From: Daucus carota subsp. sativus
Lineage: Eukaryota > Streptophyta > Magnoliopsida > Apiales > Apiaceae
Length of the DNA stretch: 64,000 nucleotides
Reading direction: 5' to 3'
Assembly (NCBI RefSeq): GCF_001625215.2
Contig: NC_030385.2
Coordinates: forward strand, 2,907,135 to 2,971,134
The first letter of the stretch is position 1. The number at the start of each line of letters is the position of its first letter. The notes under the pieces were generated by a model, which searched no databases, was not told where the DNA came from, and saw only the letters and a list, made by a program, of their open reading frames with translations. Positions 1 to 64,000 of this stretch are shown here, in pieces. Made by a program: the position numbers and the translations under genes.

Positions 1-1305
1 ATTAATTATGTATTGAATACTCTATCGCTTAACTACCTTATAATGTAATAATTGTGTTATTAAATAATTATATTGTAAATTGTTAAGGATATTGAACTTA
101 TTTCTTTGATTATTTGGTTTAAATATATGCATATGTAACTCTCCAAATACATGCATAATATATATTATATTAATATTTGTCGAATCCCCCCGCACCCGAA
201 TCCCCATATATTTAAATTTGCCGAATTCCCGTAACCCCGTACTGCGCACTCCCACACCCGCACCCGCCCTCATGCTACAGCAAATTAACCTGACACCAAC
301 AAAGAGAACTAGACATCTAGTTATTAACCTGTCCTGCCCAAAAGCTTATCCAGAGTGGTAAACTTGACCTGCACTGCCTTCAAACCACAATCATCTATAT
401 AACCTCCACAAAACATTATTCAGGGTGTTCTTCAGACTTCAATTTGTGGCTCTATATTGGGCTGAAACATCCGTAAAAAGCAGGCCACGCCTCACTTCGT
501 TCTAGATTATAATTGTTTAAGCTAACTATGTAGTAATAAAGTCTGCTAATACTATTTGGTCACCCCAGCCAGCCCAGGGGTAACCCTTTGGGACCATTGT
601 GTAAAAATCATTCAACAAGATGTATTAGTTACAAAAATTATAATCCAGTTGTACAACACGTTGTTCTGGAATTAGAACAGGTGCATTTAGTGATGTAGTC
701 TCAGGACTGCAGTCTGGTGATATAATGCAGAAACTATCGAAATTCGAACAGGTATTGACAGTCACATTTTTATGTAGAAGGGTCTTCTGAAAGTAGAAGC
801 TCAGCACGGTAATCAGAAACAGGTTTTAGGAGAGTGTTCAAATGATTAAATATAGATACATCTAGAACAGAGGACTCTTTTTAGTCATCTTAACGCAATA
901 GTTTTGTGGAAATAACATCATGTATGCTAGATAAGTTTGGCATCCTTTCTTTCACTTGGAGAAGAGAATATGGTTACACATATTGATCATAATTTTGTAA
1001 GTTCTAGAGATGAGTGCTGATCTCCACTCCTTACAGATGTCTAAGAACCAGCTACTCTTTCACAAGACAAAAATCTATGTCCCTGATCAACATAAATTAC
1101 AGGAGAAACAAATACATATACCCAGGTTTGGTGTTGCTTGCAAAAGTTACTATTCAAGATAAATATATCACAGCAGGAATCGCAAGAATTTTAGACAATC
1201 AGCATATTTTCCAACTTAAAATTTTTTATTTATCAGAGATGAGACTAAATTACAGAATTGTCTGTCATAATGTAGATATTATAGCTATAGCACTAATCTT
1301 ATTAC
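1..1305 (-). other. Left edge: intron of the RNase J gene, no exon seen
   Basis: The last RNase J exon I can place ends at 1306 with a clean donor on the minus strand, and the next expected exon (the part of the beta-CASP region that follows LYSAK) is not in this stretch. The sequence is therefore read as the start of a long intron that runs off the window. It is AT-rich and has no convincing coding. A short C-rich patch at about 185-275 with repeated CCCGCACCC-like words looks like repeat-derived sequence but shows no element ends. Confidence 0.55.
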
Positions 1306-4300
1306 CTTAGCAGAATATAATATGAGGTCTTCCTTGCTTAGTTTGAGTGAATGACTACTTCCATATGATGCAAGGTTCAATGCAGCACGTGGTTCTGCCT
1401 GACACAATAGAAATGTAATTAAATGCTACTCATGAAACTTCAGTAATAATACTCTGATTTGTAATAGGATAAAACCACTGCAAAATATCAGCAAAAACTT
1501 ACTTGAGAACCTGTTGTCACAATTAACAAATCCTTTGGGGCATAAGCATCGATATCTTCTACTTTCACCTATACAGCATATACAACATTAAGATAAGTTG
1601 AGTGAGAAGTGGATGGCAAAAGTACATGTATATGGTGTCCTTGTACATGTATATAGTGGTTCAATTGTTTTTGTAGTTTATACACAATCAAACATTAACA
1701 TAAGCAGATAGAAGTTTGTGCGAAGAGAATAATATCTAGTACATGTGTTTTACACTGTCAATAACTTCTGATACTTTCAGCATATCAAAATCATGCATGT
1801 CCCAAATGCCTTCTTTAACATAGTCCAATATACCCCTCCTCCGAAGTAATTAGCCCTGCCCTTGTTTACCAAGTGGTTGAAAGTACAAGCTCTTATGGAG
1901 ACAAAGTGGTGTGTGCAAGTTTAACAAACCAGGACAGGTAATACATTATGAAGATCATTACCAGAGTTGATGGATCAATTGGTGCATTTCCATCTCTCCA
2001 CGCTGCCTCAAGGTACGTCCTCAGGGACATGCCAACAAAAACCTTTTACAAAGAAACCATGCATCTTTCATATAAGTGGAAAATAGTCTAAAAAGAGATC
2101 ACGTGCAACAAAAGGGTCTAAAAAATTTGGTATATGTACCAACTTTCTGCCTGTTAAATCAGCTGCAGCTTTCACACTTCCAAGACGATGGATATTTGAT
2201 GCAAATTGAGTAGTGATAACCCTTCCTGTCGCAGCAGATATATGACGCAAAAGTGAATCTGCAACAACAGTTTCACTAAAGGTTCTTCCAGGTGAAAGTA
2301 CGTTTGTCGAGTCACTCATCATCTGAAAAAGAACAGAAACTAGAAATATGTACTGGAAATTTAAAAAGGTAATGGCAGAAGTACGATATAAATTCTAAAC
2401 AAATAATGTGGCACTGTTCAACTAAATGTTTCAGTGCATTCTGTCAAAAATTGAAGATGAAGCATGGATACTTTACAGTGTACAGCATTAATCTATATGA
2501 AAACATGATTTGCACAATATACTGACTAGATAACAACATATAGACTTAATAAAACCATCCTAGTAAGTAGAACTGATGTCATAGTTTATATGATAGACTC
2601 CATTTGAGTATTACAAATTGACACTATTTTCACAGTGTCCAGCATTTAGTAACTTATCATCAGAAGGAGAAGTTTTGGTCAGCAGACTTACCAACGTTAC
2701 TCCTTCTTTAGATAGTTCCTCCAAACCTTCACGATCAAAAACTTTCCCGTCCAGTGGCGACTCATCTATCTGTTCAATTATAATAACAGCAAAGGTTAAT
2801 ACGTAAGCAGCCACTAAGACTGTAATTTTTCGAAGGATCATTAATCCTGGGACCAGTGGACTGCTTTCGCTGAATTTTTACTTAACTAAAATGCTTGACT
2901 TATCATATAAACTAACTTTTAAACCTTTTAGTTCATTTGATTGAAATTAACTATACCTCAGGTAATAAGACTGTTAAATAGACCTCCCTCAAATGAACTA
3001 AAAAAGTGAAGAAAATAGTTCATGGGATTCTTTAAAAGTTTGGCAAATAAAGATTGAACGGAAATAATAATATTCCTGCGACAACACCTAGAGACACTAA
3101 ATGATTACCTTCCAGTCCCCAGTGTGTAAAATTGTCCCATCGGCACACCGTAGAACTAGTCCACAACAATCAGGGATAGAATGGGTGACCCTAATAGGCT
3201 CTATTTCAAATGGGCCAGCATTAAATCTCCTCTTTGTTTTAAATGTTTTGAGCCTAGATGAAACAAAGATCCCAAACTCCTTCAAGCGCCTCTTAATAAG
3301 CTGCAAAAGACAAGACGCATCAACAACAAAAACTACGATAATCATAATACATATGTTATTAATATAAATCAATGCTGGTAACATTCAATTAATACATGTA
3401 TGTTTATCTTAAAGCTTTCTTTTTTATTTCTGTATCAATTTGTATCAGCAAAATGTGATATTGAAGAGCAACATATGCTGCACTATAGCAAGTTAGTTAA
3501 AAATATAGTCATGAAAATTGATTTTAAAGTAGTGGAAAGAGGTAAGAAAAGTGGGTAAAATTGTGGGACCCATCAATAGTAAATTAATTTGTGTTGGAAA
3601 GGGATGACAGTAGTGGGTGAGATTAATTATTGTATTATAAAAGTTTACTACTTTTAGAAAGTTTCGAGAAGTAAAGAATTGAGAGGGACAACCAAAAATG
3701 AAAGTGAAAAGAATTGGTTGGGATGGGGGAAGTAGCATATAGTTAGGCATATGTTTAGCCTTGATTAATATTTTATAAAGATCATTAGTAAAAGAGCACC
3801 TAATTAGATTTTGATGAACCCTTTAGGAATGTCAGATAATGGTCTGGTGTTACTGCAACGAATTTTAGCCATTATATGGAAGACATGATATATAGGGCCA
3901 CAAACCTCCATTGTAAATGAGGATGCAAATATGGGTGTCCGTGAATCCAAAGCTGGTATTACCTGTATAGATAGCAGGGAAACTAATTAGAAGAACATCA
4001 ATAAAAGTGAAACTCTAAGATCTAAAAGAAAAATTTAGCAAAATAACATCAAAGAAGCCACGTGAACTATAGACAAAGAGTTGCAAATTCTTCAACATTC
4101 TAGACAGTCTTAATATCAAATTGTATAAGTCTCATTGATTTCGCATACAGTGGTTCAATTAAACGAGTCAGGCAACATATATATGGAACCTATCATATTC
4201 ACTTTGAACGGCAAGCAGATGTTCATAGCCACCTTTCATCCAACAGGATTCTTTTTTTTTTTTAAATCTTAATATCTTAATGATACAAGGTTTCAGAGTA

Positions 4301-6367
4301 AAGGCACCTCTCTTCCTTCTAAAATTAAAGTTTTAACAACTGTCTAAACCTTGCGCTCAAAACAAAAGGTTCAGATGTCGCAATACCATGACGATCGCAT
4401 CTTAATATCCTTCTAAGAACATATATTAGCCAATATATCATTTTCAAAGTTTCACTATCTAAGACAACCATAGTAAAAGCACTTTATCTTAAAGTGACAT
4501 AGACTCTGTTAAGACTAGAAAACTTGAACTGCAAATCATTGCATAAATATAATCAACGACCTTGGCAATATGAATATACAAGACAAGCAGGTACCATCAA
4601 AGTAGGTACAACATATTGTGTGTGGGTGTACGTGTGTGTGTGTGTGTGTGATTTAGGAAGAAAAAAACTTTAAAACTGGATGACTACAAAGTACATATGT
4701 TTATCCACTAATGTAAGCGGAAACGACATACTTGAGAAGAAAAACTTTACCCAAGGCAATGCGCCAATGTGATCTTCGTGCCCATGTGTTATGATAACTG
4801 CTTCAATTTTGTGTCTCCATTTTTTAATAAATGTAGTATCAGGTATGATTTTCTGGACTCCAAGATCATCATAGCTAATGCATGTAAAAACAAAGTGGAA
4901 ACAAGATGTGAAAATTGAGTTCAAAACAAGCAGCTTTACATTTAAAAAGTCACGAAAGCATCTATGATACTGGGAAAGTAAAAACTAATAAGCAATCTAT
5001 GCTATCAGTATACAAGAACCAGACAAACAAATGTATTTCTATATGTTGTGAAGATGGGGGAGGGGTAGTCAACGCTAATTTCATTTAATAGCATTTTTGA
5101 ATTGCAAGAAAAAATTTGTATTTGTGGTATGAAACTATGAGTACAGCTTTTAGGCTTTCCTTCAACTCAAAATGGATGTACTTCTAAAAAACTAGTCCTT
5201 ACGTGGAGAAAAAACTTTTCACACAATTAGAGATAATACACAGCAAGCTAGACAAATTCAAGCTATTCCCTCTGTAGATATTATATAGCATGTACTTCTG
5301 TTAAACTTACTCTGGAAACATAATACCAGCATCAATCAGTATGTAACGATCAAAATTCCCCACAAGCATGCAATTCATCCCTATTTCTCCCAGACCACCA
5401 ATTGGGAGAACACGTAATGGTGGACCATCAGATCCTTCATAAAACTGCTCCATCTTGCGTTTAACAGAATCTTCCATACTTTTTCCAGCCCCCTCCCTTC
5501 TTCCAGATCTGTTACGAGGAGACCTAGATCCACGTGTACCTATGGTGATGCCATTATTAAGCAACCATTATCTTAAAATTATATAATATACATATATAAT
5601 AAAAAGACGGCCGGATCTTGTGTCAAGCAACATACTTGATGATAATAATTGATTAAACAGATTTTTCAGGATTTGCAAGAAAAGGTTTTTATGAAACTAG
5701 GACTCTAGGGGAACCCAACTACTTAAATCACTTCTATGTAAGTATGTCCCTATTCATAAAATACTTAAATTTTCCTCATTTTTTCAACCTGAATTTTCCT
5801 GCCGTCCTAGAAATAACACAACCAGGAATACTAGTCTCACAAATCTTATCAAAAGCAACTAATATCACTTGAAACTGAATCACCTGTGTGAACCAAAACC
5901 AACCATACATCTTCTTAAAACATAAGCCTTTAGAGCTACAACTTCACACAGTCTGAGAGCTTTCGAACCAAGTTTTGGACTTTCTGGACTCAAATTATAG
6001 CTTTACAAAAGCCTGTAACTTCACATAGCTCCGTCAACAGAATTTACTAGTAAAACTTCTTGAAAACATAACATAGACATACATTAACCCATCTCCAAAC
6101 AACTTACAGCTTTGCGAGAACCGGTCACTTAACATAAACCCATCAACTAATTTTACTAATTAAACCAGCATAAAAAATTTACACGTATTAAAAAGATTTA
6201 AACTTGATACAAAATTGCAAGGGAAAAACCCAATTGACCATGGGACGTCGAGAGTTCGAACCTGTTACATTACCAGAGGGCAAAGCGCAGGAAATGGGGG
6301 ATTTTCTGAAGGTGGGTGTGTGCCAAATCTTGTATGGATAGAGTGAAATGGCACTAAAGGCAGCCAT
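1306..6367 (-). CDS. RNJ: Chloroplast ribonuclease J (partial, C-terminus off window)
   Basis: RNase J is a metallo-beta-lactamase/beta-CASP nuclease that processes chloroplast RNAs. Ten exons (minus strand): 6274-6367, 5311-5539, 4751-4874, 3906-3962, 3109-3300, 2692-2769, 2140-2322, 1962-2042, 1503-1568, 1306-1398; together 399 codons in one frame, all with GT-AG borders. The start at 6367 gives MAAFSAIS, like the known plant protein; an in-frame ATG lies three codons upstream. The first ~45 residues look like a plastid transit peptide (Ser/Arg-rich, few acidic). Exon 2 carries [17 protein letters not shown], exon 3 the metal-binding [13 protein letters not shown], exon 5 THSIPDC and HTGDWK, exon 7 the beta-CASP start MMSDSTN. 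The remaining C-terminal half (in Arabidopsis it also ends in a GT-1/Myb-like region) must lie left of base 1. Family identity is very sure; completeness cannot be judged. Confidence 0.95.
3493..3732. mobile_element. Decayed MITE in an RNase J intron (same family as 12976-13782)
   Basis: Words such as AAAAGTGGGTA, GTGGGACCCAT and TATAAAAGTTTACTACTTTT are shared with the element at 12976-13782. The right end, GGTTGGGATGGGGGAAG followed by TA, is a decayed form of the GGGACGGAGGGAG terminus. The left terminus is not recognisable. It lies between exons 4 and 5 of RNase J and has no coding capacity. Confidence 0.6.
4614..4650. repeat. (GT)n microsatellite
   Basis: An interrupted GT/TG dinucleotide run lies inside the RNase J intron between exons 3 and 4. 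Confidence 0.85.
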
Positions 6368-6610
6368 TCTTATCAAATCTTTTCTGGGTCTTGTCTTGTT
6401 TTCACCAAGAATGTAAATTTAGAACTAAAAATGTTTGAGCTTTTGCTGAGGTTCAAGAATCTTGGACCATGGAACTAAACCCTAAAGCTGTATGTGTGTG
6501 TATATGTGTATGTATAGGTGAGGGTTTAAGGAGGAGAAGAGAAGACAGGAGAGGTTTGTAAGTACTCTTATCAGTTGAGGTTTTGGTGGTGGTTGTGTCA
6601 AGATGAGTCG

Positions 6611-6636
6611 CACGTGACTTTGGTCTTAGTCACGTG
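6611..6636. promoter_or_regulatory. Pair of G-boxes upstream of RNase J
   Basis: Two CACGTG hexamers start at 6611 and 6631, 20 bp apart, about 245-270 bp upstream of the RNase J start codon. G-boxes are bound by plant bZIP (HY5-type) and bHLH (PIF-type) factors and are common in promoters of light-responsive plastid genes. The spacing of about two helical turns would place both sites on the same face. That these act on RNase J is inference from position. Confidence 0.4.
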
Positions 6637-7004
6637 CCCAAAGACACTTGATTGCGTCTTCGATTTACTTTTCCCGCTATACTCCAAATCAAATTTAAAG
6701 ATTTACTCATTTTAATAGAATTATTTATTAATAGTGATAATGATAATTATGTGAGATCGAGATTTTTATCAAATTTTTATTCCTTTTCGTGTACAAGAAT
6801 TTGGCAAAACTAGACGTTTATGTGTTGAAAGGAAATAGGATTTTAAGCTTGATACACGAAAGTCGATGTCAATTGAGGTAGAGCTTGTTTGATGCATACA
6901 ATTTTGTTCTTGTCTTTGCGTAATTTTATGATATATATTTATTTTGAGTTATAATATAAAAATGACAATATTTTTGAAGATGTTTGAAGTGAAATTTGTA
7001 TTAA

Positions 7005-7190
7005 CTTACTGCAAAAGTTGAAAAACAGCTTTCTCTAAAAGTATGAGAGGCCTGTTTATTTCTTAAAACAGTTTTTCAGCTAAAAACTGTTTGGAAAAGC
7101 TGCTTTTATTTTCCAAATAATTTTTCACTTGTTTTTCAATGAAAAACTATTGTTGCTATTACAAACCGCAACGGCAAACGGTACCTATGA
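7005..7190. mobile_element. PIF/Harbinger-type relic
   Basis: The segment is rich in AAACAGTTTTTCAGC, AGCTGCTTTTATT and TTACAAACCGCAACGGCAAAC words, like the subterminal parts of the PIF/Harbinger element at 30265-31881 (AGCTGCTTTTG, AAACCACAACGCCAAACAGG). No coding and no certain ends or target duplication. Confidence 0.4.
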
Positions 7191-7474
7191 TAACTCCATT
7201 AATTTTTAGGTGATGTTAAAAGCATAACCGGATATTTGAAATGTCAAAAACACAACCACGGACAATGTCACAAGGCTGGCCCAACACATAGGTGGCTTCA
7301 TTTTCGTTCACTTTCTCAGTAAAGCTCCAAATTTATTAGCCAAAGATGTCGATCATGTTGCGTATAAACGTCTTATGTGTATACAAGAAGATATTTCTAG
7401 GTTCAGTATACCCAAACCATGTTTAAGTGTGTTGAAAAATTGTAAAAACAGCTCGTTCGAGAAATTAAAAATTC

Positions 7475-7476
<2 letters not shown>

Positions 7477-7517
<41 letters not shown>
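7477..7517. repeat. Uninterrupted run of 41 G
   Basis: A pure G tract of 41 bases lies in the spacer between RNase J and the sterol gene. It creates spurious open frames, including a minus-strand polyproline stretch. A tract this long may form quadruplex or triplex structure and its length is likely unreliable in any assembly. Confidence 0.9.
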
Positions 7518-7519
<2 letters not shown>

Positions 7520-7664
7520 ATAACAGCATTTAAGGTATCCTTGGGCTGGCCTGTTTTTGATACAATCATGGCATAGTTTGCTAAATTTTGAAATTGCATC
7601 AAGAAGGGAAGCCGCATTCAATCTTAAGAAGCAACTAAGGTGAGTCGCTCATGTGAACATGGAT

Positions 7665-10600
7665 CTATGTAGCATGTCCAGGAAACCATGGTAGCCCGGG
7701 TTGGAGGCATTGGTTTGTATTTGAAAGTGGAACAATTGGACCCAAGAATATGCGCCATAGGTCAAGTATTATTGTGACAAGCATTGCAGCACCCAAAGCG
7801 TCAACAGCAACTCTTGGCAAGTCCCATTGATTTCCAGGTTCCTCATCAATCCTGCAATGAAGGATATCACCATCAATAAAGTCTCAAAAGTCACCTATAT
7901 ACTATCCTAAAAGAACATCAGTTTCTATATTCTGTCAATTAGAAAGCGTGGAATATACACCTACGTTTCAGACTGATTTCTGAATACAAGAATGCAGTAT
8001 AACTGTACAACACATGTCATATTCATCAAAATTTTATCGTCATCTGAATTTGCAGTAAAAATAAGCACATAGTATACTGGAACATTTACAATTGCACAAG
8101 CAGATGAAATACAGTATTTATTAAGGAATCTGAAAAAAAATTAGAGGCATCCAAACAGCATAATAAGGATTTTATAAGCATTATAGTAGATCAAGTTAAG
8201 ATAATCCAGCATTTAAGGTTACTGCACATATTTAAAGCAAAAATGTTAATCATTGATCGAATTTTCTTACCTCAAGAACATTGGGAAGCTTACAATAAAA
8301 TATATTGCATAAAATACAGAGCCAACTTTGTACATGGATGCCCGATCTACAAATTCATAGTAAGGGAACTGCACATGTTCAAATAAAAAACCATATAAGA
8401 GAATTATAAATTTACAGTATTTGGCATATTTAAATTATCAAAAAATATATATTATGCCAGGCCGAGAAGCAAGATATACCATGCTATAATAGTTTAAATT
8501 CTCAACTTCTTATAATATTGCATCTTTATAAAATTTCACCAAGCCATGCACAATTGCAAATACCAGGGTTAAGAGAGTCATAGTAGGACGTGAAGAAATC
8601 TTTTCACAACTGTGGTGAGACAACATATGGAAGAGTGTACCATAATCATTGTAGTTATAATGAATGAAAAAGTACGAGAAAGGCAAAATGTACGAGTCAG
8701 CAAAAGAGGCTCCTATTTATGCCATCATTTAGTTATGATTGCTAAATGCTAACTTAACTTATATCTATGCAATTGAGATGCAGGAACTTCACGATAACTT
8801 ACATTTGAAATAGCAACAGTCTCTAGGTATGCTATGAAATAAGAGAAAGCCAAAATCCATGCAGCTTTGGCGACCCACTGAACTGGCTCTGGAAAGCCAG
8901 CAACAGCATGCTGTAGCCTACGTAGTGTTAAGTTCGAGGTAACATGGTAGAACAAGAAGCACACATGTGTCAGGAGGAAAGTAGTGTGCGGTACCTGCAA
9001 GAGATAATCTATGCTACTGAAAACCAAGTCATCAATGTAATAATAAGAACATCCATCTTCTGCAGCAAATAATAATTTTATGTACCAAACATACATTATT
9101 CATCTTCCATGATGGAAAGGTATATGAAGCACCCAATACTGTGAAGAAATAATGTGTCCAGAAATAGTTTCCAACATAGCTGAAGATGATTATCCAAACA
9201 TTGGCCTGCAACAAATGTACTATTAATACTCTGAACCAAACATATAGCAACAATTGATGATTTCGAACGAAAATTATATATACATCAAGAAAAAAGTGCT
9301 GTGTTCGCAGTCATTCATGCATTAAAAAAAGAAACTTGTGCACTATGAGCTTGAGTTCCATTAAGAAATTATTACTTGGAAGTCTATATATTTCAGTTTT
9401 AAAAAGTTGGTATTCATCGATAAATATTCATACTTTGTCACGCTATAATTTAAAGAATAATACAGTTCCTTCATATATCACTTCTGAATTTTGGCTTGTA
9501 TCAGATTTCAAAGAGAACTTTTATTCCCGAAGTTGCATATTTGATAACAGGGAGAGCAGTTAAATTGACTATTTTTATCACTACAAGCTTAAGATAGAAT
9601 TCATAAAAGAATACTTGCCTTAACCCAATAACGATCCTTCAAACTGATATAGCTGTCGGCCTGGAGAAAATGGAGAGCAAAAGCATTAACATTGAAGCAG
9701 TTAAGATTTTCGATTGCAACATATATATAACTATCAGAACAAGGGAGCACCAAACAATCCTTTATCGTAAAGAAATCCTTTCACATAAGAAGCAATACTA
9801 AAATCCTATCAAATAAGAAGCAATGCCAAATTGTCAAATCTTTTGTTATATATAATACCAGAGGAACCTAAATAACTTTACAATGAAAAGTGAAAGCTAA
9901 TATTTAGTTGATTTCTAACTCAAATGGAAACAGACAGCAAGTAATGTGGAATATTTACTATGCATAGAAGGTTATAGAAGTGGCTCCCTTAGGTTTCTTC
10001 AGCACTTACCAGTAGGGGAAATGTAATAAGTGCGAGAAAACAATTTTGGCCAGTAGTCTGTATTTTATATTAGGCGCATTGATGGGAGGGAATTAAGGCG
10101 GGCAGTCTAAATTCCAAGTTTGATCTAACATAAACATAAGCATATACAATATCATGTTGACTAACACGTCTCACGAAACTTAGTTGCTCAACATAATTCC
10201 TCACACACAAAGCTTGTACTTATCCCAAAACAGGCTACAGAGAGAAAGAATCCGGTACTTGACCTTTCCAACAAGAAACAACGGTATCACAAAAGCTGGA
10301 ACAACCGAAACTAATCCCACTAGTAAGTACTCTAGCTCCATAAAATCCTGTCAATACCAATTGATAAACACCATCAGCACTATCATAATCATAACTTTTT
10401 ACATCACATTTCCATACGAACACATTTCTCAACAAACATCAGCATAAATCAACAATTAGTTTTCACATAATTTATAATTATTCAAAATGTTATAATAATA
10501 CGAGTTGAATTACGGAACCAGGATTTCGAAATAGTCAGGGCTAAAACCTAATTAACACCATCAGCACTATCATAATCATAACTTTTTACATCACATTTCC

Positions 10601-11016
10601 ATACGAAAACATTTCTCAACATACATCAGCACAAATCAACAATTAGTTTTCACATAATTTATAATTATTCAAAATGTTATAATAATACGAGTTGAGTTAC
10701 GGAACCAGGATTTCGAAACAGTCAGGGCTAAAACCGAAAAGGTATAGTACCTCGTAGAGCTTATAAGGGACGATAATACCGAGGCAGAGAGTGAGCCAGA
10801 CCGGAGAGTAGAGAAGGAAGAACAATTCTCCCCATCGTTTGCTTGGATTCGTAGCTAACCACAGATTACTAATAGTACTAGTAGGAGTTTTATCTTTTGC
10901 TGCAACTGCTTGTTTTTTAACACCTGATGATGATTAATCATTCAATTAATAATGGGACTAAGAAAAATGAATCATCTGATTGTGATGATTTATGTGGATT
11001 GATACTTACCGACCAT
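7665..11016 (-). CDS. CPI1: Cycloeucalenol cycloisomerase (cyclopropyl sterol isomerase)
   Basis: This ER membrane enzyme opens the 9,19-cyclopropane ring of cycloeucalenol to give obtusifoliol in plant sterol synthesis. Eight exons on the minus strand: 11010-11016, 10751-10923, 10264-10347, 9619-9660, 9095-9205, 8803-8994, 8271-8368, 7665-7851; 297 codons plus stop, near the known plant length. Recognisable blocks are NPSKRWGELFFLLYSP, FSYVGNYFWTHYFF, GASYTFPSWKMNNVPHTT, SYFIAYLETVAIS, FPYYEFVDRASMYKVG and DLWRIFLGPIVPL. Several hydrophobic segments fit a polytopic protein. Two oddities: the first coding exon is only 7 nt (ATGGTCG), and the intron after the 42-nt exon starts with GC instead of GT. 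A 187-bp direct repeat lies in the intron between exons 2 and 3. The gene is divergent from the WD40 gene at 14051. Confidence 0.96.
10367..10736. repeat. Tandem duplication (about 183 bp, period 187) in a CPI1 intron
   Basis: The stretch 10367-10549 recurs almost base for base at 10554-10736 (both start AACACCATCAGCACTATC and end GGCTAAAACC). I noticed only a few mismatches, so the duplication is young. It lies in the intron between coding exons 2 and 3 of the cycloisomerase; the right copy ends about 15 bp from the splice donor at 10750. Confidence 0.9.
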
Positions 11017-12285
11017 TTTGCAATGGGATCTTGATTCAAGGGCTGCTCGTTTAGTTCACTCTTCACTTCACTCCAAACGGATACTGGAGTTACGTGGGCC
11101 TCCATTCATTTTTATACCGAAAATATTGGGTTTAAATTATTTAAATTAGATACAAAAATATTAATAAAATAAAAAGATTATCTTCAAAAAAAAATTCATA
11201 AATATCCAAATTTTAAAATATTTTTATAAAAATATCACATCTTTTTCAAATTTTTGTAAAAATACCGAACTCGGTAGGCAACCCATTACACCCGGGTGCA
11301 ATTAGCAATCATACTTACAACTCCTACGAGACCATTTTTTGTGGTTGACTGGTTGTATTGGTTGCAGATCGTATTTTTATAAATATTTTCTAAAAATTTG
11401 ATATTTTTGCAAATTTTTTCAAAAGATAGTAGAATCGCGAAAAAACCTTAAAACCCGATAATTTTGATAAATTCTCTAAAACAAATTTGTTATATTATAC
11501 TTTTTTATATATAAAATATAATCTCATAATTTGCTTTTAGTTTTTTATATTCATATTAAATTTTTGTTAGAAAAAGTTAAAATTTTGGTCTTGTGATTGG
11601 TATTTAACCTATCATATTCTGATTTTTTTCCTCAATTACAGTTAAAACATATTTTAAAATTTTCATTCAAACATATATCTTGACCAATTTTTGATTAGTT
11701 TTTTGACAGATTTAACTACCACTAAAGACTTATTGAACTTGTAAAACAAAAAATTTATGTAACACATCTAATAGAAACATATTAATCCGGACATGTTTTA
11801 TTTAAGTACACATATTATTCTAATATATTTTATTGTCGTTATTAAATTAGTTATTAACTATATAATTAAATAATGATATAATATGTCGGTTGTAAGACAG
11901 TGTGTCCATGGTATGAGAGAAGGGAATCTAAGAGCTTGATGTGCATTTATTCAAATTTTTAATATTTTTCTCTCATTTTATTTATTTGTGTGTAAAAATT
12001 TTTAAATATAAATTATAAAATTATATATTACGCACTCCAAAAATATCACAACATATTTTAAAATTATATATATATATATATATATATATTGAACTAAAAT
12101 CTCCATGCTACTGCTGGAAATGATGCGAAACGAGGATGTTCATATAAATTAGGGGATAATTACACCGAAAAAATGATACAAAAAGATACTCACATGTACA
12201 ATGCAGCTCAAGTTCTCTTTTCCTTTTAACAAATGTTCAATTTAGGGTGCGTAAAATCAAATAACGTAACTATAAACTTTTTAAC
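11017..12285. other. AT-rich spacer between two divergent genes
   Basis: This is the shared upstream region of the cycloisomerase (left) and the WD40 gene (right). It includes a (TA)n run at about 12065-12090. I see no gene; promoter elements cannot be chosen with confidence in such AT-rich sequence. Confidence 0.5.
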
Positions 12286-12651
12286 GAGAGAATCTGTAAC
12301 GGTGTTGGTTAAAAATGGTTGACTAAATTGGACCTGTAAAACATTATGTAAAATTTGTCGAAGCTGTAAGCTATTTTGCTTCAATGATACTGATTATATT
12401 GGTTAGCTATATTTCAGAAATAATAAGTTATTATTCTTTCAAGTTGTTACAAATAGAATATTAGAATGTATATTATCATATGGCAATAAATGATACGAAA
12501 TCTTGCTACAGATATTGCTTGCTTTTAGTGGTTGGCCAAATATAACCAACATCAATTGGTTGGCTATATTTTCAGACAGGGACATGTAATACTTATTTAT
12601 GATATGATTTAATGAATTTTAGCTAAGGGTTTTGATGGGTTGAAGATGCTC
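12286..12651. mobile_element. Tourist-like MITE, old copy
   Basis: The body is similar to the intact element at 33305-33699: ACGGTGTTGGTTA, CTAAATTGGACCTGTAA and TTTTGCTTCAATGATACTG match in order. The right terminus GGTTGAAGATGCTC is a slightly decayed GTTGGAGATGCTC; the left terminus (GAGAATCTGTAACGG) is more decayed. No coding. Confidence 0.7.
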
Positions 12652-13200
12652 TGATCTTGCATAACATCATCTTTTTTTTTTTTAATCTTTCAATTTATGA
12701 GTTGATAATTACAAGATCATGATCAAAATTTGTGATTGGTCATGTTCAAAATATTTTTAAAAAACCTCAGAAAAGCCAAGTCAACTAACTTGTGAGATTT
12801 CGTCAGTTTTGTAGTCTAAAGTCTTTCCTAAAAAATCAGATATTTTCTGACAGATAATGCAGATACTATAATTAAAGTATTTGGTTTTAGAAAAATAATA
12901 TACCACGTAACTTTTGTGTGGAACAAGAATCCGAACCCCAAATTTCCTGTCATAAAATGAGGAGATAAACTTTTACTCCCTCCGTCCCAGTCATTTGTAT
13001 ACAAATGGCTGGGACACGGAGACCAAGAAATTGGGTAAGAAATGAGTAAAGTTAGATGAAAAGTGGGTATAGTAGTGGGACCCATTTATATTTAATAATA
13101 GATTTGAGATAGTGGAGGAAATTAGTGGGTGTAATAGTGTTTATATTATTATAAAATGGAGATAGTGGAAGAAAGTTGTTGGTGTAATGATTTTTTATAT

Positions 13201-13422
13201 GGGTCTTTCTAATGTGTGCCCAAGGGCACACAATAAACGCTAACTTTGATAAGTTTGGTGTGTTTTTATTGGTGGACTTGGTGCAAATGCAGGGGGGCCA
13301 TCCATATTTATGATTGGAGGACCAATAAAAATGCATCATACTCATGAAAGTTAGCGCTTAGTGAGTTAGCGCTTAGTGTGTGCCCATTAGTGTGTGCCCA
13401 TGGGCACACCACAGAAAAACCG
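13201..13422. mobile_element. MULE-type MITE nested in a Stowaway
   Basis: The ends are inverted repeats (GGGTCTTTCTAATGTGTGCCC at the left; the right arm reads GGGCACACCACAGAAAAACCG). Inner arms AAACGCTAACTTT and AAAGTTAGCGCTTA also pair. A 9-bp direct repeat, TTTTTATAT, flanks it at 13192-13200 and 13423-13431; nine bases is the Mutator-type target size. The arm AGTTAGCGCTTAGTG is locally repeated at the right end. Confidence 0.7.
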
Positions 13423-13433
13423 TTTTTATATTA

Positions 13434-13695
13434 CTCCCTCCGTCCCTTTTTACTTGTCCCTTTTGAAAAAATAACGCATCTTAAGAAAATGTTAGGTGGA
13501 TATCTTGTTTTCATACATATCCCTAATAAATGTAATGAATTAGATAGAGTTGTGTATATATATATGCTAGTCAAACATTGGAAGTTGTTACATTTTGAAA
13601 AACCATACAAAAAGTTGCTTTGAAAAGAGAAGTGGACAAGTAATTTGGGACAAATTTTTTTTTCAAAAGGGACATGTAAAAAGGGACGGAGGGAG
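13434..13695. mobile_element. Stowaway MITE, complete, nested
   Basis: A 262-bp element with long inverted ends: CTCCCTCCGTCCCTTTTTAC and TTGTCCCTTTTGAAAAA at the left, TTTTTCAAAAGGGACATG and AAAAAGGGACGGAGGGAG at the right. TA flanks both sides (13432-13433, 13696-13697), the Stowaway/Tc1-mariner target. It is inserted one base beyond the target duplication of the MULE-type MITE. Confidence 0.88.
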
Positions 13696-14050
13696 TATAA
13701 AAGTTTACTACTTTTGGAATGTATACAATTAATGGGACGTCCCAAAAAGGAAACTGTATACAATTCATTGGGACGGAGGGAGTAACATTTATTGAGATTT
13801 TTATCAAATACTATTTTATATAAAGAAATAAATAAAAAAGCTAGTCACGGCCCGAATGTGATCTCCTGCTGATAAAAGAAACATGAGTATCCACGTGGCA
13901 ACCATGTCTCGTTGTTGTCGCCGCGCATAAAAACACACACATTGTCATTTACTGACCATGTTGAGTCATGCTGTGTCCTGCTTGTCGGAGCCGGGCTTAC
14001 CAGAATCGTATTATATTTTAACGAGAATCGGAGAGGTAAAAGAAACGGGG

Positions 14051-17000
14051 ATGAATAGCAGGGAGAGGGAGGGACTAGTGGTGTGTGGTGACAGGAATTT
14101 AGGTGTTGGACTCACAATTTATGACATTGAGAGTGGAGATCGGTCTCTTCACATATCAACTTGTGCTTCACCACGCTATGGAGTCACTTGTCTTAGGAAT
14201 CAGTATCTTGTTGCTTCTCAGATTCACAGGCCTGGTTGTGTTGCTGGTGGCATCATTTTCACCTGGTCCTTGAACAAGGTTTCATTCTTTTATTTGTCGA
14301 ATGTGATTAATTTTTTTATTTTTATATTTGTTGTCGAATGTAAAATCATCTAATTGAATTGTATATATATTCAATTTGATCCGTCTCTGTAATGACGTGT
14401 CTTTTTCTTCATTGATTCGGTAGTTAATTTTGTGAATCAAGTCACGTGTCAATAATGATTTGGTAGTGACGGTGTATGATTTTGTTGATTCACAAAGTAA
14501 TTAAATGTACACGATCTTTAGTCTAGTGTGTTCGCTAAATGTTCTCAACCAATAGCATTTTTTTTACTTCGGGACCTCGATTGACTAAATTTTAGAGGAT
14601 ATTTCAAAATTTCCGGTTTGGATGTATCACTTTGTCTGTCCCTCGTGTGATCAGCCGATTAGAATATGGTAGAATTGCGGCAAAACCAAGCTTAAAATGA
14701 TAAGATGAGGGTTTTGATGTGTGTGTGGCATTGACGAACATCAATAAGGTAAAAGTCGCATAATTAACTAGATTTTTAGTCTTCTCACTGCTGATCACAG
14801 ACTGACAGTTGCAACTGTTTTATTTTCATTTGTGTATTTGTAATTTATATATCAAGCTTTAAGTTTGCTTTTAGACTCAGGCGCCTCTGCGTAGCTACAC
14901 AGTGGAAGTTATTGGACCGCTTTGCTGCACAAAGGATGGAGTTTATCTTGCAGGTGGAGCTCCTTCGGGAACTATATATATTTGGGAGGTGAACTCTCTC
15001 TTTCCCTGACCTGGCTCTCGACCCTAAGGCTGCATTATAGGCATTATGTAAATTCATGAGACCTTTACTAAGTATTACAATTTAACCTGACTCATGATGT
15101 TGTCTCTTATTTTTGTATTCTAGGTAACAACTGGAAAACTTCTCAAGACATGGCATGGTCATAATAAGTCGCTGACATGTTTGCTGTTTTCTGATGATGG
15201 TTCTCTTCTCATATCTGGCTCTGAAGATGGGATGGTTGTTGTCTGGTCAATGATCAGGTACCGCTACTTAAACTAAATATTTTCCTTTTATTTAATTCTG
15301 TTTCCAGTTCAGTTTCCTTTCCCTTGGTCCTTTATAATTTCACCTCCCTCAAGAGTACTTGCTTCTCTTATGTTTCCAATTTAGATTTTCTCAACATAGT
15401 TGACAAGCTTTTGTCTTTCTGTTCCAAGTCCTTGCACATTCTAATAAATTTTATGGATAGTTTTTGAGTCATTAAGGCAGATTTATTCCCTCTGCTCCAA
15501 AACTGACCCGAGGTCTTGTGTCGTTGCTTCGACTTGTCTGACATCCCGAACCATCTCTGCCAAGATGGCCTTGGGTAGAAAGTTGCTAATTAATACAGTC
15601 TTGTGCTTCAATATCTCGGTTAAGTGCTCTGCAACTCCAATTTTTGCAGCCACTTGCTAATATTTCAAATAAGCAGTCCCAACAGTTGAAGCTCCTCCAT
15701 CAACTATTCTATTTCTACTATCAATCAGTTATCTTGTAAATCAGAGTTTTGATCTAGGCATGCATGTATGATTATTTAAATTTTTGTGGTTGATCATTTA
15801 AAAACTAAATAGTCACTATTCATTAATCAAAAAATCACAAAACAAAAGTAGTAACTGGATGATATAGAGATTCCACTTCTCTTCAAGTATTAAAATCTGC
15901 CAAATATAAAATAGTAAAAAAATTAATTTTATAATTTATTCAGTTTTATATCTTTGCATCTACAGATGAAAAATGGCATGCTGTACATTGTTAGAATTTT
16001 CAAATATATATTAATATGATGTGACAGTTTGCTAGATCCGATGAACAATGAAAGTTGCAGTTCTGTACTAAGTTGTTTATCAGCGCATACATCCTCAGTA
16101 ACTGGTCTGTTAACTACATCATGCGGCTTAAGCTCAGTTTTCTTGTCAGGCTCTCTTGATGGCTCATGCAAGGTTTGATTTACTTGAAGTATAAAATGGT
16201 TACTGCTGTATAATAGCAGTTATGTTGTAAGGATTCTATCTTAATGCACTTAACACTTTATTTGTACTCAGGCATGGGACATATTTAGTGGGACACTTCT
16301 ACAAACTCGAACTTTTGCCACTCCAATAACTGCAATTGTCGTCGATCCAGAAGAGAAGCTTTTAATCTCTGGAAGTTCAGATGGAAGGATCTTCGTGAAC
16401 ACAATTGAAGTTGGATTGCTTGAGGATCCTTATCACATTTCTGATGATCAACAAATAGTCTTAAAAGGACACACGTAATCTTATTTTCTTATTTGTGTTT
16501 AATTTTCCTATTGTGTTCTACTCCTACATCATATATGTGTCTATAGATTATAGAATAAATTTTCTGATCACGCAGGGAATCAATTACTGCATTAACCTTT
16601 TGCGGATTGGGTCTCATATCTGCATCCGAGGACTGCACTGCTTGCCTGTGGGATGTTGTCGATTGGGTGATCATTAGAACATTTGAACATCAAAAAGGTA
16701 CAAACTAATATATAGGCTTCATTTGATTGTTTCTTCCAAACCTTTTTTATATACATAGGGTCTTCATTGCATTAGCATATCACTGTTCTGTTTTGACAAG
16801 ATCATATAAAATTTAAATTGATTAAATACATTTGCATCGCTGCATAGAATTTGTATAAGGCTAAGGAGAGACATAGTAGAATCCAAAAGTAGGAAGTCAA
16901 GATTATTGTGACAATAATATTGTCTAAATATGCATTTCAAAATCGTGTACTAATAAAAAAGCATGCAAATCAAATCAAACTATTAATGTTTTTTCCCTTG

Positions 17001-17769
17001 GAAATTCCATTATTCTGTATACGATGATTTTGATGTGTAGTATTCCTCTGTAATTTTGTATTCAGGAGCCATATCTAATCTGCTTGTGATGCCTCAATCG
17101 TCACTGGTTCCTCTAAAGAGCCATCAAAGACCATCTAATTCCTTCCGTTGTTCATTGCTTGAGAAGTACACTCAAGCATCTCCCACGTCCAACGGGATGG
17201 CCCCCCTCTTACCATCACGAGATCATGAAATCATGGAAGAATATTGCACCACTGATCTACTAAACCAACATATCACCGACTTGCAGGTTATCTTGTTGTC
17301 TATGAATGTATCTGCATGTTTATGTTCACCATGCATTCCAAATAAGCGTGTTGCTGAACTTATATATCATTTGATGAAATTGCATTGCATATCATCATAT
17401 TATTTACTCAAGCTCGGTCTACAAATTCATTATCTTGCTACGTACATTACATAACTTATCTGGATGCTCATCAATTTCATATTGCTATCCAAAAATAACA
17501 TGTCTCTATTTTATAATGAATAGGAAGACCATACAGTAGAAGCAATGCAAATGAAAGTGGACACAAACGTAGAGAACCGGGCATGGATTACAACAATGAC
17601 AAAGCATACAATGAGAATGAACAAGCAGTTGCAGGTAAAGTTACTAGATATTGCAGAGCATCGGCTTAAAGAGCTTGAGAAGACCGAATCGCCTGCAGAT
17701 GAACCAAAGAAGAAAAAGACCAAGGAAAACGGTCCTCCTATAGATGGAGGAAAACAGCCTCAACATTGA
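14051..17769 (+). CDS. WD40 protein of the IPI3/WDR18 (ROOT INITIATION DEFECTIVE 3-like) type
   Basis: Proteins of this family are subunits of the Rix1-type complex for 60S ribosome maturation; the Arabidopsis member RID3 affects root and meristem initiation. Eight exons: 14051-14278, 14881-14988, 15124-15257, 16028-16172, 16272-16474, 16576-16697, 17066-17286, 17524-17769; 468 codons plus stop, all GT-AG. WD-type units are visible as GTIYIWEV, SEDGMVVVWSM, SGSLDGSCKAWDI, SGSSDGRIFV and SASEDCTACLWDVVDW. The C-terminus is a charged helix followed by a Lys-rich KKKKTKEN tail, likely nucleolar. I chose the ATG at 14051; an in-frame ATG at 13958 would add 31 residues (Cys/Ser-rich, not WD-like) and cannot be excluded. 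Assignment to IPI3 rather than another WD40 subfamily rests on overall architecture recalled from memory. Confidence 0.85.
15488..15728 (-). pseudogene. Coding-like fragment on the opposite strand inside a WD40-gene intron
   Basis: On the minus strand about 80 codons read through with a single stop: blocks include IVDGGASTVGTAYLKY, then a stop, then VAAKIGVAEHLTEILKHK, FLPKAILAEMVRDVR and VEATTQDLGSVLEQ. The helical, charged composition is protein-like and unlike the AT-rich intron around it. I do not recognise the family. It sits between exons 3 and 4 of the WD40 gene, probably brought in by a transposon. Confidence 0.4.
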
Positions 17770-18839
17770 TCCTTTAGACATACTTGATCAGCCTCAACAT
17801 TGATCTTTTAGTTACCTTCTGATCTTGATTATATATAGTGCAAAAACAAGAACCAGGTGAAACTATTAAGTCATATGGACAGGTGAATGATTTGCATTTG
17901 GCCCCTGGTCTTTTAACTTTGTGCTGCAATTTTACATTTGTCTTGAAAATATGACAGTGCTGCCAATACATGGGCGTTTGTTTCTGGAAGTATTAGATGA
18001 AATTTTCTATGTTTTGTCAGGAAAGAGTTAAAAGAAAAGTGGAATTTGCTTTTTCGATAATTAGCTTTAAACTATAAGCAAATATTATCAATATTAAACG
18101 AGATCTTAATATAAATTGAGGTTTTCTTAAATATTAACTTTTTTTAACAAAGAAGAGCAGTAGATATTATGATAAAGGATAGTAGTTATTTTCATGATAA
18201 ATCTTTTGCATGATATTAGTGTTTTTGATCTTTGAGATCAATCTTGGGACAATTGAATGTGATATTTACATGAGTATTTTTATAAGGTGAATTAGTACTA
18301 TAAAGTCGTATGGCAGATAGCTTTAATTTTAATATTAATTAACAGTACAGGGTGAGATGAATGTTAAACTTGTGATATTCGAGAAAATTAAATTAAATTA
18401 GTTAGTTGTAAATGGCTTGGTCGCACCGCAAGACATTAAAGGTAGACTTAGTTAATTGCTTGCGTTCTATTTTCTATATATTATATGTAACATACAATCC
18501 TACCGTTAACAAAACGTGAAATATATGAATTACTTACTCATGTTATTATAATTAGTGGTTTATTCTCAAATTTATTATATAACTCTCAATCTCTCATAAA
18601 GAATGACAACTATGTGTATAAATTATTTATTTGACTCGAATGATAAATCTCATTATTTTTGAAAAAAAGCAAGAAATAATTAAGAGAAATTACTTATTTT
18701 ATATATACTATTTATGATCGTTGAGAAGAAGATGTTAAATAATGGACTAAAATATGAGATAGGGTACGAACCGAGATTTAATTTCTTTTAAACTAAAATA
18801 TCACTAAATCCCAAAGCAAACACTAGTAAAATCTTTAAC
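17770..18839. other. AT-rich spacer downstream of the WD40 gene
   Basis: The first ~200 bp are probably the 3' UTR. The segment QPQH-stop region is followed by a near repeat (GATCAGCCTCAACATTGATC-like, about 17785-17805, echoing 17757-17772). I see no gene in the rest. Confidence 0.45.
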
Positions 18840-19440
18840 AACTCCATCTCCATCTCCAACTTCACCAACCCCAACTCCGCCTCTGCTCCCACCTCCTTCC
18901 GCCCTACTTCCGCCGTCACCTCTGCCATCACCACCACCACAAATTCATGCCGCGTGTCCCCTCCATAACCACCACATCCATGTCCACCTTTTTCTAATTA
19001 ACAACCTCATCTTCACCAAGCCCACCTCCTTCACTACCTCCACTTCCACCTCCATTAGATCTGATTCCGCCGTCACTTCCATCATCACCAGGGGCGGATC
19101 TAAGAAGAGGCACGGGGGACACATGTTCCCCCTAAAATTTTTTTTTTACATTTTTTCACCATTCTAAATTTTACAAAATTATAGAAGTGCCCTCACAAAA
19201 TTTAAAAATATATAGGTATTTTCTGAAAATTTGCTTAGTGCCCCCTACAGTTTGAATCCTAGATCCGCCCCTGATCATCACCACCTCCATGCCGCTCGCT
19301 TCCTTCATAACCACCACTTCTATGTCCACCTACGCTATTTTTATCACCGACAAATTCTCCTGCACCTCCATCTCCACCTCCACCTTCGTCACCTGCAGCC
19401 TCATCTCCGTCGCCTGAAACCACAACCCCATCATGTTGTC
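18840..19440. repeat. Pyrimidine-rich simple sequence (CCACCTC/CATCTCC words), split by a hAT MITE
   Basis: Imperfect reiterations of CCACCTCC, CACCTCCATC, CCGCCGTCAC and CATCTCCACCTC fill the plus strand on both sides of the element at 19089-19273. The open frame here (His/Leu-rich) is a by-product of the repeat. It may be a decayed Pro/Thr/Ser-rich coding repeat, but no stable frame is seen. Confidence 0.5.
19089..19273. mobile_element. hAT-type MITE, 185 bp, with 8-bp target duplication
   Basis: Starts CAGGGGCGGATCTAAG and ends CTAGATCCGCCCCTG, an inverted pair. It is flanked by ATCATCAC at 19081-19088 and again at 19274-19281, an exact 8-bp duplication typical of hAT elements. No coding. 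Perfect flanks indicate a recent insertion. Confidence 0.88.
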
Positions 19441-19744
19441 ATTGCCACTAGGTTATATTTTATACTCGCTGTTTCACCAATTTCTGAAGTGATATTCACT
19501 AATTTATACAGCAGAAATTACTAATTTGCAAAGAGGAAATCACTAAAATGTATAAAAAGAAATCTCGAATTATACATCAAATTTGTTCACGAACGGGTTT
19601 GATTGTAGCGGCAGTAGTTTGGTGGTTGGGATCGGGATGGGTGGTCAAATGAAGTATATAAAGATGGCAGTGGTGGTGGGTTTGAAGGAGGAAAAAGATG
19701 AAAGTGGGGTTGTTAAAAGAGATGAAGATGGAGTTAGTAGATAG

Positions 19745-20500
19745 TAGGGGTGTACACGGGTTGTTCAAACCGTTTTACCCGACCCAAACTGGCCCTATTT
19801 TCGGCCGAATCAAATCGAAAATTTTAAACCGTTCTCTCTAATTGGGTTGGATCGACTCCAACCCGGCTTTAATTGATTGTGCATGGTTTTAAATTTTATT
19901 CGGCCAACCCAACCCGAGGGTCTTATAATAAAAATACACAATATATATATACCTCGTACAAGACATTCGACACATACTCAAATCCTAAGTTTTATTAGTC
20001 TTAAGTTTCTGTATGTAATCTTGAAACTTTGGTTTCAGTGGCTCTGCTACTGATGAACTTTCAGCTTTTGTATTCGTGTCACTATGTCTAATACAGTTCT
20101 GTAGAAACTTGAAACTAATACTGAAAAATGATGTTTTGGGAGTAGACTTCATTTGCTATGGTTTGTATTCCCTGTAACTTTATTTCTAATATTATTAATA
20201 TACCTATGTTTTATTTCTCAACAAAAGAGTAGTTGTAAGATGCTTTCAACCATACTTGTACGTGTAGTTTCAATCTTGAGAGTTCAAAAGTAAAACATGT
20301 TAGCCGTGTATTTTTAGAGTTTAACATGAAGTTAGCAACCCGTACAAACCGAGCCGACCCGACCCAACCCGAAATATGAAAAATTGGGTTGGGTTATAAA
20401 TTAATTTTAATGGGTTGGATTCAATAATCAGCAAACCGAATTTAATGAGTTGGGTTGATATAAAGTTTAAACCGGACCAACTCAGCCCCGTACACTCCTA
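19745..20500. mobile_element. hAT-type non-autonomous element, 756 bp
   Basis: Starts TAGGGGTGTACACGGG and ends CCCGTACACTCCTA, an imperfect inverted pair. An 8-bp duplication GTAGATAG flanks it (19737-19744 and 20501-20508). Both subterminal regions are full of GGGTTGGGTT/AACCCAACCC-like words, read in opposite directions at the two ends. No transposase frame is present. Confidence 0.85.
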
Positions 20501-20838
20501 GTAGATAGTGTAAAATAAGAGGTTTTTAATTTGTATTTGATCATTAGCTTATATACATATATTTTTTCTTCTTTTAAAATAAAATTTTAATTTCTAATAT
20601 ATTTTTTAGGCTGAACATAACACATAAAAATATATTTTCCTTGCATTTTAAAATACGTGAAAAAAAGTGAAGCAAACATCGTTTTGAAACGAAAAGGGTA
20701 TTAAAAACACTATACACCCTCGTAGCAGCAGATAAACCCCTCATGCCCAACAACACATTACAAAACCCTAAACCCTAGCTTCCTCAATAACACTCTTCGT
20801 TGTAACGGCGATACATTGAACTCGTATCAGCCCTAAAA

Positions 20839-23772
20839 ATGTCTTTGTATTTGCTGTACGAGTTTGCTTCAGGATACGCATTGTTTAATTGCCACGGAAT
20901 CGATGAAATCGGGCAGAACTCGGAAGCGGCGCGTAACTCGGTCGCGGACCTCACTCGGTTCGGCAAGGTTGTTCAACTCGTTGCGTTTAATCCGTTTGAG
21001 TCAGCGCTCGATGCTCTCAATCAAATTAGCGCTGTCTCCGAAGGTACTTTATTGTTCCGTGTTGTAAGTGGGCATGTTTGGCATGACTTTTTTACGAAAA
21101 TAAGGACTTATTTAGAACTTGTGTTTCGAGAGCTATTCGTGTTAGTGAATTAGAAAAATAATCCTAAAATGTGTATATAAATAATGTAGGTAGTTAAGCT
21201 CAAATTTCGTGTAATTTACGGAAGCTTGTGTGATGTGTACTGATTGCTTGAATCATATAAAGGTTTTGACAATGCGCTGATGATGTTAATAAATGTTTTC
21301 TCTTGTATATGCTGGTTGAACTTTTGAAGTAACTGATACTGTGATTGACTAATTGTTAATGAAATGTGATAATTTCTGGCTGTTTTATTGTTCCGACGAG
21401 ATTTAGTAATTATGATTTACATTGTAAGTGAATCTGTTGATGCTGCTGTTTTTCAATTGCGTATCTAACCAGTACAAATTATACTTTCCAACATATTGGT
21501 TGTGGAAATTGGAATATGTACATAAAGTTTGGTGTAAATTTGTAGGTCAAATGACTGAGGAGTTGCAGAACTTTTTGTCACTAAATTTTCCCAGTGTTGG
21601 GAAGAAGCCTAAATTCAGTTTAGGCGTATCTGAACCTAAGCTTGGTTCACATATCTTTGAAGTAACAAAAATCCCCTGTCAGAGCAATGAGTTTGTTCTC
21701 GAGCTTCTGCGTGGTGTACGCTTGCATATTGATAGGTTCATTGAGAATCTCAAGGTTGCTTGCTTTGTCTATTCTTTATCTTTTAGTACTTCTTATTGTG
21801 TTGCTAGTTTACTAATGTACTGTTTTTTGTTTAAAAAACTCATATAGCCTGGTGACTTGGAGAAGGCCCAGCTTGGTCTTGGCCACAGCTATAGCAGAGC
21901 AAAGGTCAAGTTTAACGTAAACAGGGTTGACAATATGGTTATTCAAGCCATATTTCTTCTTGATACTCTTGATAAAGATGTTAACTCCTTTTCCATGAGA
22001 GTCAGGTAGTTCATGTCCTCTTTTTATTTAGCAATAATTTTCAGTTCATATGTTTTAAACAAGTACTCATCCTTGGTTGCTTCGATAAGTAATCATTCGG
22101 CAGAGTTTTGGTTTTTGGTTACTAAGGTTGTCCTTTGTTTTAGAGAATGGTATTCATGGCATTTTCCTGAGCTAGTGAAAATTGTCAATGACAATTATCT
22201 TTATGCCAAAGTTGCTAAATATGTGGACAATAAATCCGAGTTGTCAGAAGATAAATTACCTGGTTTGATCGACTTGGTTGGTGATGAAGACAAAGCAAAG
22301 GAAATTGTAGAAGCTGCCAAAGCCTCAATGGGTACGTAAGAATTAAGATGGAATTGGTTCTTAACTCTACAACATTTCATTTTGGATAAAATTTTGTATC
22401 TGTTCTGACTAGTTTACTTCTTTTTCAGGGCAAGATTTGTCTCCTGTTGACTTGATAAATGTCAAATTATTTGCCCAGAGGGTAATGGACCTTGCAGAGT
22501 ACAGGAAAAAGCTGTATGACTATCTGGTTGCGAAAATGAGTGATATAGCACCTAATTTGGCTGCTCTGATTGGTGAAGTTGTTGGAGCTCGGTTGATATC
22601 ACATGCCGGCAGTCTGACAAATCTGGCAAAGTGCCCTTCTTCTACCCTTCAGATCCTGGGGGCAGAGAAGGCACTTTTCAGGTATTTAATTCTCACTTTG
22701 TTCTGTAATTATTGATAGTCTTGTAGAATTTGCCGCCACAAAGTTTGAGTATTATACCTAGATTTTTGTGTGCTTCAGATACCATTATGTGCACAAGCAT
22801 TGTAAGGAGCTACACTTGCTATTGAAAAATCGTTTGTTCCAGTATTGCTAAATTAGTTTTGCTGCTCCAGGGCATTAAAAACACGCGGCAATACACCAAA
22901 GTATGGCCTTATATTCCATTCTTCTTTTATTGGCCGGGCATCAGCACGTAACAAAGGTCGAATGGCTCGCTATCTTGCCAACAAGTGCTCAATTGCCTCT
23001 CGGATTGACTGTTTCTTAGGTATATTTTACTTCTGAAAAAAAAAGATACCAAGTGTTTCAGTTTTTTTTTACTATTTTATTCCCATGTGGGTGAAACCTT
23101 AGTTGTGAACTAAACTGGGGTTCTCTTTTGTTAACAAAGACAAAAATACCACTGCTTTTGGGGACAAGCTACGAGAGCAAGTTGAGGAACGATTGGACTT
23201 TTATGACAAGGGGGTTGCACCACGCAAAAACATAGATGTGATGAAAGTTGCTATTGGTAACGTCGATAAGGAAGGTATGTAAAGTCTTCCCGTGCCCATG
23301 TAATCCTTCAATAAGTGTTTTTAGTATTCCAGAGTCTTTGGATTCACATTGGCCATCTTGTATTTGGGGTGATCATAATGTCTTCTTCCTTGCAGCTGGT
23401 GCGGAGGAGGATGTAAATGGAGCAACTGCCAAATCCTCAGCAAAAAAGACCAAGAAAAAGAAATCTACAGATATGGATGTGGATGAGGATGAAGCTGCGG
23501 AGGACGTGAATGGAACACCTGTAAAGCCTTCAGCAAAGAAAAGCAAGAAAAAGAAATCCTCAGAAATGGATGTTGAAGAAACACCCGTGCAACCTTCAAC
23601 AAAGAAAAGCAAGAAAAAGAAATCCACAGAAATGGATGTGGATGAAGCCCCTACTGAACCTTCTACAAAGAAAAGCAAAAAGACAAAATCCAAAGATTCC
23701 ATCAGCAACGGTGATGTGGCTACAAACGGAGACAGTACTGCAAAGAAGAAAAAGAGTAGAAAATCGGACTAA
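20839..23772 (+). CDS. NOP56: Nucleolar protein 56, box C/D snoRNP core
   Basis: NOP56 pairs with NOP58 and fibrillarin in box C/D snoRNPs that guide rRNA 2'-O-methylation in the nucleolus. Eight exons: 20839-21043, 21546-21754, 21848-22005, 22144-22331, 22429-22681, 22871-23019, 23140-23274, 23396-23772; 557 codons plus stop. The N-terminal domain starts [16 protein letters not shown]; the coiled-coil part contains [11 protein letters not shown]; the Nop domain shows [40 protein letters not shown] and [18 protein letters not shown]. The last exon is almost wholly a low-complexity tail of four near-repeats of the type [13 protein letters not shown], typical of plant NOP56. It neighbours another ribosome biogenesis gene (IPI3-like). 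Identity is certain. Confidence 0.98.
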
Positions 23773-26700
23773 AACTTTTGAGCACTTTTTAGTTCTGTTT
23801 TGAGCCGGCGAAAACTGAGGTTAATGAATATGTTCCTTCCAAGGTTTGTGTTTCCGGCTGTAGGTTTTGTCAAGGTTGTTTTCTTTTGTTCAACTAAACG
23901 ATCCTAGTAATATTGATTTCTTTTAATATGTTCTATGTTCATCTCTTCACCACGCTTATATTTGATTAATCTCTTCGTCTATATACTTAGCTGCAAATTC
24001 ATATAAATTGTACGGTCATTGTTTTAGTGCATATGAGACTGCAGTTGGGAAAAAAGAAAAATCACTGTGAGAACTCTTCTTCCACACTGGGTCTTGGATT
24101 TTTTCTGAGCTGCAACACCACCAAGCAATCTGAGCTCCACCCTTGTCCCTTCCAACAATAGCAAGTACTTACCGAGGTTGCCATGACTCGGTGATCGTTA
24201 ACCGGCCATGCTACTAAGGTTTAAGTGCAGTTGATGTTGATCTTTCTTTTTGAATAAATAAAAAAATTCATTAAAGAATAAAGATATCTAATTATATTTT
24301 AATTATAACCACAAATCCGATAATTATATAAATATAGATACAAAGGTCCGCTACTCAGATACAAAATCTCGGTACAATTGATGTGCTCAGATGTCAACAC
24401 TCTCGTTGATTTGAGAACATCATTATTTTTGTGTCAGAAGTTTTTTTAATCAATGATGTCATCTTTCATTAACAATTGAATTTAAACAAAATTTTCAAAT
24501 ATCACTAATCCCATATAAAAACTAAATAAAAATTGTCTGATTTTAATAAATAACAAAAAATATTTGTCTAAGAAGTAGGATTGTATATTTAATTTGTATG
24601 TCATTGAAAATAATATATAAATTACCTACTTTTATATGATAATAATATTAAATAGATTGTGAAACTTTTCTGAAATAAATCTAGTTTTTTTTTTTGTTTG
24701 AAAGAATGAAATAAATCTAGTTAAAATGCACTTTGATGTAACTTGTTTGTCTAAATAAAAGTGAAAAAAAGAAAACAAAATGAAGTTAGGATGTAAGAAT
24801 GATTTTGAAGCAAGAATGATTTTGAAGCAATACTACCCAATTTTATTTTAAAGATCTCATTTACTCTTGAGTAAAGTCAAAAACTTGCAAACATAATATA
24901 GATATATACTAATAAATTAATATTTATATACTAAATAAAAGATTAGTAAATAAAAATTTGGAATAAGAGTTGAAGGATCGGCCAATGCGAGCCAACCCTA
25001 AGAGTTGCACAAATTATGTCGGCCATATGTCTTGATAGCCATACAGCACTCACCGAACAAGGGCGAGCGTGGCATATTTAGCCAACCGACCCTTTTAATC
25101 TTAACACACTACCCATGCCTCATTTTATATTGCTCACTCCCTCACCCCATTTTATTTTTCTCGGTGTGGGACAAAACAATTCTTTCTATCAGCAGCTCTC
25201 TTCTTGCCGCTATCTTTTCTTGCAGCCATCTTCTATTCTAACTCTCTTCCACCAAGTACTATACTTTGTTTAAACAATTTAATCAAATCTAATGACTTAT
25301 GAGGAATCGAATCAACTCTTCTCCGATGATCACTTGGTTAAACTTCAGGGGGTGTGAATTGGGTGCCTCCACAGAATTTTTTTCCATAACATGCACTATC
25401 CGGAATTCTACTAGTGGATGCACACTCGCACCAATTCATCAGGTCTGAAATTCCAATGATGATCATGTATTAGTCTTGAATTTTTGACTTGCACGGACTA
25501 AATAGCTGAAATTCCAATGATGATATCATGTATTAGACTTGAATTTTTGACTTGCACGGACTAAATAGCTAGCAAATGATCTTATTTGGTTTTCAGTTTA
25601 TGTCAATAATTTTCTCTCTTTTGTGGTGTGATATCTATATTTCATATTGATTAGCCATACTATAGATGAATTTCCGTTTCCTTAATTCATAGCAAATTAA
25701 TCAAATTTGTAGGAGATTAAAGCTTGAAAAAGTTTTGCTTGGATTGCCATTAAAGAAATAAACACGATTCACATTTGTTAGTATACTCCCCTTTCTCTTT
25801 TGACATATCCTTGGTGAATTCAAACTTTCTTCAACATTATTCTTGCATCAGTTTTTTATATGTAGGAAAACCAAAAATTAGTTTTTTTCCCTATGTTAGT
25901 GGTGGTTATAGCTGCAGGAATATGAGAACTTAGTTATATAAGAAAGAAGAGTTTGTATTCAAGGTATCTGTTGCGGGTATCATAATGCCTTTTTATGTAT
26001 ATAATTTGTTGAAAAATACTTTTGCCAAGCAACAAGCTCATCTGCAGTTTCTTTCATCTCATCGGTTTGAAATGCTGTGCTTCCCCGCACCTCTTAAATT
26101 CTCTGGCATCTACTTTAAAGAGAATATGAGTCACTCCTCCGTTTTCAAATAACTACTGCAAGTGGATTGTATTCCCATTCCTTATCTTCTAGTTTTTCAA
26201 GTGACAATCATTTTTTGTTCCAAAAGTTTCTGACATGCAATTGTACCGAGCTGTCTAGATGATTATAGAGAACTTCATTAACTTTTTTTTTTTAGTTTGA
26301 TTATTTGGATAGAGCATGAAATAGTGATCCTTTATTTAGTTTGATTATTTGAATGTTGTACATGAATAATTGAGCGAGGCAATCCGGAATATTGTAAGTT
26401 GTAATACCGGAAAGTAGTAGAAATTCTTTTTGTCATCGTATGTCATTCTTGAGCAATCTACTTTTAGCCTGAGGTATAGCTTGAAATTTGTTGCGAGTTA
26501 TTAGTCTAAGGTGAATCACAATGTAATTGTAATGAACACTTTGAGCAAATAAGTATAAATTCATAATTTGCATAATCATTCAAGAAAACAAATTTCCGAT
26601 TCTCCAAAAGAAAATCAAAAAATTAAACAAATATTTGTTAGCAAACTAAAAGACGAACCAATTAACATGATCACTTCCTTTTTTTTGTTTCTCACTTTTT

Positions 26701-27294
26701 ACCAGTGTGATTCTGGTATTAAAGAGGATAAAGGCGGTTTGGTAATGAAAATTCTGTTTAGCAAAATTTACATCTAAAAAATCCATGTAAAGTTTTCTAT
26801 CGGTTTTATCAGGTTCATCTTTTTGTTTGCTAAGAGGTCTTTCTTTCTCCACGCCCCTTGGTTCAGAGTTGTATTGAAAATTGTTGGACTTCTTAAACCT
26901 GGCAGCTTAAATTCACATTTCAGTACTTAATGTTTATCCAACTGCAGGTGATAATCTACATGAGGAAGCTAGCATCACGTACCGTTGTCGTTACTCTCCA
27001 ATATTGGATGGCCTTTACTAGGTGTTTGCATTGCTGCTAGCCACCTGCATAGGTTTCTCATCTGCAACGGATACGTGTCATTCATGCATGTAAGCTCATT
27101 TGCTTCTGACACCTGTCAAGTAGATCAATTTCACCGACTGTTCTTATAATACCAGGGGCACGCCTTAAGTGCCCAAAAAAAATCATCCAAGGACCTCGAC
27201 ATACTCTGTGTAAATCTATTTTACATATAAACTTTGCAGGTTTGTCCTTCACAAGATATTACTACCATCCGCAGCTCAAATTCAAGAATCATCA
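23773..27294. other. Spacer between NOP56 and the small unknown gene
   Basis: The first ~150 bp are NOP56 3' UTR. The remainder is AT-rich with a short tandem duplication (listed) and no gene that I can support. The stretch 26900-27290 may be 5' leader, possibly with an intron, of the gene at 27295. Confidence 0.45.
25445..25568. repeat. Tandem duplication of about 61 bp
   Basis: Unit one (25445-25505) and unit two (25506-25568) both run from CTGAAATTCCAATGATGAT to GCACGGACTAAATAG with only an AT insertion and one substitution between them. Non-coding. Confidence 0.88.
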
Positions 27295-28255
27295 ATGGAT
27301 ACTGTTCCTAATCCGGGTTTCGGAAGTGCTGCCAGAAATGGTAAGAGATCTATATAATTAGATAAGTTTTAATATTGAGATAATAGAAGTCATGTTAATA
27401 GCAGCTAATATTCGACAGCTTTGATCATGATCACCAGTCTGAAACTTAGTCTGTTGTGACCAATCCATTACTAGACAGGAATCTCCATATTTGCCTTGAT
27501 TTTCTTTATCTGCTAGTTAAAAAATGTTTACCAATTCGCTACAATTGTAATATGATTGTTATTAAGATGAAGATGTCAAGTAGATTTTTTTGGTGGACAA
27601 CTATATTCATTTCTTGGATGCACTATTAATCTGTTAGAGATAAGCTGTGCACATAGTGGATGTGCAATCCATTGTTTTTCACTTCTTGAGGTTCAGGAAA
27701 TCAGCTTGGCAATGGTGCAGTTCGACGGATAATACCAGCAAGTGGACCATTTGTACTTGTCAGGAGGGGGAGAGAGGAACGACGAATTGGAGTTAGCGGT
27801 TCTTATAAGGCTATAAGGGAAGCTATTAGATGTGCTTTTGGCTTACAAACAAAACAAGAGTTTTGTTTGCAGGATGAATATGGAATCCTGAGGCCCCTGG
27901 ACAGAAATTTGCAATTAGGGACATATGAATTGGTTGTGAATCCTGGTAAGGCCACAGCATTCACGAGTCGATTGTCTTGTAACTTTTCTAACCATTACAT
28001 CCATTTAATACTATTGTAACCCAAAATTTTATTTCAGGGGTCATCATGACTTTCTGCTATGCTAGGGATCCAAACCACAGCGTGTGTGAGGTTTACACAA
28101 AGACATTGGCCACTCAAGCCGATTTGTCTGACTTTCTCGATAGGAACCACTGGATCGGGTTGGTAAGCCGTGGAGACACCGAGATAATTGATATCATGGA
28201 TGATCTCCAGAATGGTTTAGTGTACCATGGTTTGAATAAAATGTGGTACCCATAG
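27295..28255 (+). CDS. Small protein of unknown function
   Basis: Three exons with GT-AG borders and consistent phase: 27295-27340, 27697-27945, 28038-28255; 170 codons plus stop. The start ATG gives MDTVPNPGFGSAARNG. The middle has IIPASGPFVLVRRGREERR, then SYKAIREAIRCAFGLQ, FCLQDEYGILRPLDRNLQLG and TYELVVNPG. The order basic strand - helix - LQDEYGILRPLD - LGTYEL resembles a beta-grasp fold of PB1/CIDE-N type; that is my inference only. No signal peptide or membrane segment is evident. I do not recognise a named family. Its conserved-looking codon structure and clean splice sites argue for a real gene. Confidence 0.75.
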
Positions 28256-28489
28256 TTTAAGTTTGTGACCAAGTGGTAGTAAGATGGTGTAGTAAATGAA
28301 TATTTGCACTTGTTTATGCTTTAGTATCTTGATTGTTAGGGCAGGTTCAGCCTTAACATGTTATGGCACATTCTGCAACTTGAACTTATCTGTAATTTCT
28401 GAAATTTCAATAAAATGATGGTTGGGTGAAAGAGCAGGGCTGTAATACAATGAAACAAGAAGCTGATCTCTGTCTGAGATTTGATCCTT

Positions 28490-28790
28490 GGAGGCTGTCA
28501 ATCAAGTAGTTATGCTGCCACCGGTACGAGTACTTACGAGGATCATTATATTCTAACACTCCCTCACTCGAAAGTATGTCTTTTGGTTGGGATTGGATGA
28601 CGGACGTCCATCATGGGGCATATAATTGTCTTTTGTGTCCATAATAAAGTATGAGAATATTGGAGCTCGAAATCGAGTCTCCCACAAAACTCTGATAGCA
28701 TGATACATGATAACTGACAAGTTCTCCATGAAATCTGAAATTGTCGTTGAAAGCATTATATAGTTATATTAAGCTGAGGTAATTAGGCAC
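28490..28790 (-). mobile_element. Possible miniature LTR element (TRIM-like) relic
   Basis: Read on the minus strand, ATGCTATCAGAGTTTTG (28696-28712 region) resembles the methionine-tRNA primer site TGGTATCAGAGC. About 140 bp later comes GTGAGGGAG, a polypurine-like tract, followed directly by TGTTAGAATATAATGATCC, a typical LTR start with TG. Thus primer site, short interior and polypurine tract lie in TRIM order. I could not align a full second LTR, so this is tentative. Confidence 0.35.
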
Positions 28791-29379
28791 TTGAAATTCT
28801 AAAACCAATCGGGGCCTTCATTCTTCTATATATGGCTCCTACAACTTTTGGTGTTCTCCGCTGGCTCCTACAGTTTTAAAAACCGTGTCTTGCTCGTTTC
28901 AATTTTTGATCATTACACACTGATTAGTGAGTTTGCCTGTTGATCGTTGATGTGTGTTCCATACAGGGCCTCAAGCAAAATGGGGGCTCTGTGTCAAAAA
29001 AATCATAATAATAATTTATTTATGCGTTAAAATAGTCTTTCTCTTTATTTTCTCAAAAGAAATAGTTGAAAAGAAATAAAAATTATAGAAATAAAAGTAA
29101 TAAAAATCAAATATAGTCGACATAGTAAACGACGACACTAATTCTCAAATAAATATTTAGTCATATATTTAAAAATTATTTTTAATTCAACTATTATTTA
29201 TAAAGTTCACAAATTTAAATTTCAATAAATTTCTAATCTAAAATTATTTTGTTTTCTTTAACTATTTTTAAAATGAACTTGAAATATGAAAAGAAAAAAA
29301 GAAAAAAGAGAGAGATAACATTATTGTTATCTTTTTTCATGTCAATGTGCAAGCACATGATATAGCAATGATACAGTTC

Positions 29380-29817
29380 ATGAGATGACTGCACCATACA
29401 CACTTGAGTCTCATTTGGGTGGTTGAGCGAAAGAACAGAACTTTGAAAGATATGATTAACAACATGTTGATTAATTCGGGGTTGTCTAAGTACATGTAGA
29501 GAGAGGCTTTGAATACAGCTTGTCATATTCTAAATAGGGTCCTTTTGAAATATATGGACAAGACATTTTATGAATTATGGAGAAAGCGTAAGACTAGTTT
29601 AAATTATCTCCGTGTATGAGGGTGCCTTGTGAAGGTGCTTGTTCCTACATACAAGAGAAAGAAATCAGGTCCTAAGACTGTTGATTGTATCTTTATGGGT
29701 TATCTTGAAAGCATAACTGTTATAAGATTTTTAGTTTTAAAATCTGACATAGATATTATTGTGGCGAATATGATAGTTGAGTTTCATGTTGCAATTTTCT
29801 TTGAGAAATTATTTTGA
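29380..29817 (+). pseudogene. Ty1/copia polyprotein fragment (integrase region), broken
   Basis: Translation of the plus strand gives successive pieces of a copia integrase C-terminal region: ERKNRTLKDMINNML, EALNTACHILNRVL, FYELWRKRKTSLNYLRV, then VLVPTYKRKKSGPKTVDCIF. In-frame stops occur (for example just after SGLSKYM and after NYLRV), and no reverse transcriptase or LTRs are found next to it. It is an old fragment without function. Confidence 0.75.
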
Positions 29818-30264
29818 CTTCTTGTCGTCTATGGAGTGTGATTACGTCAAATGGCTAAAGATTCAAGATGAAATATTCCATCTATATCCAGTAGCCACTG
29901 AAGCAAGGGACTTAGGAGGATTCAAATCCGAAAGAATATTGACTTGAAAAAAATAAGTCATTATAAAATATGATATGCCTTTATATATGGATTTGTGAGG
30001 GATTGTTTAAAAATCGTAAGTTTCAGAGGTATTCTAGATGAAATTATTAGAAATTAATTATTGGAGGTTGTTTCTTGTTATGAGAACTTAAATTTTCGTG
30101 TTTGGATCTAAGTCAGTTTTTAGAGTAATGCATAAAAAATTGAGTTGAAATTAATAGTCTGAAATGGGTTTTCTGTCACACATTGAATTAGTACTATACA
30201 ACTATCAAGTACCTTGTGACTACGACAACTAATCAAGATACCTTGTGGCTGACGATCCTACTTA

Positions 30265-31881
30265 GGGTCTGTTTGGAATTGCTGTTGAAAATTGCTGTTG
30301 CTGTGAGTAAAAGTGCTGTTTAAAAAAGTGCTGTTTAAAAAAGCTGAGACTGTTTGGTAAACTTGATTCCAAATGTGCTGTTTGAGTAAAAACTGAAAAT
30401 AAACTGTTTGGTAAATTTTTTGTTAAACTGCTGTTTAGAGTTATAATTATAAATAAAATAATATTTCATTCATTATTTCATAGGCAAATATTAAACAACA
30501 AATATAATTATGTAAAATTAGAAAATAAAAAAATAGTTAAGATAAAAATAAATTCAAACTTTGATAAATTGAGTAGTCTAATTATTGTACTAAGCTAAAA
30601 TAATTTATACGTTTTACATCATTAAACTATGAGCTATTTGATTACGAATAATATTCATCTCACTTGATCTATCACTTCTTTGACTTTGCTCTAAAACTTG
30701 TGGTCGGCGATCCGGAAAAATATCTCTTGGCACAAATTCTGGATGTATGTCAACTTCATGAAAAATAGTATCTTTAATGGAGCTCAACCTGATATAATTG
30801 TGCAGTGCCATAGATGCCACAACTATATCTCTTTGAGATTTAAATGAATATTGTGGCATGTATGTCAAAATCTTCCATCTTTTCTTCCAAACTCCAAATG
30901 TCCTTTCAATACAACTCCGAAGGGATGAATGCGCTTTATTAAATATTTCTTGGTAACTATTTTTGGTCCTGCTATAGAATACTATTTTTTTAAGATTTAA
31001 TTGATTATTTTTTATGATGTATGAGGTTTTTTTTAAAAATTATGTTATTAATATATATAATTTTAAGTAATGATATAAAAATCATATTGGAATAACCAAT
31101 AAAATTTATGGCTATTTATAAAAATTACGATATTCTATTTACAAAACTATATAATTTCTGTAAAATATTTTCAACAGTAACGCATCATTTATGTTTTACA
31201 CACAAAAATAAAATAAAAATAATTCTTTATATTAACTGAAAATATTTTTTTATGTGAGAGACTACTTCTATTTTATTTAGAACACCAATATTAATTCTTA
31301 TATTCAGTTAAAAATTATATAAAAATCTATACCATTTACCAAATATACTACTTATGTTTATTTTATATATAAATATATAATTTTCTTCTTCAATTAATAT
31401 ATACTACTCAGAAAATTTAATTTCTGCCTCTATATTATAATGAAATTTTTTTAAACAAAATTTAATGAAACCAAAAAGATATAACCTTACAATTCATTTA
31501 AACAATATTTATTTCAAATGTTTTCATTTAAATTATTATTAGAAAACATTCAGCAAACATCATGTGTAGCCAACAATAATCGAGAATATAATAAAATGTG
31601 TGTTATATGTGTGTTTTGTTGTTTTGTTTTAAGGGTAAACAACTACAAAATATTTTATAAAAAATAGTTGCTTTTGTCAGGGTTTGATGCCGGGCTCTGT
31701 AACAGCTGCGCGCAACAGCTGCTTTTGTGAAAAGCAGGGGTATACCAGCTTTCTGTAAAAGCTGCTTTTGGACAAAAATTGCGTTTAGAAAAAGCTCTTT
31801 TAGATTTTACCAAACACTTTTTTACAGCGGTTTGAGAAAAAGCTGCTGTTGTGGTTCCAAACCACAACGCCAAACAGGCAC
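30265..31881. mobile_element. PIF/Harbinger element, internally deleted
   Basis: The ends are GGGTCTGTTTGGAATTGC at the left and, on the other strand, GTGCCTGTTTGGCGTTG at the right. TTA lies on both sides (30262-30264 and 31882-31884), the 3-bp PIF target. Subterminal AGCTGCTTTTG/AAAAGTGCTGTTT words recur. Inside, only a C-terminal transposase piece remains (30614-30978, minus strand); the rest is AT-rich filler. Confidence 0.8.
30614..30978 (-). pseudogene. C-terminal remnant of a Harbinger DDE transposase
   Basis: The minus-strand frame is open from about 30978 to the stop at 30614: KAHSSLRSCIERTFGVWKKR followed by ILTYMPQYSFKSQRDIVVA and SMALHNYIRLSS. These are typical of the HARBI1-like DDE nuclease C-terminus, with the last acidic residue in the CIERTFG block. 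The N-terminal two thirds, including the first two acidic catalytic residues, are missing, and no MADF/Myb-like partner gene is present. Confidence 0.8.
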
Positions 31882-33304
31882 TTAGTGTTATGTGTAACAA
31901 TAATTTTCACCATTAGCTCAGTTGATCTCGTAGGAAAAATCCAATCATAATTTAAGTCGGCTTTAATATAATTCAATGGCTAACTCTTAATTTGATACCA
32001 TTTCATTCAAAATTTAGGTAAACTCTACTTGTCCCAATTATTTTTTGTTGAGATAATTTCATGGATAACTCTTGATTTGGTATCACAGAGCTCAGAGCAC
32101 TCCCTGGTTAAAGCAGATTCATGGGAATCTCGTTTATATCTATTTAAATTAGACTTAATTACCAAAAAAACTATTAAACTTATGTGATTATTTCATTTTA
32201 ACCATAAAACTATTTTTGTTGCAGAATAATGCAACTAAGTAATACAAAATCAATTTGACATGACCCAATTTTAATGAATCTCTAACCATGATTAATCAAC
32301 AAAAGAAAAAATAAGTGGTTAATTCATAGCTGACATTAATGTCACATGCAGCATAAGACATCAATTTTTTTAATTTAATTTTAAAATTTACATAATTTAT
32401 TATACATACATAAAAAGTCAGCTATATTTACATTTTCTTTTTGTGTATGAAAATTCAAATAATAAATTTTTAATTAGAAAAAATAATAAAATAATTAATG
32501 AAACTATTTTTTTTAGAAGTATTAAAATGCGTGTCAAACTCTCGTTTTCAGATCACCAAAATATTGCAAACTACAACAATATTTTAATAATGCTAAAAAG
32601 AATAATATAGTGTTAATAATAAAATCTGAATCTAACATCAGTGACAAAAAAAATCATAGTTTAGTGCTAAGTTTCTAAATACACAATAAGTTTGGTGGCG
32701 AAAAATCTATTTTTCTTAAATAAAATTATCAATTCGATATAAATTAATATAATTTGCATGAAAAATAATCGATATACAATACCTGATAGAAGGCGGTTTC
32801 AAAAAATCACACTAACATCGTCGCCTTCGAACATAAGTTTTAGTACGCTCTGCGTCTATGTAGATTGTGAATTAGGATTTTGACCCTTAATGAGATAGTA
32901 AAAATATTAATAAAATCCATGTACCAAATAATTTAATTAATAACTTGATAATATATGTGGCATCCATCTTAACTTTAACTTAACCATGGTTATGAACTAG
33001 TGACATTGGGTTTTTAAAATAAAGTTTTATAAAGTTACTTGCATTATCCTGCAACAAATATACTATTATGGTTAAATTGAAAAAAACACTATAGTTATAT
33101 AGTTTTTTTGGTAATTAAGTCTTTAAATTATAAATCCTACTACACTTTTGGGTACAAATTGTCTACTTTGTCCCTCTGTTTTTTGTGTATCTTCAGTATA
33201 TTGCCACTCTATACAGCCTCATTATACGGTATGAACACGTGGACACTGCTCAGCCACACAATTTTTCATCTGCACAGCTCATCTACACAGATCTTCTCTG
33301 CTTA
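31882..33304. other. AT-rich spacer
   Basis: No gene, no clear element ends. It is bounded by the PIF/Harbinger element at left and the Tourist-like MITE at right. Confidence 0.5.
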
Positions 33305-33699
33305 GAGCATCTCCAACGGTGTTGGCTATAATCGTTGGCTAAATTGGACCTGTAAGAAATTATGTAAAATTTGCTGAACCTGTAAGACATTTTGCTTCAA
33401 TGGTACTGGCTATATTGGTTGGTTATAATTTAAAAATAGTATGTTATTAATATTTTAAATTGTTAAAATAGAATATATCAGTTCAATATGGTAATAAATG
33501 ATGTACAATCTTCCTACAGATTTTCTTACAGACCTGCAGAGGTTCGACAAATTTAGCCATCCATAAGAGGTTGGCTAAATTTATAGACAACAGCTGAGCA
33601 TGGTTGGAGTTGGGTTTTTGGAGCTGTTGGCTAAATTTTTTTATTTTAGGTATGCCACCTCACTTTTTAGCTAAGGGCTTTAGATGGTTGGAGATGCTC
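33305..33699. mobile_element. Tourist-like MITE, intact, 395 bp
   Basis: Starts GAGCATCTCCAACGG and ends GGTTGGAGATGCTC, with TTA duplicated at both borders (33302-33304 and 33700-33702). No coding. Same family as the decayed copy at 12286-12651 and the fragment near 50860-50945. Confidence 0.88.
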
Positions 33700-34825
33700 T
33701 TACCACTACAGTTACGTTTCAAAATTCAAAACATTGTGCTCTAACCTCTCCCGCGTGCGCTGCGATTATTTCCGCCGTCTCGCCCTTTTCACGCATCTTG
33801 GCAGCTGTTCTCCACCTTCTCCGAGGCTTGCTTTTATTCAAATTTGAATCCCGCTGTGTGTATCTATCTCTATCCCTCCTTACTCTCATATATTCATCTC
33901 TCTCATATTGTAGTATATATTTATTGATGATTGATTGTTTTTGCAGAAGCTTGATTCAAGGATATTTTGAAGAGTATAGATTTATGATTTGAAGCGCAGC
34001 TGTTAAATCAATTCTCCGATTTTATCTCTCTCTCGCAGGAGTTGGTAATCGCTCTACCCCTCTCTCTTTGTTAGTATTTTGTTCGAATATATATTTTTGG
34101 TTTTTTTTTTCTTTTTCAATTTGATGTTGTTTGATATGGCGAGTTTATTTTGAGATGGATTATTGTGTTTTATTTGTGCAGAACAACTATTTGATATAAG
34201 TTCTGAGAGAAACTTTAACTATTTTTTCTGAATTTTAGATTTTGAGTTATATAGAGATATATGTTAGTTTTGTACACATAGATGTTGTGACGCTTTATTC
34301 ACTAGGTGTTTGACAAAATGTGCCAGAGAATTTTTAGATTTTGAATTTCCATTTCATATATTTTTCTTATGAACTTAATTTCGTTTAATATTGTGCAGTT
34401 TGTGTGTTATTCATATGTGTTTTAGGATAATCTTATGTTATGATTTATGTTATTATGTGTCTGAGGAAGAAGTAGAGAAGAAGGTTAGTTCCTGTGATTG
34501 AGTTCGAGAATTATATTTTTACTCTTAACTACTTAAAGTGTTGTTGGTAATATAGAACTAAAAGTTTTATTTGATCATTTTTCTTTCCAGGCAATGGCTG
34601 AAAAGATTGACCGCATGGAACTTGCTTTTAAATCCCGAGACAAGGCAGCTGGATTTTTATCACATTCTATATGCTACTATATGATTATCTTTTAGAAAAT
34701 TGATTGTGTATAAGATTTATCAGCAATTTATCAGCAATTCTGAATATACTATATACTATAAAATTAGTTCATATTTACTTTCTTTTTATGTCTGAAAATA
34801 TAGTATGCATTTTCTGTTGATGCAG

Positions 34826-35073
34826 GGGATTTTCTACTTGGTTGAAATATGTACTTGGTATGGCATTTAGAAGAGACAACGAGCCTTTTAAGGTTTGTTT
34901 ACTTCTGTAAAATTGGAATCTGATGATATATCGGGATATGCAATTTTTGTAATTTGTTTAATGATATTAAAATAAATGAAAGTTCCAATGCAAGGATTCA
35001 CCGAAAAATTGTCTGCATGATGATGTCCAAAAAATTGTTTAAGCCTCAGGGTGGCCCAATTATAATGTCTCAG
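34826..35073 (+). pseudogene. Beta-galactosidase (GH35) fragment, two exons
   Basis: Piece one (34826-34892) reads WLKYVLGMAFRRDNEPFK after a TGCAG acceptor and before a GT donor. Piece two (about 34983-35073) ends KIVCMMMSKKLFKPQGGPII followed by MSQ and a GT. Both match consecutive exons of plant GH35 beta-galactosidases. A one-base loss early in piece two puts its first codons out of frame, and the IENEYG acid/base block that should follow is absent. The gene could not make an enzyme. Confidence 0.8.
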
Positions 35074-35394
35074 GTCATCTTTAATAATGAAGGAATTGTG
35101 TTATTGTGTAGATGCGTTCTAATATTGATTTGCTTTCATTAGACATAGTCTAATAGTTTAATTATATGTGGGATTAATTTGTAGTTAAGGATATTTAGAA
35201 GATGCCATAGTTCCTGAGTAGGAGCACTTGATTGGAAGAATCAAATACTAACTACAAGAGGAATGACTGTTCAGACTGTTAATTATAAAATCGAGTATTT
35301 TAATAATCGTAGTCTACAACAAACGGCATGCTAAAAGCCTAAAATCAATTTGACCAGTAGGTTTATCTCTAAGCATTGTTAATACATCTTCAAT

Positions 35395-36190
35395 TAAGGT
35401 ACACAGATTGTTGAATATTTTGTCAATGCCGATGAATTGTGCACGAGGACTCGAGGAGGGAATATGCACGATGGTTAGCACGGACAAACTTGCTACTGGA
35501 GAGGTAGTAAATGACTTGCATGGAATCCACTTTTTTATCTTTTAACATTATAATTATTTGTCTCACATTTACCAAGAGATTTGGTGTATGGGTTGTAGGA
35601 AAAATAAGCATAAGGTTGTTCCATCTAATGCACTTTCCGGATCTACAATCTCTGCATTTGACGACGTGAGTTTTGAAGACCCTGATTTTCTGTACATACA
35701 ATGTAAGGGGTAAATTGCCTTTAGCTATTAAATTTGATATGAGAGTGATGAAGTGTATAAAAAGTTCTTGGACTTTTCAGCTCTTGCTGAAGCTGGCATT
35801 GTTTTAAGTAAGCTGTCTGTGGATGATTCCAGTTGGCAAAAAGGTGCAAAAATTTTCCCAGATAGGTAATGCAGATAAAATTTGTGTTTAGGTACTGTCT
35901 TTTACCTTCTCGATGACTTTGGCAACGGTCTGCACATTAAAAAAACTCAATTCTTCTGTAGATTTATATCTCGCCAGGATCCCATAAGTTGGAAAGCCAA
36001 GCTAGATTATGAAGTCATGCCAGGATTAAGGGAAGAGGTAAGAAAAATGAAAAGACTTTGTAGGCATGCATCTACGTAGTCACACAATTAGTTATGCTTT
36101 TCTGTTAAAAGCTGACTAATGTACAGTCCAGATATCAAGGAAGAGCTTGGGTTTTATGGATGTAAGGGAGATCAATTCATGCAATAGTTG
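35395..36190 (+). pseudogene. Exon-like pieces of unrecognised gene(s)
   Basis: Several stretches are bounded by plausible splice sites and read as protein: LEEGICTMVSTDKLATGE (about 35450-35505, before GT), ALAEAGIVLSKLSVDDSSWQ followed by KGAKIFPD (about 35780-35866), FISRQDPISWKAKLDYEV followed by MPGLREE (about 35962-36039, after TGTAG and before GTAAG) and SPDIKEELGFYGCKGDQF (about 36126-36180). I cannot name the source gene or genes, nor say whether they belong together. They lie between the beta-galactosidase and oxidase pieces and are probably captured too. Confidence 0.4.
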
Positions 36191-37801
36191 TACTTTTCAA
36201 GGAATTGCTTGCTGGTGACAAGAGCATATACAGAACAGTTTTTGGTCTCTCTCTCTGTCTCTGTGTCCTGGAAAATGATCTCCACAATTCCAAGAAGAGG
36301 GCTTTCTTTCGACAATTTCATTACTCAAGTGCCTGAATTCCATGGTAACTTTGCAGATAATTTTGTTATATAAGTTTGTGCTTGAATAAGCTTTGGGAAA
36401 GATAATGTTTTGGTAAAATATAGTTACCTTTTACATGTTTTATTATATAACAAATAACAAATGTGTTTCTATTTGTAGTTAGGACATTTGCTGCGGATCA
36501 TCAAATTGTTGTGATGAATTTGGCAATCATTTATTTGAATTAGTCAGCTCCTCGGGGGAATTCCCATCAGTTTGAAACAGAGTACTGAAGATATTAGCTG
36601 TAGTGCTCTATGCCGAGGTCTAGCATACATTTTCAGTCACATTCAATATTAAATTCTGCATAAAGCTGGTTCATCCGTTCATTGGGAATTATGGACTTGA
36701 GTTATTATGGCATTCTATTTTTTTTAAGACATTAGGCATTAATTGATTTGCAAGCAATATGCAAGGTGCCCATTTGTAAGTTTAATGCAGACTGGCCATG
36801 CATGGCCCTGATATGTATTTTAATGTTACAGGTATTTTGTTGTGTAGTTCTTTATGCTAACTGTTTTAGTTGAATTTGCAGCAAACTTGCCTGGTCCTAC
36901 GATATACATTTCTTCTTATTAGTTTTCAAGCATACTATATAATTATAGTATTAAATCCAATTATTAATTTTTTCACTCAAGTAAGGCTTAGATTAAGTAC
37001 TTTTCTTCGTGTAAATAAGATTCAATTTTCATTAGTTGTAAATAAGATTAAGTACTCTCTCTTTCTCTCATTTATGGAAACATAATTTATCTTTTATATT
37101 TTTAATCTAGGCCTTTCTCATTTTTTTGGGTGATAATGTTGTGTTGCTTCGTCTTGCAGATGTAATTATGTTTCGACTAATATACATGTTTTTAATCCAT
37201 TATTTTGTTTTTTCATGGAATTAATGAATATATTAGTATGCATTTGTTTGTCTTTGTGACGTGGAATGTGTTTTGTGAGTCATAAATTGTTACTTGAAAA
37301 GTAATTAAGGAGCATTAGTTTTCGAGAGATCTCTATGCATAATAATTTGCTTGGATCATAGAAGTAATCTGTTCCGCTATGGAATAAGATAAGCGAAACA
37401 CTTGAAGTGAAATTTTACGAGATACCAATCCTTTCATACAACCAAAGCAGTAAATCTGTTAAGCGTGTTCCTTCACTTTCTCTTTTTCTTCTGGCCATGT
37501 ATTGTTTGTTAACCTGTTAGTGATGATAACAATGTGTCGAGGTGCTGCTCCTGTTGTTTCTTTTACTGGGCTGAACAAATGAGAGCATATATTTCTTTCT
37601 TAGGTTAAATGCTTTAGTTTAAAGCTTCAGATAAATATAGTTGCATACTTTGGCTTCTGCTTTCGGGTAAACTCTTGCTACTCAGCATGTTGAGTTGTCT
37701 TCAGTAAATGCATAGGTAAAAGATAGGTAAAAGCAACTCTTTTACTGATTATGTTAACAATTTATCTATAGTGGTTGACATTCTGTTTGGTTTATTGGCA
37801 G

Positions 37802-37963
37802 AATGAAAAAGGAGTCTAAAGAGTTTGCCGAGAGCCTTTTGATGCACTAACCTGAAGGAGGAACATTACAGGAGAATTGATCAACAAAGCAGAGTTGAAA
37901 GAGTTCTGGGAACAAATTTCTGATCAAAGTTTTAAATCCAGGCTTCGAACTTTCTTCGACATG
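37802..37963 (+). pseudogene. Respiratory burst oxidase (RBOH) exon fragment
   Basis: After a GGCAG acceptor the frame reads MKKESKEFAESL, then a one-base deletion shifts it, a TGA interrupts, and it continues [19 protein letters not shown] and [12 protein letters not shown]. This is the segment just before the first EF-hand of plant NADPH oxidases. The EF-hands, the membrane core and the FAD/NADPH domains are absent. Confidence 0.82.
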
Positions 37964-38109
37964 TGGGTAGGAAAATATGATATTTTAGTCCTCATATGCA
38001 GCAAGTTCAAATTTATTTTTGTCAAAATAAAATTAGTAGATTATCTAATTCATAAAAATAAATTAATATGCAACAAATTATATAACTAATTTATTGAATT
38101 TGGGCATGT

Positions 38110-38360
38110 TTGTCTACTTCCTGTTTTCAATTCCAAGCTTATGTTTTTGGAGCTTTTGAGTTGCTGAGTAAAATAGTGGAGGACTTTGAATACCGGAGAA
38201 TTTGTCAGGCAGTTGATCAAGGTAATGAAAGCACTTTGATTTCAGAAAATGTATCGTCTTTCTCATAAATTATTTGCTTTGTCAGCTGCGAAAAGGCTCG
38301 GGTATGATACAACCGGTGGTAAGAGAGGCAGCTTTACTGTCTCCACTCATATTAAGGTAC
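38110..38360 (+). pseudogene. Two further exon-like pieces, unrecognised
   Basis: FGAFELLSKIVEDFEYRRIC followed by QAVDQ ends before a GTAATG donor at about 38221; AAKRLGYDTTGGKRGSFTV followed by STHIK lies at about 38286-38357 after a TCAG and before a GTACAT. They look like neighbouring exons but I do not recognise the source. Confidence 0.35.
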
Positions 38361-38928
38361 ATTTATGGTTTACTACACAATTAATGTAATGTATCACAGA
38401 TTTTGATTTGTACACCCATGATATAGCTAATTGTTAGAACCATTTAGATATATAGCATTCCCAAAATTTATAAGCACCAAAACATATTTGCGCGCTGTCT
38501 CTTTTTTTGGCTCTCAAAAACATAAAGTTTCATGGCTCAATACACATCAGATATGCAGACCTTTAACTCACCACTTTGCTTGAGTTTGATCCAAATGTGG
38601 ACCTCATAAAGTTTCAGGGCTTAATACACATCAGATATATAGCCTATTGATCTTAATTTCTATAGCTTTTTATTTAAAGTCTTAGATTATGTTTTACTTC
38701 TTCTGATTAACATTAATTAATTTCACATGTTCCATCAATTTTCACTCAATGCATGATTTGGTTTCATTGGAGTACATTTAGGTTTGACTCATTTAGACTT
38801 CATCAAGTTGATTTAGTTTTTTTTTTGGTTTAGAATCATTTCAATTGGACAGGGTTTAATGTATGTCAATAATCCAGATTGACTAGATCCATGTATTAAA
38901 CAAGAAATTAATCCACCATCTTTGCAAG

Positions 38929-39262
38929 GTGATTTGAAGTGGAGCTGAAGGAGGTCAAGTTGAGAGACGGCTATTATGTGATGGACCCTGAAAAGGCTGC
39001 AGAAATGGTTGATGAGAACACCATTTGTGTTGCAGCTATTCTAGGATTCACTCTTAATGGAAAATTTGAAGATGTAAGCTCTTAAATGACCTCTTGGTTA
39101 AGAAAAATGCAGAAACTAGGTAATCCAGTCTTGCTCATTAATGCATATCATTTGATGACTTGCTGGATTATAGGACCATCTTTTATCTATTTAATTTCTT
39201 TTGGTAGATGGGATACACCAATTCATGTGGACGCTCCTAGCGGTGGGTTCATTGCCCCCTTT
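38929..39262 (+). pseudogene. Glutamate decarboxylase middle exons (fragment, forward)
   Basis: Exon one (38929-39073) reads [20 protein letters not shown], then [19 protein letters not shown] up to GT at 39074. Exon two (39208-about 39262) reads WDTPIHVDAPSGGFIAPF. In plant GAD these lie just N-terminal of the PLP-lysine block SINVSGHKYG, which is missing here. The HVDA motif (PLP contact) is present. The homology stops at a T run near 39254-39262, where the inverted C-terminal piece begins. Confidence 0.88.
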
Positions 39263-39264
39263 TT

Positions 39265-39565
39265 TTTTACCTGGAACTGTAATGGGACTTCAGCTTTTCT
39301 TCACAACTTTGCCGTTGTCCACCTCAGTTGTCAACTTCTGTGTCACCTTACTTGGGAGTGTGTCAAGCTCCTCGAGCACCTGCTTGATATTTGTAACCAG
39401 GCGTTCAGCCAGAGTTCTTGAGAGTCCTCACGGATAACTACACGAAGCACAGTAACATGTTGGGCATCATGAGGCATGGTGTAAGCTGGCACAATCCAAC
39501 CATAACGCCTTAACATGTTTGAGACTTTGAATTCATTGTGTAGGCTACGATTTTTCGGAGAGAAT
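39265..39565 (-). pseudogene. Glutamate decarboxylase C-terminal exon (fragment, reverse)
   Basis: On the minus strand the frame reads [40 protein letters not shown], then a one-base loss shifts it and it continues [20 protein letters not shown] and [20 protein letters not shown], with a stop two codons later. This is the last part of plant GAD, before the calmodulin-binding tail. It points against the forward GAD exons at 38929-39262, with the junction at about 39262-39265. Confidence 0.88.
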
Positions 39566-40109
39566 TCATTGTAATTTTTGGCACAGATATTGATGGCTAA
39601 TTTCAAATTTTTAAAACAACTCATTTTTTATTTTATAATGAAAAACAACTAATATTTGGGTCTTGCATTACTTATTTTAAAATACAATATAAATGTTTAT
39701 ACTATTTTTTGTACTATTTTATTTCTATAAATTAAATTTATAGTTATATATATTTGGTCATTTGGGTCAAACATATCGTACCAAAAATTGAAATAACGAG
39801 ATTATCTCTATTATCAGATATTTTTTCAGCTTAGAATTTAATAGATCAGCACAAGAAATAGAAAAAATAAATATAAAATAATTTCTATCCAAAAACATAA
39901 AACCTCAACTCTAATCAAATACAAATTTAAGCAAACATATTTTTTTTTTGAAAAACATTAATTTAGAACGCCGATGCAGAGCGGGCAAACATACTAGTTT
40001 ACATAAATACACCAATATCTACGAGTCAGCAAGGTGGGACATCTGAACATGCATAGGTTTATGTCTTGCCTTTTCAAGATACGGCCCACGGGCCACCGCT
40101 CGTGTATTA

Positions 40110-40462
40110 GAGCATCTCCAATAGTCTCTTAAGTCATTCCTCAAATATAATATAAAATATTCACTCTTAACAATTTAATGTATATTCATCTCCAACAACA
40201 CTCTTTACATCCACTCTTAAACAATATTTTATTATTAAATGAATAGGACTACAATACTAGAGTGGAAAGAGAAAGTGGATGCTTGTATTACTTTATAATA
40301 AAATATAACTTAAGAGTGAGTGAGAGACTCTTAAAAGAGAGGAGAGAGAATAGACTCTTAAGGTTTTGAAGAGCCTTTAAGAGTCTATTGGAGCTTCCAT
40401 TTTGTTAATGCTCTCTATTTTTTCATTTAAGAGCTTGTTTAAAGAGCTTATTGGAGATGCTC
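40110..40462. mobile_element. Tourist-like MITE, second family, 353 bp
   Basis: Starts GAGCATCTCCAATAG and ends CTTATTGGAGATGCTC; TTA flanks both borders (40107-40109, 40463-40465). The interior (CTCTTAAG words in both directions) differs from the 33305 element although the termini are nearly the same. No coding. Confidence 0.85.
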
Positions 40463-42814
40463 TTATGGCAATTAACAAATTAGATAAGTTGGGAGCTCCT
40501 TTGAGTGGCTTCAAATAATAGTTATTATCAATTATTTATGATTTTATGTGATAAGATAAAAAAATATTAGATAGTTAATAAAAATGAAAATTTTAACTGG
40601 AATTTAAAATCTAATATACGATGATTATTGTTAATTTAAGATTCTTTACAGGAATCTCAGATCTAAATTGCAAATCATAAATTATAATTGATTATTCTAG
40701 ATTAGTATAAATATCTATATAAACTCATCCACCACCCTCGGCACCTAATTTTTGATAAGCATGATTCTTATGCTAATTAGGTTCATTTGTTATATAATCT
40801 AATCTATGAACCAGCTACACGAATTTGACTTGTATCTTTGTCCCTGTTTGTAAATTACATGCGTATTAAATTATCCAAAGGAGCTTTTGATGTTTGTTAA
40901 CTATCCATAGTTGCATTAAACTAAATAACATTGTTGCCTAAACAAAGGTATGGGTGCTGCATGCCTGCATAAACTAGGAGCATTTATGTCTTGATTTTTA
41001 TGTCTGGATTATTTAAATTTGTTTTTAAAAAATTCTGTCTGTGACAAGTGATTAAAAGATAAGAACTAGAGTAAGAGTATGTATGTCTTGATTTTTAAGC
41101 TGGGGTTTTAAAATTATTTCTAAAAATATCTGTTTTCATAAGTGATTAAAAATTAAGAAATAAGTCTGAAACGAACTTAAAATCAGAAAAAGTTAGACTA
41201 AAATACATTTTTCAGTGATTTAATTTTTCTACACTTTTTTTAGTTAAAATTATTTATTAATTATTTTATTTTAATATTTTTAATAAAATAAAATTATTCA
41301 AACTGACATTTTAAACACTCTGACTTATCATATCACCTTAACTTGAACGTTTTAAAATGCATTAACGTTAAAACAATGATATTATGATAGAGGTTAATGT
41401 GCAAATATTCGATTGAAATTATTACATTTTTTGTCCACGCATTAGCTGTCGATGCTTGTTTTTGCCTTTTCTTTTCTCTTTTTATCATAAAAAGGCTAAT
41501 AACTTCTGCACAATTATTTTGTATTAATAAATATATTTCATTTGTCAAGGAGTGGGTGACATCTTACGAGAGATAATATTTACATACACATGTTTACTTA
41601 GACCAATTACTTCGAGATGCATATCCAGCTATCATTCGGTATTCTCGAAATCAAATCATTCTTGTTTTTTTGGGTGTATGTCCTAAATAAAATAAATTAT
41701 CCATAAAGAATAAATATTATATATATATATATATATTCTACTAACTTTTTAAATTTTGATTCATTTCATTGAACTATATTTTCATATGTAATTTAATAAT
41801 AATAAATTTATTTTCAAATAACTAACTTTTAGTATTGAAACATTTAATGTTATATAATATTTTTACTCAATTAAATTTTATCAAAAACTAGAATATAATA
41901 TATATTTATTTGAAATAAATTAGAATTTTCTTGACTTTTAGTGCACCACTCACCATTCCTAGTAAAGGAGTATATCAATCCTCCCATATTTGTTAATTCA
42001 GAAATAGCCTTATTTGGTCCCGAATTAATAGTAAGAATTTGGTGGGGATTAGTATTAATAGATTAATAATAAGTTATATAAAAAGATGATGATAATAATA
42101 ATGATGATGATTTGGCTAGTATGTGTCTAAGGGTTGCGCTAAGTTATATCTAATCATTAATACATGAAATTTAAATTATGTTGATCAAAATGTGTTGATA
42201 GACATATCATTGAAAAACCGTAATAATGCTAATTAAAATTCCTGGTTTAATTAAAATCTTTTGATTTAAAAATATGCAATAGGTTTTGAATATCAAATTA
42301 TCTAAAATTATACATAGTACTTTTAGAGGTTTTACAAATGTAGCTACCCAATTTTAGTTATCTATATTTTTTTGCTAAGGGGTAATGGTTGGAGACCAGA
42401 ATTTTTACCTATTATCTAAAATGTGCCACATAGATGTCATGTAGGTGCCACATAAACACTTTTACCTAGGGTCTAATGCCTTGGAGTTGCTCTCATAGGT
42501 GGATTGAAAGAAGTTTCGGTTGGTTAATTTACCCGACTAAAATACACAACAGGATAAAAAGGTGTAGACGTCTGGTCACACTCACAAGTCACAAGCACAA
42601 AACTCAAAAAGAGTGTTGCACCCGGTCATCAACTGTGTCCTCTACCATTCCCAACTTTCAAGTGCGCACGCACGAGTTTGTCAAGCTAAACAAGTGGTGC
42701 AAACCGCGCCATCCCATTTTTATCTTAGCCTGCAATGCCATTCTTCTCTTTCTCATTTTTACCCATCTATATTCCGTCATGTTCATTACGTTATTTTTTA
42801 ACAAGTATTTTAAA
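40463..42814. other. AT-rich spacer
   Basis: I see no gene. A (AT)n run lies at about 41717-41738. Near 42370-42490 GGTAATGGTTGGAG...CCTTGGAGTTGCTCTC looks like a decayed MITE with GAGCAACTCCAA-type ends. Short open frames here have no protein-like features. Confidence 0.5.
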
Positions 42815-42993
42815 ATTTTCACGTAAAATATAGTTTCATAATGTTTTTTTCTAAAAAATTCTGGGAAAAAATTTGACGTTTAAATTTTTATTCATAAAAA
42901 ATAATTGAAAAAAACGTTATTTAACTATATTTTATATGAGTCTCAAAATAGGTGCAAAAAGTGAACGTAAACATCCTGACGGGACGGAGGGAG
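42815..42993. mobile_element. Stowaway-type MITE, left end lost
   Basis: The right end GGGACGGAGGGAG is followed by TA (42994-42995). The interior shows the paired arms AATATAGTTTCATAATG and CTATATTTTATATGAGT seen also in the element at 51624-51874. The left CTCCCTCCGTCCC terminus is missing or decayed. Confidence 0.65.
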
Positions 42994-43758
42994 TAGTAAT
43001 TAAAACACACAGTAGTGTAACTTTATGGATATACTATTCAAATATATATTCGATTAGTCTAAATAATCAGCATTCAACCATATGACCTATCATTGTCGAT
43101 ATTGGATATTCAAAACTAAAAAAAGTTGAGCACGTAAAAATTATTTATGCAATAAGGTATTAAATTGATACCGTTTTGACGGACTGAATTGATTGTTCAC
43201 ATTTTGGTTAATGAGATTTACGTACATGTCACGGATTACGTTAATTTTGTTTCCTTCAGATGAAAATTTGGTGCTTAGATTTTTGTTTAAAAATTAAAAT
43301 TTTCAAAAATAATTTATAAAACTACATTTTATATACACTTTAATATACATATCAAGAATCCTAACAAAAAAAATAAATACATATCAAGAATAGAAAAAAT
43401 AGAAAAATAAGTATTATAGAAGGAATTATATCTTTTATTTTAATGACGAATTTTTATGAACTCTTCTCCTCCGTGTATGAAAATCTTCTTCGATAAATTT
43501 CTTAAACCTGAATAAAAGAATATTTATTATTACATATCCATTAATACACATAAAAGATTTATTACATAAAATCACAAGAGCAGTTATATTCGTGTAAATT
43601 CAATCCAAACCGAACCCGAAAAACCGAACCCGAATATAACGAAACCAGCTGGTCCTGTTAAGTTTATCCATTTTCACACCATTTCTCCCACAGACAGCAT
43701 CTCTCAAAATTCAAACAAAAAATCATTACCAGCGAAATCTCATATCCCCCAGGATTCA

Positions 43759-46700
43759 ATGCCAAGTCCCTCCGATTCTCCCGAGGCCATCGACCCCAAC
43801 AGCGGCTACGAATCCGCTACCAGAACATTCCACAGCCTCCGTCCCCGGGTCCCACTCCCTCCTTCAACACAACCACTCTCCATCACTCAATACGCCTCCT
43901 CTCTCCTCCACTCCACCGCCTCATTCTCGCCGGAAACCACCGCCTACCTCATCGACGCCGCCTCTTCCACTCGTCTCTCCTACTCTCAGTTTCTCGAACA
44001 ATCTCGCCGTCTCTCCGCATGGCTCCGCTCGCGGTTCCCGTCGCTGTCGAGCCAGAAAGTCGCGCTCATTGTCTCGCCGCCGTCGCTGCACGTTCCAGTT
44101 CTCTACTTCTCGCTGATTTCATTAAATGTTATTGTTTCACCGGCGAATCCGCTGTCGACTCCGTCGGAATTGGAGCATCTGGTGAAGTTGTGTGATCCGG
44201 TGATCGCGTTTGTTACGAGTTCTGTTAGTTCCGTTAGACACCTGCCGGCGCTACCTACTGTTATGATCGACTCGCCTGAGTTTCTGTCGATGTTGAATAC
44301 AGAGAAATCGTATGAAATGCCGAAACAAGTGGCGGTATCGCAGTCCGATACGGCAGCGATACTTTACTCGTCCGGTACGACAGGACGCGTGAAAGGAGTG
44401 GAGCTGACTCACAGGAATTTGATCACTGTGATTGCGAATTTGTATCATAACAAGCGAGCGTCGTTGGAGGATGAAGAATTGAGTGTGGCGTTGTTTACGC
44501 TGCCGTTGTTTCACGTGTTTGGATTTTTTATGCTGATTAGGGGATTTGCGCTGGGAGAGACATTGGTTCTCATGGAGAGATTTGATTTTGTGAAGATGTT
44601 GGAGGCGGTGGAGAAGTATAAGGTTACGTATATGCCTGTTTCTCCTCCGATTGTGGTGGCGATGGCCAAGTCTGATGTGGTGAAAAATTATGATCTTAGC
44701 TCACTCAGGTTGCTTGGTAGTGGAGGTGCTGCGTTGGGTAAAGAAACTTCGGAGAGGTTCACGGCAAGGTTCCCGAATGTGGAGATATCTCAGGTACGGT
44801 GATCACACCGACGTCTATGAAGCATTGGTCGAGTACTGATAAACATCAATTTACAGTTTACGTTTCGTTCTTGTGTTGAGTTTTTCTGATATTACTGAAA
44901 TTTGATAAATATAAATTTGCTAGGTAAGATAATAAAACTTTAATAGACGGATCATTTGGATCATCTTAGGAGTTAGGATCAATCAAATTGTGTTTGCTCG
45001 AGATTTATGAGTTTATGTATGTAAATCATGTACATAGTTAGGCCGGATTTGATTGGGATTCGAGTCACTTTCAAGCTTATCTTGGTAAATTGTGTTAATA
45101 ACGAAAGCATGTTTGAATCGTATTTTGGACGGTATTAATAAGTTCCCTGCCGAATGATCTAATACTACAGTTCATTTGGGTTGCTAGGACTAGTACTATA
45201 ATGGTATGATACCATCAGACAGTTGAGGTGGGGTTGGTAATTGTTTATTTGAAATTAATGCTAATGAGTTTTGTATCATCATCTCCTAATAATGTTAGTG
45301 TCCATAATATTAAATTGCGTGAACTCTCTGACCTTTAGGGATTGTCTCCTGACCATTTCGCTGTGTCCGATATGATCAATAATTTGTATATTAGCTACTT
45401 AATCTTTGTCATTTACCTGTGACATAATATTCTAAGATGCTCAACTTTACCTACTTGTGTGTGGGTCAAGTATGCAATTGTTTATCATTCTTGCGGTAAT
45501 AAAACAAGATCTAACCATGTTCTCATATCCTGGCATGTTTTCTATTCATATTAATTCTTGTGGGATCAACTTTGTAAACAAAAGTGAAGTTTAGAGGAGG
45601 CATACTTACAGTAAGCATGACATACTTACCAAGTAGTCTTAATACCCCCGAGGTAATAGAAGTATTAGTGACTAAGAATATGTCTCACTGATAAGTTCAA
45701 CTTGGTTCCAGAAACAAAAGTATCCCTACATTGTGTTCACAATTTTCAGAGCTTTGAAAAGTCAGAAGACTTGACTTATAGAACCAAGGTCAATACAGTC
45801 TTGTAAATACAATTCAGCTTTAGCATTTGTTTGGAAAAGTCCGAAGCAGTGCTAAGGCCTACACGAATAATTAATTAGATCATCAACTTTTATGCATCAT
45901 ATTTCTTTTTCTATCGAGATTTTTATTTTTATTTTTTTGTGACCACACATTTGAATGGCTATTCATGTTTTTGGCTGTTTTGTACACAGGGGTATGGTAT
46001 GACTGAGACTGGGGGAGCAGCAACTACAATGTCTGATCCAGAGGAGAGTAAAGAGTATGGATCTGGTGGTCGCCTAGCAGCAAACATGCAAGGCAAAATA
46101 GTTGATCCCGTAACTGGCCAGGCCCTGCCACCTGGAAAACAAGGGGAGCTATGGCTGCGAGGACCTAATATCATGAAAGGTGATGCATTCACCTTTATAC
46201 TTAATTCTTATTGTTGTGTAGCTTACGCCATACGGCATTGTTTGCATTTGAGAGAAGCAGAGATGTTGCATAGCTATTTGCTAGCAAAAGTCATGTGGCT
46301 TTTCAGCAGGGCCGTGCCTGAGGGTGTGCGAGGTGTTCGACGGAACAGGGCCCAAAATTTTGAGGGGCACATGTATTGTATATGTATATGTATGTATTGT
46401 TTAAAAAAATATATATTATCTTAGCAAAATTAAAAAATGTTATATTAGTCTTAATGAAAAAGTAATTTATAATTTTTTTTAAATAAAATTAATAAGAAAA
46501 TATGTAATAAGAATATTAATCTATTTGATTAGTAATTTAGACTACTAATTTTAATAATTAAATACAATGGACAACACTAGTTTTCGTTTAGACAACTTGT
46601 ACCTTATATTATTTTTAATAATTCAATTTTTGGATATCTAATTTATTTTAACTTAGGTTTCTATTGAATGTGTATATATTCAATGAAAAAGTTAAATTAG

Positions 46701-48815
46701 AATTAATTAATCAGTTAGTTAAAGTTTTACATCAAAATTTAATAAATTTTATATTTAAATTAGTTTTTGTATGATTATATTTATGATTATATTTTTTATA
46801 GTTACATCTTACTATTTTTGTACTTGTTTTTCCATTTTTTTTAATCTTTTATAATTATATCAAAATAATAAAAAAAATGATTATTTATGTTATTTTACAT
46901 AATTACTATTATTTTTTGTTGTTGGGGCACATATTTATAATTTTGCACAGGGCACCTAAAATTTGAGGCACGGCCCTGCTTTTCAGATCAAAATTCCTAG
47001 CTTCTCGGAGATAATTGTGGTTTAGCATCTGTCCTTGGCCTTAATTATTTATTTATTTATCCCTTCACCCTAAACAGTTATCTAAGTAAATTTCTAACAT
47101 TTTAACCTTACTCATGATATTGCATGAAACACCATTTTTATATTACTTCTTACAGAATGTACAATGTAATACATTTTTAGTCCAAAAAATCAACAGTATT
47201 CACATTAGTTTGAAGTTTTTAATGCTTTCTTCTACCTTTTGAAGTGAGACTTTTTTGGTTATGGTTGTATATTAGGATAAGGTATACCTTACTTGACTTG
47301 ATTAAGTCACCATCTCAGGTTTGTAATTATAATTCATATAAAATTCATCTCACCTTCAGAAATGCTGGCTGATTACAGGTTATGTTGGAGATAATGTTGC
47401 AACCGCTGAAACTTTGACTTCTGATGGCTGGCTAAAGACTGGCGACCTCTGTTACTTTGACTCGAAAGGATTTCTGTATATCGTTGATAGGTTGAAGGAG
47501 TTGATTAAATATAAGGCTTACCAGGTCATTTCATAGTTTGTGCATATCTAATTGATTATCAGATTCTTTTATAGATTGTGCATGCACAGTTGTGAATCTT
47601 AATGGGCTGCAGCTGCAGCTTGATCTATTGTATTTAGTAATCAAGTAAAGTTGGAAAAAACTGCAGGTTCCCCCTGCCGAGCTGGAGCATATAATTCACT
47701 CGATTCCTGGTGTTGCTGATGTAGCAGTAATCCCGTATGTATCTCTATTCATAAATGGTGAAGATTAACTTTATTACAGGTTCCAGCATGTAAACATTGT
47801 TCAATTAGCTCCCCCCCCCCCCCCCCCCCCCCACACACACACGCGCGCGCGCACACTCACTTTACTCTGTTTTGAAAATATAACCTGCTGAAAAGCCGAT
47901 TCTACTTTTGTTAAAACAAAATTACATATATATATAACTATCTTTGGTGCTTATTTTTGTTTTTATGTTCCTTTTACTTTGATCACTAATGCTCCTCCAT
48001 GCTATTCCGAAATCAGATATCCTGATGAAGATGCGGGGCAGATTCCTATGGCCTATGTAGTAAGAAGTCCTGGAAGCAATATATCTGAGAGTCAAATCAA
48101 AGATTTTGTTGCTGCGCAGGCATGTCTTTTACTCTGCTCATTACCACTTTATGACTGTCTATGTTTGTTCAAATAGGTGATGTCGATGAATGTTTACTTC
48201 TGTAACAAATCATAACATATCACATTGCATTAAATTTTGATTCAAAAATACGTTACTGAAGCTGCTGTTGACATAAATATTTGAATTCCTCTATTGACTT
48301 GTAATATAGATCTGCCACAAGATTCAGATATTTTCTATCAGCTAGTTAGCCAATGAGCTGGGGATTTTTTAACTGATGAGGCTTATATGGTGCCTGAAAA
48401 TTTGAATGCATGTAGTTCAATTAAAATTAGGGAGAATCAACTTACAGAGGACTTAACTAAATGTCCTTTTGTAGACTGTAGTCCATCTGTGGTGTATTTT
48501 ATTCAGGTGGAATTGCCAGTCGCAACCAATATTGTTCCTCTACGTTCCATCTTCAATGATTTTGTGTTATGCATTCGGACACTAATTTATTGTTGGTTGC
48601 TTCCATATCGTAGATTTAACATATAGCATCCGATGTTTGTGCCAGTTCTTGTTTTATTCTCAGTTAGTATGACAATGTTCACCTTGCAGGTATCTCCATA
48701 CAAGAAAGTTCGACGTGTTGCATTTATCAATTCTATTCCAAAATCTCCTGCTGGAAAGATATTAAGAAGGGAGCTGGTAAATCATGCCCTCTCTGGAGCG
48801 TCAGCAAGATTATGA
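43759..48815 (+). CDS. 4-coumarate-CoA ligase-like acyl-CoA ligase, probably peroxisomal (4CLL9 type)
   Basis: An ANL-family adenylating enzyme that activates carboxylic acids to CoA thioesters; relatives act on fatty, cinnamic or jasmonate-precursor acids in peroxisomes. Six exons: 43759-44793, 45990-46179, 47379-47524, 47667-47734, 48017-48119, 48690-48815; 555 codons plus stop. The AMP-binding P-loop [17 protein letters not shown], then [64 protein letters not shown] and the C-terminal lysine block [11 protein letters not shown] are all present, so the enzyme should be active. The end, SARL, carries ARL, an accepted but non-classical PTS1. Closest recalled relative is Arabidopsis 4CLL9 (At5g63380). 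The intron after exon 5 begins GC (CAG|GCATGT). Intron 2 carries a hAT element. The substrate cannot be told from sequence. Confidence 0.93.
46307..46978. mobile_element. hAT-type non-autonomous element, 672 bp, in an intron of the ligase gene
   Basis: Starts CAGGGCCGTGCCTGAGG and ends TTGAGGCACGGCCCTG, an inverted pair. The 8-bp sequence CTTTTCAG is duplicated at 46299-46306 and 46979-46986. AT-rich interior, no transposase. It lies between exons 2 and 3 of the ligase gene and, with exact flanks, is young. Confidence 0.88.
47811..47857. repeat. C22 run followed by (AC)n and (GC)n
   Basis: Twenty-two C followed by ACACACAC, GCGCGCGCGC and CACACTCAC, inside the intron between exons 4 and 5 of the ligase gene. 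The alternating purine-pyrimidine part is of Z-DNA-forming type. Confidence 0.85.
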
Positions 48816-48873
48816 TTAAAGGTACCAATAGTATTTTTGCACTTAAGTATTTTGGATGTCAACATTATTCATA

Positions 48874-49028
48874 CAGTTGATCCTCGATTAAGTAACAATC
48901 GATAAAGTAATAACCTTGCTAAAGTAATATTATTTTCTTGCCGTAGAATTGGTGTATTTTTACTCTCGATAAAGTAATATTTTTCCTTGGTCCTAGCATT
49001 ATTACTTTAATTTAAAGAAGTTTTACTG
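48874..49028. mobile_element. pogo/Emigrant-type MITE, 155 bp
   Basis: Starts CAGTTGATCCTCGATTAAG; the right end on the other strand reads CAGTAAAACTTCTTTAAA. Both start CAGT and are flanked by TA (48872-48873, 49029-49030). TCGATAAAGTAATA is repeated inside. It lies in the 3' region just downstream of the ligase stop codon. Confidence 0.7.
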
Positions 49029-51623
49029 TAACTATTTTGGCTCTGGTCCAATATATAGCAAGTCATTTGACTCTCTAATTCCAAGTTTTTCAAGTGCTTA
49101 GAAAAATGCTTGTGCATAATTTTTTTGCATAAGGTCATGAATTTTTTTGTGTTCCTATGTTCAAATAAGATTATATAACTTTTTTTCCAGAAAGAAAATA
49201 CAAAAAGAAGTTCATCTTTTTCTATTAACCTTTAATAATTAAACTAGTTGAAAAATTCAAATTTAGATATATGGATAAAATCATAAAAACGAGTCTTTGT
49301 TTCATTGTATCTTTGTTGACATTATCTGCATTGTTATTACTTTTCTGCACTTTCAGCAGGAGGCCTTATGGAATTGTCACGCTGGAAGGCCCAGAACGCA
49401 ATTATGTAGAAACCCAGCCAAAAGCAGTTTGGGACTAGTTTGCTAGACTACCAAAGTCCAGAAAAGATTGCTATCCTCCAACTGGCTAGATTTAAGAACT
49501 TTGGTGAGACCTGTATGTCTAGCAAACTTCTCCATAATTATTCGGGTGTTGAGGTTTTTCTTTGTTTGACTTTGGGAGGTTTTTGAAATTGCATTTTCTG
49601 GTTTCAATCAAGTAGTTGTGAAGTTGGAAGCAATTTGATTCACATATATATCCTTGATAATAGATTTAAATTCTCAGTTGGTTAATTTGTTTATTACCTG
49701 TATCATACTGTATAGTTTGTGTTCGTTAGATACTGGCATACTGCACATATATGATGAAACCTTATACTTCTGGGTGTGGGCCGTCTATCCATGATTAATG
49801 TTCTAAATATCATGATACGGAAAAATGACCTCAAATACAATTTATTAACGCTTCACCGTTCTGTTAGGGTTAAAAGAATATAAGGCTAGTTTTTGTAGCG
49901 TTCTGCTAACGTTAAAACATCTAGTGTTTTCTTCCCACATTGAAAATGCTAAATTATCAGGCATTACTAATTGGTATTGAGGGCCATTTTTTCCAACCCT
50001 TTATTCTGGACATTATTTTTAGAATTTGTGATATTACTTTTAGAATTTGTGAGATCTGGGACCATTTTTCTATATTTTTAGGTGGGGTCCTAGTCCGGCC
50101 GATTTGAGTCATTATAAACGATTTGACAATTTGAGTCATTATAAACGATTTGAGTGAGTTAAGTTTTTAGTTATCGAGCGAGTCGAGTTGCTCATGAATT
50201 ATTCGAGTAGATCGTGAAAATTTTAGCTTTTTTATTTTTATTCGGAGCACATTGAAAATTTAAATGCAACAAATTATGAAAATGTTTGTAAAAAATAGCA
50301 TATCGACTATAAATATTATATTAAAATTCCATTTTTTATATTTTTTGTTACATTAGAAGTTAAAATTCGTATACAGATTATTTTTATGATTAGATTGCTG
50401 TTTAACAAGATGAGTTTAGTTTAATCAGTTAGAGATGAGCTCGATTCCATATGAACCAATGGATCATGATTGCTATTTAATAAGATGAGTTTAGTTTAAT
50501 CAATTAGAGATGAGCTCGTTCTATGTGAACCAATGGATCGTGATTGTTATTATAAATTCGGATACAATATCAATATCAATATTAGGAAGATACGTTAACA
50601 TTTAAATCATAAATCATAGCTAAAATATTTCAATTTCATTGATGTTATAAATTATTTACTCAGCATGTATGATCATTCAAAATATCATTTATGGATATTG
50701 AATGAGATAATTATTTAATAATACAAAAGAGTTACAAAAAAATTAAATATTTGATTGATTAAAACTGAAAATGATTCAAAATTTTAAATACACAAAATGC
50801 CGGAAAGAAAATTAGCCTTTAAATATATGAACATATTTATTTCAATGAGATTTTCCTTTGGTTAGAAATAGTTAGCTAAGCTGGATTCTTAAGAATTACA
50901 TAAAATTTGTTGAATTTATTACACATTTTGCTTCAGTGATATCCACATATAAAACTTGTCATATAATTTCATTCGATTTCCAAATCCAAGCAAGTAAAAC
51001 AATTTAGGATTATTATTTTCTTCTCTTCACATTTTCCTTTCTTGATTCCATTGGTTTTTCCAAAATGAGCCAAACGGCCCCTAAGTTCTCATGCCATATT
51101 CCTCATTGAGGACAACTTAGATACTCACAAATAAACGGTGCCAAATATAAACAAGGCCGGACCAAAAGATTTGATTGTTCCAGACGAAAATTGAAAATGA
51201 TGTCTCAATTTTTCAAGATCGTAAGGATAAATTTACATACATTCAAATCAACATATCATAACATAATAAAAACATTATTTAATATTAACACAGTCAATTC
51301 AAATATAAATGTATAAATTATATATTTATAATTTTTTTTATGCCTCTGAGATGGTAGTATTTGGACGTTGATCCTGGTCGCGTCACTCAAGTAACAGTTC
51401 TGCATAAAAATCTGGTCATGATAGTCATTTGAACTGCATAAGGCTCAAATAGAAGTAATGGGAGGTTGAATAATCTTTCCTAGACGGGCATGACTGAACC
51501 AGTTTCTGACTATTTGTTCAGTATTGTTTACAAGTTACAACCTCAACCTCAACTCCCTGTGTACCCAGTCAAAACGATCGTTTTCATCGTCCTTTGTTAT
51601 GGCTTATGATTCTTAAAAATATA
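49029..51623. other. Spacer between the ligase and DUF3537 genes
   Basis: The ligase transcript probably extends some way in (3' UTR). A 75-bp tandem duplication and, at about 50860-50945, a fragment related to the 33305 MITE (TACATAAAATTTGTTGAA, TTTTGCTTCAGTGATAT) are visible. No gene. Confidence 0.5.
50393..50541. repeat. Tandem duplication of about 75 bp
   Basis: Units 50393-50467 and 50468-50541 both run GATTGCT(G/A)TTTAA to CCAATGGATC(A/G)T and share GATGAGTTTAGTTTAATCA and TTAGAGATGAGCTCG. Non-coding. Confidence 0.87.
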
Positions 51624-51874
51624 CTCCCTCCGTCCCCCTGAGTTGTATACATTGGGGGACGGGGACGCGGCACGGACTTTAATGCTCCTGTAAAATGTAG
51701 TTGTGTAATTTATTTTTGAAATTTTCTTTTTCTGAATTAAAGTTTGGATGTTATATTTTTATTCAGAAAAAGAAAATCTCAAAAATAAGTTACGGAACTA
51801 TATTTTATAAGAGTATTGAAATGCGTGTCGAACAGTTGAAAAGAAACGTATACAATTAAATGGGACAGAGGGAG
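51624..51874. mobile_element. Stowaway MITE, 251 bp
   Basis: Starts CTCCCTCCGTCCCCCTGAG and ends AAATGGGACAGAGGGAG with TA on both sides (51622-51623, 51875-51876). The centre folds into long arms: TTTTTGAAATTTTCTTTTTC pairs with GAAAAAGAAAATCTCAAAAA. No coding. Confidence 0.87.
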
Positions 51875-52404
51875 TATATTTCATGATATTTAATATAAAA
51901 AAAATCGTCTTGCTTAAAATTAGTTGGCCCCGCAACGCAGACATAATATTAGTATATTTTGTATGAAATTAAAAATTGTTTTCGAATTTATTAAGTTATA
52001 CTTGCAAGTTTAGAACCTTGTAAAAAGCGAACATGGGTACATGACTGGTCGTAGAATCAGATAATGTAATTCAACTCTACGCAATCTCACGTTTTTTATT
52101 TCGTTTTTAAATCGTCTTTATTTTACTTTTTCTAGAAATATTTTCTCCGGAATAAAATGCGAGCCTGTTTTCTGTATGTGTTGACCGTCCATATGGTTAA
52201 AAAAAGACAAGTTTTGTTTCCTTAATTTTTTTCTTTTTATTTTTTGCCAAAATATGTTTCCTTATTTTAATGCAGCACGCATTCATATAAGTCTAGCAAG
52301 AGACTTGTGGTACTATGCACTTCTCCCATGTCAACATTGTCTCGTTTATTTACCAAATCTGCTCCTCCACTAACTGTTCAAACTCCCCAGTCCCCACACA
52401 CACA

Positions 52405-52640
52405 GAAGAGAGAGATTGAGAGTGGGAGAGGGACAGAGAGAGAGTAGGGAGAGAGAGCATAGAGAGAGGGAGGGAGGGAGAGAGTGACAGGGGGAGAGAG
52501 AGAGAGAGAGAGGGAGGGAGGGAGAGAGTGACAGGGAGAGAGGGAGAGAGAGAGAGGAAGGGAGAGAGGGAGAGAGAGAGAGGAAGGGAGAGAGAGAGAG
52601 ACAGAGGAAGGGAGAGAGATACACAGAGAGAGAGAGAGAG
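52405..52640. repeat. (GA)n-rich 5' leader of the DUF3537 gene
   Basis: GAGA, GGGA and GACAG words fill the plus strand right up to the ATG at 52641. It is probably the 5' UTR or proximal promoter. Plant BBR/BPC (GAGA-binding) proteins and Polycomb recruitment are linked to such tracts. It is also the source of spurious Ser/Leu-rich frames on the minus strand. Confidence 0.8.
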
Positions 52641-55299
52641 ATGGAACCCCCAGAAATAACTCCACTTTCCCAAGTAGAAATCCCACTCATTGAAGACCAA
52701 GAAGAAGAAAAGGATGAAACTTCACTCTTACTTGATGAATCCATCCACAAATTATACACCTCTTTCAAATACCTGGGCTTCAATCACACTTCCTTATACC
52801 ACACTTCACTTTCCTGTATTTCCTTCTCAATTCTCTCAGTAATAGTACCCCTTCTCATCATTTTCTACTCTTACTGCTCTGATTGTGATCAGTTCCAGAT
52901 CAGGTTCTTTGAGATTGAGATTCTTGTGTTTCAGACCATTGCTGCTGCTGTTTCACTCTTCTGCATTTCTCATAATCTGAGAAAATATGGTCTCAAGATT
53001 CTCCTATTTGTCAAACTTCATTATCACCAGCACTTGATTCATGACTATGTTCACAAGATTCATGTAAGTATCTATTTTTAATTGGTTTGATGTTTTTTTT
53101 ATATGACCCTATTTCTATTTTTGCTTGTTAATCTAAAAATAGCATGACTTTACTGATTGTTCTTCAACTTTACCTAATTTGTGGGAATCTATTTGTTTGT
53201 TATATGTAATATGAGTAAGATGATGTACTGCAGGAATCTACTATTTTGTATTTTACTTCACTGCTTATGAAGTTAAGCTAACTAGCTAAGAGTTCTCCGA
53301 AAAATCTAAGCCTTTGAGTGCTCACAATTTAATTGGATCATATGTGTATATATATTCCCTCCGAAGTACTTTTATTTTCAAGTGAAGAGTGGAATTACTT
53401 GAGCTCTGGATTACTGTCCCATTTTACTTTGCCAGCCTTTCTAACACATTGAGGCTTTAGGATGAGCGTTTAATTGGATTATACATCTTTAACACTACAT
53501 AAATATGATTTTGTATTTGGTTTTTGCAAAATAACTGGATTTTAGATTCAATATTATTTTATTATTTGATAACATCCCATGCTATTAAAGATGAGACTAG
53601 AATTATCAGGTGAAATGCTTGTGGTACTTAAGATCCAAAATGTCTTTCTAGGCCCTTTCAATTTGCACCTTTCAGCAACCTATTATTGGCATCTTCATTT
53701 TTCAGGTTTTTTACCGAACTCTGGCTACATGGATGGTAGTTTGCTTTCTGTTGAAGACTGCTCGTGAAATCACTCGTATAGTCTATTCGCACGAGGAACC
53801 ATGGTGGCAATCTGTTGGCTGTTTAATAGCTTCACTGCTGTGTTGGACTTACTCCACTCTGCTGTTTCTATCAGGCACAGGTCTGTTTTGTTTAGTTGGA
53901 AACCTGCAAGTGATACATTTTGAGAATTATGGGAAGCTATTTGAGAAGGATCTGGATGTTTCAGTATATATTGAGGAGCACATGCGTTTAACCTACTATT
54001 TATCCAAAATAAGTCACAGGTTCAGGATATTTATTCTTCTTGAGTTTTTAGTTGTGACAGCTAGCCAATTTATGGCTCTTTTGCACACGACAGGAAATAA
54101 AGGAGTCCTCAACTTCATTAACGCTGGTGACTTTGTTGTAAGTGCCTACTTACACAGTTAATTATATTGTGTAGTTGGCAGTTTTTAATAACAATAATAG
54201 CTTGATAGGCCTAAGGCTGCTTTAGTAGATCATATCAATTTCCAGTTCTAATGCTGCTGCTTCTTGTTTTGTTTTTTTTTGTTTTTTTTTAATTTAATAA
54301 TTATGGCAGGTCTTATCGATCGTTCAACTTGTGGGAATAACTCTTTGCCTGAATGCAGCTGCAAAGATATCACATAGAGCTCAAAGCCTTGGGTCAGTCG
54401 CTAGCAGATGGCATGCATTAGCCACATGTAATTCTAATACTGCACAGTCAGGAGGTGCACCAAATGGAGTGTTAGCTAATCCAGTGGGCAACATATCAAG
54501 AAACCAATCGGAGAGTGATACGGACTCAATTGACTATATCCCTTTGCCCACAAATATGCAACCCACATCTCGTATGTCATCATATCAGAGAAGACAATCC
54601 TTTGGTATGATACCTCAACTTTTGCATCATTGCCCCCACCCCATTGCTAAGATCGCTTTGCGATAACTTAATGATACAATTTACAACTGCAGATCTAGTT
54701 TTTGTAAAACTGATATTTTTTATTGTATAATCATTGTAACCCTGTATGTGCCAATCTGATGACTTGCTTTCTTCAGCAGTGCCTAAATGAATGTAGATTC
54801 TGGGAGGCCAATGGTTTAGGGAGGGAGGGAGTCTGTTTTACACGTCTTTTAGAAATAATGACTGGAAACGAACGAGTCAAACCAAAATTAACAAACATAA
54901 CCTTTGTCTGCATGTTGTTTAAATATGGCAGTGATAAATTATGTATTCCAGGCTGCAACCCTAAGCTGTCATCTTGTAATCTGTTTCGGTTGCATCATGC
55001 CAAAGTGAACTAAAATATATGTGAACAATCGTGCAATGTCATCTTCTAATCTTTTTCTGCTTGCAAGTTGCATCATGACTGAGTACTAGGTAACCTGTAT
55101 ATAGAAGTATTTCTCCGCAGTCAATAATGATGATATGTTATTGATTGGAAACACAGTTACATATGTGCAGTCCAACACTGGTGGCTTTACTATGTTTGGA
55201 TGGATAGTTGATCGTCACTTCATCAACACACTCTTCTTTCTCGAAATGACGTTGGTATTCTTTGTCCTTGGGAAGACTATCAACATACCTCTCAGATAG
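52641..55299 (+). CDS. DUF3537 multi-pass membrane protein (plant gustatory receptor-like)
   Basis: Plant DUF3537 proteins are polytopic membrane proteins compared structurally with insect gustatory receptors; their role is largely unknown. Four exons: 52641-53063, 53706-54137, 54310-54604, 55121-55299; 442 codons plus stop, phases consistent, GT-AG throughout. The N-terminus is acidic (PLIEDQEEEKDETSLLLDE). Hydrophobic segments occur around residues 58-80, 91-108, 145-155, 172-195, 238-255, 285-300 and near the C-terminus (INTLFFLEMTLVFFVLGKT). A conserved-looking loop has HEEPWWQSVGCLIASLLCW, and the end has NTGGFTMFGWIVDRHF. Between them lies a Ser/Asn-rich cytosolic loop (residues ~320-380) of low complexity. 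The last exon begins with only NNDDMLLIGN-like sequence before the conserved end, as fits the variable loop. Confidence 0.85.
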
Positions 55300-57078
55300 C
55301 AACAATCCGTTTGTTGAAACCCCCATTCGGACAAAAATCATCAACGCCAAGAATTTGAAGAATTTTTCGAAGAACAACAGCTTGTGATAACATGGTTCCT
55401 CAGGTACCTACATTTTACAATACTTCTGGTACAACTATGAAAAAGCATGTTTCTCCTGTTCAGTGGTTCGATTTAGGACTAGTCAAGTCAGACGTGTCTT
55501 TGAAACTAGCATACTGTATGATATCAGTTTTGTTGTATACTTATGAGATGTATGATGATGTGTATATGCCTACGTAATTTCTTGTTGGAAACACAGATAG
55601 TTTTGTCAGAAGATAATCTTAATACATTATTCTTTTTAAAATGTTTTCAGCACTGTTCTTAAATAATACAGTAGAGTTTTACTAGGCAACATTTAAGCTC
55701 CAAAATTTTGCCAATTAATTTCCTGCAATGTATCGCAAGTATAATATAGAGTCGTATATCAGAGTTTTTTTTAGTAAAGCGCAAAGCTTATTAAAGATTC
55801 GTTGATAGCATAGTGGCAAGATTCGTCCTCCTCGGGTGTTTCAATAAACATATATATGGGGGTGTTTGGCCGGGGCTTGGAAGCCTGACTTCTGTGTTTG
55901 TGTTTATAAGTTGGAAGCACTTATTTGTACCGTTGTGTAAAATGTCAAGAAGTACTTAAGAGAAGTTGAGAATACTAGCTTTTGTTTCACGGTTTGTACT
56001 TCTTTCCCAAACACTTTAATCACTTATAAGTCTTAATTTGCTTCTAACTTCTACTTCACTTTTTTACTCTAAGCAATAAGCACTTTATTTTAAACTCATC
56101 CGAACGGCCCCATAGATATGTTTCAAAGTTGCATTATGTCCTCGCTAGATGAAATTTGTGTTCTGTTGTGTGGATTGCAGACTTGCATCACAAATGCCAG
56201 GTTAGTTTGCCAACTGTTAGTGGCATAGTGGGGAGTAAGGAGTTATTGTTCACCCTTTTTGGGTCAAGGCTCACTGATGACTGGGCTATGATTGGTTAGA
56301 TAATCTGGGTTTCCACCATACGGGCTCAACTGGGCCTGATTGCTTCTTTCTCTGTAGCTATTTCACAAACCAAATTAGTGTGGTTTCTGTGGGCTTAGTT
56401 GGGCTTAATTCTTTTCCCATCACAACTTGACAACCCTAGCTACTGTAGAAATCATTGAGGTTATCAAAACAAAACGGCCCACATGCATATAGATAAAAGT
56501 TGGGCCTGATTTATTAATTTGTATCATCTATGTGACTCGTTTGTCGTTTAGATTAAAAAAAAATTAAAAAATAAACGCCTATGAAAATTGAACAATAATT
56601 CGCAGCTTGACATCACAGTCACCAGAATCATGCCGAATTGGCGCACCCATATCTCTTCTTATCAAACTGCTACGCTTCCCTAGGCAAAAAATCACAAATT
56701 TCGAAACAAACCTAATCTTGCAGCAGTTATCCGTAATAATAATGTCATAAAATCATCACATATGACGCACATAACAACAATTGTACTTGAGAGTTAGTGT
56801 CGTAAAATAAAAATTGATCGAAAAAAAATTAGGAATTTAATCAATTCGAGGAATTACAGAATAAAGATTAATCAATTAATCACCGATTTTGAAACAATAT
56901 TACGAATATATATTATACCGACACCTTTTGCATATGCAAAAACTAAAATAAATTTATTTTTCTGAATAAGAATTTAACATCTATATTTTAATTCGGAAAA
57001 TAAAATTTGAAATTAATGTACAGAAAAAATATTTTTCATTTCAAATTACTGCAAAAAACCAAAACAACCCCGAACCTC
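55300..57078. other. Spacer between DUF3537 and malate synthase
   Basis: Contains the DUF3537 3' region, a Tourist-like element at 55857-56112 and AT-rich sequence. At about 56940-57030 the arms TTTTTCTGAATAAGAATTT and AATTCGGAAAATAAAATTT resemble the core of the Stowaway at 51624-51874, but no ends are seen. No gene. Confidence 0.5.
55857..56112. mobile_element. Tourist/PIF-like MITE
   Basis: Left end GGGGGTGTTTGGCC and, on the other strand, right end TGGGGCCGTTCGGATG form an imperfect inverted pair; interior arms CACTTATTTGTACCG/AATAAGCACTTTATT and ACTTATAAGTC/TTTATAAGTTGG also pair. The expected 3-bp target duplication is not clean. Confidence 0.6.
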
Positions 57079-57120
57079 CATGCATATCTTCCACTAGGCT
57101 CTCATCACCTCCTATAAATA
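57079..57120 (+). promoter_or_regulatory. RY element and TATA box of malate synthase
   Basis: CATGCA (57079-57084) is the core RY motif bound by B3 factors (ABI3/FUS3) in seed-expressed genes. TATAAATA follows at 57113-57120, about 77 bp before the ATG at 57197. Malate synthase is a seed-maturation and germination gene in plants, so the motif fits, but its function is inferred from position only. Confidence 0.5.
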
Positions 57121-57196
57121 AATTTCTCGCCACCCCTGTTGAACAATATACATTTCTCAACAAATTCAAACAACAAGAGAATTTTGTTTTCAAGAG

Positions 57197-59718
57197 ATGG
57201 TTGGAATGGAGAGTTATGGATACAATGCACCAATGTCGAAGAAGACAGGTGCAGCTTATGATGTCCCAGAGGGTGTTGATATCAGGGGACGATACGATGC
57301 TGAGTTTGCCAGAATTCTTACCAAGGATGCTCTGCAGTTTGTTGCTGGATTGCAGAGGGAGTTCAGGAACCATATTAAGTATGCAATGGAGTGCAGAAAG
57401 GAGGCCAAGGAACGGTACAACAGCGGGGGCTTGCCAGGGTTTGATCCTGCCACGAAGTACGTCAGGGAAGGGGAGTGGATGTGTGCTCCTGTGCCATCAG
57501 CGGTGGCTGATCGCAGGGTGGAAATTACGGGGCCGGTTGAGAGGAAGATGATAATCAATGCACTCAACTCGGGAGCTAAGGTTTTCATGGTATGTGTGTT
57601 TTTTCTGATAATTAGTCAGACTCACGCGCCTTTTTATCTTTGACAAGATTTGAACCCTCGACCTCTAGTAAGTAGAGTGAGGAGCATACTAAAAGAACAT
57701 GTTATTTGCATATATGTGTAGTGATTAGATTTTGAGATAAATATAGTAACGTAACCAAACTAAACATACTCAGTATGTCCGAGAAGTTATAGGCAGACTT
57801 TACTGATACTCAAAAGAGTGGATAGGAAATGTTCTGTGAAGTCCTCTGGATTCAATTTCTCATAATTATAAGATTAGAAGAAATATACTTACCTGAATTT
57901 TGAATTAAATAAATTCATGTAGACGAACTTGGGTCATCAAGGTCGATCCAACCTATTACCTTAAAGAGTTAGATCAGCTTAAGATGAGGAAAGATGGAAG
58001 TTTTAGCAGCAAGATAAAGAGGAAAAAAAAGGGTAATTTTCTGTAATCAGTCATGAGTCAACTGTAAAACAAAGTATCACAGAGCAAATGAGCAATACTT
58101 CAGATGAGAAAATATTATTTGTTCTTTGTTGTCTCTGCTTGTGGTTCTAAAAATTAATTAGCATGATGTGAGGAAAAGAGACATGATTATTCTGAATCAA
58201 TCTTATAGGCTGATTTTGAAGATGCACTTTCACCGAGCTGGGAAAATCTTATGAGAGGGCAAGTTAATTTAAAGGACGCTGTTGATGGGACGATAAGCTT
58301 CCATGATCAGGCTAGGAACAGGGTCTACAAGCTGAATGATCAGACTGCAAAGCTTTTCGTCCGCCCAAGAGGTTGGCACCTACCAGAGGCCCACATCTTC
58401 ATTGATGGAGAACCTGCAACTGGTTGCCTTGTGGATTTCGGCTTGTACTTCTACCATAACTATGCAGCCTTCCGACGAAACCAAGGTGAAGGGTATGGAC
58501 CCTTTTTCTATCTTCCAAAGATGGAAAACTCAAGGTATGATTTTCTGGTTCAGTCTCAGTATCCTTCAGATGTTTTCATTTGTAAATGTTAGAAGTGATG
58601 CCATATAATTGATATTGTTACAGGGAAGCTAAAATCTGGAACAATGTTTTCGAGAGGGCAGAGAAAATGGCTGGAATAGAAAAGGGAAGCATCAGAGCTA
58701 CTGTTCTGATTGAAACACTTCCCGCTGTTTTCGAAATGGATGAAATTCTTTATGAACTAAGGGATCATTCTGTTGGATTGAACTGTGGTAGATGGGATTA
58801 CATATTCAGCTACGTCAAGACGTTCCAGTCCCACCCTGATCGCCTGCTACCAGACAGGGTACTTGTTGGCATGAATCAGCACTTCATGAGAAGTTACTCC
58901 GATCTTCTCATCAGGACCTGCCACAGGCGTGGTGTGCACGCTATGGGAGGCATGGTACTAAATATGCATCCTTTGTCAAATACTTGTATTATACTTTAGA
59001 GAAACATATTTGAGTTTTTTTTTTTTTTTGATAAAGTTCTTTGCCCTTATCTTTTGAACAGGCTGCTCAAATTCCAATCAGGGATGATCCGAAGGCCAAT
59101 GAAGCAGCTCTGGAACTGGTGAGGAAGGATAAACTGAGAGAGGTAATGGCAGGACACGACGGAACTTGGGCAGCACATCCAGGCTTGATCCCGGCCATCA
59201 TGGAAGTCTTCACCAACAACATGGGCAACTCTCCCAACCTAATTAAAACCGTGAAACGTGAGGACGCAGCAAACTTGACTGAAGAAGATCTTATACAGAG
59301 GCCTAGAGGAGTCCGAACCATGGAAGGACTCAGGCTCAATACCCGTGTGGGAATCCAATACGTAGCTGCATGGCTCACAGGGACAGGATCCGTCCCTCTC
59401 TACAACCTCATGGAGGATGCAGCTACCGCTGAGATAAGCCGAGTCCAGAACTGGCAGTGGATAAAATATGGCGTGGAATTGGATGGAGATGCAATGGGAG
59501 TCAAAGTGACAAGATGCCTCTTTGGGAGAGTGGTTGAAGAAGAGATGGCTAGAATCGAGAGGGAAGTAGGACGCGAAAAGTTCAAGAAGGGAATGTATGC
59601 AGAGGCTAGCAAGATTTTCACTCGACAATGCCTGGCACCGGTACTGGATGATTTCCTGACATTAGATGCTTACAATCGTATCGTCATCCACCATCCCAAG
59701 ACATCATCCAAGCTCTGA
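57197..59718 (+). CDS. MLS: Malate synthase, glyoxysomal
   Basis: Condenses glyoxylate with acetyl-CoA to malate in the glyoxylate cycle, in glyoxysomes of oil-using seedlings. Four exons: 57197-57589, 58209-58534, 58624-58954, 59062-59718; 568 codons plus stop, the usual plant length. The family signature [16 protein letters not shown] is intact; [59 protein letters not shown] and the catalytic-Asp block [19 protein letters not shown] are present. The protein ends SSKL, a canonical PTS1. A second ATG three codons in (57206) is an alternative start; the first ~20 residues vary in the family. Identity is certain and no defect is seen. Confidence 0.98.
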
Positions 59719-60100
59719 GCTCTGAACAAGTTTCTATCTTTCAGAAACCATAAATAATACAGGATCAGCGGAGATCTTGTTACAATGTAAGTTTCTTTGG
59801 TCACCTATGTATCCCATTCTGTGAGTACTGTTGTTCCTGCTACTACGAATAATGTAATTGCAGCTGTTTGTTCTATCAAGATAGTCTCTCTTCTAAAGCT
59901 GAGGAACCATAAAAACTGACGATATATATATGTTATCCTGTCAGTAAAACACAAATAAACAATTAAAGATTGAATTTGCTGATGGAATAAATATTTGAGA
60001 AAAAAGTGGCTGCTGTACAATAATATAACTACTGAATGATTGACAGAAGAGCTTCTAAAATCAAAGGAACTCACATTTTAAATTTGAAAATTATAATTAT

Positions 60101-60980
60101 TAGGCTGTCCTACATTTAGGATAGTAGTATGCGCTCCTACTGTCATCTTGGGTTGTTTGCCGACAGGGACTTGACGCGCATTTTAAAACTCATATAAGAT
60201 GTAGTTTCACAAAATGTTCTAAATTTTGTGAATAAAAAGTTTCATGTTTAAATATTCATACAGAAAAGGAAGGAGTAATAATCTAGCAGAAAGTGAGGCT
60301 CTGCAGAAGGTACATAGAGAAAAATTGAGGTGCAGTGCAGCTACTAAGATCTGAAAATGCTTTGGGTTTCCCTTACTGAACTACTAGAAAATTTTGTCAA
60401 TGAGAAAACAAGTCCTGAAGCCGCTCTGAACGGTCTTGGTAGTTTTAAATATCAACGAATAACTAATCCGTTGGAGCAACTTGAGATTACACATATCAAG
60501 GAGACGATAATGAACAAGAAACTGAAACAAGAATGTGTTCTACCTATAGTAGATGAATGGCCTTAGAGCATCCCAGCGTAGTCCAGTTGCTGCGAGGACA
60601 CTCAAAAAACAAAATGTGGTTAAAACACATTAATTAATGAAATATTGTTTCGCGTGATTAAAACACAATATTAAAACACAACAATCAAAAAACATTAATT
60701 AAAAACATTATTTCACGGTGAAAAGGAGAGGGGAGAGAGTAGTTCTTGCAGAAAAAGAGGGTGTTAATGACAGCTTAACCTGTGCCCTGCGGGCACAGGA
60801 TAGACAACCCGATTAACTATTAGGCTGTCCTACATTGAGGACAGTAGTATTAATGCTGCCTGCATCTGAAAATGCTTAGGGTTTCCCCTACTGTCCTAGA
60901 AAATTTTGTAGCTGAGAAAACAAGTCCTGAAGCCGCTCTGATGGTCTTGGTATTTTTAAATATCAACGAATAATTCTGCA
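60101..60980. repeat. Two diverged copies of one sequence block
   Basis: AGGCTGTCCTACATTTAGGA (about 60102) recurs as AGGCTGTCCTACATTGAGGA (about 60820). ATCTGAAAATGCTTTGGG...AAAACAAGTCCTGAAGCCGC...AAATATCAACGAATAA (60349-60464) recurs at 60865-60973. The distance between the two shared parts is about 250 bp in the first copy and 45 bp in the second; the extra part of the first contains a Stowaway-like piece (about 60133-60275, ending GGAAGGAGTAA). Confidence 0.8.
60779..60799. repeat. Perfect 9-bp stem hairpin CCTGTGCCC-TGC-GGGCACAGG
   Basis: A perfect inverted repeat with a 3-nt loop. Such GC-rich hairpins mark Helitron 3' ends, but no CTRR follows at the right distance (ATAGACAACCCGATTAACTA), so it may be a decayed end or something else. 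It sits between the two copies of the duplicated block. Confidence 0.6.
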
Positions 60981-61680
60981 GAGCTAGTAAAATTTATCCT
61001 GGTCCAGTAAAAGCAAGTGCAGGCTGTGCAGCAATATGTGCAGTTGTGTCTCCATGGCGAAAGGGAAACCAACAAAACCCTCAGTCCCATAACATATCCA
61101 AATTTTTTATTATCTCCTAATTTTACTAGCATCATGTCATTATACTTCAGTGCAGCTGTGGTTATTATATCTTCATCTTCCTAGAGTCGTGAACTCGATA
61201 TACGTATTTTCAGATCATAGAGGTTTACGTTGTGCAGATTCAAATGGTGAAAATAGGGTCTTATTCCGCTAGAGATTTTAACGTGCATATTCACTTGCCT
61301 GCAGTTTAAGTCCCTTGGCATCTGTAAAAACAACACACAAGTCTCAAATGAAATTTTAAGAAGATCGGTATTTTATTTGTTGCAACTTGCAAGTAGATAA
61401 TGAGATTAGCTCTTTTAACGAATCTTATTATGCTTCGTATGATTTACCTATTTTTATTTCTTTTTACGACTGCGAGAGTATTACTTGGACTTGTAAACTT
61501 TGAATTTGATTTTAGTATGTCTTTAATGATTTAAAAGTATCTTAAATTATAAAAGGTTCCGTACACCTGAATTTTTTTTATTTTGAAATATTTTAAGTCT
61601 AAAACTACATTGCAAATATTCAATTTGTAAATAAGGCTCGTGAGTAACTCATTTAGTAGTATTCGATAAAATTCTGTGCT

Positions 61681-61858
61681 CAGTCCCTTGACAAGCTTGA
61701 CCGAACACATATTTTGTGCCTCAGGTGCAATAAGAAGCTCGACTCAATCTCTTCACTAGCTTGACCAAACACATACTTTGAACTTTTGTGCAATAAGAAA
61801 GCTTGATCCAACACATCGTGTGCTTTTTGTACAATAAGAAGGCTCGACTCGACCCCTG
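61681..61858. repeat. Three imperfect tandem units of about 60 bp
   Basis: Units run roughly AGCTTGACC(G/A)AACACAT - TTTTGTGC - AATAAGAAGCTCGACT, seen at about 61695-61745, 61759-61805 and 61806-61858 with substitutions and length changes. Non-coding, downstream of the GAPC stop codon on its antisense side. Confidence 0.65.
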
Positions 61859-62296
61859 ATCTCTGCGTTTTGAAGCAATATACATTTTTTTCCCAAAGGT
61901 AAATTTTGAACGATTACAAAATCGAAATGAAAAAATTAAAGATGAAATTCTTCCTAGTATGAATTATTAGAAATGATCAAAGGAAACAACTATAAACATC
62001 AACACCGCTCATTCAATTCCGATGCACTATACCAGATTCTAGATTCAACAATACTATAAAGATAGAGATAATATAAAGATAGATAGAGATTAGAGACATC
62101 AATTGCATTGCATTGATAACAAAACTGAAACAAAAGCCAACCACCAAAATTCAAAATATGGCAGTAAAACCAAAGAATTCAAGTCTTAATTATTACATTC
62201 AACCGAGATTTACCCGGGAATTATTCGTCTAGTTAAAAATATTAAAAGATAGTTTCCCTAAACTATCCTAAACATTCTTCAGACGATCTCTCGAAC

Positions 62297-63908
<1,612 letters not shown>

Positions 63909-64000
63909 CTAATACATCTTTCTTCATGATAAGTCCAACAATCACAGTTTGTGCACAAATTTACTGTCAAAATCTAATGACATGTCATTAACAAATAAAC

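Follow-up and report, generated by a model that had tools for sequence, protein, structure and literature searches.

Boundaries of the element and its nested insertions

Within a 64,000-nucleotide stretch of the carrot genome (hereafter the window), broken exons of a beta-galactosidase, an RBOH and a glutamate decarboxylase (GAD) gene lie packed together, which raises the question as to whether they are remnants of genes that stood here or cargo of a mobile element. An earlier note on this DNA had read them as one non-autonomous Helitron that starts at 33703 and carries five or more pieces from at least three genes. The right edge agrees exactly with that description (GCGGGCAAACATACTAG followed by T; CTAG at 39994-39997, junction CTAG|T at 39997/39998), and 0.03 chance matches to the pattern would be expected in the window when up to 3 mismatches are allowed. 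The hairpin described with it stands less well: it is GC-rich and rightly placed, but its folding energy is not above that of shuffled sequence, either in the window tail (91 of 200 shuffles fold at least equally) or in two other copies (48 and 68 of 200).

The start at 33703 has to be moved to 32139, since the DNA before it holds a MITE (33305-33699) and a TIR element (32152-33121) that are both nested in the Helitron. The true 5' end was hidden because the 970-bp TIR element inserted 13 bp inside. The terminus, TCTATTTAAATTA, is the same as the 5' end of the family and begins with TC directly after an A (junction A|TC at 32138/32139), so that both edges agree with insertion between A and T. 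A left edge near 33120, considered as a decayed 5' end (TCTTTAAATT, with G before it), was dropped, since a high-copy TIR element ends there and since the missing TCTATTTAAATTA turned up at 32139. The left host flank is single-copy, and no convincing second Helitron ends were found within the element. Terminal inverted repeats of its own are absent, TCTATTTAAATT and GGGCAAACATACTAG being non-complementary as judged by eye.

Copies of TTTAAATTA at 32143-32151 and 33122-33130 flank the nested TIR element, which from the length of this duplication we take to be Mutator-like; its search gave 1686 first-look candidates, of which 40 were scored. The MITE has inverted ends and further copies in two other loci (L017 and L018), and its duplication and ends presumably place it in the PIF/Harbinger superfamily. 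A related locus on C7 (L010) preserves its empty site, TTCTCTGCTTACCACTAC. The inverted repeats seen in the block all belong to these nested elements. As for the CT-rich stretch, which had been proposed as a transcribed leader, it is backbone common to relatives and not a captured host leader (Table 1).

Table 1 Features of the window Helitron, with the source or related loci of each segment.
Feature	Position	Strand	Details
Whole Helitron	32139-39997	+	7,859 bp; host A 32138, host T 39998
First 13 bp of Helitron	32139-32151	+	Cut off by nested TIR element; uninterrupted form in L010
Nested TIR element	32152-33121		970 bp, ~145-bp inverted ends, 9-bp target duplication
5' backbone	33122-33304	+	Common to L010, L015, L016, L019, L020, L021, L023, L025, L027
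Nested PIF/Harbinger-like MITE	33305-33699		395 bp; TSD TTA at 33302-33304 and 33700-33702
Backbone with CT-rich stretch	33701-34304	+	79% in L019 and L020 (33717-34304)
Piece carried elsewhere too	34317-34731	+	L038, C8:9.46 Mb, 89-93%
Beta-galactosidase exons and introns	34751-35146	+	L036, C8:10.80 Mb, 88.7% over 399 aligned columns; also in L025, 93%
Piece of presumed SLH-like gene, ~1 kb	35290-36262	+	L032, C7:4.16 Mb, 93.7%
TFIIH Ssl1/p44-type gene piece	36490-36898	+	L041, C4:26.50 Mb, 92.5%
Segment common to family copies	37052-37285	+	L019, L020, L027, 85-86%
Rab GTPase gene intron	37286-37701	+	L040, C4:47.89 Mb, 86.4%
RBOH exon region	37723-37981	+	L035, C5:2.25 Mb, 89.3%; PF08414
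Segment in common with L042	37982-38100	+	C2:33.05 Mb, 90%; L042 also has 34300-34408
Multi-copy segment	38168-38451	+	10 other full-piece copies, 80-87%; L039
GAD piece, sense	38921-39296	+	L029, C1:44.09 Mb, 91.8%
GAD second piece, inverted	39295-39565	-	L029, 91.0%; same join in L030
3' backbone and terminus	39583-39997	+	Tail common to family copies

Captured pieces and their sources

For seven captured pieces a source could be located beyond the window; the sources are six genes, on C1, C4 (two), C5, C7 and C8, which bears out and extends the claim of at least three genes. The source matches run over contiguous genomic DNA, and the introns have therefore been kept. For the three genes named at the outset, Pfam and PDB matches together with DNA matches to the source loci confirm pieces with introns. 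The sense GAD piece matches PF00282 (E 2.6e-8) and PDB 3hbx (E 2.9e-21); the antisense piece is C-terminal (3hbx, E 6.4e-19), and the two come from one gene and overlap by 2 bp at their join. The RBOH piece lies just above the Pfam cut-off for PF08414 (E 4.3e-6; 27.4 bits vs 27), and the beta-galactosidase piece is weak at the protein level (PF01301, E 0.099; PDB 3w5f, E 0.0028) but well supported as DNA by its 88.7% match to L036, the N-terminal frame of its source locus itself reaching E 1.2e-4 and 22.3 bits for PF01301, under the cut-off of 27. The source of the Ssl1/p44-type piece is well supported (PF04056, E 1.7e-69; PF07975, E 4.7e-19), and the piece extends into the C1_4-coding frame of that gene. 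The Rab GTPase intron match is flanked in its source locus by two PF00071 frames. What we take to be an SLH-like gene gave two frames with no NCBIfam hits and nothing above the Pfam cut-off. Pieces without a named source gene lie at 34317-34731, 36263-36364, 36369-36489, 36899-37051 and 38107-38920; among them, 38168-38451 is presumed possibly to come from another Helitron, given what a frame next to it in L039 resembles, a likeness for which that frame has no Pfam support.

Copies elsewhere in the genome

An 18-mer made up of the last 17 bases and the host T has 40 exact matches in the 441-Mb genome, the window included, whereas the reversed 18-mer has none. A similarity search with the 3' end gave 26 places, again with the window, of which 20 were fetched (the window copy among them). 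CTAG is retained in 17 of these, with T next in all 17 and differing flanks, and is lost in three. Nine other loci have a recognisable family 5' end, eight of them with TC; A precedes TC in seven of the eight, L015 having T instead. In 10 of the 20 fetched loci the 5' end was not seen within the sequence retrieved. The suggested searches for a shared 3' end and for copies with a TC 5' end were thus both positive. Other family copies carry differing subsets of cargo, and among the 19 other loci with the tail, a piece from a named source gene is common to the window and just 4 of them. The inverted GAD join is common to the window, L011, L013 and L030.

One copy, L010, is a sister that is 97-99% identical and misses 4.1 kb of the window element: it has kept 33122-35318, except for the MITE, together with the GAD tail, and its deletion is joined at a 5-bp microhomology (CTACA). 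Its insertion site is a (TA)n run, with A before the element, T after it and no target duplication, and it has neither of the two nested elements.

Origin of the mosaic

The ends, adjacent bases, source loci, copy-shared joins and deletion sister are direct observations, and they almost certainly identify a non-autonomous plant Helitron of a many-copy family that carries captured pieces of at least six genes; the 40 tails and the common TC 5' end sustain the original proposal of one such element with five or more pieces. Such a Helitron would move by rolling-circle replication, for which a relative that bears RepHel and ends in the same 3' tail would probably act in trans. Over successive rounds the element or its ancestors may have picked up short genomic stretches of six or more genes, most of them in sense orientation, and some of these stretches would later have been lost or exchanged; capture would have been stepwise, via short-homology joins, during transposition or repair.

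An unlikely alternative, partly compatible with this reading, is that the mosaic arose by filler-DNA repair of double-strand breaks and not by Helitron transposition. The short overlaps at the joins (2 bp between the GAD pieces, 5 bp at the L010 deletion) are in keeping with it, and the inverted GAD pair resembles repair synthesis. However, mosaic and ends have travelled together: on C7, L010 has the left part and the tail at 97-99% identity. A mobile mosaic of this kind still allows repair inside the element as the capture step. Capture by a Pack-MULE or CACTA element that the Helitron merely adjoins might be suggested by the TIR element and MITE within the block, but is very improbable: both have complete target duplications inside the Helitron backbone, neither spans the captured pieces or is present in L010, and TIRs flanking gene pieces were not seen at the block edges. 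Decayed tandem genes that lay side by side next to a chance CTAG end can be ruled out, as the sources are distant and the ends are common to other loci: the RBOH source does share the chromosome of the window, at a distance of just ~0.69 Mb, but the remaining sources are on C1, C4, C7 and C8, the tail is found at 40 places, and some identical joins recur in L010 on another chromosome. An unshared end and local tandem sources, named beforehand as the opposing case, thus failed on both counts.

Coding potential, candidate driver and possible cargo exchange

Stop-to-stop frames within 33000-40600 do not exceed 117 aa, and no long chimeric frame was found there. Most likely the Helitron has no effect on the plant as protein; at most, it may give rise to a non-coding chimeric RNA or be a source of small RNA. 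A candidate driver is provided by L024, which carries the same 3' tail, and by L031 upstream of it (Helitron_like_N, E 7.2e-7; PIF1, E 7.4e-51; Pif1_2B, E 2.9e-23), at C3:44.72 Mb, the two being treated as a single element solely because they are adjacent; the 5' end of this element was not found. The RPA-like frames of L024 match DUF223 only, below threshold, and the RepHel frames of L031 are interrupted, so that its activity as a driver is at best putative.

A further locus, L037, has a Helitron-like tail unlike that of the window family (GCGGGCAAAAAATCCTAG|T), yet part of the RBOH piece is present in it along with 36300-36364 and 38365-38607, in an order that differs from that in the window; L013, with the tail of the window family, has 38537-38607 ahead of 36300-36364. 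Tentatively, captured pieces could circulate as a common pool among different Helitron families. If this pattern reflects exchange of ready-made cargo between families and not capture time and again, recombination of one another's cargo would be a way in which Helitrons shuffle exons.

This carrot element is a fully bounded, source-traced multi-gene Helitron with a deletion sister, cargo-subset copies and a candidate driver, and the order and route of capture can therefore be tested by comparing copies. It also carries a warning for annotation, as pieces of six genes inside 5 kb (34751-39565) risk being called as genes.

Comparison with known systems

Another Helitron of the carrot genome is the 17-kb insertion at the Y2 candidate gene on chromosome 7, with the SNP used for Y2 at 39.19 Mb according to the available part of that report (PMC10581907). 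The four exact tails on C7 lie at 22.0, 22.4, 23.0 and 36.2 Mb. A link to the Y2 Helitron was rejected, as the exact tail is absent near the SNP position given in the available text (PMC10581907), assuming that C7 is chromosome 7. Like rice DHH_Mothra and its RPA/RepHel relatives, as portrayed in the accessible excerpts of PMC4683698, the carrot element is non-autonomous and probably shares its termini with protein-coding relatives; unlike Mothra, which has tandem-repeat blocks, the carrot family has heterogeneous cargo. The closest parallel is with maize helA-type Helitrons, for which the available portion of Dong et al. 2011 (PMC3288121) describes stepwise multi-gene capture, with 0 to 12 fragments per helA. 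As in helA, so far as that portion goes, there are CTAG 3' ends, fragments apparently from different chromosomes, fragment subsets common to copies, and internal losses; the carrot element differs in species and sequence family, in its two nested TIR elements and in having one gene in both orientations. The window Helitron is thus a clear, well-dissected case of an already known element type and not a novel type.

Extent and termini of the Helitron

The 3' terminus proposed in the earlier note is indeed present at other loci. Across the 441,086,747 bases (11 contigs) searched, in which the window occupies C5:2907135-2971134, the block's terminal 198 bp have 26 similar places, window copy included, of which 15 show near-full-length similarity; the exact 18-mer GCGGGCAAACATACTAGT, which comprises the tail and the following T, occurs 40 times, versus 0 for the reversed pattern. 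Twenty of the 26 places, again counting the window copy, were fetched. CTAG is preserved in 17 of these, all with T as the next base and with flanks that differ further out, and is gone in loci L011, L017 and L023. The hairpin ahead of the terminus has a weak folding energy. In L023 the tail breaks off at ATACTA and is followed by CTCCCTCCGTCCC (oriented position about 9600), which we take to resemble a Stowaway-type MITE end.

A common 5' sequence, TCTATTTAAATTATAAATCC, is found with small changes in nine loci besides the window, and is absent from the fetched stretch of 10 of the 20 loci (L011-L014, L017, L018, L022, L024, L026 and L028). Eight of the nine preserve the initial TC (L025 has TT), preceded by A in every case except L015, which has T. 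The window 5' end appears damaged at 33118-33141. A genome search (40 scored of 1,686 candidates) identified 32400-33125 as a high-copy TIR element, the far end of which lies at 32152; ahead of that end the sequence reads ...GTTTATA|TCTATTTAAATTA, with the bar marking the Helitron start. Because the 9-base target duplication TTTAAATTA stands on either side of this TIR element (32143-32151 and 33122-33130), which interrupts the 5' end, we place the start at 32139. The Helitron has host A before it and host T after it. Of the single block previously drawn at 33703-39997, the right edge stands, and the left edge moves out beyond the nested TIR element. The host sequence to the left of 32139 has no second copy, and an empty site was accordingly not found in this genome. 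The second nested insertion has the target duplication TTA, and its uninterrupted site is present in L010, a deletion sister. The MITE-like element 112 bp right of the Helitron has the same GAGCATCTCC ends and also a TTA duplication. The transposase fragment to the left is possibly a relative of MITE drivers, and the AMP-binding enzyme gene nearby is presumably 4CL-like.

Features of the window Helitron and neighbouring DNA
Feature	Position	Orientation	Source contig	Identity (%)	Remarks
Helitron	32139-39997
Second nested insertion	33305-33699
Beta-galactosidase	34751-35146		C8	88.7	source's own PF01301 match under cut-off
SLH-like gene (our presumed naming)	35290-36262		C7	93.7
TFIIH Ssl1-type gene	36490-36898		C4	92.5	PF04056 + PF07975 in source
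Rab GTPase intron	37286-37701		C4	86.4	PF00071 either side in source
RBOH	37723-37981		C5	89.3	PF08414 + PF01794 in source
Glutamate decarboxylase (GAD), first piece	38921-39296	sense	C1	91.8
GAD, second piece	39295-39565	inverted	C1	91.0
MITE-like element	40110-40462
PIF/Harbinger-type transposase fragment	30617-31039	minus strand			DDE_Tnp_4, E 6.5e-9
AMP-binding enzyme (host)	43570-46421
Malate synthase (host)	59035-59715

Captured cargo

Six genes account for seven cargo pieces, each of which aligns with uninterrupted genomic DNA of its source, and six of the seven lie in the sense direction as judged by source frames. Their unequal divergences are consistent with captures spread over time, without proving it, since exons evolve slowly. 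The longest stop-to-stop frame in 33000-40600 is 117 aa and the element therefore encodes no long chimeric protein; a putative chimeric RNA is possible.

Related copies

The deletion sister L010 (C7:22.35 Mb), inserted between A and T within a (TA)n run, contains 33122-33304, 33699-35318 and the tail from 39438 at 97-99% identity to the window. The intervening 35319-39437 is absent, joined at CTACA, which is found at both break points. There are 28 differences in 2,355 compared bases (K = 0.012), suggesting divergence roughly 0.9 million years ago if each site is taken to change at 7e-9 substitutions a year.

Sharing of pieces was compared across 26 loci, namely the 19 other tail-bearing loci (L010-L028) and seven further ones. 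Four of the 19 (L010, L011, L013 and L025) have a named-source-gene piece in common with the window. L011 and L013 lack the left cargo but have the right end, including the two GAD pieces, at 93%, and in L025 the beta-galactosidase piece abuts part of the SLH-like piece. In L015 the sharing is limited to backbone and the multi-copy segment 36369-36489. The remaining 14, judged for the window's pieces, share only terminal or backbone segments, some having their 5' end outside the fetched stretch. Among the seven additional loci, the SLH-like piece occurs in L033 and L034 and continues there as in the window beyond 36262, where the source-gene match ends; the inverted GAD join recurs in L030 together with 36206-36368; and L037 (C3:48932500-48937500) combines a portion of the RBOH piece with further window pieces in a different order, with a tail of a second Helitron-like type, GCGGGCAAAAAATCCTAG then T. 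The flanks of L025 (C9:11022950-11032949) contain reverse-transcriptase-like frames, by eye retroelement or pararetrovirus-like, and two places on C3 (37.25 and 37.46 Mb) match the window in the same pattern as L025.

One family member, L020 (C6:40364700-40374699), carries the family 5' sequence three times: its first 1,630 bp are repeated head to tail (bases 288-5178) in units 100, 100 and 99.88% identical, each beginning exactly at the 5' TC and joined as GGAAAGAAATT followed directly by TCTATT, with a single 3' end. Its sister L019 (99.1%) has one unit. The triplication could be an artefact of assembly, or it could have arisen by re-initiation of rolling-circle replication or by nested insertion followed by amplification.

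Candidate driver

L024, L026 and L028 also carry the tail, at 77-78% over the last 112-117 aligned columns and exactly over the last 17 bases. Immediately upstream of L024, the stretch L031 has Helitron_like_N, PIF1 and Pif1_2B frames, all interrupted, and L024 itself has DUF223 matches under the Pfam cut-off, in frames that we assume to be RPA-like. A 5' end of the putative L031/L024 element was looked for and not found. From these frames, L031/L024 is a possible driver of the family.

Comparison with known Helitrons

Among the paper titles listed for Helitrons and carrot, none is devoted to this family; as a curated carrot Helitron set is mentioned in PMC10581907, and subscription papers were outside the search, it may already be catalogued. 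Plant Helitrons have TC and CTRR ends, a 3' hairpin and A/T or T/T insertion (PMC4683698), and those of maize are described as capturing as many as 12 gene fragments stepwise (PMC3288121). The window element, whose 3' hairpin is weak by folding energy, falls within both descriptions.
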